From Thiohalobacter sp. (lineage in GTDB: Bacteria; Pseudomonadota; Gammaproteobacteria; Thiohalobacterales; Thiohalobacteraceae), in the NCBI RefSeq assembly GCF_027000115.1, contig NZ_JALTON010000037.1, positions 62,001 through 126,000 of the forward strand: a stretch of DNA of 64,000 bases, in the 5' to 3' direction. A program made the translations under genes and the position numbers. Below, piece by piece: positions 1 through 64,000 of this stretch. The first letter of the stretch is position 1, and every line of letters begins with the position of its first letter. A model generated the notes under the pieces. The model did not search any database. It was not told the DNA's origin and saw only the letters and a program-made list of their open reading frames with translations.

Positions 1-1
1 G

Positions 2-148
2 GACGAGGCCGACATCAAGCAGGGCCTGATTTCCGTGAGCTCGCCCATCGCCCGAGCCCTGATCGGCAAGCAGGAAGGCGACATCGCCGTGGTGCAGGCG
101 CCGGGCGGCGAGAAGCGCTACGAGATCGTCGAGGTCCGCTACGAGTAG
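2..148 (+). CDS. greA: Transcription elongation factor GreA, C-terminal end (partial)
   Basis: Only the last 48 codons are inside the window. They read as the C-terminal FKBP-like domain of GreA, with the family pattern [14 protein letters not shown] followed by a short beta hairpin ending in VRYE. GreA binds the RNA polymerase secondary channel and stimulates cleavage of backtracked transcripts. The coiled-coil N-terminus must lie upstream. The neighbours (yhbY, rlmE, ftsH) match the usual gammaproteobacterial greA context, which supports the call. The paralogue greB lies about 39 kb downstream in the same window. Confidence 0.9.
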
Positions 149-158
149 CGCGGGCGGC

Positions 159-599
159 ATGCTGCACGCGCTGGAACGCATCCTGCTCGCGCTCTGGGTC
201 GGCGGTCTCTGGGCGGTCGGCTACCTGGTCGCTCCCGTCCTGTTCGCCAGCCTCGGCGATCGCGCGCTGGCGGGTACCCTGGCCGGCATCCTGTTCACCT
301 GGATGAACCACATCGGCCTGGCTATCGGCATCGTTCTGCTGCTGCTCAACCGGTTGCGCGCACGCCCCGGTATCGACTGGCGCGCATTCGGCCTGGTGCT
401 GATGCTGGTGCTGATCCTTGCCAACCAGTACTGGCTGTCGCCGATGATGGCTGATCTCCGCGCCCAGGGGCTGGCGGAGGGCAGCGCGGCCGCGGCCCGC
501 TTCGCCCGCCTGCATGGCGTTTCCGCCTTCCTCTATCTGGTCAACAGCCTGGTCGGCCTGGCGCTGGTGGCGGTGGATGTGCGGCGTCCGCCGGCCTGA
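159..599 (+). CDS. DUF4149 (TMEM205-like) small integral membrane protein
   Basis: This is a 146-residue protein with four predicted hydrophobic helices (about residues 5-27, 40-63, 74-98 and 121-142). It starts 10 bp after the greA stop, so it is probably cotranscribed with greA. The N-terminal pattern LWVGGLWAVGYLVAPVLF and the central NHIG segment are typical of the DUF4149 family, often found beside greA in gammaproteobacteria. The biochemical function is unknown. No catalytic motif is visible, and a role in the inner membrane is all that can be inferred. Confidence 0.75.
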   Translation: MLHALERILLALWVGGLWAVGYLVAPVLFASLGDRALAGTLAGILFTWMNHIGLAIGIVLLLLNRLRARPGIDWRAFGLVLMLVLILANQYWLSPMMADLRAQGLAEGSAAAARFARLHGVSAFLYLVNSLVGLALVAVDVRRPPA

Positions 600-603
600 G
601 TTC

Positions 604-903
604 CTATTTCAGTTTGAGCGGTATGCGCGGCTTGCGGGGGTTGCGGCGGAACACCAGCGCCATGTTGCCGATGCGCTGGATGAGGGTGGCGCGGGTATCG
701 CTGCAGATCTGTTCGACCAGCCGATCGCGAAGCGCGCGGTCGCCCACGCTGACGCTGATCTTGATCAGCTCGTGATGGTCGAGCTGGACGGCGATTTCCT
801 CCAGCACGTTTTCGCTCAGTCCCTTGCCGCCGATGCGGACCACGGGCCGGAGCCGGTGGCCCAGCGTGCGCAGGTGGCGTTTCTGCTTCTCGGTCAGTTG
901 CAT
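604..903 (-). CDS. yhbY: YhbY/CRM-domain RNA-binding protein
   Basis: A single CRM (CRS1-YhbY) domain fills this 99-residue protein. It opens with [20 protein letters not shown], followed by the glycine loop RIGGKGLS, and ends in a basic tail ([15 protein letters not shown]). YhbY associates with pre-50S ribosomal particles, and the fold contacts RNA through the GxxG-like loop. A start at 903 (MQLTEKQ) matches the family N-terminus; an in-frame upstream ATG would add 14 unlikely residues. It is divergent from rlmE and converges on the DUF4149 gene, as in E. coli relatives. Confidence 0.92.
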
Positions 904-1139
904 GGCCGTGGTGTCCGTGGGCGAGGGCGGGGAGTATACCATCACATCATCCTACAGGTTCCTGGTCTTGCCGCCTCTTGCCTCCGGTCGGGTCCAGGGG
1001 GCTACGAGACCGCTTTCAGCTCTTTGTCCGGGCCGTTTCCCGACACAGCAGGCCCGGATTTATGCGGCTGTCGGGTATACTTGAAGTCCCGCGATTCCGC
1101 CCCTATTTGAATCATTCGACCTTCCACCCAGCCCTTCCC

Positions 1140-1760
1140 ATGAAACGCAGCAAGAGCAGCCGACGCTGGCTGAAGGAGCACTTCGACGATCCCCATGTGC
1201 AGCGGGCCCGGCGCGAGGGCTGGCGCTCGCGGGCGGTGTTCAAGCTGGAGGAGCTGGACCGCAAGTACCGGCTGTTCCGTCCGGGCATGACGGTCGTGGA
1301 CCTGGGCGCGGCGCCGGGCGGCTGGTCGCAGTACGCGGCGCGAGCCCTGCGTGGCCGGGGCCGGGTCATCGCCCTGGATATCCTGCCCATGGATCCCCTC
1401 GAAGGGGTGGATTTCCTCCAGGGCGACTTCCGCGAGGACGAGGTGCTGGAGGCCTTCCGGGTGCGGGTCGGGGATCGGCCGGTGGATCTGGTGATGTCCG
1501 ACATGGCGCCCAATCTCTCGGGCATGGAAGCGGTCGATCAGCCCCGTGCCATGTATCTTGTGGAGCTGGCGGCGGATTTCGCGAACGAGACGCTGAGGGA
1601 GGGCGGGACCTTCCTCGCCAAGGTCTTCCAGGGCGCGGGTTTCGATGAACTGATGCGGGCGTTGCGTGGTCAGTATGAGAGGGTGGTGGCGCGCAAGCCG
1701 GGCGCGTCGCGGTCCCGTTCGCGTGAGGTCTATGTGCTGGCGACCGGTCGGAAACTATAG
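1140..1760 (+). CDS. rlmE: 23S rRNA (uridine-2552-2'-O)-methyltransferase RlmE
   Basis: RlmE (FtsJ/RrmJ) 2'-O-methylates U2552 in the 23S rRNA A-loop of the 50S subunit, using SAM. The 206-residue length is normal. Motif I for SAM binding is [15 protein letters not shown] (residues 52-66). The catalytic K-D-K-E tetrad is readable as K35 (VFKLEE), D121 (MSDMAPN), K161 (LAKVFQG) and E196 (REVYVLATG). The start at [10 protein letters not shown] matches the family; longer in-frame extensions are implausible. A TATACT hexamer at 1076-1081 could be its -10 element. ftsH follows about 100 bp downstream, the conserved rlmE-ftsH pair. Confidence 0.95.
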
Positions 1761-1856
1761 TAAGGTCAAAATCATCCCGTTTTTCCCATGACCTGCCTTC
1801 GGGGCAGGGATTTGACAGGCGCCGGGAACAACCGCAGTCGACGAGAGGTATCGGTT

Positions 1857-3782
<1,926 letters not shown>

Positions 3783-3840
3783 CACCCTTTCCCGGCGGGC
3801 GGCCTGCATGCCGGCCGTTCCGGGCTGAGGTCGCGGATCC

Positions 3841-4677
3841 ATGAGCAGCGCGCTCGACTGCGCCGGCAAGCCGGTCGATCTGTCCCGCCCCCGGGTCATG
3901 GGGATACTCAATGTCACCCCGGATTCCTTCTCCGACGGGGGGCGCTTCATTGGCGCCACGGCGGCGCTCGAGCATGCACTGGCCATGGTCGAGGCAGGTG
4001 CCGACTTCATCGACATCGGTGGCGAGTCCACCCGGCCCGGGGCCGAGCCGGTGTCGGCCGAGGTCGAAATCGGTCGCGTGGTGCCGGTGATCGAGGCCCT
4101 GGGCCCGCACTGCCCCGTGCCCATATCCATAGACACCAGCAAGCCGGCGGTGATGCGGGCCGCGGTGGCGGCCGGCGCGGGACTGATCAATGACGTGCGT
4201 GCCCTGCGCGAGCCGGGCGCGGTGGAGACTGCGGTCGAACTGGGGGTACCGGTCTGCCTCATGCACATGCAGGGCGAGCCGCGGACCATGCAGGCCGCGC
4301 CCGCCTATAAAGATGTCGTGGCCGAGGTGCGCGATTTCCTGCTCGGGCGGGCCGCGGCCTGCGAGGCCGCGGGCATGCCGCGGGAAGGGATCCTGCTCGA
4401 TCCCGGTTTTGGCTTCGGCAAGGCGCTGGCGCATAATCTCTCCCTGCTCAGGCATCTGGATGTACTGATCGCGACCGGGTATCCGGTCCTGGTCGGGCTG
4501 TCCCGCAAGTCCATGCTCGGCCAGTTGACCGGGCTGCCGGTCGAGCAGCGGCTGGCGCCGAGTCTGGCGGCGGCGGTACTGGCGGCGCGTGCCGGGGCCC
4601 GGGTGATCCGGGTGCACGATGTCGGGGAGACGGTGGCGGCGCTGGCGCTGGTCGCGGCGATGATGGAAGCGGACTGA
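3841..4677 (+). CDS. folP: Dihydropteroate synthase FolP
   Basis: FolP condenses p-aminobenzoate with dihydropterin pyrophosphate in folate synthesis and is the sulfonamide target. All signature segments of the TIM barrel are present in 278 residues: [72 protein letters not shown] and RVHDVGET. It lies 58 bp after ftsH and 19 bp before glmM, so it sits in the standard ftsH-folP-glmM operon. Confidence 0.96.
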
Positions 4678-4696
4678 GCGCCGCACAGGGGGGATC

Positions 4697-6064
4697 ATGG
4701 CAAGACGCTATTTCGGTACCGACGGCATCCGGGGGCGCGTGGGCGAGCCGCCCATCACCGCCGAATTCATGCTCAAGCTGGGCTGGGCGGTCGGCCGCGT
4801 GCTCGGCAACGACGGTTGCGACAGCGTGGTGATCGGCAAGGACACCCGCATCTCGGGCTACATGTTCGAGTCCGCGCTGGAGGCCGGCCTGTCCGCCGCC
4901 GGCATGGAGATCAGGCTGCTCGGGCCCATGCCCACGCCGGCCATCGCCTATCTCACCCGCACCCTGCACTGCTGCGCGGGCATCGTCATCAGCGCCTCGC
5001 ATAACCCTTACTATGACAACGGCGTCAAGTTCTTCTCCGCCGAAGGCACCAAGCTGCCCGACGAGATCGAGCTGGCCATCGAGGCCGAGCTGGACCGGCC
5101 CATGGAAACGGTCGACTCGGCGCGGCTCGGCAAGGCCGAACGGGTGGTCGATGCCGGCGGCCGCTACATCGAGTTCTGCAAGTCCACCGTGCCCCTGCGC
5201 ACCAGCCTGCGCGGCCTGAAGCTGGTGGTGGACTGTGCGAACGGCGCCACCTACCAGGTCGCCCCGGCGGTGTTCGACGAGCTTGGCGCGGAGGTGATCG
5301 CCCTGGGGGTGTCGCCGGACGGCCTCAACATCAACCGGGATTGCGGCTCCACCCGCCCGGCAGGGCTGGCCGAGGCCGTGGTCGCACAGGGTGCGGATGT
5401 CGGCATTGCCTTCGATGGCGACGGCGACCGGGTGATCATGGTCGATCACACCGGCGCGGTGGTGGACGGCGACGAGCTGCTCTACATCATCGCCCGCAGC
5501 CGGCTGGCGAGCGGCGACCTGCGCGGGGGCGTGGTCGGCACCCTGATGAGCAACCTGGGGCTGGAACACGCGCTGCGCGCGCTGGACGTGCCCCTGCACC
5601 GGGCCCGGGTGGGCGACCGCTACGTGATGGAAATGCTGCAGGCCGAGGGCTGTGTCATCGGCGGCGAATCCTCGGGGCACATCATCTGCCTGGACCGCAC
5701 CACCACCGGCGACGGCATCGTCTCCGCCCTGCAGGTGCTGTGCGAGATGGTGCTGTCCGGGCGCAGCTTGGCCGAGCTGCGCTCGGGCATGCGCAAGTAC
5801 CCGCAGCACATGATCAACGTTGCCGTCTCCGGCCGACCCAGCCTGGAGGGCTCCGAGCCGCTGGCCGAGGCGGTGGCCGCCAGCGAGGCGCGGCTGGCCG
5901 AGCGTGGCCGGGTGCTGCTGCGGCCCTCGGGCACCGAGCCCGTGATCCGGGTCATGGTCGAGGGCGAGGACGAGGCCGAGGTGCGGCGCGAGGCCGAGAC
6001 ACTGGCGGCCGTGGTCGCCGAGCTGTTCGGGGCGGACGGGGAGGCCCGCGCACAAGCCCGGTAG
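4697..6064 (+). CDS. glmM: Phosphoglucosamine mutase GlmM
   Basis: GlmM converts glucosamine-6-P to glucosamine-1-P for UDP-GlcNAc, feeding peptidoglycan and LPS synthesis. The four domains are recognisable in 455 residues: the N-terminal [16 protein letters not shown], the phosphoserine loop [16 protein letters not shown] with the catalytic serine near S101, the Mg site FDGDGDR, the sugar loop GGESSGHII, and the C-terminal phosphate loop [16 protein letters not shown] strong hairpin terminator follows at 6105-6131, so the ftsH-folP-glmM unit probably ends here. Confidence 0.96.
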
Positions 6065-6104
6065 GGTCCGGGAGGAAGGCCTTCGCCGTTTGATTTTTCC
6101 ACCC

Positions 6105-6131
6105 CGGGCCGCTAAGCTAGCGGCCCGTTTT
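6105..6131 (+). terminator. Intrinsic terminator after glmM
   Basis: A perfect 10-bp stem (CGGGCCGCTA / TAGCGGCCCG) closes a 3-nt loop (AGC) and is followed by TTTT. It separates glmM from tpiA. An alternative reading as a tpiA promoter (TTGATT-N17-TAAGCT) is weaker. Confidence 0.7.
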
Positions 6132-6156
6132 CACTGAGATTTCCCGGGAGAAAGGC

Positions 6157-6915
6157 ATGCGACAGCCGCTGGTGGCCGGCAACTGGAAGATGAACGGCAC
6201 GCGCGAGACCATCCAGATGCTGGTGGACGGCATCAAGGCCGGCCTCGGCGAGGTGGCCAAGGCGGAGATTGCGGTCTGTCCGCCCTATGTGTACATCCCG
6301 ATGGTGGTGGACATGCTGGCCGGCACCCACGTCGCGGTCGGTGGCCAGGACGTCAGTGACCAGGAGTCCGGCGCCTATACCGGCGAGGTCTCCGGGGCGA
6401 TGCTGCGCGACGTCGGCGCCAGCTATGCCATCGTCGGCCACTCCGAGCGGCGCAGCATCTACGGCGAAAGCGACGCCTTCACCGCGCGCAAGTTTGCCGC
6501 CGCCCGCCGCTTCGGCCTGACGCCCATCCTGTGCGTCGGCGAGCTGCTGGAGGAGCGCGAGCAGGGCATCACCGAGGCCGTGGTCGGGCGTCAGCTCGAC
6601 GCCGTCATCGATCTGGAAGGCGTCGCCGCCATCGGCGAGGCCGTGATCGCCTACGAGCCGGTCTGGGCCATCGGCACCGGCAAGACCGCCAGCCCCGAGC
6701 AGGCGCAGGAGGTACACGCCTTCATCCGCCAGAAGCTGGCGGCGCTGGACGCGGGCGTGGCCGAGAAGGTGCGCATCCTCTATGGCGGCAGCGTCAAGGC
6801 GGCCAACGCCGAGGAGCTGTTCCGCATGCCCGACATCGACGGTGGTCTGATTGGCGGCGCTTCGTTGCAGGCTGACGAGTTCCTGGCCATCTGCCGGGCG
6901 CCCGACGCCGTCTGA
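6157..6915 (+). CDS. tpiA: Triosephosphate isomerase
   Basis: TpiA interconverts dihydroxyacetone phosphate and glyceraldehyde-3-phosphate. In an autotroph it serves the Calvin cycle and gluconeogenesis as well as glycolysis. The 252-residue TIM barrel shows GNWKMNG with the catalytic Lys, IVGHSERRS with the catalytic His, AYEPVWAIGTGK with the catalytic Glu and flexible loop, and the phosphate-binding YGGSVKAANA and GGLIGGASL. A Shine-Dalgarno GGGAGAAAGG precedes the ATG. It is followed closely by secG, the usual gammaproteobacterial order. Confidence 0.97.
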   Translation: MRQPLVAGNWKMNGTRETIQMLVDGIKAGLGEVAKAEIAVCPPYVYIPMVVDMLAGTHVAVGGQDVSDQESGAYTGEVSGAMLRDVGASYAIVGHSERRSIYGESDAFTARKFAAARRFGLTPILCVGELLEEREQGITEAVVGRQLDAVIDLEGVAAIGEAVIAYEPVWAIGTGKTASPEQAQEVHAFIRQKLAALDAGVAEKVRILYGGSVKAANAEELFRMPDIDGGLIGGASLQADEFLAICRAPDAV

Positions 6916-6937
6916 GTTTCGCTACAGGTTTCGTTGC

Positions 6938-7297
6938 ATGTTTACTGCTCTGCTGGTGGTTCAGGTTCTGCTCTCGATCGCGCTGATCGTGCTGGTGCTG
7001 TTGCAGCACGGCAAGGGCGCGGACGCCGGTGCGGCCTTCGGTTCCGGGGCCTCGGCCACCGTGTTCGGCGCCCAGGGTTCGGCGAACTTTCTCAGTCGCA
7101 GCACGGCCGTGCTCGCGGCGCTGTTTTTCGTCAACAGCCTGTTGTTGTCCAGTAGCTGGGTGATGGGGGATCGCGAGGCGCCGGCCAGCATCGCCGAGCA
7201 GGTGGCGCCGGCGGCGCCGGCAGAGACGGCACCCGCCGACCTGCCCGATGTGCCGGCGCCCGACGTGCCTGCGGCCCCGGCGGATCTTCCGCAGTAA
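6938..7297 (+). CDS. secG: Preprotein translocase subunit SecG
   Basis: SecG is the small accessory subunit of the SecYEG channel. The 119-residue protein has two TM helices (about residues 3-23 and 54-74) around the conserved HGKGADAGAAFGSGASATVFGA-type loop, then an Ala/Pro-rich acidic tail typical of proteobacterial SecG. The ATG at 6938 gives the family N-terminus MFTALLVVQVLLS; in-frame upstream codons overlap tpiA and are not needed. A tRNA-Leu gene follows 18 bp downstream, as in E. coli (secG-leuU). Confidence 0.93.
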   Translation: MFTALLVVQVLLSIALIVLVLLQHGKGADAGAAFGSGASATVFGAQGSANFLSRSTAVLAALFFVNSLLLSSSWVMGDREAPASIAEQVAPAAPAETAPADLPDVPAPDVPAAPADLPQ

Positions 7298-7315
7298 ACC
7301 GGTCCCGAATCATTT

Positions 7316-7400
7316 GCCGAAGTGGTGGAATTGGTAGACACGCTATCTTGAGGGGGTAGTGGCGAAAGCCGTGCCGGTTCGAGTCCGGCCTTCGGCACCA
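7316..7400 (+). tRNA. tRNA-Leu (anticodon GAG)
   Basis: An 85-nt class II tRNA with a 7-bp acceptor stem GCCGAAG / CTTCGGC and an encoded CCA end. The anticodon stem CTATC / GGTAG holds loop TTGAGGG, giving anticodon GAG, and the T-loop GGTTCGAGTCC is normal. It corresponds in position to E. coli leuU after secG. Confidence 0.96.
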
Positions 7401-7407
7401 ACTGCAA

Positions 7408-7433
7408 GGGGCTGCATCAGCAGCCCCTTTTTT
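7408..7433 (+). terminator. Intrinsic terminator after tRNA-Leu
   Basis: A perfect 8-bp stem GGGGCTGC / GCAGCCCC with ATCA loop, followed by six T. It ends the tpiA-secG-tRNA-Leu transcription unit. Confidence 0.92.
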
Positions 7434-7592
7434 CGTGATTGGGTGCCCGATGCACGCCGCGCCAGGCTGGAAACGGGCCGTGTGCGGGCGTTTTCGCCGC
7501 GCTTCTCTCCCCCGGTTTTCCTTATGCCGCCACAAATGGAATCTTGCGTGATAAGCGCCTGTTTTGAAAATCAAATCAGGCGTTTTTCCGGC

Positions 7593-7622
7593 TTGACAGC
7601 TTTTCCGGAACTGGCCTAGACT
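7593..7622 (+). promoter_or_regulatory. Candidate sigma-70 promoter of the nuo operon
   Basis: A perfect -35 TTGACA (7593-7598) is followed after 18 bp by TAGACT (7617-7622), four of six matches to the -10 consensus. The rest of the 280-bp stretch between the tRNA-Leu terminator and nuoA (7434-7713) shows no gene. A nearby TTTGAAAATCAAA palindrome (around 7562-7576) does not have Fnr spacing. Confidence 0.5.
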
Positions 7623-7713
7623 GCGGCATCAACTGAGCGCGTTCGGCCAGCTTTATATTTAAGGTGTGAGTCGACGAAGCAACGCGCCGTCCTCGGTGTC
7701 GGAAGCGGGTTAC

Positions 7714-8070
7714 ATGCTCGAAAACTATCTGCCGATCCTCATCTTCATCGTCATCGGCGCTGCGATCGGCCTGGTGGCCATCGCCGCCGGTTTCCTGATC
7801 GGTCCCCACCGGCCCGACCCCGAAAAGCTCTCTCCCTATGAATGCGGTTTCGAGGCCTTCGAAGACTCCCGCATGAAGTTCGATGTCCGCTACTACCTGG
7901 TGGCCATCCTCTTCATCATCTTCGATCTCGAGATTGCCTTCCTGTTTCCATGGGCGGTGGTGCTAGAGGAAATCGGCATGTTCGGTTTTCTCGCCATGGT
8001 GGTGTTCCTCGGCATTCTGGTAATTGGCTTCATCTATGAATGGAAGAAGGGGGCGCTGGAGTGGGAGTGA
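7714..8070 (+). CDS. nuoA: NADH-quinone oxidoreductase subunit A
   Basis: NuoA is a 118-residue membrane subunit of complex I with three TM helices (about 5-28, 63-84 and 89-110). The loop after TM1 contains the invariant YECGFEAF segment, which lies near the quinone cavity. I chose the ATG at 7714 (MLENYLPIL), preceded by GGAAG at proper spacing, over a GTG 48 bp upstream. It is the first gene of a complete nuoA-N operon. Confidence 0.95.
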
Positions 8071-8103
8071 TCCCCGCATCGACCGTCGGAGGCGCGTGCT
8101 GAC

Positions 8104-8580
8104 ATGGGCATCGAAGGCATCCTCGAGGAAGGCTTCGTCACCACCACCGCCGACAAGCTGATCAACTGGGCGCGCACCGGTTCGCTGTGGCCCATGACCT
8201 TCGGTCTGGCCTGCTGCGCGGTGGAAATGATGCAGGCCGGTGCCTCGCGCTACGATCTCGACCGCTTCGGCGTGGTGTTCCGGCCCAGTCCGCGCCAGTC
8301 CGATGTGATGATCGTGGCCGGTACCCTGTGCAACAAGATGGCCCCGGCCCTGCGCAAGGTCTACGACCAGATGGCCGAGCCACGCTGGGTGATTTCCATG
8401 GGCTCCTGTGCCAACGGGGGTGGTTACTACCATTACTCCTATTCGGTGGTGCGCGGCTGCGACCGCATCGTGCCCGTGGACATCTACGTGCCCGGCTGTC
8501 CGCCGACGGCGGAGGCCCTGCTGTACGGAATTATCCAGCTCCAGAACAAGATCCGCCGCACCAATACCATCGCGCGGTGA
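8104..8580 (+). CDS. nuoB: NADH-quinone oxidoreductase subunit B
   Basis: NuoB carries cluster N2, the last Fe-S centre before quinone. The four ligand cysteines are visible as the tandem pair in [10 protein letters not shown], one in VRGCDRI or GTLCNK context, and one in [12 protein letters not shown], with the invariant GSCANGGG loop. The 158-residue length is standard. It lies 33 bp after nuoA and 55 bp before nuoC. Confidence 0.97.
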
Positions 8581-8635
8581 ACGGATGCAGGTGCAGGCCT
8601 GTGTGAAACAGCGATCATGAGGGGATCGGTTTCTC

Positions 8636-9370
8636 ATGCCGACGAGCGTTGAACAGCTGAAGTCCGCGATCGAGGAACGCTTCGCCGACCAACTGGTGTC
8701 GACCAAGCTGGATCTCGGCGAGCTGACCCTGATCCTGGACCCCGAGCATCTGCTCGAGGTCTGCACCGCGCTGCGCGACGAGCGGCCGTTCCGTTTCGAT
8801 ACCCTGATCGACCTCTGCGGCATGGACTACTGGGGCTATGGCGATGCCGAGTGGGATACCGGCGCCTCGCAGCACGGTTTCAGTCGTGGTGTCGATCCGA
8901 AGACCGCCGGACGCATGCGTGCCCGGCGCGACGACCTGTCGGTGGAAACCGGCGTCGAGGCGCGCCGCTTTGCGGCCATCTACCATCTGTTATCCGTGCA
9001 GCTCAACCAGCGGCTGCGTATCCGCTGCCATGCCATGGACGACGAACTGCCGGTGATTCCCTCCGTGGTCGGTATCTGGAACAGTGCCAACTGGTACGAG
9101 CGCGAGGCCTTCGACCTGTACGGAATCGTGTTCGAGGGGCACCCGGACCTGCGGCGCATTCTCACCGACTATGGCTTCATCGGTCATCCCTTCCGCAAGG
9201 ACTTCCCGCTGTCCGGCAATGTCGAAGTGCGCTACGACCCCGAGCGCCAGCGCGTGGTCTACGAACCGGTGAGCATCGAGCCGAGGGTGCTGGTGCCCAA
9301 GGTGATTCGCAGGGAGGCGCGGCGGCGGAAGGAAGCGGCGGATCCGGGTGATGTCGAGGAGGCCGGATGA
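8636..9370 (+). CDS. nuoC: NADH-quinone oxidoreductase subunit C
   Basis: NuoC is the 30-kDa peripheral subunit that clamps NuoD in the connecting module. In 244 residues it shows the family signature [19 protein letters not shown] followed by [19 protein letters not shown] and a VRYDPE strand. It is a separate gene, not fused to nuoD as in E. coli. A 115-bp non-coding hairpin element separates it from nuoD. Confidence 0.96.
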
Positions 9371-9385
9371 GATTGCAGAGATACA

Positions 9386-9467
9386 AGAGACAAGGGACAA
9401 GAGGCAGGTTGCGAATTGCATCACCTGTGACTGCGCATTCGCATCCTGCATCTTGCGGCTTGCCTCT
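9386..9467. repeat. Long imperfect inverted repeat (hairpin element) between nuoC and nuoD
   Basis: The arm at 9398-9416 (CAAGAGGCAGGTTGCGAAT) matches the reverse complement of 9437-9455 at 17 of 19 positions. Pairing continues inward (TGCATCAC with GTGA-C-TGCG, loop about CT) and outward (9386-9401 with 9452-9467, 12 of 16). The RNA would fold into one hairpin of roughly 80 nt inside the nuo mRNA. No protein-coding potential is apparent. It has the look of a small mobile or REP-like palindromic element dominated by CAAGAG/CTTG units. Confidence 0.7.
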
Positions 9468-9485
9468 GGCCTGGGCCGGGTAACC

Positions 9486-10739
9486 ATGTCCGAGATCAGA
9501 AACTTCACCCTCAACTTCGGTCCGCAGCATCCGGCGGCGCATGGCGTGTTGCGCCTGGTGCTGGAGATGGATGGCGAGGTGATCCAGCGCGCCGACCCGC
9601 ACATCGGCCTGTTACACCGCGCCACCGAGAAGCTGGCCGAGAGCAAGCCCTACAACCAGTCCATCGGCTACATGGACCGGCTGGACTACGTCTCGATGAT
9701 GTGCAACGAGCACGGCTACGTGCTGGCCATCGAGAAGCTGCTGGGCATCGAGCCGCCCCTGCGTGCACAGTACATCCGGGTGATGTTCGACGAGATCACC
9801 CGCATCCTCAATCATCTGCTGTGGATCGGGGCCCATGCGCTCGACGTCGGCGCCATGACCATGTTCCTCTATGCCTTCCGCGAGCGCGAGGACCTGATGG
9901 ACTGCTACGAGGCGGTGTCGGGCGCCCGCCTGCATGCGACCTATTACCGCCCGGGTGGGGTCTATCGCGACCTTCCCGATGCCATGCCGCGCTATCAGCC
10001 GTCCAAGTGGCATGACGAGGCCGACGTGCGTCGCCTGAACGAGACGCGCGAGGGCAGCATGCTCGATTTCATCGAGGCCTTCACCGAGCGCTTCCCCGGC
10101 CGTGTCGACGAGTACGAAACCCTGCTCACCGACAACCGCATCTGGAAGCAGCGTACGGTCGGCATCGGCGTGGTGTCGCCCGAGCGCGCAAAACAGATGG
10201 GTTTCACCGGTCCCATGCTGCGCGGATCCGGCGTGGCCTGGGACCTGCGCAAGATGCAGCCCTACGAGGTCTACGACCAGATGGATTTCGACATTCCGGT
10301 CGGCACCAATGGCGACTGCTACGATCGCTATCTGGTGCGCATGGAGGAGATGCGCCAGTCCAACCGCATCATCCGCCAGTGCATCCAGTGGCTGCGCCAC
10401 AATCCCGGCCCGGTGATGATCGACGATCACAAGATCGCGCCACCGCCGCGCGAGGAAATGAAGGCGGAAATGGAGGCGCTGATTCACCACTTCAAGCTGT
10501 TCACCGAGGGTTTCTGCGTGCCCGAGGGCGAGGCCTATGCCGCGGTGGAGCATCCCAAGGGCGAATTTGGCGTCTATCTGGTGTCGGACGGTGCCAACAA
10601 GCCCTTCCGCGTCAAGGTGCGCGCGCCGGGCTTTGCCCACCTGCAGGGGCTCGACGAGATGGTGCGCGGGCACATGCTGGCGGACGTGGTGGCCGTGATC
10701 GGCACCCAGGACATCGTGTTTGGCGAGATTGACAGATGA
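9486..10739 (+). CDS. nuoD: NADH-quinone oxidoreductase subunit D
   Basis: NuoD (49-kDa subunit) lines the quinone-binding cavity and resembles the NiFe-hydrogenase large subunit. The 417 residues start [19 protein letters not shown] and include [28 protein letters not shown] and the C-terminal [16 protein letters not shown] and [14 protein letters not shown] use the ATG at 9486, since 46 further in-frame upstream codons would translate the palindromic insert and are not conserved. It overlaps nuoE by 4 bp. Confidence 0.97.
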
Positions 10740-11236
10740 CGGCAGAGGCCAGAAAGACCGTGGAACTGAGCGAGGCGGTGCGCCGGGAGATCGACCGCTG
10801 GCTGAGCAAGTATCCGCCCGACCAGAAGCAGTCGGCCGTGTTGCCGGCGTTGCATGCGGTTCAGCACGAGCAGGGCTATGTCTCCACCGAGTACATGGAC
10901 GCGGTGGCCGAATACCTGGACATGCCGCCGGTGTCCGTCTACGAGGTGGCGACCTTCTACTCGATGATCGAGACCCGGCCGGTGGGCCGCAACACGGTCG
11001 CCATCTGCACCAACATTTCCTGCATGTTGTGCGGTGCCGATCGCATCGTCGAACATGTGGAGAAGAAACTGGGCATTCGCCTGGGCGAGAGCACGCCGGA
11101 CGGTCGCATCTATCTCAAGCTGGAAGAGGAGTGCCTTGCGGCCTGCGCCGGTGGCCCCATGATGGCCGTGAACGGTCACTATCACGAGAATCTGACCATC
11201 GAGAAGGTGGACCGGATTCTGGATGAACTGGTTTGA
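10736..11236 (+). CDS. nuoE: NADH-quinone oxidoreductase subunit E
   Basis: NuoE (24-kDa subunit) binds the [2Fe-2S] cluster N1a in the NADH-oxidising module. The thioredoxin-like domain carries cysteines in [11 protein letters not shown] and [10 protein letters not shown]. The helical N-terminus includes [16 protein letters not shown]. Length is 166 residues. Its ATG overlaps the nuoD stop (ATGA), and nuoF follows after 3 bp, indicating translational coupling. Confidence 0.96.
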
Positions 11237-11239
11237 ATC

Positions 11240-12538
11240 ATGGTCAATCAGGTCTGCTTCACGACACTGGAATACGACGAACCCTGGTCGCTCGAGACCT
11301 ACCTCAAGGTGGGGGGCTACCAGGCCTGGCGGCGCATTCTGGAAGAGAAAATCTCTCCCGATGACGTCATCGAGGAGGTGAAGAAGTCGGGGCTGCGCGG
11401 CCGGGGGGGCGCGGGCTTTCCGACCGGCGTCAAGTGGAGCTTCATGCCACGCTCGGCGCCGGTGCAAAAGTACATTGTCTGCAACTCCGACGAGTCGGAG
11501 CCGGGCACCTGCAAGGACCGCGACATTCTGCGCTTCAACCCGCATGCGCTCATCGAGGGCATGGCGATTGCCGGATACGCCATCGGTGCCACCGTCGGCT
11601 ACAATTATCTGCGGGGCGAGTTCCACCACGAGCCCTTCGAGCGCTTCGAACATGCCCTGAAGGAGGCCTACGAGGCCGGTTATCTGGGCAGGGATATCCT
11701 GGGGTCCGGGGTCGACTTCGATCTGTATGCGCATCTCGGTGCCGGCGCCTACATCTGTGGCGAGGAAACCGCGCTGCTGAATTCGCTGGAAGGCAAGAAG
11801 GGTCAGCCACGCTTCAAGCCACCGTTCCCGGCCAATTTCGGCCTGTACGGCAAGCCCACCACCATCAACAACACCGAAAGCCTGGCCTCGGTGCCCGCCA
11901 TCATGCGTAACGGCGGCGAATGGTTCCTGAACCTGGGCAAGCCCAACAACGGCGGCGAAAAGATCTTCTCGGTTTCCGGTCACGTCAACCGCCCCGGAAA
12001 CTATGAGATTCCCCTGGGTACGCCCTTCCCGGAGCTGCTGGAGATGGCCGGTGGCGTGCGCGAGGGGCGCAAGCTCAAGGCCGTCATTCCCGGTGGTTCG
12101 TCGATGCCGGTGATGCCGGCCGATGTGATCATGGAATGCACCATGGACTACGACTCGCTGTCGCAGGCCGGCTCGGCGCTGGGCTCCGGCGGCATGATCG
12201 TCATGGATGATTCCACCTGCATGGTGCGTGCGCTGATGCGCATCTCCCGTTTCTATTACGCCGAATCCTGCGGCCAGTGCACTCCCTGCCGCGAAGGCAC
12301 CGGCTGGATGTACCGGGTCATCAAGCGCATCGCCGAAGGCAAGGGACGTCCGGAAGACCTGGAGCTGCTGGAGAGCGCGGCCGGCAACATCGAAGGTCGC
12401 ACCATCTGTGCCTTCGGTGACGCCGCCGCCTGGCCGGTACAGAGTTTCCTCAAGCACTTCCGCCACGAGTTCGAATATCTCATCGAGCACAAGCGTTCCA
12501 TGGTCGATGACCGGACCGGATCGGGAGAAGCCGCATGA
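11240..12538 (+). CDS. nuoF: NADH-quinone oxidoreductase subunit F
   Basis: NuoF (51-kDa subunit) binds NADH, FMN and the [4Fe-4S] cluster N3. Visible are the nucleotide-binding [13 protein letters not shown] and [30 protein letters not shown], and the N3 ligand motif [12 protein letters not shown] plus a distal cysteine in TICAFGD. It has 432 residues. It overlaps nuoG by 4 bp. Confidence 0.97.
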
Positions 12539-14946
12539 GTGCCAAGCCCGAGATTCCGGCCGAGGATCTGGTCACCATCGAGATCAACGGCAGGCCCTAT
12601 CAGGCGCGCAAGGGCCAGATGGTCATCGAGATCACCGATGCCAACGGCATCACCGTGCCGCGTTTCTGCTACCACCCCAAGCTGCCCGTTGCCGCCAACT
12701 GCCGCATGTGCCTGGTGGAGGTCGAGAAGGCGCCCAAGCCGCTGCCGGCCTGCGCGACGCCGGTGGCCGACGGCATGAAGGTGTGGACCGACTCCGACTA
12801 TGCGCGGGATGCCCAGAAGTCGGTGATGGAATTCCTGCTCATCAATCACCCGCTGGACTGTCCCATCTGCGACCAGGGCGGAGAGTGCGAGCTGCAGGAC
12901 GTGGCCCTGTGCTACGGCCGCGATGTCTCCCGCTTCAGCGAGGACAAGCGGGTGGTGGCCGACAAGAACATCGGTCCGCTGATCGCCACCGACATGACGC
13001 GCTGCATTCATTGCACGCGCTGCATTCGCTTCCTGGAGAACATTGCCGGCTACAAGGAGCTGGGCGGCCTTGGCCGCGGCGAGCACACCGAGATCGGCAC
13101 CTATGTCGAGCATGCCATCGGTTCGGAGCTCTCGGGCAACGTGATCGACGTCTGCCCGGTCGGCGCCCTGACCTCCAAGCCCTTCCGCTTCCGCGCCCGC
13201 GCCTGGGAGCTGGTGCAGAATGCCGTGGTCTCGCCGCACGACTGCGTCGGTTCCAACCTCTATCTGCATTCCCGTCGGGGCGAGGTGATGCGCGCCGTGC
13301 CGCAGGAGAACGAGGCCATCAACGAGGTCTGGCTGTCCGATCGCGACCGCTACAGTTACGAGGGCATCAATTCCGGCGACCGGCTCGAAAGGCCCATGCT
13401 GCGCGACGACTCGGGCTGGCGGGAAGTCGAGTGGGAGGATGCGCTGGCGGCGGCTGCAGAGCGTCTGCGCAAGCTCGTCGATGTGTCCGCGGACGAACTC
13501 GGCATCCTGGTGTCGCCCTCCGCGACCCTGGAAGAGATGAGTCTGCTGGCGCGCATCGCCGAGGGACTCGGCTGCCCGAACATCGACCATCGGCTGCGCC
13601 AGTCCGACTTCCGGGACGACGACCGCGCGCCCCTGTTCCCGTCCCTGGGCGGGACCGCCATCGCCGATCTGGAGACCCGGGATGCGGTGCTGCTGGTGGG
13701 CAGCAACGTGCGCAAGGACCAGCCCATCATCGGCCATCGCCTGCGCAAGGCGGCGCTGGAGGGCGCGGCCATCATGGCCATCAACCCGGTCGACTATGGC
13801 TTCACCTTCGATCTGGCGGCGGCGATCCATGTGCCGCCCTCGCGCATGGTACCGGCGCTGGCCGCCGTGGCGCGTGCCGTCGCGGAACTCAAGGGCGTCG
13901 AACTGCCGCAAGGGCTGGCCACGCTCGCGGGTCCGGATGCCGTGGGCGCGGAGGCCCGCGCCATTGCCGAGCGGCTGACCGGTGCCGAACGGCCCCAGCT
14001 GCTGTTCGGCATTGGTGCGCAGATGCATCCGCGGGCCGCGGACCTGCACGCGCTGGGTGCCTTCATCGCCCGCACTACGTGCGCCGCGCTGGGCCAGCTC
14101 ACGGATGGCGCCAATGCCGCCGGTGCCTGGATTGCGGGCGCGGTGCCGCACCGCGCCGCAGGTGGTGCGCCGGCCGGCCGCAAGGGGCTCAATGCGGCGG
14201 CCATGCTCGATTCGCCACGACGTGCCTACCTGTTGTTCGGCTGCGAGCCCGACGGCGACTTCGCCGATGCCCGTGCGGTGCGCAAGGCGCTGGATACCGC
14301 CGAACTGGTGGTGGCCTGCACCGCCTGGGATTCCGAGGTACTGCGGGAGACCGCAGACATCCTGTTGCCGATCACGCCGCTGGCCGAGACGTCGGGCACC
14401 CTGGTCAATGTCGAGGGCCGCTGGCAGAGCTTTGCCGGCAGCGTGCCGCCGTGTGGCGACGCGCGCCCCGGCTGGCGGATGCTGCGGGTGCTGGGCAACC
14501 TGCTCGGGCTGCAGGGTTTCGATTATGTGTCTTCCGAGGACGTGCGCGACGAGCTGCGCGGCGAGGTGGCCGATCTCTCGCTGCAGCCGGGCGGCTTCGT
14601 CGCCGATTCGGTGCCGGCATCTGCAACAGAAGCCGATGGGGAAGGGCTGGAGCGCATCGGCGATCCCGCACCCTACGCGATCGATGCCCAGGTGCGGCGC
14701 GCAACGGCGCTGCAACAGCATGTCGACGGTGGACCCGCGCGGGTGCGGATCAATACCGCGGAGGCGGCACGGCTCGGACTGGCCGAGGCCGGGCGCGTGC
14801 GGGTGCGCCAGGGCGAGGCCGAGGCCCTGCTGGAGCTGGTCATCGATGACCGCGTGCCCGACGGCTCGGCCTGGATTCCCTCGGGTGCCGCGGGGTCCGG
14901 CGATCTGGGCGCCGCCTACGGGAGGGTGGAACTGAAATGGGTGTGA
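12535..14946 (+). CDS. nuoG: NADH-quinone oxidoreductase subunit G
   Basis: NuoG (75-kDa subunit) carries clusters N1b, N4 and N5. The N-terminal ferredoxin domain shows [19 protein letters not shown] and a later ACATP. Next come the N5 His/Cys segment [12 protein letters not shown], and the N4 four-cysteine motif [11 protein letters not shown] with a distal CPVGAL. The C-terminal molybdopterin-oxidoreductase-like half (residues about 215-800) is inactive by family precedent. Length is 803 residues. Confidence 0.96.
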
Positions 14947-14995
14947 GAACCGTTCGCGTGTCGCGCGTCGAGGGCCGACCTGTCGGGGAGGTGGC

Positions 14996-16003
14996 GTGGA
15001 AACCCTGATCGATGTCCTCTGGATCCTGGTCAAGATCGTGGCCATCGTGGCGCCGCTGATGCTGGCGGTCGCCTACCTGACCTTCGCCGAGCGCAAGATC
15101 ATCGGCTATATCCAGGTGCGCATCGGGCCTAACCGGGTGGGGCCGCGCGGCTGGCTGCAGCCCATCGCGGACGCGGTCAAGCTGCTGACCAAGGAGATCG
15201 TGGTCCCGCGCAACTCCAATCCCTACCTGTTCGTCATTGCGCCGATGCTGGCCATTGGGCCGGCACTCGCAGCCTGGGCGGTGATTCCCTTCGACAACGG
15301 CATGATCCTGGCCGACATCGACGCCAGCCTGCTCTACATCCTGGCACTCACCTCGCTGGGCGTCTACGGCGTCATCATCGCCGGCTGGGCCTCGAACTCG
15401 AAATACGCCTTCCTGGGCGCGATGCGTTCCGCCGCGCAGATCGTGGCCTACGAGATCGCCATGGGCTTCGCGCTGGTGGGCGTGCTGATGGCCGGGGGTA
15501 GTCTCAATCTCAATGACATCGTCCTGGCCCAGCAGGGCAGCGTCTTGCACTGGTTCTGGCTGCCGCTGCTGCCGCTGTTCCTGGTCTATTTCATTTCCGG
15601 CGTCGCCGAGACCAACCGCGCCCCCTTCGATGTCGCCGAGGGCGAGTCGGAGATCGTCGCCGGTTTCCATGTCGAGTACTCGGGCATGACCTTCGCGGTC
15701 TTCTTCCTGGCCGAGTACGCCAACATGATCCTGATTGCGGCCCTGACTGCACTCATGTTCGCCGGTGGCTGGCTGTCGCCCTTCGAGCCGCTGCCGGTTA
15801 TCGGCGAGCCCAGCATCATCTGGTTCCTGGCCAAGACTGCCTTCTTCCTGTTCTTCTTTCTGTGGTTCCGGGCGACCTTTCCCCGTTACCGCTACGACCA
15901 GATCATGCGCCTGGGCTGGAAGGTGTTCATACCCATCACCATCATCTGGCTGCTGGTGGAAGGTGTGGCCATCATGGCCAAGGTAGGGCCCTGGTTCGAC
16001 TGA
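14996..16003 (+). CDS. nuoH: NADH-quinone oxidoreductase subunit H
   Basis: NuoH is the eight-helix membrane subunit that contributes the quinone channel and links the peripheral and proton-pumping arms. Characteristic loops are [20 protein letters not shown] near residue 30 and [20 protein letters not shown] near residue 205. The 335 residues start at a GTG (14996), following GGGGAGG at good distance. nuoI lies about 30 bp downstream. Confidence 0.96.
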
Positions 16004-16034
16004 GGATGCGCAGAGCACTCCGGGAGCGAATGAA

Positions 16035-16523
16035 ATGAAAGCCCTGAAGCACTATTTCAAGAGTCTGCTGCTCTGGGAACTGATCCAGGGCCTGCGGCTG
16101 ACCGGGCGTTACCTGTTCGCCCGCAAGATCACGGTGCAGTACCCGGAGGAAAAGACACCGCAGTCTCCGCGTTTCCGCGGTCTGCACGCGCTGCGCCGCT
16201 ATCCCAACGGCGAGGAGCGGTGCATCGCCTGCAAGCTGTGCGAGGCGGTCTGTCCGGCGCTGGCCATCACCATCGAGGCGGCGCCGCGCGAGGACGGTAC
16301 CCGCCGTACCACGCGCTATGACATCGACCTGTTCAAGTGCATCTTCTGCGGCTTTTGCGAGGAGTCCTGCCCGGTGGACTCGATCGTCGAGACCCGGGTG
16401 TACGAATACCACTTCGAGGAAAGGGGACAGCAGATCATGACCAAGGAAAAGCTGCTGGCCATCGGTGACAAGTACGAAGACCAGATCGCCGCCGATCGCG
16501 CGGCGGACGCACCCTATCGCTGA
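16035..16523 (+). CDS. nuoI: NADH-quinone oxidoreductase subunit I
   Basis: NuoI (TYKY subunit) is a double [4Fe-4S] ferredoxin carrying N6a and N6b. The two cluster motifs are [13 protein letters not shown] and [18 protein letters not shown], each with the C-x2-C-x2-C-x3-CP arrangement. The N-terminal amphipathic helix (residues 1-30) docks on NuoH. Length is 162 residues. Confidence 0.97.
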
Positions 16524-16537
16524 AGGTGGCGGAGTAC

Positions 16538-17161
16538 ATGAGTTTCGAGAAGCTGATCTTCTATTTCTTTGCGGCCATTACGGTGTACGCGGCCTTCCGC
16601 GTGATCACCGTGCGCAATCCGGTGCATGCCGTGCTGCACCTGGTACTGGCCTTCTTCAGCAGCGCTGCGCTGTGGCTGTTGCTGGAAGCGGAGTTTCTGG
16701 CCATCACCCTGGTACTGGTATACGTGGGTGCGGTGATGGTGCTGTTCCTGTTCGTGGTCATGATGCTGGACATCAACGTGGCACCGCTGCGGGAGGGTTT
16801 TGCCCGCTACCTGCCGGTGGCCCTGCCGATTGCCATCCTGATGCTGGTCGAGCTGGTGGTCGTGGTCGGTGCCAGGTATTTCGATGAAATGCCCGCACCG
16901 GTACCGAAGCCCGCGGACTACAGCAACACCCGCGAGCTGGGCAGCGTGCTCTATACCGATTATGTATATCCGTTCGAGATCGCCTCGGTCATACTGCTGG
17001 TGGCCATCGTCGCGGCCATTGCGCTGACGCTGCGACGCCGGCCGGAGACCCGGTACCAGAATCCGGCCCAGCAGGTCCGGGTACGCAGGGAAGACCGGGT
17101 GCGGCTGGTCAGGATGGCGCCACAGAAGCCGGGTGAACAGGGGGAGCAGGGGGGCTCGTGA
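16538..17161 (+). CDS. nuoJ: NADH-quinone oxidoreductase subunit J
   Basis: NuoJ is a five-helix subunit of the proton-translocation path. The 207 residues show [30 protein letters not shown] and the conserved [19 protein letters not shown] helix, with a hydrophilic C-terminal tail. I prefer ATG 16538, with AAGG at 16523-16526, over GTG 16526. Its stop overlaps the nuoK start (GTGA). Confidence 0.94.
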
Positions 17162-17463
17162 TCACACTTTCGGATTACCTCATCCTGGGGGCCATACTGT
17201 TCGGGTTCAGCATTGCGGGCATCTTCCTCAACCGGAAGAACCTGATCATTCTGCTGATGGCCATCGAACTCATGCTGCTGGCCGTGAACATGAACTTCAT
17301 CGCCTTCTCCCACTTCCTGGGCGACACGGCCGGACAGGTGTTCGTGTTTTTCATCCTCACGGTGGCGGCGGCCGAGGCGGCCATCGGGCTGGCGATCCTG
17401 GTGGTGCTGTTCCGCAACCGCAGGACCATCAATGTCGGCAACCTGGACAGCATGAAGGGGTAG
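17158..17463 (+). CDS. nuoK: NADH-quinone oxidoreductase subunit K
   Basis: NuoK is a 101-residue, three-helix MrpC-like subunit. It begins with GTG ([11 protein letters not shown]), and the conserved [16 protein letters not shown] helix carries the proton-path glutamate, followed by [18 protein letters not shown] with the second. Translation is coupled to nuoJ, and nuoL follows 5 bp later. Confidence 0.97.
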
Positions 17464-17467
17464 CGCC

Positions 17468-19456
17468 ATGGAACAGCTCTATCTCGCCATTCCCCTAGCG
17501 CCCCTGATCGGCTCGATCATTGCCGGCCTGTTCGGCGGCACCATCGGTCGCCGCGGTGCGCATACGGTCACCATCACCGGCGTGGCCATTGCCTTCGCCC
17601 TGTCCCTGTATGCCTTCAAGCATCATGTGCTGGATGGCGCGCCGGCCTACAACGAGACCGTCTATACCTGGATGGTCGCCGATGGCATCCGTTTCGAGGT
17701 CGGCTTCCTGATCGACCGGCTCACGGTGCTGATGATGGGGGTGGTGACCTTCGTCTCGCTGATGGTGCACATCTACACCATCGGCTACATGGCCGACGAC
17801 GAGCACAACTGGCCGAAGGACAGCCTGGCCGGACGCAACAGCTATCAGCGATTCTTCAGCTACATCGCCCTGTTCACCTTCTCCATGCTGATGCTGGTGA
17901 TGTCGAACAACTTCCTCCAGCTGTTCTTCGGCTGGGAGGCCGTGGGCCTGGTGTCCTACCTGCTGATCGGTTTCTGGTCGACCCGGCCGACCGCCATCTT
18001 CGCCAACCTCAAGGCCTTTCTGGTCAACCGGGTAGGCGACTTCGGTTTCCTGCTGGGTATCGGCGCGGTGCTGATGTACTTCGGCAGCCTCGACTACTGG
18101 GACGTGTTCGCGGCCGCGCCCGGGGCGACCGGGCTGACCATGGAGATCTTCGACGGCCATGCCTGGTCGGTGCTCACGGTGATCTGCATCCTGCTGTTCG
18201 TCGGTGCCATGGGCAAGTCCGCCCAGGTGCCCCTGCACGTGTGGCTGCCCGATTCCATGGAAGGCCCGACGCCCATATCGGCCCTGATCCATGCCGCCAC
18301 CATGGTCACCGCCGGCATCTTCATGGTGGCGCGCATGTCCCCGCTCTACGAGCTGTCGGAGGTGGCGCTGAGCCTGGTCATGGTCATCGGTGCCATCACC
18401 GCGCTGTTCATGGGCTTCCTGGGCCTGGTGCAGCACGACATCAAGCGTGTCATCGCCTACTCGACGCTGTCCCAGCTCGGCTACATGACAGTGGCGCTCG
18501 GTGCCTCCGCCTACGCCGCCGGCATTTTCCATCTCATGACCCATGCCTTCTTCAAGGCGCTGCTGTTCCTGGGTGCCGGCTCGGTCATCATTGCCATGCA
18601 CCACGATCAGGACATGCGTCACATGGGCGGGCTGCGGCGCTACATGCCGGTCACCTGGATCACCTCGCTGATCGGCTCCCTGGCCCTGATCGGCACCCCC
18701 TTCTTTGCAGGCTACTATTCCAAGGACAGCATCATCATGGCGGTGCAGCAGTCACAGCTCGCCGGATCCGGGTTCGCCTACGCCGCGGTGCTGGCCGGGG
18801 TGTTCGTGACTGCCCTGTACAGCTTCCGCATGTATTTCCTCGTCTTCCACGGCGAGCCGCGCATGGACGCCCATACCCGCGAGCATCTGCGCGAGAGTCC
18901 GTGGGTGGTCACCCTGCCGCTGGTGCTGCTGGCCATTCCGTCGATCGCGGCCGGCTATGTCATGGGGCCGGTATTGTTCGGGGACTATTTCGCCGGTGCC
19001 ATCCGGGTGCTGCCCGAGCACGATACCCTGGCTGCGCTGGGCGAGATCTACCATGGGCCGGTAGCCTTTGCGCTGCATGCCGTGTCCAGCCCGGTCTTCT
19101 ACCTGGCCCTGTCGGGTGTGGTGGTGGCCTGGTATGTCTACATGAAGAACCCGGCGCTGGCCGACAGGGCTGCGAGGGCGGCCGGCCCGATCTATCGCAT
19201 GCTGGTCAACAAGTATTACGTCGACGAGCTCTACCAGCGGCTGTTCGCGGGCGGTGCGCGTGGGCTCGGTCATGCATTGTGGAACCTCGGCGACCGTCTC
19301 TTCATAGACGGATTCATCGTCAATGGCAGCGCGCGCATGGTGGGCTGGGCCGCAGGCATCATCCGCCGGGTGCAGACCGGTTATCTGTATCACTACGCAT
19401 TTACCATGATCCTCGGCCTGCTGGCCCTGCTCAGCTGGGCGGTCTTTCTGCGTTGA
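17468..19456 (+). CDS. nuoL: NADH-quinone oxidoreductase subunit L
   Basis: NuoL is the distal antiporter-like proton pump with the long lateral helix. The 662 residues contain the channel signatures NNFLQLFFGWEAVGLVSYLL, KSAQVPLHVWLPDSMEGPTP (key lysine), STLSQLGYMTVALG and HAFFKALLFLGAGSVI, plus a C-terminal extension. The DabB protein near 50 kb is a shorter relative without the lateral-helix extension. Confidence 0.97.
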   Translation: MEQLYLAIPLAPLIGSIIAGLFGGTIGRRGAHTVTITGVAIAFALSLYAFKHHVLDGAPAYNETVYTWMVADGIRFEVGFLIDRLTVLMMGVVTFVSLMVHIYTIGYMADDEHNWPKDSLAGRNSYQRFFSYIALFTFSMLMLVMSNNFLQLFFGWEAVGLVSYLLIGFWSTRPTAIFANLKAFLVNRVGDFGFLLGIGAVLMYFGSLDYWDVFAAAPGATGLTMEIFDGHAWSVLTVICILLFVGAMGKSAQVPLHVWLPDSMEGPTPISALIHAATMVTAGIFMVARMSPLYELSEVALSLVMVIGAITALFMGFLGLVQHDIKRVIAYSTLSQLGYMTVALGASAYAAGIFHLMTHAFFKALLFLGAGSVIIAMHHDQDMRHMGGLRRYMPVTWITSLIGSLALIGTPFFAGYYSKDSIIMAVQQSQLAGSGFAYAAVLAGVFVTALYSFRMYFLVFHGEPRMDAHTREHLRESPWVVTLPLVLLAIPSIAAGYVMGPVLFGDYFAGAIRVLPEHDTLAALGEIYHGPVAFALHAVSSPVFYLALSGVVVAWYVYMKNPALADRAARAAGPIYRMLVNKYYVDELYQRLFAGGARGLGHALWNLGDRLFIDGFIVNGSARMVGWAAGIIRRVQTGYLYHYAFTMILGLLALLSWAVFLR

Positions 19457-19486
19457 CGGCACTGAACTGGAGACAGGTTTTTTCGC

Positions 19487-21001
19487 ATGCAGCTTGAACT
19501 GCCCCTTCTGACACTGCTCATCTGGCTGCCGATTGTCGGTGGCATCGTGACCCTGGCCGTCGGCGACCGCGAGCCCTGGGGCGCGCGCAGTATGGCGCTG
19601 CTGTTCTCGGTGCTGACCTTCCTGCTCAGCATCCCGCTGTACACCTGGTTCGACCCGAGCACGGCGGACATGCAGTTCCAGGAGTTCAGCCCCTGGATCA
19701 GCGCCTTCAACGCCAACTACCACCTCGGCGTGGACGGTATCTCCATGCCGCTCATCCTGCTGACCACCTTTACCACCGTGCTGGTGGTGATCGCCGGCTG
19801 GGAGGTCATCAGGACGCGTACCGCCCAGTACATGGCCGCCTTCCTGATCATGGAAGGCCTGATGATTGGCGTCTTCTCGGCTCTGGATGCGGTGCTCTTC
19901 TATGTATTCTGGGAAGGGATGCTGATCCCGATGTTCCTGATCATCGGCATCTGGGGCGGGCCGCGCCGGGTCTATGCCACCATCAAGTTCTTCCTCTACA
20001 CCTTCTTCGGTTCGGTGTTCATGCTGGTGGCGCTGATCTACATGTACTACCAGTCGGGCAGCTTCGGCATCCTGGACTTCCATGCCCTGAAGCTGGGCAT
20101 GACCGAGCAGATTCTGATCTTCCTCGCCTTCCTGCTGGCCTTCGCCGTCAAGGTGCCCATGTGGCCGGTGCATACCTGGCTGCCGGACGCGCACGTGGAA
20201 GCGCCCACGGGTGGCTCGGTCATCCTGGCGGCCATCATGCTCAAGATCGGTGGCTACGGCTTTCTGCGCTTCAGCCTGCCGATCACGCCGGATGCCAGCA
20301 TGAGCCTGGACTGGCTGGTCATCGCGTTGTCACTGATCGCCGTGGTCTACATCGGCTTCGTTGCCATCGTGCAGCAGGACATGAAGAAGCTGATCGCCTA
20401 TTCCTCGATCGCGCACATGGGTTTCGTGACCCTGGGGTTCTTCATCGTGTTCACTATCGTGGAGCAGACCGGGAGCACCCAGGGCGCGGTGCTGGGGCTG
20501 GAGGGCGGCATGGTGCAGATGATCTCGCACGGCTTCATCTCGGGTGCCCTGTTCCTCTGCGTGGGCGTGCTCTATGACCGCATGCATACCCGAATGATCA
20601 AGGACTATGGCGGCGTGGTGAACACCATGCCGATCTTCGGCGCCTTCATGGTGCTCTTCGCCATGGCCAACTCCGGCCTGCCCGGCACCTCCGGCTTCGT
20701 CGGCGAGTTCATGGTCATACTGGCCAGCTTCAAGGCCAACTTCTGGTTTGCCGCGCTGGCCGGCACCACGCTCATCCTCGGCGCGGCCTACAGCCTGTGG
20801 CTGGTCAAGCGGGTGGTGTTCGGTGCGGTCGCGAACGAACAGGTGGCGGCGCTCACCGACATCAACCGCCGTGAATTCCTCATTCTGGCCACACTGGCGG
20901 CCGCGGTTCTCTTCTTTGGACTCTGGCCGGCGCCGCTGATCGACGTAATGCGTGCATCGCTGGAGAACCTGCTGGCCCACGTGCTGGTATCGAAACTCTA
21001 G
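19487..21001 (+). CDS. nuoM: NADH-quinone oxidoreductase subunit M
   Basis: NuoM is the middle antiporter-like proton pump of the membrane arm. The 504 residues show YVFWEGMLIPMFLIIGIWGG, KVPMWPVHTWLPDAHVEAPT (pump lysine region), YSSIAHMGFVTLGFF and NSGLPGTSGFVGEFM. The stop codon TAG is formed by the first bases of the inverted-repeat element that follows, so the element may define the present C-terminus (HVLVSKL). Confidence 0.96.
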   Translation: MQLELPLLTLLIWLPIVGGIVTLAVGDREPWGARSMALLFSVLTFLLSIPLYTWFDPSTADMQFQEFSPWISAFNANYHLGVDGISMPLILLTTFTTVLVVIAGWEVIRTRTAQYMAAFLIMEGLMIGVFSALDAVLFYVFWEGMLIPMFLIIGIWGGPRRVYATIKFFLYTFFGSVFMLVALIYMYYQSGSFGILDFHALKLGMTEQILIFLAFLLAFAVKVPMWPVHTWLPDAHVEAPTGGSVILAAIMLKIGGYGFLRFSLPITPDASMSLDWLVIALSLIAVVYIGFVAIVQQDMKKLIAYSSIAHMGFVTLGFFIVFTIVEQTGSTQGAVLGLEGGMVQMISHGFISGALFLCVGVLYDRMHTRMIKDYGGVVNTMPIFGAFMVLFAMANSGLPGTSGFVGEFMVILASFKANFWFAALAGTTLILGAAYSLWLVKRVVFGAVANEQVAALTDINRREFLILATLAAAVLFFGLWPAPLIDVMRASLENLLAHVLVSKL

Positions 21002-21247
21002 CCCGAAAATTGCACGAAGCCGCTGAAAGGTTGAGGTAAACCGATGGTTATAAGGAATATTTCTCGTAAATTTGCGGGTAGCGGTTTGTTTCCGCACCGC
21101 TCTGCCGGCGTCTGCACGCCTGGCGCGCCCGATCGCACCGCTCTTCGCTCGAACCGTAGCGATGGCTACGCTTCTCGCTCCAGAGCGGCACGCTCGAACA
21201 CGCCAGACGCACATCCATCCGACAGCTTCGTGCAACTTTCGGGCTAG
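20998..21247. mobile_element. MITE-like element with 25-bp terminal inverted repeats between nuoM and nuoN
   Basis: The left end (CTAGCCCGAAAATTGCACGA...) and the reverse complement of the right end (21223-21247) agree at 23 of 25 positions. The element is 250 bp long and flanked by CTAG on both sides. It has nested internal dyads such as CGTAGC-GATG-GCTACG inside an outer CCGCTCT/AGAGCGG pair. It lacks any transposase and its one 67-codon frame resembles no known protein, so it reads as a non-autonomous element. It supplies the nuoM stop codon and separates nuoN from its operon neighbours. Confidence 0.75.
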
Positions 21248-21255
21248 GTGCGCCG

Positions 21256-22710
21256 ATGACTGCCTTCGTGATGCCCGAATTCGCCCCGCTGGCTGCCGAG
21301 ATTTTCGTGCTGTCCGCGGCCTGTTTCATTCTGGTGCTGGATCTCTTTCTCAGCGACCGGGTCCGTATCGTCAGCTATTGGCTGAGCCAGCTCACCCTGG
21401 TCGGTGCGCTGGCCATCGTGGGCATGACCGAGGCCTATGAGACGCGGACCCTGGCCATGTTCGGCACCTTCGTCGCCGATCCGCTGGCCGCGCTGTCCAA
21501 GTCGGCCATCTTCATCGTTACCCTCGGCGTGTTCGCCTACAGTCGCAGCTATCTGAAGGACCGGGCGCTGTTCAAGGGCGAATACTATGTGTTGGGCCTG
21601 TTCGGCGTGCTGGGCATGATGGTGTTGATCTCCGCCCACAGCCTGCTCACCCTCTATCTCGGCCTTGAGCTGCTGGCGCTGTCGCTGTATGCGCTGGTCG
21701 CCTTTCAGCGGGATTCCGCCGCGGCCTCGGAGGCCGCAATGAAGTATTTCGTGCTCGGCGCCATGGCCTCCGGTCTGCTGCTCTATGGCATGTCCATTCT
21801 CTATGGCGTCACCGGGTCCATCGATCTGGAGGGCGTGGCGCAGGGCATCCGCGAGGCGACCGACACCGGGGCGCGGGTGGCGCTGGCCTTCGGACTGGTG
21901 TTCATCGTCATCGGCGTCGCCTTCAAGCTGGGCGCCGTGCCCTTCCACATGTGGGTTCCGGACGTGTATCAGGGCGCGCCGAGCAGCGTCACCCTCTACA
22001 TCGGCAGCGCGCCCAAGATTGCCGCCTTCGCCATGGCCATGCGGCTGCTGGCCGAGGCCAACGGGCCCATGCAGGCCGACTGGGGCGGCATGCTGGCCAT
22101 ACTCGCCGTGCTGTCGCTGTTCATCGGCAATGTCGTGGCCATCGCCCAGACCAACATCAAGCGCATGCTGGCCTATTCGACCATCTCCCATGTCGGTTTC
22201 CTGATGCTGGGCCTGCTGGCCGGCACGCCGGATGGCTACGGGTCGGCCCTCTTTTACGCCGTGACCTACGCACTGATGGCCGCCGGCGGCTTCGGCATGG
22301 TGGTGCTGCTCAGCCGCGCCGGCTTCGAGGCCGAGGCGCTGGACGACTACCGCGGGCTGAACCAGCGCAGCCCCTGGCTGGCGTTCATGATGCTGGTGCT
22401 CATGTTCTCCATGGCCGGGGTGCCACCCACGGTCGGCTTCTATGCCAAGCTGGCGGTGCTGCAGGCGGTCATCAACGTCGACATGGTCTGGCTGGCCCTG
22501 GTCGCCGTGGTCTTCTCGATCATCGGTGCCTTCTATTACCTGCGACTGGTCAAGCTGATGTACTTCGATGATCCGGCCGAGGCCGGTCCCCTGGCGGTGG
22601 CCGCGGAGCCGCGCTTCGTCATCAGCGTCAACGGCCTTGCCGTGCTCTGGCTGGGCCTGTTCCCCGGCACCCTCATGGCGGTCTGCATGGCCGCCATTCC
22701 GGGTACCTGA
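21256..22710 (+). CDS. nuoN: NADH-quinone oxidoreductase subunit N
   Basis: NuoN is the third antiporter-like proton pump, next to NuoK. In 484 residues it has LLTLYLGLELLALSLYALVA, KLGAVPFHMWVPDVYQGAPS (lysine of the proton path), YSTISHVGFLMLGL and FSMAGVPPTVGFYAKLAVL. It starts 8 bp after the inverted-repeat element. Only a weak Shine-Dalgarno (AGGTG) is visible, in part derived from the element boundary. Confidence 0.96.
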   Translation: MTAFVMPEFAPLAAEIFVLSAACFILVLDLFLSDRVRIVSYWLSQLTLVGALAIVGMTEAYETRTLAMFGTFVADPLAALSKSAIFIVTLGVFAYSRSYLKDRALFKGEYYVLGLFGVLGMMVLISAHSLLTLYLGLELLALSLYALVAFQRDSAAASEAAMKYFVLGAMASGLLLYGMSILYGVTGSIDLEGVAQGIREATDTGARVALAFGLVFIVIGVAFKLGAVPFHMWVPDVYQGAPSSVTLYIGSAPKIAAFAMAMRLLAEANGPMQADWGGMLAILAVLSLFIGNVVAIAQTNIKRMLAYSTISHVGFLMLGLLAGTPDGYGSALFYAVTYALMAAGGFGMVVLLSRAGFEAEALDDYRGLNQRSPWLAFMMLVLMFSMAGVPPTVGFYAKLAVLQAVINVDMVWLALVAVVFSIIGAFYYLRLVKLMYFDDPAEAGPLAVAAEPRFVISVNGLAVLWLGLFPGTLMAVCMAAIPGT

Positions 22711-22728
22711 GTCTGGTAGAATCCCTAC

Positions 22729-23061
22729 ATGGATCTCTCGACTGCGGCACTGCTGCTGGTGCTGATCGCCTTCGTGGCGGCCAATCTGCCCTGGCTCTCC
22801 GAACGCCTTTTCTTTGTTTTCCAGCCCCCGGGCGGGGAGAAGGGGCCCTGGCTGCGCCTGCTCGAATGGTTTCTGCTCTACTTTCTGGTGGGGGGGATCG
22901 CGCTGGGGCTCGAACAGAAGACCTTCGGCGAAATTCACGATCAGGACTGGGAGTTCTATGCCGTCACCCTGAGCCTGTTCCTGGTGTTCGCGCTGCCGGG
23001 GTTCATATACCGCTACGACCTCAAGGGGCATCTCGACCGGGCCGCCCGGCGCCGGCGCTGA
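22729..23061 (+). CDS. DUF2818 membrane protein at the end of the nuo operon
   Basis: This 110-residue protein has three hydrophobic helices (about 3-19, 44-62 and 75-93), a conserved central KTFGEIHDQDWEFYAV stretch and a basic C-terminus. The DUF2818 family is regularly found directly after nuoN in beta- and gammaproteobacteria, but its function is not established. Cotranscription (18 bp from nuoN) suggests a complex I assembly or accessory role. That is inference from position only. Confidence 0.8.
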   Translation: MDLSTAALLLVLIAFVAANLPWLSERLFFVFQPPGGEKGPWLRLLEWFLLYFLVGGIALGLEQKTFGEIHDQDWEFYAVTLSLFLVFALPGFIYRYDLKGHLDRAARRRR

Positions 23062-23133
23062 GGCCGCGCGGCCGTCGAAACGGGGCCGGATTTTCAGGAA
23101 CTTCCGAAAACAATCCAGAATTCGTGGCAGGGC

Positions 23134-23162
23134 TTGAAATCGCGCCGCCGGATCATTAGAAT
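23134..23162 (+). promoter_or_regulatory. Sigma-70 promoter of the initiator tRNA gene
   Basis: TTGAAA (23134-23139), a 17-bp spacer, then TAGAAT (23157-23162). The tRNA begins 16 bp after the -10 box, so a short 5' leader is expected. Confidence 0.7.
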
Positions 23163-23177
23163 CTGCCACTCTTCTGA

Positions 23178-23254
23178 TGCGGGGTGGAGCAGTCTGGCAG
23201 CTCGTCGGGCTCATAACCCGAAGGTCGCAGGTTCAAATCCTGCCCCCGCTACCA
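23178..23254 (+). tRNA. Initiator tRNA-fMet (anticodon CAT)
   Basis: A 77-nt tRNA with anticodon loop CTCATAA closed by the three G:C pairs (GGG/CCC) that mark initiators. Positions 1 and 72 are T and T, so they do not pair, another initiator hallmark. CCA is encoded. It is equivalent to metY, which in E. coli directly precedes rimP; here about 16 kb separates them. Confidence 0.95.
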
Positions 23255-23272
23255 AATTCCCCCTTTAAAAAG

Positions 23273-23301
23273 AACGCCTTGCATTTTGCGGGCGTTTTTT
23301 T
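23273..23301 (+). terminator. Intrinsic terminator after tRNA-fMet
   Basis: AACGCC pairs with GGCGTT across a 12-nt loop and is followed by seven T (the run starts in the stem). An upstream A-run (AAAAAG) may let it also act on the opposite strand, for the GGDEF/EAL gene that ends at 23383. Confidence 0.8.
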
Positions 23302-23382
23302 GTGCCATATTGTGACCCTGCGCCCGGCCCACGCTGTTGCAGAAAAACGGCGGGCAGGCGGGCGCGGCATCGGGTTCCGGTT

Positions 23383-25977
23383 TCATCGCGGACGGTTGGC
23401 GCAGGTGAGCAGCTGGTCCAGGGGTTCGGGCCGGTGGATGCCGAAGCCCTGGGCGAAGTCCACGCCCAGCTCGTTCAGGACGTCCAGGGTGCCGGCGTCC
23501 TCGGCATATTCGGCGATGGTCTTTTTGCCAAGGAGGTGCCCAATGTCGTTGATGTTGCCGACCAGGCTCCGGTTCACCGGATCAGTGGCGATGCCGCGCA
23601 CGAAGGTGCCGTCGATCTTGAGGTAGTCCACCGGCAGGTTTCTCAGATAGGAGAAGGAAGACAGGCCGGAGCCGAAGTCGTCGAGGGCGAAGCGGCAGCC
23701 CATGGCGCGCAAATCGTGGATGAAACGCAGAGCGGCCTGGAAGTTGGAGATGGCGGCGGTTTCCGTGATCTCGAAACAGAAGATCTCTCCGGGCAGGTCG
23801 TGCAGGCTGAGCTGGGACTTGATGAAGGGCAGCAGGCTCTCGTCGCCGAGGGTGGCGCCGGAGAGATTGATGGCGCAGTGGCCGATCCGCCCGCTGCCGT
23901 GGGCTGCGATGCAGTCGGCGATGATCGAGAAGGTTCTTGCGATGATCCAGCGATCGACGATGTTGATCAGATCGAAGCGCTCGGCGGCAGGCAGGAAGAC
24001 GCCGGCGGCAATCGGCTCGCCGTCATCGCTGTCGCCGCGCAGCCGCACCAGGACCTCGAAGGACAGGGGGGCGTTCACGTCCTCGTCCTCGCCAAGACGC
24101 CGGATGCGCTGGCCGTAGAGCAGCAACTGGTCGGATTCGACGGCGTCGTTGATGCGTGCCGCCCAGTCCATGTCGTGGCGATGGCGCTGCATGTGCACGT
24201 CGTCGACATGGTAGACATGGGTGCGGCGCCGGCCGGCATGCTTGGCCGAATAGCAGGCCAGGTCGGCGGCGCTCATCAGATCGGTGAGCGAGATCTCGCC
24301 GGGGCGGAATTCGAGCAGCCCGATGCTGGCCCCGACCCGGAACACCCGGCCGTCCCACCCGAACTTGAACTCGTCGAGACACTGGTGGACGTTGTCCGCG
24401 ACCCGCTTGGCATGGTCCAGGTCGCAGTGGGTGAGGATGACGCCGAACTCGTCGCCGCCCAGCCGGGCCAGCATGTCGGTGTCCCGGACCTGCTGAAGCA
24501 TGAGGCCGCTGATCTGGCGCAGCATCTCGTCGCCGGCGACATGGCCGGCGATGTCGTTGACCACCTTGAACTGGTCGAGGTCGATGTAGAGCAGGGTGTG
24601 GCGGTCGTCTCCGGTGGGGTGTTCGGGGTAGCGCACGAGCTGCCGCAGGCGTTCCTCGAAGGCCATGCGGTTGAACAGGCCGGTAAGGGCGTCGTGACTG
24701 GCCTGCCAGCTCAGGCGGTTGGCCATTTCGCGGGCCTTGGTGACGTCATGGAACACCAGCACCACGCCCACCACCTCGCCGCTGGGGTCACGGATGGGGG
24801 CGGCCGAGTCCTCGATGGCGAATTCGCGGCCGTCGTTGCGGATCAGGACGGTGTGATTGGCCAGCCCGACGACGCGACCTTCGCGCAGACAGCGGGCAAC
24901 GGGATCGGCGGCCGGGCGGTGGGTGAGTTCGTTGACGATCCGGAACACCCGGGTCAAGGGCTGGTTGCGCGCCTGCTCCAGTTTCCAGCCCGTCAGATAT
25001 TCGGCGACGGGGTTGAGAAAGCGGATACGGCCCTGGATGTCGGTGGTGATGACGCCGTCGCCTATGGAAGCCAGGGTGACCTGGGCCAGTTCCTTCTCGC
25101 GTTGCAGGGTCTCCTCCAGCTCGCGTCGTTCCTCCAACAGCACGCGAAAATCCTGGGCCAGCACGCCCAGTTCGTCGGTGGAACGGGCATCCGGGATGCG
25201 GGTGTCGGGATGCAGATGCGCGCCCGACTCGATCACCGCCTGCAGGGGAGCGAGCGACTGGCCGAAGCTCTGCACGAACAACAGGCTGCCGGCGATGGCG
25301 ATCAGCTCCAGCAGCACCCACATCGCGAAGGTCTCGCCGCTGAAGAAGCCGGTGCGGGTCCAGTAGTACTGTACCAGGGTGGTATCGATCAGCAGGGGCA
25401 CCAGGGCGCCGATCAGGAACACCTTGGCCTTGAGGGTGACGTGCGGCCGTTCCAGGCGCAGCCCGCCGAGCGCCTGGCCGAACAGGTCCAGCACCCGGAA
25501 GAAGATGGGCAGGCCCACGATGATGGAGACGATCAGGGCCACGAGATGAATGCGGAACCAGTCCACCGGTTGGGGCGCGAAGTCGGCATACCAGATGGCG
25601 GCCAGCATGACCGAGGCCGGGGCCAGCAGCAGGTAGGACAGGAATACCCCCCAGAAATGCACGGGAAAGCGGCGCATGCACTCCAGCGCTTGCCGGCCGC
25701 GCGCCGGGTCGGGCGCCGCCAGGTAGTCGCGGACGGGCCGGATGTAGGCGGCGAAATAGGCCAGCGCGAAGACCAGGCTGGCGACGATGAAGGCCGGCTC
25801 CAGCGGCGTGGTCAGGATGCGGACAATCTGGGCCGGGGTGAACAGGTGGATGAAGAGCAGGAAGGAGAGGCCAAAAACGGGCGGGACCACCCACGCCAGC
25901 AGGATGTTGCCCAGGAAACGCTTGTTGAAGGTAACCGGGTGCTGCGCCGCGGGCGCTGCCGAACAACGGTCCTGCAC
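23383..25977 (-). CDS. Membrane PAS-GGDEF-EAL cyclic-di-GMP signalling protein
   Basis: An 864-residue inner-membrane sensor. Residues about 20-250 contain several TM helices. A linker with coiled-coil character (EERRELEETLQREKELAQ) leads to a PAS domain (about 310-425), a GGDEF domain with intact GGDEF motif (LARLGGDEFGVIL) and a C-terminal EAL domain. The EAL signature reads EVL (SFEVLVRLRG). The other metal and catalytic residues (INLSG, FEITET, DDFGSG, YLKIDG, KTIAE, FAQGFG) are present, so both synthesis and hydrolysis of c-di-GMP are possible. The start is a GTG. The trigger sensed by PAS is unknown. Confidence 0.88.
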   Translation of the reverse strand: MQDRCSAAPAAQHPVTFNKRFLGNILLAWVVPPVFGLSFLLFIHLFTPAQIVRILTTPLEPAFIVASLVFALAYFAAYIRPVRDYLAAPDPARGRQALECMRRFPVHFWGVFLSYLLLAPASVMLAAIWYADFAPQPVDWFRIHLVALIVSIIVGLPIFFRVLDLFGQALGGLRLERPHVTLKAKVFLIGALVPLLIDTTLVQYYWTRTGFFSGETFAMWVLLELIAIAGSLLFVQSFGQSLAPLQAVIESGAHLHPDTRIPDARSTDELGVLAQDFRVLLEERRELEETLQREKELAQVTLASIGDGVITTDIQGRIRFLNPVAEYLTGWKLEQARNQPLTRVFRIVNELTHRPAADPVARCLREGRVVGLANHTVLIRNDGREFAIEDSAAPIRDPSGEVVGVVLVFHDVTKAREMANRLSWQASHDALTGLFNRMAFEERLRQLVRYPEHPTGDDRHTLLYIDLDQFKVVNDIAGHVAGDEMLRQISGLMLQQVRDTDMLARLGGDEFGVILTHCDLDHAKRVADNVHQCLDEFKFGWDGRVFRVGASIGLLEFRPGEISLTDLMSAADLACYSAKHAGRRRTHVYHVDDVHMQRHRHDMDWAARINDAVESDQLLLYGQRIRRLGEDEDVNAPLSFEVLVRLRGDSDDGEPIAAGVFLPAAERFDLINIVDRWIIARTFSIIADCIAAHGSGRIGHCAINLSGATLGDESLLPFIKSQLSLHDLPGEIFCFEITETAAISNFQAALRFIHDLRAMGCRFALDDFGSGLSSFSYLRNLPVDYLKIDGTFVRGIATDPVNRSLVGNINDIGHLLGKKTIAEYAEDAGTLDVLNELGVDFAQGFGIHRPEPLDQLLTCANRPR

Positions 25978-26086
25978 GGATCTCTCCAGCCGCGGTATCT
26001 CGCGCTAGCATAGGCAAATCCGGTGCGGATATCCACAAGACGCAGGTATTTCGGCCGGGAAACGGCGGGGCGTGGGCGGCGCCGCC

Positions 26087-26773
26087 TCAGGCGGACCGGC
26101 TGAACCAGTCGAGTGCCTCTTCGGACAGCAGGTGGATCTCGCCGCGGCGGAGCCGGATGCAGCCCTTGTGTTCGAGATTCTTGAGGATGCGGCTCACCAT
26201 CTCGCGGGTGGTACCGATTTCCCGGGCGAGCTGGATGTGGGTGACCTTGAGCGGCGCGCCCGCCGAGCGTTCGAAAAACTGCCCCAGCAGACAGGCCAGG
26301 CGCAGTTCCAGCCGGTTGAAGCTGACCTCGGCCACCAGATCGACCATCTCGCTCATCCGGCGCGAAAGCAGGGCCAGGATGTAGCGGCGGAAGCCGCGGC
26401 ATTCGTCGAGGGCCCGGTCGATGGCCTGCTGGCTCAGTACCAGGCCGGCAACAGGACTTTCGCTGCGTGCCTCCGCCGGAAACCCCTCGCCCGTGAACAG
26501 GCAGTGGAGACTGAGCACGCACAGATCGCCGGGCTCGACCCGGTACAGGGTGATCTCGCGGCCTTCGGGGGAATGCTTGAAGACCCGCACCCTGCCCCCC
26601 AGCAACCACATGATCTGACGGCAGGGCTCGGATTCCCGGAGGAGCTGGACACCGGCCGGCATGTCCACTGTTCGTGATGACGCAAAGATCTCCCGGACGT
26701 CCTGCTCCGGAATCTGCCCCAGCTCGGGGTAACAGGCCCACAACTGATCGATCGGTTGGCGGCTGTCTTGCAC
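26087..26773 (-). CDS. Crp/Fnr-family transcriptional regulator
   Basis: The 228-residue protein has an N-terminal cyclic-nucleotide-like beta barrel (about 15-130), a dimerisation helix, and a C-terminal winged HTH with THIQLAREIGTTREMVSRIL as the recognition region. I choose the GTG at 26773 because GGGAGG lies just upstream; an in-frame GTG 27 bp earlier lacks that support. Scattered cysteines do not match the Fnr N-terminal cluster pattern, so an oxygen-labile [4Fe-4S] is unlikely. It is divergent from a multicopper oxidase, and a matching TGA-N6-TCA box occurs at 28673-28690. Confidence 0.88.
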   Translation of the reverse strand: MQDSRQPIDQLWACYPELGQIPEQDVREIFASSRTVDMPAGVQLLRESEPCRQIMWLLGGRVRVFKHSPEGREITLYRVEPGDLCVLSLHCLFTGEGFPAEARSESPVAGLVLSQQAIDRALDECRGFRRYILALLSRRMSEMVDLVAEVSFNRLELRLACLLGQFFERSAGAPLKVTHIQLAREIGTTREMVSRILKNLEHKGCIRLRRGEIHLLSEEALDWFSRSA

Positions 26774-27065
26774 GATGCCTCCCTCCCCTGAGTCTTGCAC
26801 CCCCCATGGTACGGCGAAACGCCGGCCCGCTTATGTGTGTTTTGTTACATATCCTGGTTACTGACGGGCATCGGGGTCGGGACTAGCCTGAAGCGGCCTG
26901 CATCGCATGCGCAGGCAGATGTTGTGGCCTGGGCGGCGTCCCTGTAACGAGATTACGGCAGGGGGCGGTGCCAGGCAATCTTCACAGCATCCCTCTGCTG
27001 CGTCGGGGAAGCGAGCGACTGCCCGCGGCACAGAGGGACAGAAAACCACCATGGGGGAGAAAAAC

Positions 27066-28532
27066 ATGACGACACGCAGAGACTTTCTGAAATCGGTGGG
27101 CGTTGCGGCCCCGGCCATCATTCTGCCCAGGACGGGCCTGACCGGCATGGGAGGCGGCGGCCGCATGGGGGGCGGCGGCGCCGGTGGTGGCCTGGATGTG
27201 CCCGTGTTCGAGCAGCCCCTCTACATTCCACCGGTCCTGCAGCCGGTCGAATCGACGGCCACGCGGGATACCTACGCGCTCACCCAGGAAAATGCCACCG
27301 TCGAGATCGTGCCCGGTACCCAGACGGCGATTCTGGGCTACAACGGCATGACCCCGGGACCCACCATGGTGGTGGACGCCGACCGGGAGGTGGCGATGCG
27401 CCACACCAACAACAGCAACGTCCGCACCACCACGCACCTGCACGGCGGCCACATGCGCGCGGGTGACGACGGTCATCCGGTGGACTATGTCAATCCCGGT
27501 GATACCCGAGAATACGTCTATTCAAACAAGCAGTTGCCGGCCACGCTCTGGTATCACGACCATACCATGGACTTCACCGGTGACCAGGTCTATGCGGGAC
27601 TCGCCGGCTTCTATCTGATTTCCGATGACTACGAGCGGTCGCTGGGCCTGCCCGCCGGTGACCAGGAAATCGCCATCGTCATCCAGGACCGCACATTCGC
27701 CAGTGACGGCTCCCTGGTCTACAGCGACAACATCATGGGCGAGCTGGGCGACACCATCCTGGTCAATGGCGTGCCCTATCCCTATTTCGAGGTGTCCACC
27801 CGCAAGTACCGGGTGCGCATCCTCAATGGCTCGAACGCCCGTTCCTACAATCTGGTGCTCAGCAACGGCGCGAGCTTCGTGCAGATCGGCTCCGACGGTG
27901 GCCTGTTGCCGGCCCCGGTGGTGCGCAGCAGTCTGAGCATTGCACCGGCCGAGCGTCTCGACGTGATCATCGATTTCAGCAACGCCCCCGTGGGCAGCCA
28001 GATCGTGCTCCAGAACACCGCCGGTTCGGGAAGCACGGCCCAGATCATGCGCTTCGATGTGGCGACGGCCGCCGACGACGGCAGCGTCATTCCCGAGGTG
28101 TTGCGACCCATCGAGCGCCTGGATCCCGCCGCCGCCGTTCAGACCCGGCGCTGGGTGTTCGGCATGGCGGGTGGACCCATGCCCTGGGTGATCAACGGGC
28201 TGCCCTACGACGAGCATCGCGTGGACGCCTATCCGCGACTCGGTACCACCGAGATCTGGGAGCTGGTCAATCGCACCGGCATGATGCATCCGGTCCACAT
28301 CCACGACATCATGTGGCAGATTCTCGACATCAACGGCCGCCCGCCGGCGGCCCATGACGCCGGCTGGAAGGATACCTTCCAGGTGCCGCCGATGGCGACC
28401 GTGCGGGTCATCGGCCGCTTCGACGACTATGTGGGCGATCCCAACGACATTACCACCGCCTACATGATGCACTGCCACATCCTCGAGCACGAGGACCATG
28501 CCATGATGACCCAGTTCATCGTGGTGGAGTAG
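27066..28532 (+). CDS. Tat-exported multicopper oxidase
   Basis: A 488-residue periplasmic copper oxidase of the CueO/CotA/bilirubin oxidase type. The twin-arginine signal TTRRDFLKSVGVAAPAII is at the N-terminus, followed by a Gly/Met-rich linker (GGGGRMGGGGAGGG). Copper ligands of all four motifs are present: HLHGGH, WYHDHTMD, HPVHIHD and HCHILEHEDHAM, with the T1 cysteine and axial Met. It should oxidise metals or organic substrates with O2. The start has GGGGGAG upstream. It is divergent from the Crp/Fnr gene. The 26774-27065 gap holds their promoters but no clear operator. Confidence 0.92.
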   Translation: MTTRRDFLKSVGVAAPAIILPRTGLTGMGGGGRMGGGGAGGGLDVPVFEQPLYIPPVLQPVESTATRDTYALTQENATVEIVPGTQTAILGYNGMTPGPTMVVDADREVAMRHTNNSNVRTTTHLHGGHMRAGDDGHPVDYVNPGDTREYVYSNKQLPATLWYHDHTMDFTGDQVYAGLAGFYLISDDYERSLGLPAGDQEIAIVIQDRTFASDGSLVYSDNIMGELGDTILVNGVPYPYFEVSTRKYRVRILNGSNARSYNLVLSNGASFVQIGSDGGLLPAPVVRSSLSIAPAERLDVIIDFSNAPVGSQIVLQNTAGSGSTAQIMRFDVATAADDGSVIPEVLRPIERLDPAAAVQTRRWVFGMAGGPMPWVINGLPYDEHRVDAYPRLGTTEIWELVNRTGMMHPVHIHDIMWQILDINGRPPAAHDAGWKDTFQVPPMATVRVIGRFDDYVGDPNDITTAYMMHCHILEHEDHAMMTQFIVVE

Positions 28533-28603
28533 CCAGGGCATTACACCAGAGCCAGCCCGGCGCCGCGGTGGCGGCACCACCTCCTGCCACTGCGGCGTCC
28601 TTC

Positions 28604-28642
28604 GCCGCCCTGCCATTGGATGGCGGTGGCGGCTTTCTTTTT
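28604..28642 (+). terminator. Probable terminator after the multicopper oxidase
   Basis: GCCGCC pairs with GGCGGC, and an inner TGCCAT pairs with ATGGCG apart from one mismatch. TTTCTTTTT follows. It lies about 70 bp after the oxidase stop codon. Confidence 0.65.
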
Positions 28643-28672
28643 GTCTGCCGTCCTGTCCTCGCGCGATCCCGG

Positions 28673-28725
28673 CCATGACCCAGGTCATGGACAATCGTGA
28701 CGGCCGGACCACAATGGACCACAAT
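28673..28725 (+). promoter_or_regulatory. Crp/Fnr-type operator and promoter of the DUF3775/DsrC-like genes
   Basis: CCATGACCCAGGTCATGG (28673-28690) is a perfect palindrome with TGA-N6-TCA spacing, the same as Fnr/Anr boxes. Two tandem copies of GGACCACAAT (28706-28725) each end in CACAAT, a possible -10. A start near 28722 would put the palindrome about 41 bp upstream, the class II activator position. Confidence 0.55.
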
Positions 28726-28745
28726 ATCGGTCAGGAGGCGCCAGC

Positions 28746-29132
28746 ATGCTGGACATCAACCCCGAAATCGTCTGTTTCCTGATCGAGCGGGCCCGCGTCT
28801 TCCACAGCAAGGAGGCCGTAGTCCTGCCCGAGGTGCCCGACAACCCCACGGACGACTGGGGCCTGCAGGTGTTGGCCGATCACGTCGACGACAGCACCCT
28901 GCAGGAGTTCAAGGCGGCCGTCGACGACCTCGAGCCGGACCAGCAGCAGGCCGTGGTCGCACTCATGTGGGTCGGCCGCGGGGATTTCAGCGCCGACGAG
29001 TGGGAAGCCGCGCTGGCCGAGGCAGAGGACAACTGGACCGAGCACACGGCCGAGTACCTGATCGCCCACCCCTATCTTGCCGACCACCTGCAGGAGGGAC
29101 TGGCCGAGTTCGGCTACGACTGCGCCTCCTGA
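28746..29132 (+). CDS. DUF3775 domain protein
   Basis: A 128-residue acidic cytosolic protein rich in Asp/Glu and alpha helix. It begins with MLDINPEIVCFLIERARVFH after a consensus AGGAGG (28732-28737). The middle holds FKAAVDDLEPDQQQAVVALM and a WVGRGDFSADEWEAAL segment that marks DUF3775. No enzyme motif or metal site is evident. It shares a promoter with the following DsrC-like gene (106 bp apart), so a joint role in sulfur or redox physiology is possible but unproven. Confidence 0.75.
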   Translation: MLDINPEIVCFLIERARVFHSKEAVVLPEVPDNPTDDWGLQVLADHVDDSTLQEFKAAVDDLEPDQQQAVVALMWVGRGDFSADEWEAALAEAEDNWTEHTAEYLIAHPYLADHLQEGLAEFGYDCAS

Positions 29133-29238
29133 CGGATGCCGGGCGGGGCTTGGAACGGGGCGAGCCGGCCCCCATTATGGGAGGCGAGAAAGTACTGGTC
29201 AGTCACGAGCAGCACCCAGCAGAAAGGAGTATCAGAAG

Positions 29239-29610
29239 ATGTCGAACGACGATCTCGAAAAAATCCACGAAGTCGAGGAAAAGGTGCTCGGCATTCATCC
29301 TCATGCCGACATGGTGGAACCCTGGGACCGTGACATCGCGGCCGCCCGCGCCAGCGAGGTGGGCATCAACGAACTCACCGACGCCCACTGGGAGGTGGTG
29401 AAGTTCCTGCGCGAGCGTTTCCACGAAAAGGGTCAGGTCGAGCATGCCCGTGACCTGCACCCCATCCTGGCGGAGAAGTGGGCGGCCGAGGGCGGGCTGA
29501 AGTACCTGTACCGCCTGTTCCCCAACGGGCCCGTGCACCAGGGCAGTTACATTGCCGGTGTGCCCGAGCCTCACGACGCCACCGATCCCTCGTTTGGAAC
29601 CGTCGCCTGA
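29239..29610 (+). CDS. DsrC/TusE-family protein lacking the C-terminal redox cysteines
   Basis: This 123-residue protein has the DsrC/TusE fold signature (LTDAHWEVVKFLRERFHEKG, HPILAEKWAAEGGLKYLYRLFPNGPVHQG). True DsrC ends with two reactive cysteines, and TusE retains one. Here the tail (SYIAGVPEPHDATDPSFGTVA) has none, and the whole protein lacks cysteine. It therefore cannot be a persulfide carrier by the known chemistry; a regulatory role like that proposed for cysteine-free family members (called RspA) is more likely. ATG 29239 follows AAAGGAG. It is cotranscribed with the DUF3775 gene. Confidence 0.82.
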   Translation: MSNDDLEKIHEVEEKVLGIHPHADMVEPWDRDIAAARASEVGINELTDAHWEVVKFLRERFHEKGQVEHARDLHPILAEKWAAEGGLKYLYRLFPNGPVHQGSYIAGVPEPHDATDPSFGTVA

Positions 29611-29627
29611 GCCGGTTGCGTCTCCGC

Positions 29628-29661
29628 AAGCCCTCGTCCGGTTCAGCCGGGCGGGGGCTTT
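29628..29661 (+). terminator. Possible terminator after the DsrC-like gene
   Basis: AAGCCC pairs with GGGCTT, with an inner CCGG/CCGG pair, followed by only TTT. It overlaps the end of the convergent CDF gene. The T-run is short, so its efficiency is doubtful. Confidence 0.4.
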
Positions 29662-30563
29662 GTCGTGCTCGGGGGCGCGGCGTGCGGCGCGGCACAGGTG
29701 CCGGTTTCGATCTGGACGGTGGCGTGCTCGATGCCGAAGTGCTCGGCCAGGGTGCGGTGGATGCCGGTCAGGGTCCGTTCGTAGTCACCTAGATCGGAGA
29801 CGGTGACGTGCAGGGTCATGAGCTGGCGGGTGGGGCTGAGTGACCAGACGTGCACGTGGTGGATCCCGGTCACGCTGGGCAGAGCCTCTACGAGTGTTTC
29901 GCGGATGAGGTCGATGTCAATGTCCGGCGGCGTGCCTTCCAGCAGGATGTGGGCGGACTGGCGCACGACACGCACGGCATTGGCGGCGATCAGCAGGGTC
30001 ACGAACACCGACAGCAGGGGGTCGATCGGCGTCCATCCGGTAAGCAGGATGACACCGGCGGCCGCGATGGCGGCAACCGAACCGAGCAGGTCGCCAAGCA
30101 CATGCAGCACGGCGGCCCGGCGGTTGAGGTCGTGTTCGTGGCCGCCATGCAGCAGGCGGAGAGCAACCAGGTTGACCAGCAGGCCGATGACGGCAACTGC
30201 CAGCATGGGGCCGCCGAGAATTTCCACCGGCTGCTGCAGGCGCCGCCAGGCCTCGATCCCGATCCAGACCACCAGCAGCAGAAATCCGAGCCCGTTCACG
30301 AGGGCGGCAAGCACCTGCACGCGGTGATAGCCGTAGGAACGCAGGTGATCGGCGGGACGGCGGGCGAGACGGGCGCCGGCCCAGGCCAGGGCCAGTGCAG
30401 CGGTGTCGGTGAGCATGTGCCCGGCGTCGGCGATCAGTGCCAGCGATCCGGACCAGAGGCCACCGACGAATTCGATGATCATGAAGCTGCCGGTCAGCAG
30501 CAGCGCCTGCAACAGCGGGCGTTCAGCGGCTTCCTGGTGATGATGGGCATGATCGCTGTGCAT
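29643..30563 (-). CDS. Cation diffusion facilitator (CzcD/ZitB-type) metal exporter
   Basis: A 306-residue CDF antiporter that should export Zn2+ or related divalent cations using protons. Six TM helices precede a C-terminal cytosolic domain (about 210-290). The transport site is visible as the two HxxxD elements, DAGHMLTD in TM2 and HVLGD in TM5, typical of Zn/Co transporters. His-rich ends (HSDHAHHHQE and HGGHEHD in the TM4-5 loop) are also usual. It is monocistronic and convergent with the DsrC-like gene. A role in metal tolerance alongside the nearby copper oxidase is plausible. Confidence 0.92.
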   Translation of the reverse strand: MHSDHAHHHQEAAERPLLQALLLTGSFMIIEFVGGLWSGSLALIADAGHMLTDTAALALAWAGARLARRPADHLRSYGYHRVQVLAALVNGLGFLLLVVWIGIEAWRRLQQPVEILGGPMLAVAVIGLLVNLVALRLLHGGHEHDLNRRAAVLHVLGDLLGSVAAIAAAGVILLTGWTPIDPLLSVFVTLLIAANAVRVVRQSAHILLEGTPPDIDIDLIRETLVEALPSVTGIHHVHVWSLSPTRQLMTLHVTVSDLGDYERTLTGIHRTLAEHFGIEHATVQIETGTCAAPHAAPPSTTKPPPG

Positions 30564-30843
30564 GGCCGCGCCATCTTGCCACCGATGGCGACGGCTGTCA
30601 GCCGGGTATCGAGCCGCTTCCCGGTAGCTGGCCCGTTTCCGAACCCGACCACCGAGTCCGAAATTTCCGCTGAATATCCCGTTCCGTCTGCCGATAGGGT
30701 CGGATAGTAACCCGGAAACCCAATATGTCGTGTTCAGGATGCATCCGGCGAGGCGAGGGCGGAAGCGGGGCGCAGAACCGTTACTTCAACGCGCCGGCAG
30801 CGAGAACAGGCGGCAGCGGAGAGGTCGCGCCGGAGATGACGAC

Positions 30844-31392
30844 ATGACGCTTTACCGACAACTGGCTCTGATCGTGGCGCTGATGAGTGTGCTGATGTTC
30901 TTCGGCACGCTGGCGATCAATGTCTACAGCACCCGCGCCTTCCTGGTCGAACAGCTCGAGGCGCAGGCCCGGGATACAGCGACCTTGCTGGGGCTGTCGC
31001 TGACGCCACACATGGCCGGGCGCGATTTTGCGACCATGAATGCCATGATCGACACCATTTTCGATCGTGGCTACTACAGCGCGATCCGGGTGGTATCCAT
31101 CGACGGCGACGTGCTTATCGAGCGCGAGGCGGGCATGGCGCCGGAAGGCGTGCCGGACTGGCTGCAACGCCTCGTGCCGCTGGACCCGCCGGCGGCCGGC
31201 GCGCATGTCATGGATGGCTGGAACCTGGCCGCGGTGGTCTACGTCAAGAGCCGTCCTGGCTATGCCTATCGCCAGTTGTGGCGGGTGGCCTCGCGCATGC
31301 TCTACCCGTTTGTGCTCATGGCCTTCGGCATCGGACTGGTGGGCGTGCTCGGCATTCATGCCCTGCTGCGGCCGCTGCGCGCGGGTTATTGA
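30844..31392 (+). pseudogene. Truncated LapD/MoxY N-terminal sensor fragment
   Basis: The 182 residues match the N-terminal part of LapD-type receptors: TM1 (about 5-25), the periplasmic LapD_MoxY domain with the typical RGYYSAIRVVSIDGDVLIER segment, and TM2 (about 158-178) ending LLRPLR. The HAMP, GGDEF and EAL domains expected next are missing. The frame ends at AGY-stop, and non-coding REP-like and IS remnants follow. The ATG at 30844 gives the family N-terminus MTLYRQL. It is most likely a decayed gene cut by insertion or deletion. A short functional periplasmic sensor cannot be excluded. Confidence 0.72.
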
Positions 31393-31421
31393 GGATTACA
31401 TAAACGCCTTGAGGTTTTCGC

Positions 31422-31499
31422 AGCCGGATGGAGCGAAGCGAAATCCGGGAACAGGCCGCGCTTTCCCGGATTCCGGCCCTTCGGACCTTCATCCGGGCG
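31422..31499. repeat. REP-like palindromic repeat pair
   Basis: GCCGGATGGAGCGAAGCG followed by AAATCCGGG, then about 17 bp later CCCGGATTCCGG and CATCCGGGC in opposite sense. The units resemble the common proteobacterial REP/BIME type (CCGGAT..GCGAAGCG). It lies directly after the truncated lapD fragment. Confidence 0.7.
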
Positions 31500-31539
31500 A
31501 CAGGATGACCCGTAACTTTTATGCAAGTCTCAATATTAA

Positions 31540-31767
31540 CCCGGCTACGATCGAGCCCTGCTGGTGAAACGCGTGCTGGAAGAGGGACTTCGACCTGCCG
31601 AGTTCGCTCAGGCCATGGGTGTCAGCGCCCGTACCGTCTACAAGTGGCTCCCGCGGTTCCGCGAGGAAGGGCCCTCGGGCCAGCAAGGCCGCAGCGCCCG
31701 CCCTGCAAGCTGCCCCCACGCCACGCCTGTTGGGGATGGATGGGCCAAGACATCCTGTCTGGCATGA
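31540..31767 (+). pseudogene. IS481-family transposase N-terminal remnant
   Basis: The frame encodes RALLVKRVLEEGLRPAEFAQ and MGVSARTVYKWLPRFREEG, then a Pro/Arg-rich linker. This is the N-terminal HTH pattern of IS481-family transposases. It lacks the proper start (a stop lies 8 codons before LVKR) and the whole DDE catalytic domain, so it is a relic. It sits between the lapD fragment and ccmA and may mark the break point that truncated lapD. Confidence 0.72.
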
Positions 31768-31839
31768 CGCGGATCAAACACCTCACGGACAAATTCTGTA
31801 GGATGGGGCTCCAGTAGCAATCCGGAGAGGCCCGCCATC

Positions 31840-32469
31840 TTGTCGACCCCCGCTGCCGCCGTCCTGGAGGCTCGCGACCTGTGCTGCATTCGCAATGAAC
31901 GCGTCCTGTTCGAGGGGCTGAACCTGGCCGTGCGGCCCGGCGAGGCACTGGCGATCCGTGGCCGCAACGGCTGCGGCAAGACCTCGCTGCTGCGAATTCT
32001 GTGCGGTCTGCTGCCACCGGAGGCCGGGGAGGTTCGCTGGCAGGGTCACGCCATCGGCCACCCGGCCCGGCATCGCGGCAGCCTGGTTCATGTCGGTCAT
32101 CGCGACGGCGTGAAGGGCGAGCTCACCGCCGCGGAAAACCTGCGCCTGCCTTCCGGTCTTGCGCCGCCTTCCGTGGCTGCGGTGGATGCCGCGCTGGCTG
32201 CTGCCGGGCTCGCCGCCTGCCGCGAAGTGCCGGCGCGCCGGCTGTCCGCGGGGCAGCGCCGGCGACTGGCACTGGCACGACTGCTGCTGCGACCGGCTGC
32301 GCTCTGGGTGCTCGACGAGCCCTTTACCAGCCTCGACCGTGAGGGCGTGGCCTGGCTGAGCGGCTGTCTGGCGCAACACCTGGAGCGGGGCGGAACCCTG
32401 GTATTGACCGCGCATCACGACCTCGCGCTGCCGGGTCTGCACTGGCTGGAACTGGGAGGGACGGCATGA
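31840..32469 (+). CDS. ccmA: Heme exporter ATP-binding protein CcmA
   Basis: CcmA is the ATPase of the CcmABCD complex, which releases holo-CcmE after heme loading in cytochrome c maturation System I. The ABC signatures in 209 residues are Walker A GRNGCGKTS, signature LSAGQRRRLALARLL, and Walker B LWVLDEPFTSLD. I accept a TTG start (31840) with GGAGAGG at 31823-31829. It overlaps ccmB by 4 bp and begins the ccmABCDEFGHI operon. Confidence 0.95.
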   Translation: MSTPAAAVLEARDLCCIRNERVLFEGLNLAVRPGEALAIRGRNGCGKTSLLRILCGLLPPEAGEVRWQGHAIGHPARHRGSLVHVGHRDGVKGELTAAENLRLPSGLAPPSVAAVDAALAAAGLAACREVPARRLSAGQRRRLALARLLLRPAALWVLDEPFTSLDREGVAWLSGCLAQHLERGGTLVLTAHHDLALPGLHWLELGGTA

Positions 32470-33149
32470 ACCAGGCCCCGCTCGGGTCCGTGTTCGTCAC
32501 GCTGCTGCGCCGCGACCTGCTGGTGCAGTGGCGACGGGGCAGCGAACTGCTGAACCCGGTGTTCTTCTTCGTGCTGGTGGTGACCCTGTTCGCGCTCGGC
32601 ACCGGTGGCCAGCCGGAGCAGTTGCGGGAACTGGGCGCCGGGGTCATCTGGGTGGCTGCATTGCTGGCCATGCTGTTGTCGCTGGACGGCCTGTTTCGCG
32701 CCGATCTGCAAGACGGGGCGCTGGATCAGCTCCTGCTTGCGCCGCAACCGCTCGCGCTGCTGGTGCTCGCCAAGGTGCTGGCCCACTGGCTGGCCAGTGG
32801 CTTGCCGCTGCTGCTGACCTCGCCGCTGCTCGCGCTGCTGATGCAGCTGCCGGCGAATGCCACCGGCGTGCTGATGCTGGCGCTGTTGCTCGGTACGCCG
32901 GTGTTGAGCCTGACTGGGGCCATCGGGGCGGCGCTCACCGTCGGCCTGCGCCGTGGCGGTGTGCTGGTGGCGCTGCTGGTGCTGCCCCTGCATGTGCCCG
33001 TGCTGATCTTCGGAACCCAGGCGGTGCAGGCGAGTCTGAACGGTCTGTCGGCCGAGGGGCCGCTGCTGCTGCTGGGAGCCCTGTTGAGTGCGGGGCTGGT
33101 GCTGGCGCCCTGGCCGATCGCCGGCGCCCTGAGGCTGGGGGTGAACTGA
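32466..33149 (+). CDS. ccmB: Heme exporter membrane protein CcmB
   Basis: CcmB is the 227-residue six-helix permease partner of CcmA. The N-terminus LLRRDLLVQWRRGSELLNPV and FFVLVVTLFALGTG are family hallmarks, as is LDGLFRADLQDGALDQLLL in the first cytoplasmic region. It starts within the ccmA stop codon and is followed after 1 bp by ccmC. Confidence 0.96.
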   Translation: MNQAPLGSVFVTLLRRDLLVQWRRGSELLNPVFFFVLVVTLFALGTGGQPEQLRELGAGVIWVAALLAMLLSLDGLFRADLQDGALDQLLLAPQPLALLVLAKVLAHWLASGLPLLLTSPLLALLMQLPANATGVLMLALLLGTPVLSLTGAIGAALTVGLRRGGVLVALLVLPLHVPVLIFGTQAVQASLNGLSAEGPLLLLGALLSAGLVLAPWPIAGALRLGVN

Positions 33150-33150
33150 C

Positions 33151-33885
33151 ATGTGGCGCTTCCTGCATCGAATGGCCTCTCCGCCGTACTTCTACCGGCT
33201 TGCTGGCAGGCTGTTGCCCTGGCTGGCTGCCCTGACCCTGGCCCTGTTTGCATGGGGGCTGTATGGCGGGCTGGTCATGGCGCCGCCCGATTACCAGCAG
33301 GGCGACAGCTTCCGCATCATGTATGTCCATGTGCCGGCCGCCTGGATGTCGCTGTTCGTGTATGTGGTCATGGCGGCGAGCGGGCTGATCGGCCTGGTCT
33401 GGCGTATCAAGCTGGCGGAGATGGTGGTTATATGCAGCGCGCCCACCGGCGCGCTGTTCACCTTCATCGCGCTGGTCACCGGTGCCATCTGGGGCAAGCC
33501 CATGTGGGGTGCCTGGTGGGTCTGGGACGCGCGCCTGACCTCGGAGCTGATTCTGCTGTTTCTGTATCTCGGCGTGATGGCGCTGAACCAGGCGATCGAG
33601 GACCGGCGGGTCGCGGGGCGGGCCGTGGCCATTCTTGCGCTGGTGGGGGTGGTGAACATTCCGATCATCCATTATTCGGTGGAATGGTGGAACACCCTGC
33701 ACCAGGGTCCGACGGTGACGCGCTTCGATGCCCCCGCCATCCACGTCGACATGTTGGTGCCGCTGCTGGTGATGGCGGTGGCCTTCAAGCTCTATTACCT
33801 GATGGCGCTGTTGTTGCGTCTGCGGGTGGAACTGCTGACGCGGGAGAGACGTGCGGGTTGGCTGCGCGAGGTGGTGAAGGCCTGA
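33151..33885 (+). CDS. ccmC: Heme handling protein CcmC
   Basis: CcmC presents heme to CcmE in the periplasm. It is a 244-residue six-helix protein of the heme handling protein family, with the tryptophan-rich WWD motif MWGAWWVWDARLTSELILL and flanking histidines (YVHVPAAW, and IIHYSVEWWNTLHQ) for axial heme contacts. It overlaps ccmD by one base (TGATG). Confidence 0.97.
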   Translation: MWRFLHRMASPPYFYRLAGRLLPWLAALTLALFAWGLYGGLVMAPPDYQQGDSFRIMYVHVPAAWMSLFVYVVMAASGLIGLVWRIKLAEMVVICSAPTGALFTFIALVTGAIWGKPMWGAWWVWDARLTSELILLFLYLGVMALNQAIEDRRVAGRAVAILALVGVVNIPIIHYSVEWWNTLHQGPTVTRFDAPAIHVDMLVPLLVMAVAFKLYYLMALLLRLRVELLTRERRAGWLREVVKA

Positions 33886-34058
33886 TGAACATGGAGAGCC
33901 TTCTTGAAATGGGCGGCTATGCCCGATATGTGTGGAGTGCCTACGGGCTGTCGCTGGGGCTCATGGCGGTCCATCTGGCGCTGATCGTCATCCGCCATCG
34001 GCGGCTGCGCCGGACCCTGGCTCGTGGCCTTGGCACTGGCGGAGGGGAAACGCGATGA
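33885..34058 (+). CDS. ccmD: Heme exporter protein CcmD
   Basis: A 57-residue single-TM protein starting at the ATG that overlaps the ccmC stop. It has the CcmD pattern [17 protein letters not shown] followed by a hydrophobic helix and a basic tail ([12 protein letters not shown]). CcmD stabilises CcmC-CcmE and links CcmAB. It overlaps ccmE by 4 bp. Confidence 0.92.
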
Positions 34059-34495
34059 CGCCGGCACGACGTAACCGTCTGCTGCTGGCGCTGGCCGTGG
34101 TGACAGGCGTGGGGGTCGCCGTGGCGCTGGCGCTGAAGGCGTTCCAGAGCAACCTGATGTTCTTCTACTCACCCACCGAAGTGGCGGCGGGGAAGGTGCC
34201 GGCGAATGCGGTGATCCGGGTCGGCGGGCTGGTGGTGCCCGGCAGCATTCAGCGTGAGCGCGACAGTCTGACGGTCCGCTTCGTGGTCACCGACAACCAG
34301 GCCCGTGTGCCCGTCGAATATACGGGTATTCTGCCGGACCTGTTCCGGGAGGGGCAGGGCATCATTGCCCGTGGGCGGCTGGCGGGCGGACGAGTGGTAG
34401 CCGATGAAGTGCTGGCCAGGCACGACGAGAACTACATGCCGCCAGAGGTGGCAGAAAGCCTCCATCCGGTGCCACCGGAGGTGCCCCGACCATGA
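34055..34495 (+). CDS. ccmE: Cytochrome c-type biogenesis heme chaperone CcmE
   Basis: CcmE covalently binds heme through a histidine and delivers it to CcmF. The 146 residues comprise an N-terminal membrane anchor (about 8-28), an OB-fold periplasmic domain and the heme attachment motif [12 protein letters not shown] with the conserved His and the following Tyr. The start is fixed by the overlap with ccmD. Confidence 0.97.
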
Positions 34496-36456
34496 TCCCC
34501 GAGCTCGGCCATCTCGCCCTGATCCTTGCCTTCGTCGCCGCGCTGGCCCAGGCGACAGTGCCCCTGCTCGGTACCTGGCGGGGCTCGGTGCCCATGATGA
34601 TGGTGGCCGCCCGCGCGGCCCGCGTTCAGCTGGCGTGCATGCTGCTGGCCTTCACCGCCCTGGTCCATGCCTTCGTGGTCACGGACTTTTCGGTGGCCTA
34701 CGTTGCCGCGAACGCGAATACGCAGCTACCGCTGATGTATCGCGTCTCGGGTGTATGGGGTGCGCACGAGGGCTCGCTGCTGCTGTGGGGGCTGATGCTG
34801 GCACTGTGGACGGGCGCGGTGGATCGCTTCAGTCGCAGCATGCCGCTGGACTTGAAGGCCCGCGTGCTGGCGGTCATGGGCGCGGTTTCCGTGGGTTTCA
34901 TTGCCTTCATGCTCTTCACCTCGAACCCCTTCCTGAGGCTGTTCCCCGTACCGCTGGAGGGGCGTGACCTCAATCCGCTGCTGCAGGATCCGGGGCTGGC
35001 CATTCATCCGCCGCTGCTCTACATGGGCTATGTCGGATTTTCGGTCGCCTTTGCCTTTGCCGTGGCGGCGCTGCTGAGCGGGCGACTCGATTCGGCCTGG
35101 GCGCGCTGGGCGCGGCCCTGGACGGCCGTGGCCTGGGCCTTCCTCACCGGCGGCATCGCACTGGGCAGCTGGTGGGCCTACTACGAGCTGGGCTGGGGCG
35201 GCTGGTGGTTCTGGGATCCGGTGGAGAACGCCTCCTTCATGCCCTGGCTGGCGGGCACGGCGCTGATGCATTCGCTTGCGGCCATGGAAAAGCGTGGTCT
35301 GTTCCGGGCCTGGACCCTGCTGCTGGCCATCCTCGCCTTCTCGCTGAGCCTGCTCGGCACCTTCCTGGTGCGCTCGGGTGTGTTGACCTCGGTGCATGCC
35401 TTTGCCACCGATCCCGCGCGCGGCCTGCTCATCCTGGTCTTCCTGGCGGTGGTGGTGGGTGGTTCCCTGTCGCTTTACAGCCTGCGTGCGGCGCAGCTGC
35501 GATCGGTCGGCGACTTCCGGCCGCTGTCGCGGGAAACCCTGCTGCTGCTGAACAATGTGCTGCTGCTGGTGCTGACCGCAAGCATTCTGCTGGGTACCCT
35601 CTACCCGCTGATCATCGATGCCCTGGGCATGGGCAAGTTGTCGGTCGGACCACCCTGGTTCAATACCCTGTTCGTGCCGCTTGCATTGCTGCTGGCAGTG
35701 GTACTGGGCCTGGGCACGCTGGTGCGCTGGAAGGCGGATGCCTGGGCCCGGCTGGGAAGGCTGCTGCTGGCGCCGGCGGTCCTGAGCCTGATCGGGGGCT
35801 TCCTGCTGGTCGGCCTGTTCGCGCCCTTTTTCTCGGTGGGTGCGGCGCTGGGCGTGGCGGTGGCGCTCTGGGTGCTGTCGACCCAGGCTCTTGCGCTGCG
35901 CGATCGCCTGCGTGGCCGTGGGTCGCCGACGTGGGGATTTCTGGGCATGCTGCTGGCCCATGCCGGGGTGGCGGTGTTCGCGATCGGCGTCAGCCTGGTG
36001 TCGGCCTACAGCACAGAGAAGGATGTCCGGCTCGCGCCCGGCGAGTCCTGGCGTCTGGGTGATTACCGCTTCGTGTTCCTGGGTGTCGAGCCGGTGCAGG
36101 GGCCGAACTATGCCGCGCAACGCGGCCGGGTGCGGGTGTATCGGGGCGAGCAGCAGGTGGCCGAACTGCTGCCCGAGAAGCGCATCTACGCCATGCAGCC
36201 CAACCCCATGACCGAGGCGGCCATCGATGCCGGCGTTACCCGCGACCTGTTCGTGGCCCTGGGCGAGGCCCTGGGCACGGACGGTGCCTGGAGCCTGCGC
36301 CTCTACCACAAGCCCTTCATTCGCTGGATCTGGTTCGGGGCCCTGTTCATGGCGCTCGGCGGGCTGCTGGCAGCCGGGGATCCGCGTTACCGGCGCATGG
36401 CGGCGCGCACGCCTGGCGTGGCACAGCCCCCGTTGCGGGCGGCTGCCGTTCGATGA
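34492..36456 (+). CDS. ccmF: Heme lyase CcmF
   Basis: CcmF joins heme to the CxxCH cysteines of apocytochrome c. The 654-residue polytopic protein has the WWD domain [17 protein letters not shown] with conserved histidines around it ([30 protein letters not shown]). A C-terminal periplasmic domain and terminal TM helix complete it. It overlaps its neighbours by 4 bp on each side. Confidence 0.97.
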
Positions 36457-36989
36457 AGCAGGCGCTGCCACTCGGCATCTTTCTGGCGCTGGTGGCGGTG
36501 CTGGCGGTCGGGCTCCGTCTCGATCCCGCCGAAGTGCCTTCGCCGCTCATCGGCAAGCCGGCGCCCGGTTTCGAGTTGCCTGCCTTGCAAGCGCCGGAGG
36601 CGAAGGTGCGGCCGGCGGATTTTCTCGGCGAGGTGTGGCTGCTCAATGTCTGGGCGTCCTGGTGCGCCGGTTGCCAGGTGGAACATCCCGTGCTGATGGC
36701 GCTGGCGGAGCAGGGGCACCTGTCGCTGGTCGGCATGGCCTACAAGGACGATGCGACGGCTGCGGAGGCCTGGCTGCAGGCGCGCGGCAATCCCTACCGG
36801 GTGGTGGCCATGGACACCAGTGGACAGGCCGGTATTGACTGGGGCGTGTACGGCGTGCCCGAAACCTTCGTGATCGATGCACGGGGGGTGGTGCGCCACA
36901 AGCACATCGGACCCCTCACCCGGCAGGCGCTTCGGGAAGACATCCTGCCACTGGTGGAACGGCTGCGTACGGAGGCAGGCGGTCCATGA
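36453..36989 (+). CDS. ccmG: Thiol:disulfide oxidoreductase CcmG (DsbE)
   Basis: CcmG is a membrane-anchored thioredoxin-like reductant that keeps apocytochrome c cysteines reduced. It has an N-terminal anchor (about 5-22), the redox motif NVWASWCAGCQVEHP and the cis-proline region YGVPETFVIDARG in 178 residues. It overlaps ccmF and ccmH by 4 bp. Confidence 0.96.
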   Translation: MKQALPLGIFLALVAVLAVGLRLDPAEVPSPLIGKPAPGFELPALQAPEAKVRPADFLGEVWLLNVWASWCAGCQVEHPVLMALAEQGHLSLVGMAYKDDATAAEAWLQARGNPYRVVAMDTSGQAGIDWGVYGVPETFVIDARGVVRHKHIGPLTRQALREDILPLVERLRTEAGGP

Positions 36990-37438
36990 TCCGGTCGTGC
37001 GCGATGTTGCTGTTCCTGCTGTGCCTGCTCGCACCGGCGCGGGCTGCCGTGGAGCCGCTGGTGTTCGATGATCCCGGCGAGGAGGCGCGTTACCGGGCGC
37101 TGATCGCCGAACTGCGCTGTCTGGTCTGCCAGAACCAGAGCCTGGCCGATTCGGATGCCGAACTGGCCCACGACCTGCGCTTGCAGGTGCATCACCTGAT
37201 CCGGGAGGGCCGCAGCGACGAGGAGGTGCTCGGTTATCTGGTGGCGCGTTACGGGGATTTCGTGCGCTACCGCCCACCCCTGAATGCGCGCACCTGGCTG
37301 TTGTGGGGCGCGCCGCTGCTGCTGCTGGCGATGGCACTGGTGGTGTGGTGGCGGGTGTTGCGGCGGCCTCCCGCGGGGGTCGACGCGGCGGCGCTGGAAC
37401 GGGCGCGCCGGTTGCTGGATGGCGAGGAGGGTTCATGA
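36986..37438 (+). CDS. ccmH: Cytochrome c-type biogenesis protein CcmH
   Basis: The 150-residue protein has a signal peptide (about 1-19), the redox motif LRCLVCQNQSLADSDAELAH on a three-helix periplasmic domain, and a C-terminal TM helix (about 105-124). With CcmG and CcmI it handles the apocytochrome thiols. It is the short CcmH form, with CcmI encoded separately. Confidence 0.96.
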   Translation: MIRSCAMLLFLLCLLAPARAAVEPLVFDDPGEEARYRALIAELRCLVCQNQSLADSDAELAHDLRLQVHHLIREGRSDEEVLGYLVARYGDFVRYRPPLNARTWLLWGAPLLLLAMALVVWWRVLRRPPAGVDAAALERARRLLDGEEGS

Positions 37439-38676
37439 CGGTGCTGTTCTGGGGGCTTGCCATCGCGCTCGGCCTGGTCACCGGACTGGTGCTGGCCTGG
37501 CCGCTGTGGCGAGGCGCAGGTGCCGGCGCGCCGGCGCGTGACGCGATCAATGTGACGATTGCCCGCGAGCGGCTGGCGGAACTGGAGGCCGAGCGTGCTG
37601 CCGGAAGGCTGGACGCGGCCGCGCACGCGTCGGCCCGCCGCGATCTCGAGGCCGTGCTGGCGGCCGATCTCGAACAGGCCGGTGCCCCGGCCGAGGCGAA
37701 TGGCGCGGCACGGCGGGGCTGGGCCGTTCTGATACTGCTGGGGGTGCCGCTGGCGAGTCTGGGGCTGTACCTGCAGTTGGGCGCGCCGGACGCACTGGCG
37801 CCGCAGCCCGCGGCAGAGGCATCGCCTCATGGTGCCGGAGATCCCATGGCGGGGCCGTCGATGCAGATGCTGGTCGAGGGCCTGGCCCGGCGGCTCGAGC
37901 AGGCACCGAACGATCCCGGGGGTTGGCTGATGCTGGCGCGCAGCTACAAGGCGCTGGGCCGCTACCCGGAGGCCGTCGAGGCCTACCGGAAGCTGCTGGA
38001 GCGGGTGGGCGACGATGCCGACGTGCTTGCCGGTCTTGTGGATGCGCTGGCGCTGGCGCGGGGCGGCCGCTTCGATGCCGAGACCCGAACCCTGTTGGCG
38101 CGGGCGCTGGCGGCGGATCCCGATCACGTCATGGCACTGTGGCTCGCGGCGCGCGCGGACCTCGAAACGGGCGATGGCCCGGCCGCACTGGCGAAGCTGG
38201 ACCGTCTCATGCCGCGGCTCGCCGGAGATGCCGAGGCCACGCGCATCCTGAGCGAGATGCGACGCCGGGCGCGGGCCATGGCGGGCGTGGTGGGCAACAC
38301 CGGTGGCGAGCCTCGCGCTGCCACTGCGGCGGGGGCGATCCATGTCCGGGTGTCCATGGACCCCGCCCTGCGCGCGCAGGTGCCTGACGACGCCGTGCTC
38401 TTCGTGCATGCCCGTGCCGAGGACGGCCCTTCCATGCCGCTGGTCGTCGTGCGGCGTTCGGTTGCCGATCTGCCCCTGGAGCTGGTACTGGACGACCGTC
38501 TGGCGATGACGCCCGGACTTCGCCTGTCCGCCTTCGAGCGGGTCCGGGTCGGTGCCCGTGTTTCCCTAGCGGGCAACGCGACCGCGCAACCGGGTGATCC
38601 GGAGGGGGAGGTGCGCAACGTCCGGCCGGGCAGTCCCGGGCCGATCGAGATACGCATCGACCGGCAAGTTCCCTGA
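37435..38676 (+). CDS. ccmI: Cytochrome c-type biogenesis protein CcmI
   Basis: CcmI chaperones apocytochrome c to the CcmFH lyase. The 413 residues comprise two N-terminal TM helices (about 2-22 and 96-114) around a leucine-zipper-like cytosolic loop (ARERLAELEAERAAGRLD), then TPR repeats (PGGWLMLARSYKALGRYPEA) and a C-terminal beta domain. It ends the ccm operon, only 10 bp from convergent greB. Confidence 0.93.
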   Translation: MTVLFWGLAIALGLVTGLVLAWPLWRGAGAGAPARDAINVTIARERLAELEAERAAGRLDAAAHASARRDLEAVLAADLEQAGAPAEANGAARRGWAVLILLGVPLASLGLYLQLGAPDALAPQPAAEASPHGAGDPMAGPSMQMLVEGLARRLEQAPNDPGGWLMLARSYKALGRYPEAVEAYRKLLERVGDDADVLAGLVDALALARGGRFDAETRTLLARALAADPDHVMALWLAARADLETGDGPAALAKLDRLMPRLAGDAEATRILSEMRRRARAMAGVVGNTGGEPRAATAAGAIHVRVSMDPALRAQVPDDAVLFVHARAEDGPSMPLVVVRRSVADLPLELVLDDRLAMTPGLRLSAFERVRVGARVSLAGNATAQPGDPEGEVRNVRPGSPGPIEIRIDRQVP

Positions 38677-38686
38677 ACGGGGCTGT

Positions 38687-39193
38687 TCAGTCGGTGGGCT
38701 CCGTGTAGCGGACCTCGACAATCCAGCCCCGCCGCAACCCGCCGGGTGTCCGCACCTCGAAGGCATCATCCGCTCCCTTGCCCAGCAGGGCGCGGGCCAG
38801 CGGTGCGTCGATGCTGATCCAGGAAAGCGCCGGGTCGATCTCGTCGGCGCCCACGATGCGCAGCTCGTTGATCGTCCCGTCCTCGTCCTCGAGCCGGACC
38901 CAGGCGCCGAAGTAGACGCGACCGGTATCCGCAGGCGGGCCGCTGACCACCTCGAGCGCGGGAATGCGCTTCTGCAGGTAGCGGATGCGACGGTCGATGC
39001 CCGCCAGTTCCTTCTTGCGGTAGATGTATTCCGCGTTTTCCGAGCGGTCGCCCTCGGCTGCGGCCGCCGCCAGCGCCCGGGTGACTTCGGCACGGCGCCG
39101 CCAGAGGCCGTCCAGCTCCGCGCGCAGGCGTCGCTCGCCCTCGGCGGTGATGTGGGGTGAAGCGGCGGGGCGCGGGGGACGGTAGCGGGACAT
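38687..39193 (-). CDS. greB: Transcription elongation factor GreB
   Basis: GreB (168 residues) rescues arrested RNA polymerase by stimulating cleavage of longer transcript ends than GreA. The coiled-coil tip [20 protein letters not shown] contains the acidic pair needed for cleavage, and the YIYRKKEL pattern distinguishes GreB from GreA. The C-terminal FKBP-like domain includes [20 protein letters not shown]. It is convergent with ccmI and divergent from the rimP operon. Confidence 0.95.
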
Positions 39194-39297
39194 GGCCGAT
39201 GCGGGGTTGGGAAAACTACATTATTAATCAATGTGTTGTGTTTATCCAGAGGTTCGGGCCCGGGAACGCGGCCGGCGCCGGGATTTCCGGACCGAGC

Positions 39298-39326
39298 TTG
39301 CAAGTCCTTGGCGGCGCGCCTATAAT
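39298..39326 (+). promoter_or_regulatory. Sigma-70 promoter of the rimP-nusA-infB operon
   Basis: TTGCAA (39298-39303), a 17-bp spacer and a perfect TATAAT (39321-39326). Transcription would start near 39333, giving a leader of about 145 nt before rimP that contains two terminator-like hairpins. Confidence 0.75.
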
Positions 39327-39385
39327 CTGCGGCGTCTCGCGGAGAGGCTGGTCTTTAACGGGCGGCCGCGGGCGTGAGGTTGAGA

Positions 39386-39407
39386 AACCCCGGCTGCGGG
39401 GTTTTTT
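39386..39407 (+). terminator. Leader terminator 1 (attenuator) before rimP
   Basis: CCCCG pairs with CGGGG around loop GCTG and is followed by six T, with an upstream AAA. It lies about 55 nt into the transcript, before the first gene, so it probably acts as an attenuator. Confidence 0.75.
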
Positions 39408-39441
39408 GTTATCCGCGGTCGTCAGGCGGAACTTCGTGGGT

Positions 39442-39461
39442 GGGCCTTGGGCCCTTTTTTT
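39442..39461 (+). terminator. Leader terminator 2 (attenuator) before rimP
   Basis: GGGCC pairs with GGCCC around a 3-nt loop (TTG), followed by seven T. It ends only 15 nt before the rimP ATG. Together with the first hairpin it gives two tandem terminators in the leader. Confidence 0.65.
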
Positions 39462-39476
39462 GTTTGCAGTGCCGTG

Positions 39477-39935
39477 ATGGTCAAGGAACCCTTCAACCTG
39501 CGCGAGTTGCTGGAACCCGCGATTCACGCCCTGGGATGCGAGCTGGTGGGGGTCGAGTATCACCCCAGCGGCAGGCACAGCGTGCTGCGCATCTACATAG
39601 ACAGGCCGGAAGGCGTGACCCTGGACGACTGCCAGGCAGTCAGTCATCAGGTGAGCGGCATTCTCGATGTCGAGGATCCGGTGCCGGGACAGTACACCCT
39701 GGAGGTGTCCTCGCCGGGGCTGGACCGGCCGCTGTTCCGGCGCGAGGATTTCGAGCGTTTCTCGGGTGAGGCCGTGCAGCTTCGGATGCAGGTCCCGGTG
39801 GAGGGGCGGCGCAGGTTCAGCGGTACGCTGCGCGGTCTGGCCGATGATGCGGTCGTGATAGAGCTGGACGATGGCGGCGAGATACGTCTGCCGCTGGAAC
39901 AGGTGGAACAGGCGCGACTGCGGCCTGAGTGGTAA
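39477..39935 (+). CDS. rimP: Ribosome maturation factor RimP
   Basis: RimP is needed for maturation of the 30S subunit. The 152 residues show the two-domain layout, with LVGVEYHPSGRHSVLRIYID, VTLDDCQAVSHQVSGILD, and the core SSPGLDRPLFRREDFERF. The ATG at 39477 fits family starts; no strong Shine-Dalgarno is visible because the terminator U-tract lies just upstream. It is the first gene of the rimP-nusA-infB-rbfA-truB-rpsO-pnp cluster. Confidence 0.95.
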   Translation: MVKEPFNLRELLEPAIHALGCELVGVEYHPSGRHSVLRIYIDRPEGVTLDDCQAVSHQVSGILDVEDPVPGQYTLEVSSPGLDRPLFRREDFERFSGEAVQLRMQVPVEGRRRFSGTLRGLADDAVVIELDDGGEIRLPLEQVEQARLRPEW

Positions 39936-40001
39936 GCGATTTCAATGACCCGACAAGGGTGAACTTTCGACTGGCGATCGGGTAGTCGGAGAGCGGTAGT
40001 G

Positions 40002-41507
40002 ATGAACAAAGAGATTCTGATGGTGGTGGACGCCGTTTCCAACGAGAAGGGCGTCGACAAGGAAGTGATCTTCGAGGCGATCGAGGCGGCACTGGCCTCG
40101 GCGACGCGCAAGCGCCATGGCGGCGAGATCGACGCGCGAGTGAAGATCGACCGCGAGACAGGCGACTACGAGACCTTCCGCCGCTGGCTGGTGGTGGACG
40201 ACGAGGACGAGAACTTCGAGTCGCCCGAGCGTCAGGTGCTCTATACGCGTGCCCAGCAGCTCAAGCCGGGCATCCAGGTCGGTGAGTACATCGAGGAGCC
40301 GATCGAATCCGTCGAATTCGGTCGCATCGCGGCCCAGACCGCCAAGCAGGTCATCGTGCAGAAGGTGCGCGAGGCCGAGCGCGAACAGGTGGTCGAGGCC
40401 TACAAGGATCGCCAGGGCGAGCTGGTCACCGGCATCGTCAAGCGCGTCGATCGCGGCAACGTGTTTCTGGACCTGGGCGGCAACGCCGAGGCCTTCATCC
40501 CGCGCGAGGAAATGATACCGCGCGAGTCCGTGCGCCCCGGCGATCGCCTGCGTGGCTGGCTCAAGGAAGTGCGTTCCGAGCCGCGCGGACCGCAGCTCTT
40601 TGTCAGCCGCACCGCGCCCGAGTTCCTGATCGAGCTGTTCAAGCTCGAGGTGCCGGAGGTCGGGCAGGACCTGATCGAGATCCTGGGCGCCGCCCGCGAT
40701 CCGGGCATGCGCGCCAAGATCGCCGTGCGTTCGCTGGATCCGCGCATCGATCCGGTCGGTGCCTGCGTCGGCATGCGCGGTTCGCGGGTACAGGCTGTCT
40801 CCAATGAGCTGGCCGGAGAGCGCATCGACATCATTTTGTATGACGACAACCCGGCCCAGTTCGTGATCAACGCCATGTCGCCGGCCGAGGTGGTCTCTAT
40901 CGTGGTCGACGAGGATGCGCACAGCATGGATATCGCGGTGGCCGAGGAACAACTGTCACAGGCCATCGGCCGCGGTGGTCAGAACATCCGCCTGGCCAGC
41001 CAGTTGACGGGCTGGACACTGAATGTGATGACCGTGGCCGAAATGGAGGAGAAGGCCGAGCGCGAGGCGCAGGAGCTGCAGCAGATGTTCATGGAACAGC
41101 TCGACGTGGACGAGGAGGTGGCTGCCATCCTGGTGCAGGAGGGTTTCTCCAGCATTGAGGAAGTGGCCTACGTGCCGGCCGCCGAGCTGCTGGAGGTCGA
41201 GGAATTCGACGAGGGCATTGTCGAGGAGCTGCGCGGGCGGGCACGTGACGTGCTGCTGACCCGCGCCATCCAGAGCGAGGAGCAGCTGGCCGAGGTCGCG
41301 CCGGCCCAGGATCTGCTGGAGCTGGAAGGCATGGATCGGGATCTGGCCTACAAGCTGGCCGCGCGCGGCGTGGTGACCCAGGAAGACCTGGCGGAACTCG
41401 CGGTCGATGAACTCATGGAAGTGGAAGGAATGGACGAAGAGCGTGCTGCGCAGTTGATCATGGCGGCACGGGCGCCCTGGTTTGCCGAGGAACAGCAGAG
41501 CAGCTGA
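40002..41507 (+). CDS. nusA: Transcription termination/antitermination factor NusA
   Basis: NusA binds RNA polymerase and modulates pausing, intrinsic termination and antitermination. In order: N-terminal RNAP-binding domain ([18 protein letters not shown]), S1 domain (about 135-200), KH1 and KH2 domains ([31 protein letters not shown]), and two C-terminal acidic repeats found in gammaproteobacterial NusA ([15 protein letters not shown] and [16 protein letters not shown]). Length is 501 residues. ATG 40002 is preferred over the adjacent GTG. Confidence 0.97.
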
Positions 41508-41533
41508 GCGGAATCTTCGGGAGAAGAGAGATT

Positions 41534-44071
41534 ATGGCGGAAGTAACGGTTAAGCAATTCGCAGAGGTGGTGGGCATTCCGGTCGACAAGCTGATCAGTC
41601 AGCTTGGCGATGCGGGCATTTCCGTGGGCGGCGCCGACGATACCATCACCGATGACGAAAAGATGGAATTGCTGACCTACCTGCGCAGGAGCCACGGCAA
41701 GCAGGCGGCACCGGTCGCCGAGCCGAAGAAGATCACGCTCAAGCGCAAGATGCACAGCGAGCTGAAGGTGTCCGTATCCCAGGGTCGGCAGACGGCGACC
41801 AAGACGGTGACCGTCGAGGTGCGCAAGAAGCGCACCTACGTCAAGCGCAGCGCGGTGCTCGAGGAAGAGGCCAGGCGTGCCGAGGAAGAGGCCGCGCGCC
41901 GCGCCCGGGAGGAGGCTGCGCAGGAAGAGGCCCGCCGTGCGCTGGAGGAAAAGCGTAAGGCGAAGGAGGCCGAGGCCAGGGCGGCCGAGGAAGAGGAAGC
42001 ACGCCGCCGCGCCGAGGAAGAGGCCGCGCGTCGCCAGGAGCTGGAGAAGCGCCTGGCCGAGGAAAAGGCACGTCTCGCTGCCGAGGAAGAGGCCAAGCGC
42101 AAGGCCGAGCAGGAGGCCGCCGCCCAGCGCGAGCAGGCCGGGCGCAAGCCGGGCAAGGGTCGTCGTGACGAGGGCGAGGGCCGCAAGGGTCGCTATGGCC
42201 GCGAGGAACTGCACGTTGCCGCCGACAAGAGCGGGCGGCGGCGCAAGAAGAAGGGCCGTACCCGTGACGTGTCGCTGCAGGCGACGGAGCGCCATGGCTT
42301 TGCCAAGCCGACGGCGCCGGTGGTGCGGGAGGTGGCCATCCCCGAGACCATCAAGGTTTCCGAGCTGGCCCAGAAGATGTCGATCAAGGCGGCCGAGCTG
42401 ATCAAGGAACTCATGAAGCTCGGCATCATGGCCACCATCAACGAGGTGCTGGACCAGGAGACCGCCGTGCTGGTGGTCGAGGAGCTGGGGCACAAGGCCA
42501 AGCCGCTCAAGGAAAACGAGCTGGAAGAGGATCTGGTGGTCACCGAGGTCGAGGGCGAGAAGGTGCCGCGTCCGCCGGTGGTCACCATCATGGGCCATGT
42601 CGATCACGGCAAGACCTCGCTGCTGGACTACATTCGTCGTGCCAAGGTGGCGGCGGGCGAGGCCGGCGGCATCACCCAGCACATCGGCGCCTATCACGTC
42701 GATACCCCCAAGGGCACCGTGACCTTCCTCGACACGCCCGGCCACGCGGCCTTCACCGCGATGCGCGCGCGCGGTGCCCAGGTCACCGATATCGTGGTGC
42801 TGGTGGTGGCCGCCGACGACGGCGTGATGCCGCAGACAGAGGAGGCCATTCAGCATGCCAAGGCCGCCGGGGTGCCGCTGGTGGTGGCGGTGAACAAGAT
42901 CGACAAGCCCGAGGCCGATCCCGACCGGGTGAAGAACGAGCTGGCGCAGCGCGAGGTCATCCCCGAGGACTGGGGCGGTGACACCCAGTTCGTGCATGTC
43001 TCCGCCAAGACCGGCGAGGGTGTCGACGAGCTGCTCGATGCCATTCTGCTCCAGTCAGAGGTGATGGAACTCACCGCCGTCAAGGATTGCCCGGCGACCG
43101 GCGTGATCATCGAATCCAGCCTCGACAAGGGCCGGGGACCGGTCGCGACCGTGCTGGTGCGCAACGGCGTGCTCCACAAGGGCGACATCATCCTCAGCGG
43201 TCGAGAATACGGTCGCGTGCGTGCCATGTTCGACGAGAACGGCAAGCCCATCGAGGAAGCCGGGCCGGCCATGCCGGCGCTGGTGCTCGGCCTGTCGGGC
43301 ACACCCAACGCCGGCGACGAGGTGGTGGTGGTCAACGACGAACGCAAGGCGCGCGAGGTTGCGCTGTTCCGCCAGGGCAAGTACCGCGATCACCGCCTGG
43401 CGCGTCAGAAGCAGGCCAAGCTCGAGGAAATGTTCTCGCAGATGACCGAGGGCGAGGTTGCCGAGCTGAATCTGGTGGTCAAGGCCGATGTGCAGGGCAG
43501 CCTGGAGGCACTGCGCGACGCACTGACCAAGCTGTCCACCGACGAGGTGCGGGTGAAGGTCGTGGCCGGCGGTGTCGGCGGCATCACCGAATCCGACGTC
43601 AACCTGGCTCTGGCCTCGAAAGCCATCGTCATCGGCTTCAACGTGCGCGCCGATGCCGCGGCACGGCGGTTGGCAGAGGAACAGGGTCTGGACCTGCGCT
43701 ACTACAGTGTCATCTACAACGTCATCGACGACGTCAAGCAGGCGATCTCCGGCATGTTGTCGCCGGAGGTTCGCGAGGAAATCATCGGCCTGGCCGAGGT
43801 GCGCGACGTGTTCCGCTCGTCCAAGCTCGGCGCCATCGCCGGCTGCATGGTGGTGGAGGGCGTGGTGCGCCGCAACGCGCCCATCCGCGTGCTGCGCGAC
43901 AATGTCGTCATATTCGAGGGCGAGCTGGAGTCCCTGCGCCGGCACAAGGACGACGTCAACGAGGTGCGCGCCGGTACCGAGTGCGGCATCGGCGTGAAGG
44001 ATTACAACGACGTCAAGGCCGGCGACCAGATCGAGGTCTTCGAGCGCAAGGAGGTGGCGCGGACCCTCTGA
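41534..44071 (+). CDS. infB: Translation initiation factor IF-2
   Basis: IF-2 is the GTPase that recruits fMet-tRNA to the 30S subunit. The 845 residues begin with the IF2_N domain ([18 protein letters not shown]), then a long charged Ala/Glu/Arg-rich coiled segment (about 110-240), a second IF2_N ([20 protein letters not shown]) and the G domain with [17 protein letters not shown] and NKID. The C-terminal domains that bind fMet follow. Neighbouring nusA and rbfA are conserved. Confidence 0.97.
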
Positions 44072-44098
44072 GGCCCGCCCACCGCCGCGGACAGGCCC

Positions 44099-44473
44099 AT
44101 GCCGAGAGACTATCCCCGCACCCGCCGTGTTGGCGAGCAGTTGCGCCGCGAGCTGTCGGAACTGATCCGCGACGAGCTCAAGGATCCGCGGCTGGGCATG
44201 GTGACGGTGTCCGACGTCGAGGTTTCGCGCGATCTGGCGCATGCGCGTGTCTATGTCACCGTGCTCGGCGACCAGGTCGCCCGCAAGGAGAGCCTCGCCG
44301 CCCTGCGCAGCGCGGCCGGGTTTCTGCGTCGGGCGCTGGGCCAGCGCATGAAGCTGCGCACCGTGCCCGAGCTGCGCTTCCTCTACGACGAATCCATCGA
44401 GGAAGGCAGCCGGCTGGACGCCCTGATCGATGCCGCCCTGGCCGAGGATGCGGCCAAGCGCCGTCCCGAGTGA
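44099..44473 (+). CDS. rbfA: Ribosome-binding factor A
   Basis: RbfA is a single KH-like domain protein that matures the 16S rRNA 5' end and 30S subunits. Family motifs in 124 residues are RTRRVGEQLRRELSELIRDE, LKDPRLGMVTVSDVEVSRDL and PELRFLYDESIEEGSRL. It lies between infB and truB as in most gammaproteobacteria. Confidence 0.96.
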   Translation: MPRDYPRTRRVGEQLRRELSELIRDELKDPRLGMVTVSDVEVSRDLAHARVYVTVLGDQVARKESLAALRSAAGFLRRALGQRMKLRTVPELRFLYDESIEEGSRLDALIDAALAEDAAKRRPE

Positions 44474-44520
44474 AGGTGACCATCCCAGTTTCCCGTCAGT
44501 TTCCGAGGTAAGCAGCGAAC

Positions 44521-45441
44521 ATGGCACGTCGACGCCAGAAGGGCCGGAGTGTCAACGGCATCCTGCTGTTGGACAAGCCGGAGGGCATTACATCGAACGA
44601 GGCGCTGCAGGTGGTCAAGCACCTGTACAACGCGCGCAAGGCCGGCCACACCGGGAGCCTGGACCCGCTGGCCAGCGGGCTGCTGCCCATCTGTCTGGGC
44701 GAGGCCACCAAGGTATCCGGTTTCCTGCTGGATGCGGACAAGCACTACCGGGTCCGCTGTCGGCTGGGCGAGCGCACCACCACTGGCGACGCCGAGGGGG
44801 AGGTGGTGGAGACGCGGCCGGTCGAGGGCGTGGACGAGGCCCGGCTGCGCGAGGTGCTGGGCGGCTTCCTCGGCGAGATCGAGCAGGTTCCGCCCATGTA
44901 TTCGGCGGTCAAGCATCAGGGCCAGCGCCTGTACAAGCTGGCGCGGGAGGGCAAGGAGGTCGAGCGCGAGCCGCGCAAGGTGACCATCCATCGCCTGGAG
45001 CTGACCGGCTTCGAGCCGCCGTTCTTCGATATCGATGTCCACTGCAGCAAGGGCACCTATATTCGCACCCTGGCCGAGGACATCGGCGAGGCCCTGGGCT
45101 GTGGCGCCCACGTGGCCGCCCTGCGCCGAACCGGCGTCGGTCCCTACGACGGCAGCCACATGATTCCGCTGGAAGAATTACGGCGGCTGGCGAAATCCGG
45201 CGGGCACGCCGCGCTCGACGAGCGGCTGCTGCCGATCGAGAGCGCCCTGACCCAGTGGCCGGACGTGCAGCTCAACAGCGACGCCGCCTTCTACGTCCGC
45301 CAGGGGCAGCCGGTGCAGGTGCCGCGCGCGCCCACGAGCGGCTGGGTGCGGCTGTACGAGGGCGAGGGTCGCTTCCTGGGCATGGGCCAGATCCTCGACG
45401 ACGGCCGGGTGGCCCCCAAGCGCCTGATGAACGCCCGCTGA
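44521..45441 (+). CDS. truB: tRNA pseudouridine-55 synthase TruB
   Basis: TruB makes pseudouridine 55 in the T-loop of tRNAs. The catalytic motif [21 protein letters not shown] with the active Asp is at residues about 40-60. Other family features are [33 protein letters not shown] and [15 protein letters not shown]. Length is 306 residues. Start ATG 44521 follows GAGGTAAGC. Confidence 0.97.
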
Positions 45442-45457
45442 GGCCCGCTGGAAAATC

Positions 45458-45486
45458 TTGTTCCGCCGGGGGTGGGCGGCTACAAT
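45458..45486 (+). promoter_or_regulatory. Sigma-70 promoter of rpsO
   Basis: TTGTTC (45458-45463), a 17-bp spacer and TACAAT (45481-45486), between truB and rpsO. An internal promoter at this place is also known in E. coli, where rpsO-pnp has its own start. Confidence 0.68.
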
Positions 45487-45541
45487 ATGCCGCTTTGAAA
45501 TCCGGGGCTTGCGACTGGCCCCCTCTGGGAGTAACCGAAAG

Positions 45542-45811
45542 ATGTCTCTGACTGCAGAACAGAAAGGCGAGATCGTCAAGAATTATCAGCTGGCGCCCGG
45601 TGATACCGGTTCGCCCGAGGTGCAGGTCGCACTGCTGACCGCACGCATCCAGCACCTGACCGACCACTTCGCGACCCACAAGCAGGATTTCCATTCCCGC
45701 CGCGGTCTCCTGCGTCTGGTCAACCAGCGCCGCAAGCTGCTGGACTACCTCAAGCGCAAGGATTCCAGGCGCTACCAGGATCTCATCGCCCGCCTCGGCC
45801 TGCGTCGCTGA
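45542..45811 (+). CDS. rpsO: 30S ribosomal protein S15
   Basis: S15 (89 residues) binds 16S rRNA early in 30S assembly at the platform. The sequence shows [40 protein letters not shown] and [17 protein letters not shown]. In E. coli S15 also represses its own translation; a comparable leader (about 50 nt) is present here but no pseudoknot was established. pnp follows 64 bp later. Confidence 0.98.
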
Positions 45812-45875
45812 TCGACGCGGCAACCGGGCGCTGCGTCCCGCCGCGCACTCATCAGGCAAGGAACAGGAAATCACC

Positions 45876-47972
45876 GTGAAGCTCGAGCCTATCAAGAAGT
45901 CCTTCAAGTTCGGTGACCACACGGTCACGCTGGAAACCGGAGAAATCGCCCGCCAGGCCACTGGCGCCGTGCTGGTCAACATGGACGACACCGTCGTCCT
46001 GGTCACGGCAGTCGGCATGAAGAAGGCGGCGGAAGGTCGCGACTTCTTCCCGCTCACGGTCGATTACCAGGAACGCACCTACTCGGCCGGCAAGATCCCC
46101 GGCGGCTTCTTCCGCCGCGAGGGCCGACCCAGTGAAAACGAGATCCTGGTTTCCCGCCTGATCGATCGCCCCATCCGTCCGCTGTTTCCCAAGGGCTTCA
46201 CCAACGAAGTCCAGATCATCGCCACCGTCAAGTCGCTCAATCCCGAGGTCGATCCCGACATCCCGGCGCTGCTGGGGGCCTCGGCGGCCCTGGCCATCTC
46301 CGGCATGCCCTTCAACGGCCCCGTCGGTGCGGCCCGGGTCGGCTACGCCGACGGCAACTACATTCTCAATCCCACCAAGACCCAGCTCGAGACCTCCCAG
46401 CTCGATCTGGTCGTCGCGGGCACCGAGAGCGCGGTGCTGATGGTGGAGTCCGAGGCGAAGGAGCTGCCCGAGGATGTGATGCTGGGCGCGGTGATGTTCG
46501 GTCACGAGGCCTTCCAGGCCGCCATCAAGGCCATCAACGAGCTGAAGGCCGAGGCCGGCAAGCCGGCCTGGGACTGGCAGGCGCCGGAGGCCGACACCGC
46601 GCTGGCCGATGCCGTGGCCGCCGCCGGCGAGGCCGCCATCACCGAGGCCTACCAGATCGCGGACAAGCAGGACCGCTATGCGCGGCTGGACGCCATTCGC
46701 GACGAAATCACGGACAAACTCAGCGCCGAGGAAGCCGATCCCCGGTTTGAGCCGGAGGCCGTCCGCAGCGCCATCGAGTCGCTGGAAAAGCGCATCGTCC
46801 GCGGCCGCATCCTGGCAGGCGAAAAGCGCATCGACGGCCGCGACACCCGCACGGTGCGGCCTATCCATATTCGTACCGGCGTGCTGCCGCGCGTGCACGG
46901 TTCGGCGTTGTTCACCCGTGGCGAGACGCAGGCACTGGTCATCACCACCTTGGGTACGGCACGGGACGCACAGATCATCGATGCCATCCAGGGCGAGCGG
47001 CGTGAGCACTTCATGCTGCATTACAACTTCCCGCCCTTCTGCGTGGGCGAGACCGGCCGCGTGGGCAGTCCCAAGCGCCGCGAGATCGGCCACGGTCGCC
47101 TGGCCAAGCGCGGTGTCGCCGCGGTCATGCCCAGCGAGGAAGAGTTCCCCTACAGCATTCGCGTGGTGTCGGAGATCACCGAATCCAACGGTTCCAGCTC
47201 CATGGCCTCGGTCTGCGGCAGCTCGCTGTCGATGATGGATGCCGGTGTGCCGCTGAAGGCGCCAGTGGCCGGTGTGGCCATGGGCCTGATCAAGGAGGGC
47301 GACAAGTTCGCCGTGCTCACCGACATCATGGGCGACGAGGATCACCTCGGCGACATGGACTTCAAGGTGGCTGGTACCAGCGATGGCGTGACCGCGCTGC
47401 AGATGGACATCAAGATCGACGGCATCACCAGGGAAATCATGCAGACCGCGCTGGCCCAGGCCAACGAGGCGCGCATGCATATCCTCGGCGAGATGAACAA
47501 GGTCATCTCCGCGCCGCGCCAGACCATGTCGGACTATGCGCCGCGTTACATCACCTTCAAGATCAATCCCGATCGCATCCGCGACGTGATCGGCAAGGGT
47601 GGCGCGACCATTCGTTCGATTACCGAGGAAACGGGTACCAGCATCGACATCTCCGACGACGGCATGGTCAAGATCGCCTCCGTGGATGCCGCCGCCGGCG
47701 AGGCCGCGCGCAAGCGTGTGGAGGAGCTGACCGCGGACGTCGAGGTGGGCAAGGTCTACGAGGGCAAGGTTGCCAAGCTCATGGACTTCGGTGCCTTCGT
47801 GACCATCCTGCCCGGCAAGGACGGGCTGGTGCACATCTCGCAGATTTCCGACGAGCGGGTGCAGAACGTCAGCGACAAGCTGTCGGAAGGCGACATCGTC
47901 AAGGTGAAGGTGCTGGAGGTCGACAAGCAGGGCCGCATCCGCCTGAGCATGAAGGCGGTGGATCAGTCCTGA
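45876..47972 (+). CDS. pnp: Polyribonucleotide nucleotidyltransferase (PNPase)
   Basis: PNPase is a trimeric 3'-5' phosphorolytic exoribonuclease and part of the RNA degradosome. It contains two RNase PH domains ([36 protein letters not shown] and the catalytic [20 protein letters not shown] region), a KH domain ([16 protein letters not shown]) and a C-terminal S1 domain (about 620-690). Length is 698 residues. The GTG start (45876) follows AAGGAA. Confidence 0.97.
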
Positions 47973-47997
47973 CGGTCGGCTCATGCCGGAGACGACA

Positions 47998-48025
47998 AAA
48001 AGGGGAGCCTTGGGGCTCCCTTTTT
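47998..48025. terminator. Bidirectional terminator between pnp and cbbR
   Basis: GGGAGCC pairs with GGCTCCC around a 4-nt loop, flanked by AAAA on the left and TTTTT on the right. It can therefore end both pnp (plus) and the convergent cbbR (minus). Confidence 0.9.
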
Positions 48026-48035
48026 CGTTGTGCTC

Positions 48036-48935
48036 CTAACCGAGCCCGCTGGTGACCAGAAAGTCCTGGAAGGCCCTCGCCGCCGCGGTCTGGATCTTTT
48101 TCTCGGGGCGCACCACATACCACTGTCGCTGCAGGGGCAGGCCGACGACGTCGAGCATGGCGATCTCGCCGCTGGCCAGCTCCGCCTGCACCGCGCTCTT
48201 GGAAATGATGGAGATGCCAAGGCCCGCTGCCACGGTCTGCTTGACGGCCTCGTTACTGCCCAGTTCCAGGCGAACGCTGAGCGGCACCTCGTGTTCGAGG
48301 AAGAAGCTCTCGCAGGCCAGCCGCGTGCCCGAACCCTGCTCACGCGCGATGAAGGATTCGCCGCCGAGCTGTTTCGGCCGGATCCGCTTGCGCCCGACCA
48401 GCGGGTGATCGGGGTAGGCTATGGCCACCAGCGGATTCTCCGCGAAGGGTTCGGCAAAGATGCGGGTGCTGTCCGGCGGCTGACCCAGGATGTAGAGATC
48501 GTCTTCGTTGCGACTCAGCCGGTCGAGGATGGCCTCGCGGTTGCCCACGAACAGGGATACGTCCAGGCCCGGATATTCGCGCGAGAATTCGCCGAGCAGG
48601 CGCGGTATGAAGTACTGGGCCGTGGTCAGCGCGGCCAGATGCAGGCTGCCCTTGTGCAGGCCTTCCATGGCAGCGAGATCCTGGGACAGCAGTTCCAGGC
48701 GGTCGAAGATGTCCCGGCAGGCGGCGGCAACCACCTTGCCGGTCTCGGTCAGATAAAGTTGCTTGCCCACCTGCTCGAGCAAGGGTTCACCGACGGCCTC
48801 GGCAAGCTGCTTAACCTGGATGGACACGGCAGGTGGCGTGAGATGCATCGCGCGGGCGGTCTGGGCCACGCTCATGTGGCGCGCGAGGGTATTGAAGATC
48901 TTGAGCTGGTGCAGGGTAGCGTGATGGAGTGACAT
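48036..48935 (-). CDS. cbbR: LysR-type regulator CbbR
   Basis: A 299-residue LysR activator with an N-terminal winged HTH (LHQLKIFNTLARHMSVAQTA, RAMHLTPPAVSIQVKQL) and a two-lobed effector domain (about 95-295). The sequence and its location next to dab, cbbLS and cso genes identify it as CbbR, the regulator of CO2 fixation genes that responds to metabolites of the Calvin cycle or redox state in other species. It is divergent from dabB; paired TTAA dyads lie in front of dabB and of cbbL. Confidence 0.9.
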   Translation of the reverse strand: MSLHHATLHQLKIFNTLARHMSVAQTARAMHLTPPAVSIQVKQLAEAVGEPLLEQVGKQLYLTETGKVVAAACRDIFDRLELLSQDLAAMEGLHKGSLHLAALTTAQYFIPRLLGEFSREYPGLDVSLFVGNREAILDRLSRNEDDLYILGQPPDSTRIFAEPFAENPLVAIAYPDHPLVGRKRIRPKQLGGESFIAREQGSGTRLACESFFLEHEVPLSVRLELGSNEAVKQTVAAGLGISIISKSAVQAELASGEIAMLDVVGLPLQRQWYVVRPEKKIQTAAARAFQDFLVTSGLG

Positions 48936-48954
48936 GGATCGGGTAGTCTGAATA

Positions 48955-49003
48955 TTAATGTGGGATTAAATGATCCCATAAATTTAATTAACTTAAATTT
49001 AAG
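48955..49003. promoter_or_regulatory. Paired TTAA dyads, candidate CbbR sites in the cbbR-dabB gap
   Basis: TTAAT-N5-ATTAA at 48955-48969, and a second TTAA pair (48988-48991 and 48999-49002) that includes the 12-bp palindrome CTTAAATTTAAG (48992-49003). In each dyad TTAA repeats 11 bp apart, and the dyad centres are 33 bp apart. The block is markedly AT-rich within a high-GC region. Confidence 0.6.
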
Positions 49004-49125
49004 TATAGCCTGACGCAGAATGCAAGGCGCCCACGGGGTGGTGTGGCCAATGCAGCCGCCGGCCGGTGTGGACCGCATGCGCAGAATCTGCGGCCAGCGG
49101 CAGCGGGTGCCTGGAGGGGACACCT

Positions 49126-50805
49126 GTGCAGCAACTGCTACTTCTTCTGCCGCTGACGCCGCTGCTCTCGGCCTTGGCCGGCCTGCTGGCCGGACCTGCG
49201 CAGGGCCGGCGGGTGGCGCGAATCAGTCTCTGGGGCGCGGCTCTGGCATTCGGCCTGTCCGTGCTGTTGCTGGCGGCACGCGTGCTGGGCGACGCCGATG
49301 TCGTCGCGGCACTGCCGGGGGACTGGCCCTTTCTCCGGCTCGATCCACTGGGCGCGCTGATGGCCTGGGTGATCGCCGGCATCAGCCTGATCGTCCACGC
49401 CTACTCGGTGCGTTACATGGCCGAGGAACCCGGCCTGCCGCGCTATTTCATCCTGCTCGACCTTCTGGTTACCGCACTGTATGCCATGGTACTCGCCGGT
49501 GACCTGCTCACCCTGCTGGTGTCCTGGAACCTGATCGGCATCCTGCTGTTCTTCCTGCTGGGACACAATGTCAACAGTCGTGCCGCGAGCCGTTACGCGG
49601 GCTGGAGCCTGCTCACCTACCGGCTCGGGGATCTGCCGCTGATCCTGGCAGCGGCGCTGTTGTTCCAGGCTTATGGAACCTTTGATCTGGGCGCCATTTT
49701 CGATGCACTGCAGGCCGATCCCGGGCGTACCACCCTGGGTGGCTACCGGCTGGCCGAGGTGGTTGCGATGCTGGTGTCCATCTCCGCCTTCGCTCGCTCC
49801 GCCCAGTTCGTGCTGCATGCCTGGCTCCCCTACACGATGGAAGGACCCACACCCGTTTCGGCGCTGATGCATGCAGGCATCGTCAACGCCGGCGGTTTCA
49901 TCATCAACCGTTTCGCGCCGGTGTTCATCCACACCACCGAGGTGCTGCACTGGCTGTTCCTGATCGGCCTGGTCACGGCCATTGCCGGTTCCATTCTCAT
50001 GCTCGGACAGAACGACATCAAGAAATCGCTGGGCTATTCGACCATGGGGCAGATGGGCTTCATGATCATGGAATGTGGTGTGGGAGCCTTCTCTCTGGCC
50101 ATCTATCACCTGATCGCACATGGCATCTTCAAGGGTACGCTGTTCCTCGGTGCCGGCAGCATCATCAACGAGGCGCGGCGCAGCGACGGCGTACCCAAGG
50201 ATCCGCTCTATACCTTCGTGGTCGAACGCAGGCTGGCGGCCAGGAGACCGCCGTGGCTGTTGATGGCGCTGATGACGCTGGCAGTGCCTTCGTTCATTCT
50301 CGGCCTGGCCCACTGGATGGTGGACCAGGAGATCCTGCAAAAGCAGGGCGCCATCGTGCTGCTGTTCTTCGGCTGGGTCACCGGCGCCCAGTTGCTGTTT
50401 TCCACCTACAAGATGAAGACCGCGAACCTGCCCAGGCTGCTGGCCCTGATCATATTCTCGTTCACCATCGTGGTGATCGGCTACACGCTGGTTGCCCATG
50501 TGTTCGACCTCTTTCTTTATCCCGATCCGGAGATGCGCGCCGCGCTCTATGCCGCAGCAAACATCGACCTGTTCCTGTTCGAGCTGGTACTGGCCATGAT
50601 CGCCGTCATCGTGGTGCTGGGCTGGCTGCTGGCCTACTACGCGGACCAGAGAGGCGGGGTGCGGTCGGCCCGGCTGTCGTCACTCTGGCTACGTTTCTAT
50701 GCCCTGGTGTCGAGGGAATTCTATGTGCCGGACATCTACGGTCTCGTATCGCACTGGATGCTCAAGGTGGCGGAGCGCATCAATCGCCGCCTGAGGTGGC
50801 TGTGA
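49126..50805 (+). CDS. dabB: DabB, NuoL-like cation-channel subunit of the DAB inorganic carbon pump
   Basis: DabB belongs to the proton-conducting transporter (NuoL/MrpA) family and forms with DabA an energy-coupled bicarbonate accumulation system. The 559 residues hold about 14 TM helices with LVSWNLIGILLFFLLGHN, SAQFVLHAWLPYTMEGPTP (channel lysine position replaced by a Gln in this stretch), YSTMGQMGFMIMECG and HGIFKGTLFLGAGSII. It lacks the NuoL lateral-helix extension. The GTG start (49126) follows GGAGGGG. It lies 190 bp from divergent cbbR. Confidence 0.9.
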   Translation: MQQLLLLLPLTPLLSALAGLLAGPAQGRRVARISLWGAALAFGLSVLLLAARVLGDADVVAALPGDWPFLRLDPLGALMAWVIAGISLIVHAYSVRYMAEEPGLPRYFILLDLLVTALYAMVLAGDLLTLLVSWNLIGILLFFLLGHNVNSRAASRYAGWSLLTYRLGDLPLILAAALLFQAYGTFDLGAIFDALQADPGRTTLGGYRLAEVVAMLVSISAFARSAQFVLHAWLPYTMEGPTPVSALMHAGIVNAGGFIINRFAPVFIHTTEVLHWLFLIGLVTAIAGSILMLGQNDIKKSLGYSTMGQMGFMIMECGVGAFSLAIYHLIAHGIFKGTLFLGAGSIINEARRSDGVPKDPLYTFVVERRLAARRPPWLLMALMTLAVPSFILGLAHWMVDQEILQKQGAIVLLFFGWVTGAQLLFSTYKMKTANLPRLLALIIFSFTIVVIGYTLVAHVFDLFLYPDPEMRAALYAAANIDLFLFELVLAMIAVIVVLGWLLAYYADQRGGVRSARLSSLWLRFYALVSREFYVPDIYGLVSHWMLKVAERINRRLRWL

Positions 50806-50806
50806 C

Positions 50807-51583
50807 ATGAGCTGGCGGGAACTGGTGCCACTGGCCGTTCTGCTCCCTTTGTTTCCGGCCAGCATGCTGCCGAGTCTGCTCATGCAGCATGTCCGCAACG
50901 CCTGGGTCGCAGGCTTGTTTCTGTTGATCTGGTCGCAGGCGGGTGTGGGCCTGCTGCTTTGGCTGCAACCGGACGTGCCCCAGTGGCTGCAGTGGTGGGC
51001 GTTTGCGACTGCCTTTCTATATGGTTTTCGCGCCCTGGTACTCAATGAGGTTTCGGAATGGACCGGCTTCATGTTCGTGTCCCTGCTGGCCCTGTTCTGG
51101 TTCTTGCCCGTCGAGCGCATCCCGGCACCGGAGGCCCATATGCTTGCCCTGGTTGCGGTGGCGCCCCTGGTCGTTCTGCGCACGCTTTCCGGTCTGATGG
51201 CGGCCCGGTTCGGTTCTGCCTACCTGGGCCTGGTGGGGGGGCTGGTGCACGGTTACCCACGCCTGTCCGGTCTGGTCGCGCTCGGCATTCTGGCAGCCAT
51301 TGCGACGCCGCCTTTCCCGCTGTTCTTCCATTTGGTCGAGCTGCTTGGGCTGTTGCCCTTTTCGATGGCGGTTGCTCTGGTGACGGTCTGGTATTTCTGG
51401 GGCTGGGCGGGGGTGCGCCTGCTGCAACGGCTGGTTCTGGGGCCGGAACAGTGGCCGCAATACGGCATCGGCAGGGGGACACCCGATCTGTCACGTGCGG
51501 GGATGTGGACCCTGGCGTCGGTCTTTGTCGGCCTGGCGGTCATCGGATTGCGTGAGGCCATGCAGCTCGCGGGGGCAGGCTGA
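50807..51583 (+). CDS. Uncharacterised multi-helix membrane protein of the DAB operon
   Basis: The 258-residue protein, 1 bp after dabB and overlapping dabA by one base, has about seven to eight TM segments. Residues about 145-180 (GGLVHGYPRLSGLVALGILA and the following TPPFPLFFHLVELLG) resemble the C-terminal part of NuoM/MrpD-like channels near the SGLPGTSGF region, suggesting a truncated or diverged antiporter-like protein. No catalytic or metal motif is seen. A middle gene in DAB operons occurs in some other autotrophs, but its role is not established. The tight coupling argues that it belongs to the complex. Confidence 0.7.
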   Translation: MSWRELVPLAVLLPLFPASMLPSLLMQHVRNAWVAGLFLLIWSQAGVGLLLWLQPDVPQWLQWWAFATAFLYGFRALVLNEVSEWTGFMFVSLLALFWFLPVERIPAPEAHMLALVAVAPLVVLRTLSGLMAARFGSAYLGLVGGLVHGYPRLSGLVALGILAAIATPPFPLFFHLVELLGLLPFSMAVALVTVWYFWGWAGVRLLQRLVLGPEQWPQYGIGRGTPDLSRAGMWTLASVFVGLAVIGLREAMQLAGAG

Positions 51584-54500
51584 TGACGAGTGAACTCGGA
51601 CAGCGGCTGAGGATTCGCAGCCTGGTGTATGTCGCCGGGGAACAGATTCCCTATTTCTGGCCCATGCGCGCCTTCATTCATCACAACCCCCTGCATGGCT
51701 TCGAAGACCGCAACTTTGCCGAGGCGGTACGCGAGGGTACCGCACTGTTCCATGCCCGGGGTTATCTGGCTCGCGAGCAATACCAGCGCTACCTGGCACA
51801 GGGCAGGATAGACCGGGACCACCTGCGTCGCGAGATTGCCGCCTTTGTCGAGGACGATGGCGAGATTCTCGGCAGGCCGGTGCTCGACTGGGCGCTGGTG
51901 GATCTGACCGATGAGCCGGAACCGGTCGGCTGGGGGGATACCCGGGTAATCGGCGCGGAGGACCTGGCCGCCCTGTTGCAGGGCAGGCCATTGCCCGCGC
52001 GGCCGCTGCGGCGCGAGGCCTTGCGGCAGGAACTGGAGGCACGCTTTCTGAGCGGGATGCCGCTGTACGAGGTGCTCGACGCCCTGTTCGGCACGGAACT
52101 GGGTGCCGAACTGGACGAGTTGGTGATCAAGAGCTGCCTCGATTTCTTCGACGAGGGTCAGTCGGTCTGGGGCATGCCCGAACGGGAACAGGGATTCTTT
52201 CGTGCCTGGCGGGCGGTGGCGCTGCGCAACGGGCGCCTGTTCCTCAAGGGCCTGCACCTGCGGGAAGTCATGGGTGAAGCGGATGCCCCGGAGCAGGTGA
52301 TTGCCCAGGTGATGTCGCGGCTCGGTATCCCCGAACTGCTGTGGCAGGATTACCTGCGTCGCGAGATCGCACGCCTGCATGGCTGGGCGGGTTTCATCCG
52401 CTGGCGTTCGTCCGCCGCGCATTACCATTGGGCCCAGCGTTATCCCGCCGATCTGGTCGACTATGTCGCCGTCCGCCTGCTGTTCTCGGCGGCGCTTCTG
52501 CGCGAGGCGTCGCGCCACGGCCTGCCCGCCGACTACCCCGCCTTGCGGGCCTGGATGCGCGCGGAGCCCGAAGCCCTGTTTCTGCGCGAAGAGCTTTACG
52601 GGAGGCATGCGGTGCCTGCCCTGGCGGGGCGGGTCGAGCGTACCCTGTTACTTGGCCGGCGTCCCGGGATCGAGGCCCTGTTCGCCGAGTACATGGGTCA
52701 CAAGCGCGAGCTGGAGGCACGGACCGTGGGGACCCGGCTGACGTCGCTGGGCGAGCGCCTGGGTGTCGCCGCGGTGCTGTCCCGTTTGCCCGCAGCGGAA
52801 CTCGACCGTCTGTTGCGGGCCCTGGACCGGGTGGAGCGCAACGAAGGTCAGTGCTGGCTGCGCGCCATGGAGGCGCATGCCATCGACCGGCTGGTCGCTG
52901 GCGTGACCCCGGATGCCCGGGAACGTCGGGAGAAACGGCCCTTCGCCCAGGCCCTGTTCTGCATCGACACCCGTTCCGAGCGCATTCGCCGTCAACTGGA
53001 AGCCGCGGGCGACTACCAGACCTTCGGCATTGCCGGTTTCTTCGGCGTGCCGCTCAGTTTCATCGAGATCGGCAAGGGCAGCGAGACGCACCTGTGCCCG
53101 GTTCTGCTCACGCCGCGCAATCTGGTCGTGGAGATTCCCGGTTTCGAGTATCGCGACGAGGCTGCCGTCACGGCCCTGGGCAAGGTGGTCCATGAACTGA
53201 AGGAATCCATCCTCACGCCCTTCGTGACCGTGGAAGCGATCGGCCTGCTGTTCGGTTTCGACATGATCGGCAAGACCCTGTTCCCGGCGCTCTATGGCCC
53301 CTGGCGCAAGCGTCTGGCGCCGAAACGGGGCATTACGCGGCTGCTGGTGGACAAGCTGAGCCGTGAACGGGCGGACTCCATCGTGCGCGCCGTGCAGCGG
53401 GCGGTGATCGAGAAGGCCGTCGAGCAGGATTTCGGACTCCGGCCCGAGCACATCACCGATGACACGGTGCGGACCCTGCGCGAGGCGGCCATGGGCAAGG
53501 CCGAGGTGGACCGCGCGGCGCTGGCGACTCTCGGGCTTGATGACGATGGCGTTGCCGATCTGGTAGAACGCCTGCGCGAGGTTTATCTGATCAATCCGGC
53601 CTTCGTGCGGGTGCAGATGGAGCGTCTGGGCCGGATCGGTTTCACCGTCGACGAGCAGGCCGGCTATGTGGCGACGGCGTTGCGTTCCATCGGCCTGACC
53701 AGCGGCTTTTCCCGTTTCGTGCTGCTGGTCGGTCATGGCAGCACCTCCGAGAACAACCCCTATGAATCGGCCCTCGATTGTGGCGCCTGCGGCGGTAACC
53801 ATGGACTGGTGAACGCCCGCGTGCTTGCGCAGATGGCCAACAGCCCCCAGGTGCGCCGGCGCCTGCGGCGGCAGGGTATCGACATACCGGACGACACCTG
53901 GTTCATGCCGGCGCTGCACGATACCACCACCGACGAGATCCGCCTGGAGGACGTGGAGTTGATTCCGCCGGCGCATCTCATCTATATCGAGCGCCTGCGC
54001 AACGGGCTCATCTCCGCCGCCCGCCTGTGTGCGGCCGAGCGCGTGCCCACGCTGGCCAGGGAGTCCGGGGCCGATGATCCTGCCCGCGCCTGGCGCATCG
54101 CCCGGCGCAATGCCCTGGACTGGTCGCAGGTGCGGCCGGAGTGGGGGCTGTCGGGGAATGCCTATTTCATCATCGGTCGGCGGGCCATCACTCGCGAGCT
54201 GCCGCTCCATGGCCGGGCCTTTCTGCATTCCTACGACTATCGACTGGATCCCCGGCGTCGGCTGCTGGAGAACATTCTCACCGGGCCGCTGGTGGTGGGG
54301 CAGTGGATCAACATGGAGCACTATTTCTCGACCGTGGACAACGAGCGCTTCGGCAGCGGCAGCAAGGTCTATCACAATGTCGCGGGTTGCTTCGGGGTCA
54401 TGACCGGCAATCTCAGCGACCTGCGCACCGGGTTGCCGGCGCAGACGGTGCTCAGGGATGGCATGCCCTACCATGAACCCATGCGGCTGATCACCCTGGT

Positions 54501-54702
54501 CGAGGCCCCGCTGGCGCATGCCCGGCTTGCGCTGGAGGAGGTGGCCTCGGTCAAGCGTCTGGTACACAACGAATGGATCCGCTTCCTGGTGGTCGACCGG
54601 GAGGCCGGGAAGGTATGGGAATTCGACCGCGGCGACTGGCTGCAACGCCCCGGCCCCGAGAGCGGACGGCCGGGCGAATCCGTGGAGGCGGCATCATCAT
54701 GA
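51583..54702 (+). CDS. dabA: DabA, beta-carbonic-anhydrase-like subunit of the DAB inorganic carbon pump
   Basis: DabA (DUF2309) is a cytosolic Zn protein that hydrates CO2 to bicarbonate unidirectionally when coupled to DabB. In the 1039 residues the Zn/active-site signature is ALFCIDTRSE (C460, D462) and LLVGHGSTSENNPYESALDC (H718, C733). The H-to-C spacing of 15 equals that of characterised DabA. The protein is much longer than the short DabA type, so it is the long form. The start follows a one-base overlap with the membrane protein gene, and the stop overlaps the PII-like gene by 4 bp. Confidence 0.93.
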   Translation: MTSELGQRLRIRSLVYVAGEQIPYFWPMRAFIHHNPLHGFEDRNFAEAVREGTALFHARGYLAREQYQRYLAQGRIDRDHLRREIAAFVEDDGEILGRPVLDWALVDLTDEPEPVGWGDTRVIGAEDLAALLQGRPLPARPLRREALRQELEARFLSGMPLYEVLDALFGTELGAELDELVIKSCLDFFDEGQSVWGMPEREQGFFRAWRAVALRNGRLFLKGLHLREVMGEADAPEQVIAQVMSRLGIPELLWQDYLRREIARLHGWAGFIRWRSSAAHYHWAQRYPADLVDYVAVRLLFSAALLREASRHGLPADYPALRAWMRAEPEALFLREELYGRHAVPALAGRVERTLLLGRRPGIEALFAEYMGHKRELEARTVGTRLTSLGERLGVAAVLSRLPAAELDRLLRALDRVERNEGQCWLRAMEAHAIDRLVAGVTPDARERREKRPFAQALFCIDTRSERIRRQLEAAGDYQTFGIAGFFGVPLSFIEIGKGSETHLCPVLLTPRNLVVEIPGFEYRDEAAVTALGKVVHELKESILTPFVTVEAIGLLFGFDMIGKTLFPALYGPWRKRLAPKRGITRLLVDKLSRERADSIVRAVQRAVIEKAVEQDFGLRPEHITDDTVRTLREAAMGKAEVDRAALATLGLDDDGVADLVERLREVYLINPAFVRVQMERLGRIGFTVDEQAGYVATALRSIGLTSGFSRFVLLVGHGSTSENNPYESALDCGACGGNHGLVNARVLAQMANSPQVRRRLRRQGIDIPDDTWFMPALHDTTTDEIRLEDVELIPPAHLIYIERLRNGLISAARLCAAERVPTLARESGADDPARAWRIARRNALDWSQVRPEWGLSGNAYFIIGRRAITRELPLHGRAFLHSYDYRLDPRRRLLENILTGPLVVGQWINMEHYFSTVDNERFGSGSKVYHNVAGCFGVMTGNLSDLRTGLPAQTVLRDGMPYHEPMRLITLVEAPLAHARLALEEVASVKRLVHNEWIRFLVVDREAGKVWEFDRGDWLQRPGPESGRPGESVEAASS

Positions 54703-55025
54703 AAGAGCTGAATCTGACCCCCATCAAGAAACTGGAAATCATCATCGATGGTGAACATCGGGCCTTCGCGACCGACCTGCTCGATCGGGCCGGGGTCAAG
54801 GGCTACACCATCATCAACAATCTGTCGGGGAAGGGCAGTCACGGCTTCCATGCCGGGCACCTGATGTTCAACGAGGACGATGTGCTGATCATGATCATCG
54901 CTGCCGTCCCCGAGGAACTGGTCGAACCCATCCTCGAGGGCTTCTCGCCCTTCTTCAACAGCCATTCCGGGGTGGTGTTCGTGTCGGATATCCAGGTCAC
55001 CCGGCTGGTCAAGTTCCGCGACTGA
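54699..55025 (+). CDS. PII-like signalling protein linking dab and cbb/cso genes
   Basis: A 108-residue PII-superfamily protein (GlnB/CutA-like fold) with beta-alpha-beta segments KKLEIIIDGEHRAFATDLLD and VKGYTIINNLSGKGSHG. The T-loop is short (HGFHAGHLMFNEDDV) and has no uridylylated Tyr motif (YRGAEY), so it is not a nitrogen PII. Related proteins from carboxysome loci (CPII) bind ADP/AMP and bicarbonate. It overlaps dabA by 4 bp, so it should be coexpressed with the transporter. It probably tunes the pump according to bicarbonate or energy state. Confidence 0.8.
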   Translation: MKELNLTPIKKLEIIIDGEHRAFATDLLDRAGVKGYTIINNLSGKGSHGFHAGHLMFNEDDVLIMIIAAVPEELVEPILEGFSPFFNSHSGVVFVSDIQVTRLVKFRD

Positions 55026-55090
55026 GGGTGGGGATAGCTGATTGAATCGCAAGGCAAAGGCAGGGAGTTATCCACAGCCTTGGGCAAACA

Positions 55091-55137
55091 ATTAACTATC
55101 GTTAATCATAAAAATAAAAAACATTAACTTTTATTAA
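55091..55137 (+). promoter_or_regulatory. Paired TTAA dyads, candidate CbbR operator of the cbbL-cso operon
   Basis: ATTAAC-TATC-GTTAAT (55091-55106) is a perfect inverted repeat, and TTAAC-TTTT-ATTAA lies at 55124-55137. In both, TTAA recurs 10 bp apart, and the dyad centres are 32 bp apart (three helical turns). The surrounding 60 bp is strongly AT-rich. The rest of the 55026-55253 gap shows only a Shine-Dalgarno (AGGAGAG) before cbbL. Confidence 0.65.
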
Positions 55138-55253
55138 ATCCTGTCCAGGCGCACAATCCCCCGCCAGCAAAGTTTCCAGAGATGCGGCGAACGCGCATTC
55201 GTGGTCATCCCGGATATTCCAAGTCACAACCTTCTACTTAGGAGAGCGAGCCG

Positions 55254-56666
55254 ATGGCAAAAAACTACCAGGCGGGCGTTAAAGAGTACCGCGAAATGTA
55301 TTGGACGCCGGACTATGTTCCGCTCGATACGGACCTGCTGGCCTGCTTCAAGTGCACCGGTCAGCCCGGCGTGCCCCGGGAAGAGGTTGCCGCGGCCGTG
55401 GCTGCCGAGTCCTCGACCGGTACCTGGAGTACCGTGTGGTCCGAGCTGCTGACCGACCTGGAGTACTACAAGGGCCGTGCCTACCGCATCGAGGACGTTC
55501 CGGGTGACTCCGAGTCCTTCTATGCCTTCATTGCCTATCCCATCGACCTGTTCGAGGAAGGCTCGGTGGTGAACGTGCTGACCTCGCTGGTCGGCAACGT
55601 GTTCGGCTTCAAGGCCCTCAAGCATCTGCGTCTGGAAGACATCCGCTTCCCGATCGCCTACATCAAGACCTGCGGTGGCCCGCCGGCCGGCATCCAGGTC
55701 GAGCGCGACCGCTTCAACAAGTACGGTCGTCCGATGCTGGGCTGCACCATCAAGCCCAAGCTGGGCCTGTCGGCCAAGAACTACGGCCGTGCGGTGTATG
55801 AGTGTCTGCGCGGCGGCCTGGACCTGACCAAGGACGACGAGAACGTCAACTCCCAGCCCTTCATGCGCTGGCGTGACCGTTTCGAGTTCGTCGCCGAGGC
55901 CGTGATGAAGGCCCAGGCCGAGACCGGCGAGCGCAAGGGTCACTACCTGAACGTCACCGCGTCCACGCCGGAAGAGATGTACAAGCGCGCCGAGTTCGCC
56001 AAGGAACTGGGCATGCCCATCATCATGCACGACTTCCTGACCGGCGGTTTCACCGCCAACACGGGTCTGGCCAACTGGTGCCGCGACAACGGCATGATGC
56101 TGCACATCCATCGCGCCATGCACGCGGTCATCGACCGTCATCCCAAGCACGGCATCCACTTCCGCGTGCTGGCCAAGTGTCTGCGCCTGTCCGGTGGCGA
56201 TCACCTGCACACCGGTACCGTCGTCGGCAAGCTCGAGGGCGACCGCGCCGCCACCCTGGGCTTCGTCGATCAGCTGCGTGAGTCCTTCGTGCCGGAAGAT
56301 CGTTCCCGTGGTGTGTTCTTCGATCAGGACTGGGGCTCCATGCCGGGCGTGTTCGCCGTGGCCTCCGGTGGCATCCACGTCTGGCACATGCCGGCGCTGG
56401 TCACCATCTTCGGCGACGACTCCGTGCTGCAGTTCGGTGGCGGCACGCAGGGTCATCCCTGGGGCAACGCTGCCGGTGCCGCGGCCAACCGCGTTGCGCT
56501 GGAAGCCTGCGTCAAGGCCCGCAACGAGGGCCGCGAGCTGGAGCGCGAGGGTGGCGACATCCTGCGCGAGGCGGCGCAGCACAGCCCCGAGCTGGCCATG
56601 GCCATGGAGACCTGGAAGGAGATCAAGTTCGAATTCGAGACCGTGGACAAGCTGGACGTCGGCTGA
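55254..56666 (+). CDS. cbbL: Rubisco large subunit, form IA
   Basis: CbbL carboxylates ribulose-1,5-bisphosphate. The 470-residue sequence has the carbamylated lysine in [11 protein letters not shown] (K193), the [14 protein letters not shown] active-site segment, loop 6 lysine K326 in [12 protein letters not shown], and [14 protein letters not shown] for phosphate binding. The N-terminus and placement with csoS2 identify the carboxysome-associated form IA (IAc) type. The start follows AGGAGAG. It is the first gene of the cso operon. Confidence 0.98.
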
Positions 56667-56721
56667 TCGCCCGACTGCCACGAACTAGACCGTATCGAAT
56701 CGAATCCAAGAGGACACTATC

Positions 56722-57066
56722 ATGCAGAACGTTTCGGAAATGGGCGATTACGTCACCAAGCGCACCCTGGAAACCTTCGGCTTCCTGCCGAAGTTCTCCC
56801 AGGAAGAGGTCTACAAGCAGATCGCCTACATCCTGGCCCAGGGCTGGACGCCGGCCATCGAGCACGAGCATCCCAGCCAGGCCTTCAATCACTACTGGAC
56901 CATGTGGAAGCTGCCGTTCTTCGGCGAGCAGGATCTGGCTCACGTGGTGGCCGAACTCGAGGCCTGCCACCGCGCCTATCCGGATCACCACATCCGTCTG
57001 CTGGGTTATGACAACTACACCCAGAGTCAGGGCCTGGCCTTCGTGGTCTACGAAGGTCGCGGCTGA
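56722..57066 (+). CDS. cbbS: Rubisco small subunit
   Basis: The 114-residue CbbS caps the L8 core and completes the L8S8 enzyme. Characteristic segments are [20 protein letters not shown]-like text (starting [14 protein letters not shown]), [39 protein letters not shown] and [20 protein letters not shown]. It lacks the betaA-betaB loop of plant forms, as expected for form IA. It lies 55 bp after cbbL. Confidence 0.98.
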
Positions 57067-57082
57067 GCCGCAGGCACTGATC

Positions 57083-57106
57083 GCCGCCCCCGTGCAAGGG
57101 GGCGGC
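57083..57106 (+). promoter_or_regulatory. GC-rich hairpin between cbbS and csoS2
   Basis: A perfect 9-bp stem GCCGCCCCC / GGGGGCGGC with loop GTGCAA. No T-run follows, so it is not a normal terminator. It may stabilise or process the mRNA and raise cbbLS over csoS2 transcripts, as such an imbalance is reported for cso operons. Confidence 0.6.
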
Positions 57107-57146
57107 CACCCGAATTTGAACCCACTTCAAACATGAAGGGTTTGTG

Positions 57147-59441
57147 ATGGCACAGACTGCAAACACCTCTGCGGGCAGCGCCCGGCAGGCAGCCCTCGCC
57201 CGGCGTCGCGCCATGTCGACTCAGGGCAAGGCGGGCATCCAGTCGGCTTCCGCCGGCCGTACCGCCGCGCCGCGCGCCTCCGCCACCGGCAGCCAGCCGG
57301 TGGCCGCACCGACCGTGGCGGCACGGCCCGCCACCGCAACCGGTACCGGTGCGCGCGCCGCCTCCAGGGCGCGTCGCCGCGCCATGTCCGAACGGGGCAA
57401 GGCCGGGGTTCCGAGCAGCGACCGCCAGCGCAGCGAGATCCTGCGCAAGGGCGCTGGCGCCGCCAAGGCCGGCGGTCGCCGCGAGGGCGGCTGTGGCTGC
57501 GGCTGCAAGAAGGGCGAGGCACCCGCGGTGAGCGATACGCAGACCCCGAAGACTGAAGTGGTTGCACCCGCGGCACCTGCCGGAGGCGGCATGTTGCCGC
57601 GGATGCAGGTACGGGTGACTGCCAGCCCGGGTCGGGCAGCCTCCGTGGCGCGTCGCCGCGCGCTGTCGGCGCGTGGCAAGGCCGGTGTCAGCGCCAACGG
57701 CCTGACCCCGGCGCAGACCGCGCGGGCGGCCAATCCCAAGATGTCGGGTCGCGAGCTGGCCCAGGCGCTGCGGGCGCAGCGCAGCCAGCGTGGCAGCGCC
57801 GGCGAGAAGAAGCGTTCAGAGCCCGCCGGCCGCCGTCGTCCACGCAAGGCGGACAGCGCCGAAAAGGGTGCCGCCGATGCCTACTGGAAGGTGGGTGTCA
57901 CCGAGACCTCGCATGGCCAGCAGGTAACCGGCACGATCGTCGGTCGCAGTGTCAAGACCACCGGGGACGAGCCCAGCACCTGCCGGACCATTACCGGTAC
58001 CGAATACATGGGGGCCGACATATTCCGCGAGTTCTGCCAGGCCGAGCCGCCCGCCGCGCCCTCGAAGGTGCGCGTGACCTCGACCAGTCACGGGCGTTTC
58101 GTGACCGGTACCGAGGTCGGCCGCAGTCCCAAGGTCACCGGCGACGAGCCGGGTACCTGCAAGCAGGTCACCGGGACCGACTACCTCAGTGCCGACCAAC
58201 TGCAGAGCTTCTGCGGTACCGGCGCGGAACCGACTCCGACCCGGATCACCGTATCCCACACGGCCAAGGGCAAGCCGGTCACCGGCAACAATGTCGGTCG
58301 TTCTCCGAAGGTGACGGGTGACGAGCCCGGTGCCGCCCGCGAACTCACCGGAACCCAGGTGATGGAGCCCGGCAACGGCGCCTACCCGTCCAAGGTGGGC
58401 GTGACCGAGACGGTCCGCGGCGGCCAGGTCACCGGAACCCTGGTAGGTCGCAGCGAGCGCGTCACCGGCGACGAGCCGGGTGCCTGCCGCAATGTTACCG
58501 GCGACGACTACATCGGTGCCGAGCAGTTCCAGCAGTTCTGTGGCACCAAGCCGGAACCGCAGGATGCCAAGGTGGGTCTGTCGCGCACGCTGAAGGGCAA
58601 GACGGTGAGCGGCACCATGACCAGTCACTCGCCGAAGATCACCGGTGACGAGCCTGGCCTGTGCAAGGCCATCACGGGTACGCCCTATGCCGGTGCCGAG
58701 CAGTACCGTGACTACTGCGAGCCCGAGCAGGCGCAGCTTGCCGAGGCCCGCGCGCCCGCACGCCGTGCCACGCCGGGCCCGGTGATGACCGGTATCCAGC
58801 CCGGCATCAATGGCAAGATGACCGGTGCCGAAAAGGGTGCCTGCGAGCCGCTGACCGGAACACCCTATGTGGGGGCCGACCAGTTTGCCCAGGCCTGTCC
58901 GACCGCGCCCGCCGAGCCGGGCAGCCCGGACTTCCCCCAGACCTTCGGCGAAGCACCCTGGGGCCAGTTCAGCGTCGAACCGCCGAGCCATGCCGCGGCC
59001 GTCGCGCGCGAGCCACACGGCGTGACCGGGACCCAGTACGAACGGGGCCAGATCACCGGCCCGTTCGACAAGGCCTCCGGCAAGGTCACCGGCACCGAGG
59101 AATTCCGTTTCGGTCGTGGCGCGCCCGCGCAGGCATCCACGCCCGAGCCGGCACCGATGGTGGACGGTCGCGTCAAGCCGCGTGTCAGTGGCGAAGGGAT
59201 GGATGCGGGTCCGCGCATCACCGGAGATGACTGGGACCGTGGCGACCGTGTGACCGGCACCGAAGGCATGTCTGCGGTGCGGCGCAATCCAACCCGGCGT
59301 CCCGAGCGGGGTGCGACCAGCGCCATGCTGCCACCCAAGCGCAACGAAGAGGTCGCCGAGCCGGTGAGCAAGGTGACCGGCGGCAGCGGCAACACCGAAA
59401 AGGGTGCGCTCATTACCTATTCGGGAGGCGCGCGCGGCTGA
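57147..59441 (+). CDS. csoS2: Carboxysome assembly scaffold CsoS2
   Basis: CsoS2 is the disordered repeat scaffold that binds Rubisco and the shell. The 764 residues hold four N-repeats (ALARRRAMSTQGKAG; RARRRAMSERGKAG; VARRRALSARGKAG; and a weaker ELAQALRAQRSQRG), a Cys cluster GGCGCGCKKG, five M-repeats (about 248-297, 307-357, 365-412, 416-466 and 474-523; core VTGT..GRS..VTGDEPG) with an M-like sixth at 545-588, and a C-terminal domain ending NTEKGALITYSGGARG. Repeat three lacks the paired cysteines. It starts at ATG 57147 rather than the adjacent GTG. Confidence 0.96.
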   Translation: MAQTANTSAGSARQAALARRRAMSTQGKAGIQSASAGRTAAPRASATGSQPVAAPTVAARPATATGTGARAASRARRRAMSERGKAGVPSSDRQRSEILRKGAGAAKAGGRREGGCGCGCKKGEAPAVSDTQTPKTEVVAPAAPAGGGMLPRMQVRVTASPGRAASVARRRALSARGKAGVSANGLTPAQTARAANPKMSGRELAQALRAQRSQRGSAGEKKRSEPAGRRRPRKADSAEKGAADAYWKVGVTETSHGQQVTGTIVGRSVKTTGDEPSTCRTITGTEYMGADIFREFCQAEPPAAPSKVRVTSTSHGRFVTGTEVGRSPKVTGDEPGTCKQVTGTDYLSADQLQSFCGTGAEPTPTRITVSHTAKGKPVTGNNVGRSPKVTGDEPGAARELTGTQVMEPGNGAYPSKVGVTETVRGGQVTGTLVGRSERVTGDEPGACRNVTGDDYIGAEQFQQFCGTKPEPQDAKVGLSRTLKGKTVSGTMTSHSPKITGDEPGLCKAITGTPYAGAEQYRDYCEPEQAQLAEARAPARRATPGPVMTGIQPGINGKMTGAEKGACEPLTGTPYVGADQFAQACPTAPAEPGSPDFPQTFGEAPWGQFSVEPPSHAAAVAREPHGVTGTQYERGQITGPFDKASGKVTGTEEFRFGRGAPAQASTPEPAPMVDGRVKPRVSGEGMDAGPRITGDDWDRGDRVTGTEGMSAVRRNPTRRPERGATSAMLPPKRNEEVAEPVSKVTGGSGNTEKGALITYSGGARG

Positions 59442-59468
59442 GGGCCTGTCCCCCGCTGAGTCCGGCTT

Positions 59469-60983
59469 ATGCATCACGCACGTCGCAACCGACCTCGCTC
59501 CCTGTCCTGGGCGATGCCGGGGCAGCAGCCCGGCACGCCCGGTACAGCCGCACCGGCGGCACCGGTGCGCCATGGCAGCGGACATCCGCTGGTGGCCGAG
59601 ACGGAGAATGCGCGGCTGCGCGACTACGAGCAGCGGGTGAAGGCGTCATTCGACAACATCGTGCCGGTGCTCAAGCGCATCTCGGCGCTGCAGCACGAGG
59701 AAGACTTTGTCCCTCGCGCGCAGGCCATGGCCCGCGAGGCGTTGGGTTTCGAGCTGCCGGAAGCCGTGCTCGAGAACACCTGGGTGGAACCGCTGGACAT
59801 GCGGCGGTTGTTTGCGGCCTGTGTGTTCGAGACCTATCACCGGTTCTGCGACGATTTCTTCCGCGCGGATCCGCTGGGTTTCGATTCGCGCGAGGAAGCG
59901 GCCTTCGAGCAGTTCCTGCAGGAGTGCGGATTCCATATCCTGGACATTTCGCCCTGTGCCGACGGCCGGCTTGCGCACCTGGTGCGTTACGTGCTTCGGC
60001 TGCCGCATCGCGCCGTGCGCCGCAAGTCCTACGCGGGCGCGATGTTCGATGTGGATGACAGCATCCAGAAATGGGTCGAAACGGAGATGCTCCGTTACCG
60101 GGAGGGGCGACCGAATACCGCGGATGCGCCCACCCGCTACCTGAAGGTGGTGGCCTACCACTTCAGCGAGATCGACCCCGACCATGGTGGTTGCGCCGCG
60201 CATGGATCGGATGCCCTGAAGGCGGCGACGGCGGGCCTCGACCGGCTGTATGCCTTCCAGCAGGCCATCGAGAACAGTTTCTGCTGTGGTGCCTCGATCG
60301 ATCTGCTGCTGATTGGCGTGAACACGGACAACGATGCCATTCGCGTGCACGTGCCGGACGGGTCGGGACGGATGGATGTGGCCCGGTTTGTGGATGTCGA
60401 GGCCCTGTACGAGGCAACGCAAGGTGTTGCGCAGCAGTCGGCCCGCGATCGGGTCACGGCGGCCATCCGCGAGACGAGTCCGGATGTCGCCGAGGGCATG
60501 GCGCGGCTGATCGAGCGCCTGCTGATCGGCAACCTGTCGCAGATCGACTATGTGCGTCGGTACGAGGGTGGCAGCTATCCGGATGTGGATCATGCCGAGC
60601 GCTTCATCGGCGCCGGCATCGGTTTCGAGGAGATCCAGCTCCGCAACCTGACCTATTTTGCGTACCTGCGCACGGTGGAGGAAGCGGCAACCGATGTCGA
60701 TGTCGGCATCAAGATCTTCAGGAAGCTGAATGTCTCGCGCGGTCTGCCGGTGCCTGTCGTGGTGCGATTCGATTATCACGGGCAGGTGCCAGGCGCACGG
60801 GAACGCGCGATCGAGCACTGCGGGCGGGTTGCCGGTGCGTTGCACCGCAGGTTTGAAGATCTGTCCCGCCAGGGTCTGCTGCACACCATGCAGGTGGTGC
60901 GTGATTGTGGTGGGTGTGGCCTGATCGAGGTGCTGAAACGTTCCATCGACGAGCCCACTGGGGCTTGCGGGGGTAGTGAGTGA
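59469..60983 (+). CDS. csoSCA: Carboxysomal carbonic anhydrase CsoSCA
   Basis: CsoSCA (CsoS3, epsilon-type, a beta-CA variant) converts imported bicarbonate to CO2 inside the carboxysome. The zinc site is readable in ISPCADGRLAH (C163, D165, R167) with H231 (AYHFSEI) and C242 (DHGGCAAHG), and the spacings match those of the characterised enzyme. The N-terminus (residues 1-40) is disordered and Pro/Ala/Arg-rich, which is the region that binds Rubisco in other species. Length is 504 residues. Confidence 0.95.
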   Translation: MHHARRNRPRSLSWAMPGQQPGTPGTAAPAAPVRHGSGHPLVAETENARLRDYEQRVKASFDNIVPVLKRISALQHEEDFVPRAQAMAREALGFELPEAVLENTWVEPLDMRRLFAACVFETYHRFCDDFFRADPLGFDSREEAAFEQFLQECGFHILDISPCADGRLAHLVRYVLRLPHRAVRRKSYAGAMFDVDDSIQKWVETEMLRYREGRPNTADAPTRYLKVVAYHFSEIDPDHGGCAAHGSDALKAATAGLDRLYAFQQAIENSFCCGASIDLLLIGVNTDNDAIRVHVPDGSGRMDVARFVDVEALYEATQGVAQQSARDRVTAAIRETSPDVAEGMARLIERLLIGNLSQIDYVRRYEGGSYPDVDHAERFIGAGIGFEEIQLRNLTYFAYLRTVEEAATDVDVGIKIFRKLNVSRGLPVPVVVRFDYHGQVPGARERAIEHCGRVAGALHRRFEDLSRQGLLHTMQVVRDCGGCGLIEVLKRSIDEPTGACGGSE

Positions 60984-61240
60984 AGATTTGTCAGGTTGTC
61001 AGGCCGCTGGTGGCGACGAACCGCATACCCGGCCTGGAGCACAAGCATTTGCAGGTGGTGCAGGACGGAAGCTCGCAGCTCGTCGCCGTGGACGCGGTGG
61101 GCTGCATTCCGGGTGACTGGGTGATCTGCGTCGGCAGCTCGGCGGCGCGCGAGGCGGCCGGCAGCAAGGAGTACCCCAGCGATCTGACCATCGTCGGCAT
61201 CATCGATCACTGGCCGCCCGAGGAAGAAGGCGGGGCCTGA
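60980..61240 (+). CDS. csoS4A: Carboxysome shell vertex protein CsoS4A
   Basis: An 86-residue BMC-P (EutN/CcmL) protein that forms pentamers at shell vertices. Family segments are MKICQVVRPLVATNRIPGLE, LVAVDAVGCIPGDWVI and VGSSAAREAAGSKEYPSDLT. It begins at a GTG overlapping the csoSCA stop and is directly followed by csoS4B (1-bp overlap). Confidence 0.96.
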   Translation: MKICQVVRPLVATNRIPGLEHKHLQVVQDGSSQLVAVDAVGCIPGDWVICVGSSAAREAAGSKEYPSDLTIVGIIDHWPPEEEGGA

Positions 61241-61494
61241 TGGACATACTTCAGGTCGAAGGGCCGCTGGTCTGCACCCGTCGCATCGACGGCCTGAAGC
61301 AGATCAGCCTGCGCATCCTGAAGGACCGGCGCGGCAAGCGCGTGGTGGCCGTGGACACGGTGGGCGCGAGGGAAGGCAACTGGGTGTTCACGGTCAGCGG
61401 CTCGGCCGCACGGTATGCGGCGGGAGATTTCGAGATTCTCACCGATCTCACCATCGGCGGAATCATCGATCACTGGGAAGAGGGTATGGCATAG
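61240..61494 (+). CDS. csoS4B: Carboxysome shell vertex protein CsoS4B
   Basis: An 84-residue BMC-P pentamer protein, a paralogue of CsoS4A. It shows MDILQVEGPLVCTRRIDGLK, VAVDTVGAREGNWVFTVSGS and LTIGGIIDHWEEG. Both pentamers are needed for a closed shell in studied organisms. It is the last gene before a 79-bp gap that may reset expression for the csoS1 genes. Confidence 0.96.
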   Translation: MDILQVEGPLVCTRRIDGLKQISLRILKDRRGKRVVAVDTVGAREGNWVFTVSGSAARYAAGDFEILTDLTIGGIIDHWEEGMA

Positions 61495-61525
61495 CAGCAG
61501 ACGGTTCGGGAAGCGGATCCGGATC

Positions 61526-61551
61526 ACGATTTCGAAAGTTCAATCGTTTTT
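61526..61551 (+). promoter_or_regulatory. Weak terminator-like hairpin before the csoS1 genes
   Basis: ACGATT pairs with AATCGT across a 10-nt loop and is followed by a run of T. In the 79-bp gap between csoS4B and the first csoS1 it might attenuate readthrough or mark an mRNA end. The stem is short, so the call is tentative. Confidence 0.35.
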
Positions 61552-61573
61552 GACTTAGCAGGAGACTGAAAAG

Positions 61574-61873
61574 ATGGCCAACGAAAACTACGGCATTGCA
61601 CTGGGAATGATCGAGACGCGCGGTCTGGTGCCCGCGATCGAGGCGGCAGACGCCATGACCAAGGCAGCGGAAGTACGCCTGATCGGCCGCGAATTCGTCG
61701 GTGGTGGCTATGTCACCGTGATGGTTCGTGGCGAGACGGGCGCGGTCAACGCTGCTGTTCGCGCTGGCGCCGATGCCTGCGAACGCGTGGGTGACGGCCT
61801 GGTGGCTGCCCACATCATTGCACGTCCCCACCGTGAGGTGGAGCCCGTTCTGCCCACCGGCAGCGCTGGCTGA
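61574..61873 (+). CDS. csoS1: Carboxysome shell hexamer protein CsoS1, copy 1
   Basis: A 99-residue BMC-H protein of the main shell facets, forming hexamers with a central pore for small anions. It has IETRGLVPAIEAADAMTKAA, VRLIGREFVGGGYVTVMVRG and GDGLVAAHIIARPHREVEPV. It differs from copies 2 and 3 only at the third residues (NENYG versus NDTYG) and in the C-terminal tail (LPTGSAG). The start follows AGCAGGAGA. Confidence 0.97.
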   Translation: MANENYGIALGMIETRGLVPAIEAADAMTKAAEVRLIGREFVGGGYVTVMVRGETGAVNAAVRAGADACERVGDGLVAAHIIARPHREVEPVLPTGSAG

Positions 61874-61927
61874 ACACTGACTGAACGAAGGTTTTTCAAC
61901 TCAACTCAAGTACAGGAGTAAGGAACG

Positions 61928-62230
61928 ATGGCCAACGATACCTACGGCATTGCACTCGGCATGATCGAGACCCGCGGGTTGGTGCCGGCAATCGAGGCGG
62001 CCGATGCCATGACCAAGGCAGCGGAAGTGCGCCTGATCGGTCGCGAATTCGTCGGTGGTGGCTATGTCACCGTGATGGTTCGTGGCGAGACGGGTGCCGT
62101 CAATGCTGCGGTTCGCGCCGGTGCCGACGCCTGCGAGCGCGTGGGTGACGGCCTGGTGGCTGCCCACATCATCGCGCGTCCGCACCGCGAGGTGGAGCCG
62201 GTCCTGCCCACGGGTTCGGCGGAAGCCTGA
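61928..62230 (+). CDS. csoS1: Carboxysome shell hexamer protein CsoS1, copy 2
   Basis: A 100-residue BMC-H paralogue, with the same core as copy 1 and a tail LPTGSAEA. Its nucleotide sequence shares long identical tracts with copy 3, including about 68 bp from GGCTATGTCACCGTGATGG to the alanine-rich helix. The start follows AGGAGTAAGG. Confidence 0.97.
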   Translation: MANDTYGIALGMIETRGLVPAIEAADAMTKAAEVRLIGREFVGGGYVTVMVRGETGAVNAAVRAGADACERVGDGLVAAHIIARPHREVEPVLPTGSAEA

Positions 62231-62275
62231 TCCGGTACGGTTAAACTCAATCATCATACATTCAGGAGAAACACG

Positions 62276-62581
62276 ATGGCCAATGATACCTATGGCATCG
62301 CGCTTGGCATGATCGAGACCCGTGGTCTGGTGCCGGCAATCGAGGCGGCAGACGCCATGACCAAGGCTGCCGAGGTGCGTCTGATCGGTCGCGAGTTCGT
62401 TGGTGGCGGCTATGTCACCGTGATGGTTCGTGGCGAGACGGGTGCCGTCAATGCTGCGGTTCGCGCCGGTGCCGATGCCTGCGAGCGTGTGGGTGACGGC
62501 CTGGTGGCTGCCCACATCATCGCGCGTCCCCATCGCGAGGTGGAGCCGGTACTGGAGCAGACGGGCAAGTCCCGCTCCTGA
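62276..62581 (+). CDS. csoS1: Carboxysome shell hexamer protein CsoS1, copy 3
   Basis: A 101-residue BMC-H paralogue. The core is identical to copy 2, but the tail differs (EQTGKSRS), so it could be the variant equivalent to the longer-tailed CsoS1B of other species. The start follows AGGAG. The tandem triplication supplies the large amount of facet protein. Confidence 0.96.
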   Translation: MANDTYGIALGMIETRGLVPAIEAADAMTKAAEVRLIGREFVGGGYVTVMVRGETGAVNAAVRAGADACERVGDGLVAAHIIARPHREVEPVLEQTGKSRS

Positions 62582-62626
62582 GCGGTCTGAGCGAACAGCC
62601 GATTGAGCAGTAACGGAGAGCAGGGC

Positions 62627-63079
62627 ATGCCAGCATTCGGTATGGATCCGCGTATACTCGGCTATCTTGGCCGCGCGCTCAGCCTCGAGCTGTCGGCGGT
62701 CCAGAACTACAGTACCCAGGCCCGCCTGGCCGAGACCTGGGGGCTGGCCGATGCCGCGCGGCGATTCAAGACCGAAGCGGCAGAGGAGCTGGGGCATGTC
62801 GAGCGGGTCATCGGCAGGATGCTCGCCCTGGGTGCCGCCCCCAATGCTTCCATGCTGCGTCCGGCCGGCGTCGGACGCAATCTCCGCGAACTGCTCGAGT
62901 TCGATCATGCCTTCGAGAACGATCTGGTCGATCTGTACTCGGATGCGGTCGCCTATTCGTCGAGGATCGGAGACGCCGACAGCCGGGTGTTCTTCGAGGG
63001 GCTGCTGGCCGAAGAGAAGGCGCATGCGCGCGAACTCCAGACCTGGCTGGCCGAGCTTGAGGTCGGGGCAGCGGTTTGA
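62627..63079 (+). CDS. Ferritin-like (bacterioferritin-family) protein of the cso operon
   Basis: A 150-residue four-helix bundle. Di-iron ligands are visible as E in LSLELSAVQNY, ExxH in EELGHVER, a second Glu (ENDLVDLYSDAV region) and ExxH in LAEEKAHAREL. Such proteins occur in many alpha-carboxysome operons, but their role there (iron storage or redox) is not settled. I choose the ATG at 62627, preceded by GGAG (62614-62617); a TTG 24 bp earlier is an unlikely start. Confidence 0.87.
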   Translation: MPAFGMDPRILGYLGRALSLELSAVQNYSTQARLAETWGLADAARRFKTEAAEELGHVERVIGRMLALGAAPNASMLRPAGVGRNLRELLEFDHAFENDLVDLYSDAVAYSSRIGDADSRVFFEGLLAEEKAHARELQTWLAELEVGAAV

Positions 63080-63112
63080 GATCCGCGGAAGAGGAATCGG
63101 TGAGGGCAAGGC

Positions 63113-63370
63113 GTGCTTGATGACTGGCGTGAACACGAACGTCCGCCGAGGCTGGAGCGGCGCTATACCTTCGCAGGTTATCCCGAACTTCGGGAGTTTC
63201 TCGATCGCGCTGCGGAGATCTCGGAGGCAATGGATCTCTATCCGGATCTGAGCTTCGGCCGCGAGTATGTCAACGTGACCATCCACGGTTACGAAGAAGG
63301 GTTGACCGAGGCCTGTCGCGAGCTGGCGGACAAACTCGACGCCTTGCGCCAGAGCCTGGCGAAGGAGTAG
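63113..63370 (+). CDS. Rubisco assembly factor acRAF (PCD-like)
   Basis: An 85-residue protein of the pterin-4a-carbinolamine dehydratase fold, with RRYTFAGYPELREFLDRAAE and DLSFGREYVNVTIHGYEEGL. The alpha-carboxysome member, acRAF, has lost dehydratase activity and helps Rubisco assembly (family knowledge). It starts with GTG 63113. It lies between the ferritin-like gene and mcdA, its usual place in cso operons. Confidence 0.88.
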   Translation: MLDDWREHERPPRLERRYTFAGYPELREFLDRAAEISEAMDLYPDLSFGREYVNVTIHGYEEGLTEACRELADKLDALRQSLAKE

Positions 63371-63377
63371 GGCCGGC

Positions 63378-64000
63378 ATGCCGACGATCGCGGTGGTTGG
63401 GAGCAAGGGCGGCGTCGGCAAGACCACCCTGGCGATCAACCTCGCGGCCGGTCTCGCACAGCGCGGGTCGGTGCTGTTGCTGGACGCCGATCCCCAGCAG
63501 TCGGCCTTTCAGTGGAGCCTGATCGACGAGCGCGAGAACACGCCGGCGGTGCTGGCCGAATCGGCACGCGTGGGAGACGCAGTTCCGGAGCTGGCATCGG
63601 ACCAGGACTTCCTGGTGATCGATTGTCCGCCGGCGGTCAATGCGATGCAGACGCTGGAGGCGCTCCAGGTGGCGGATCTGGCCCTGGTTCCGGTTCAGCC
63701 TTCACCGATGGATCTGTGGGCCACGGTGCACATCGTCGAGACCATCGCCGGCGCCAGGGCGGTCAATCCCCGGCTCGGAGCCTCGTTGGTCATCAATCAG
63801 CTCGAGAGCCGGACCGTGCTCTCGCGGTTTGCGCGCATGGCGGTGGAAGAGCTGGAGCTGGACGTGACGGAGACGGCGATACGTCGTCGCGCCATCTACC
63901 GCAACAGTGTGCTGGAAGGCAGGACCGTATACGCGATGGGCAAGCGGGGCGAGCCGGCGGTTCTCGAAATGAACGCATTGATTGAAGAGGTTATTGGATC
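63378..64000 (+). CDS. mcdA: ParA-type ATPase McdA for carboxysome positioning (partial)
   Basis: The first 207 codons of a ParA/MinD-family ATPase; the gene runs off the window end. The deviant Walker A is VVGSKGGVGKTTLAINLAAG with the signature lysine, the Walker A' is LLLDADPQQSAFQW, and Walker B is FLVIDCPPA. In alpha-carboxysome operons this protein (McdA) spaces carboxysomes along the nucleoid with McdB, whose gene would lie downstream. It starts at ATG 63378, 8 bp after acRAF. Confidence 0.88.
   Translation, partial: MPTIAVVGSKGGVGKTTLAINLAAGLAQRGSVLLLDADPQQSAFQWSLIDERENTPAVLAESARVGDAVPELASDQDFLVIDCPPAVNAMQTLEALQVADLALVPVQPSPMDLWATVHIVETIAGARAVNPRLGASLVINQLESRTVLSRFARMAVEELELDVTETAIRRRAIYRNSVLEGRTVYAMGKRGEPAVLEMNALIEEVIG

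Follow-up and report, generated by a model that had tools for sequence, protein, structure and literature searches.

The small membrane gene situated between dabB and dabA in Thiohalobacter sp., here termed X, encodes a protein homologous to the C-terminal half of the complex I subunit NuoM, in which intramembrane protonatable residues have been replaced, and it is the obligatory third gene of long-DabA operons of the DAB1 type. The explanation we favour, with a probability of roughly 0.6, is that X is an obligatory proton-silent scaffold subunit of the DAB1 vectorial CO2-hydration complex, which would sit on DabB and engage an insert adjoining the transmembrane finger of DabA.

In the window (the entire 64,000-nucleotide stretch that was analysed) X forms part of a dabB-X-dabA-CPII cassette located directly upstream of an alpha-carboxysome operon (55254..63998, + strand; Pfam assignments), the latter comprising cbbL, cbbS, csoS2, csoSCA, csoS4AB, two csoS1-type shell genes, a ferritin-like gene and parA. 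The dabB gene (49126..50805, +) specifies DabB1, a NuoL/Mrp-type antiporter subunit of 559 residues with matches to PF00361 (E 6e-46), PF00662 and DabB2 (9rd0_B, E 1.3e-33); two candidate GTG start codons are present, at 49066 and 49126, and alignment with relatives favours the latter. The long DabA1 encoded by dabA (51583..54702, +; 1039 residues; PF10070, E 7e-258) retains the conserved residues C460, D462, H718 and C733 and the finger glutamate E551, as judged from invariant columns and an alignment of the finger. The next gene encodes a CPII-type PII regulator (54699..55025, +; PF00543; PDB 5d4n, E 1e-51), and as it overlaps dabA by 4 nt (ATGA) and almost every X-type locus with sufficient downstream sequence has a PII gene 3′ of dabA, a bicarbonate- or nucleotide-sensing PII regulator may be part of the DAB1 unit. 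A CbbR-like LysR regulator gene (48036..48935, - strand; PF00126/PF03466; best NCBIfam match CbbR, under its cut-off) is divergent from the cassette. The features of DAB1, namely a long PF10070 DabA, a PF00361 DabB upstream, a small membrane gene between them, PII downstream and carboxysome genes nearby, are all found in the window. Genes for respiratory complex I (nuoH, nuoL, nuoM and nuoN) are located at 14996-22710, approximately 27 kb upstream of the cassette, and were used as the comparison set for NuoM and NuoN.

X itself (50807..51583, +) is a hneap_0908-type, half-length NuoM-like protein of 258 residues, identified from its open reading frame and coupling, a family alignment, homology to NuoM and AF2/Foldseek analysis. 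In agreement with the preliminary description of this DNA, its ATG start codon lies 1 nt beyond the dabB stop codon (TGA at 50803-50805; TGACATG) and its TGA stop codon (51581-51583) shares one nucleotide with the ATG of dabA at 51583 (TGATG). The same description considered three genes to be translationally linked, and while the coupling stands, the overlap between dabA and the CPII gene brings the number of coupled genes to four. Most relatives of X begin 1 nt after dabB (spacing between -4 and +12 nt) and overlap dabA by 4 nt (ATGA). These relatives are 237-274 residues in length, mostly 245-258, share approximately 30-50% identity and were present at this position in each of the 35 additional loci that were read, and a separate profile scan, made on named genomes, retrieved 80 loci with the dabB-X order in every one and dabA next in all 79 whose contig reaches it. 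Given this constancy of position, together with 19 invariant columns in the family alignment, X is a real gene and not a chance open reading frame. Few charges are conserved (R75, R152 and D227), and no natural fusion of X to DabB or DabA was seen in 115 loci. The window protein yielded no match when scanned against Pfam and NCBIfam and scored below the curated cut-offs for NuoM (TIGR01972/PF00361), and PF00361 matches just 2 of 35 relatives, and weakly. As had been noted from the sequence, X is a membrane protein of antiporter type that has no functional motif.

The ancestry of X became evident from profile and structure comparisons. A profile built from 35 X sequences matches mycobacterial complex I NuoM (E 2.5e-7, chain residues 287-492), and two further antiporter subunits were aligned in the same register, with insignificant E-values. 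The AF2 model of X (pLDDT 92.5, pTM 0.91) retrieved ND4, NuoM and MrpD in Foldseek, with a TM-score of up to 0.83 when normalized by the length of X as compared to approximately 0.45 by that of the target, indicating that X corresponds to one half of the antiporter fold. Its alignment to NuoM-like proteins begins at the KxPxFP motif of TM7, where FLPLFP is near-invariant in X, and ends at TM14. The homology of X to NuoM accordingly starts at TM7 and continues to the C-terminus, TM1-6 being absent, and the antiporter likeness that had been assigned to its second half is correct in kind, yet extends over nearly the whole protein. While X thus resembles NuoM, ND4 and MrpD in homology and fold over TM7-TM14, it differs from them in the absence of TM1-6, of the intramembrane protonatable residues and of scores above the family cut-offs. 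An origin of X as a duplicate of DabB was considered and is unsupported, the hhalign score against DabB1 being 22, as compared to approximately 42 for NuoM, approximately 42 for the clade-C protein discussed below and 32 for NuoN.

The proposal that X might provide a proton path did not survive inspection of the channel positions. Protonatable residues are found in none of 100 X sequences at the positions of the NuoM TM7 Lys, TM7 His, TM8 Lys, TM10 His, TM11 His and TM12 Glu, all six being occupied by hydrophobic or small residues in 100 of 100 sequences, and the only retained NuoM position among those compared is a loop Asp/Glu (E81). Judged by these replacements, X does not form a proton path on its own and is predicted to be incapable of carrying protons as NuoM does. 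It is consequently improbable that X supplies a second half-channel that DabB lacks, even though it is homologous to exactly that half of NuoM which bears the TM9-13 bundle, and DabB2 has no counterpart of the NuoL TM9-13 bundle (PMC13144422); the task in question is performed in DAB2 by the finger glutamate, which DabA1 has kept as E551. The same replacements could be read in another way, as once-polar channel positions that have become hydrophobic might form a conduit delivering CO2, the substrate of the DAB complex (PMC13144422), to the active site of DabA. We regard such a role as very improbable, as the DAB2 site is reached by tunnels within DabA in a system that has no X, and as CO2 readily crosses lipid.

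The distribution of X ties it to one form of DabA. Among 369 genomes of the class, PF10070 is present in 83 and X in 36, and in all 36 X adjoins DabA, 51-170 nt upstream of the DabA match and on the same strand. The matches of complete DabA partners span 2910-2979 nt, and in the class scan no X was observed beside a DabA of 2430 nt or less, except for one DabA cut by the end of its contig. The 80 loci of the second scan include Thiobacillus, Sulfuriferula, Thioalkalivibrio, Nitrococcus, Guyparkeria, Acidithiobacillus and others, and X-type cassettes occur across groups of sulfur, nitrite and iron oxidisers. The gene order that had been put forward as support for a subunit role is therefore conserved, and almost all long-DabA operons of the DAB1 type have X linked to both dabB and dabA. 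That X adjoins a long DabA in 36 of 36 genomes and never a short one, coupled with the invariable dabB-X order of the second scan, argues for its role as a subunit. In five loci (L136, L154, L166, L185 and L189) a second dabB-dabA pair lies in tandem just upstream of dabB-X-dabA, making the two DAB types neighbours.

An alignment of 13 DabA sequences partnered by X, 16 long ones not partnered by it and 17 short ones revealed several segments restricted to long DabA, and one restricted to X-partnered DabA. The latter is an insert of approximately 75 residues (DabA residues 567-640, or 569-640 of the window DabA as delimited in this alignment; 53281..53502, +) directly after the transmembrane finger, an element described for DAB2 (PMC13144422), and E551 of the window DabA aligns with the finger residue Glu444 of DabA2. 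A profile of the insert matches 104 of 104 full-length DabA encoded with X and none of 33 encoded without it. In the class the insert is found in 37 genomes, these being the 36 with X and one other in which the DabA match starts 226 nt from the start of the contig, placing the upstream gene outside the assembly. The association between X and the insert could mirror common descent of a single operon type rather than contact between the two proteins.

Long DabA is also encoded in a second operon architecture. Sixteen long-DabA loci that have no X were examined, and in at least 12 of them a NuoM-like protein is encoded directly upstream of dabA, that is, in the slot of X; these proteins are full-length wherever the contig reaches, and three of three scanned exceed the NDH_I_M cut-off. 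Examples among L065-L078, such as L074:5134-6642 (-) and L067:5202-6692 (-), score approximately 480 bits with TIGR01972 and have kept the NuoM channel residues. The profile of X matches their C-terminal half, with scores above those of complex I NuoM, and in a tree of X and antiporter C-terminal halves X is placed, on a very long branch, beside proteins of clade C of the 2017 COGNAT analysis. That survey of gene neighbourhoods distinguished operons in which a PII gene lies downstream from those that carry an additional NuoM (PMC5700660). The clade-C subunit thus resembles X in its slot directly upstream of long dabA, in having the highest X-profile scores among antiporters and in being nearest to X in the tree, but differs in its length of approximately 495 residues and its retained channel residues, while its operons differ from DAB1 in carrying dabB 3′ of dabA and a DabA without the X-linked insert. 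These similarities are suggestive of X being a shortened form of the full-length NuoM-like subunit of dabA operons. The finger glutamate, which corresponds to DabA2 Glu444 and is reportedly essential in DAB2, is not conserved in the long DabA without X (L063-L080), where most sequences have a non-acidic residue at this position and some have Asp, and on the basis of these residues the energy-coupling route of such DabA may differ from that of DAB2. At one of these loci the gene directly upstream of dabA (L080:5105-6808, -) belongs to the sulfate-permease (SulP) family. Two upstream open reading frames in other long-DabA loci were considered as X-like and proved to be unrelated, encoding T2SSE and PhaC.

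The second architecture also bears on whether X might be a chaperone that assists the assembly or insertion of long DabA and DabB and is absent from the mature complex. Tight translational coupling and a lack of functional residues would suit an assembly factor, and X folds confidently alone when DabB, at a similar alignment depth, does not (mean pLDDT 67.9, a quality insufficient for searching by fold). The NuoM-type fold of X, and the full-length NuoM-like protein found at the same slot elsewhere, are more in keeping with a stoichiometric subunit, and we consider the chaperone unlikely.

For the preferred reading of X as a proton-silent subunit the following scheme can be envisaged. A NuoM-type ancestor would have given rise to X by loss of TM1-6, with TM7-14, including the broken TM12, being kept, and conduction of protons would have ceased as each intramembrane Lys, His or Glu was lost. 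X may pack on the NuoL-like DabB in the manner in which the second half of NuoM is packed against NuoL in complex I. Through the DabA insert X could hold or sense the DabA finger, thereby stabilising or gating it, and so would help to couple proton flow, through DabB and the finger, to catalysis in DabA. The basic chemistry does not require X, as DAB2 works with two subunits. More tentatively, and with confidence well short of even, at least three membrane architectures of DAB might be distinguished: one with a NuoL-like subunit only (DAB2), one with an additional full NuoM-like subunit and one with an additional proton-dead half-NuoM (DAB1). X would then be a pseudo-antiporter clamping or gating the DabA finger by way of the insert, the membrane arm having been reduced stepwise, with its dead half retained to provide mechanical coupling.

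The suggestion that a third DAB gene would constitute new biology has been overtaken by the literature, and X is the third gene of the known DAB1 system rather than part of a new one. For Halothiobacillus neapolitanus the order NuoL, putative transmembrane hypothetical protein, 1046-residue DUF2309 protein and PII was printed in 2015 (PMC4633670); in 2020 the plasmid pFA-DAB1 carried the interstitial gene, and dabAB1 together with that gene was functional in E. coli (PMC7714395); and in 2026 DAB1 of this organism was described as a three-subunit system including the small transmembrane protein hneap_0908 (PMC13144422). The gene at the same slot in Halothiobacillus/Guyparkeria loci with DAB1 synteny (L165, L172 and L190) is a homologue of X, and the probable orthology of X to hneap_0908 is based on synteny and homology within the genus, not on the H. 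neapolitanus sequence. The window and the H. neapolitanus locus share the order of NuoL-type protein, transmembrane hypothetical protein, DUF2309 protein of approximately 1040 residues and PII, as well as the carboxysome neighbourhood, and differ in that the window cassette directly precedes cbbL and is divergent from a LysR gene; in the Halothiobacillus metagenome-assembled genome L165 the order is ParA, CbbO, dabB, X, dabA, PII, CbbQ. DAB2 (DabA2/DabB2, PDB 9rd0) and Tcr_0853/0854 have in common with DAB1 the DabA and DabB families, the active-site motifs and the finger glutamate, but comprise two subunits with a short DabA and possess neither X nor the post-finger insert. A literature search, with the original 2019 DAB paper outside its coverage, found no functional deletion of X. 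What is new here is the obligatory nature of X, its homology to NuoM from TM7 to the C-terminus, the loss of the protonatable residues, the pairing with the DabA insert and the second operon class with a full NuoM-like subunit.

In many chemolithoautotrophs DAB1 pumps are located next to carboxysomes, and they are also employed to engineer carbon-concentrating mechanisms, for which the third gene has usually been included unexamined. Regarding X as a probable proton-silent half-NuoM paired with the DabA finger insert would turn an unnamed gene into a testable part and offer a route to understanding how DAB1 differs from the structurally solved DAB2.
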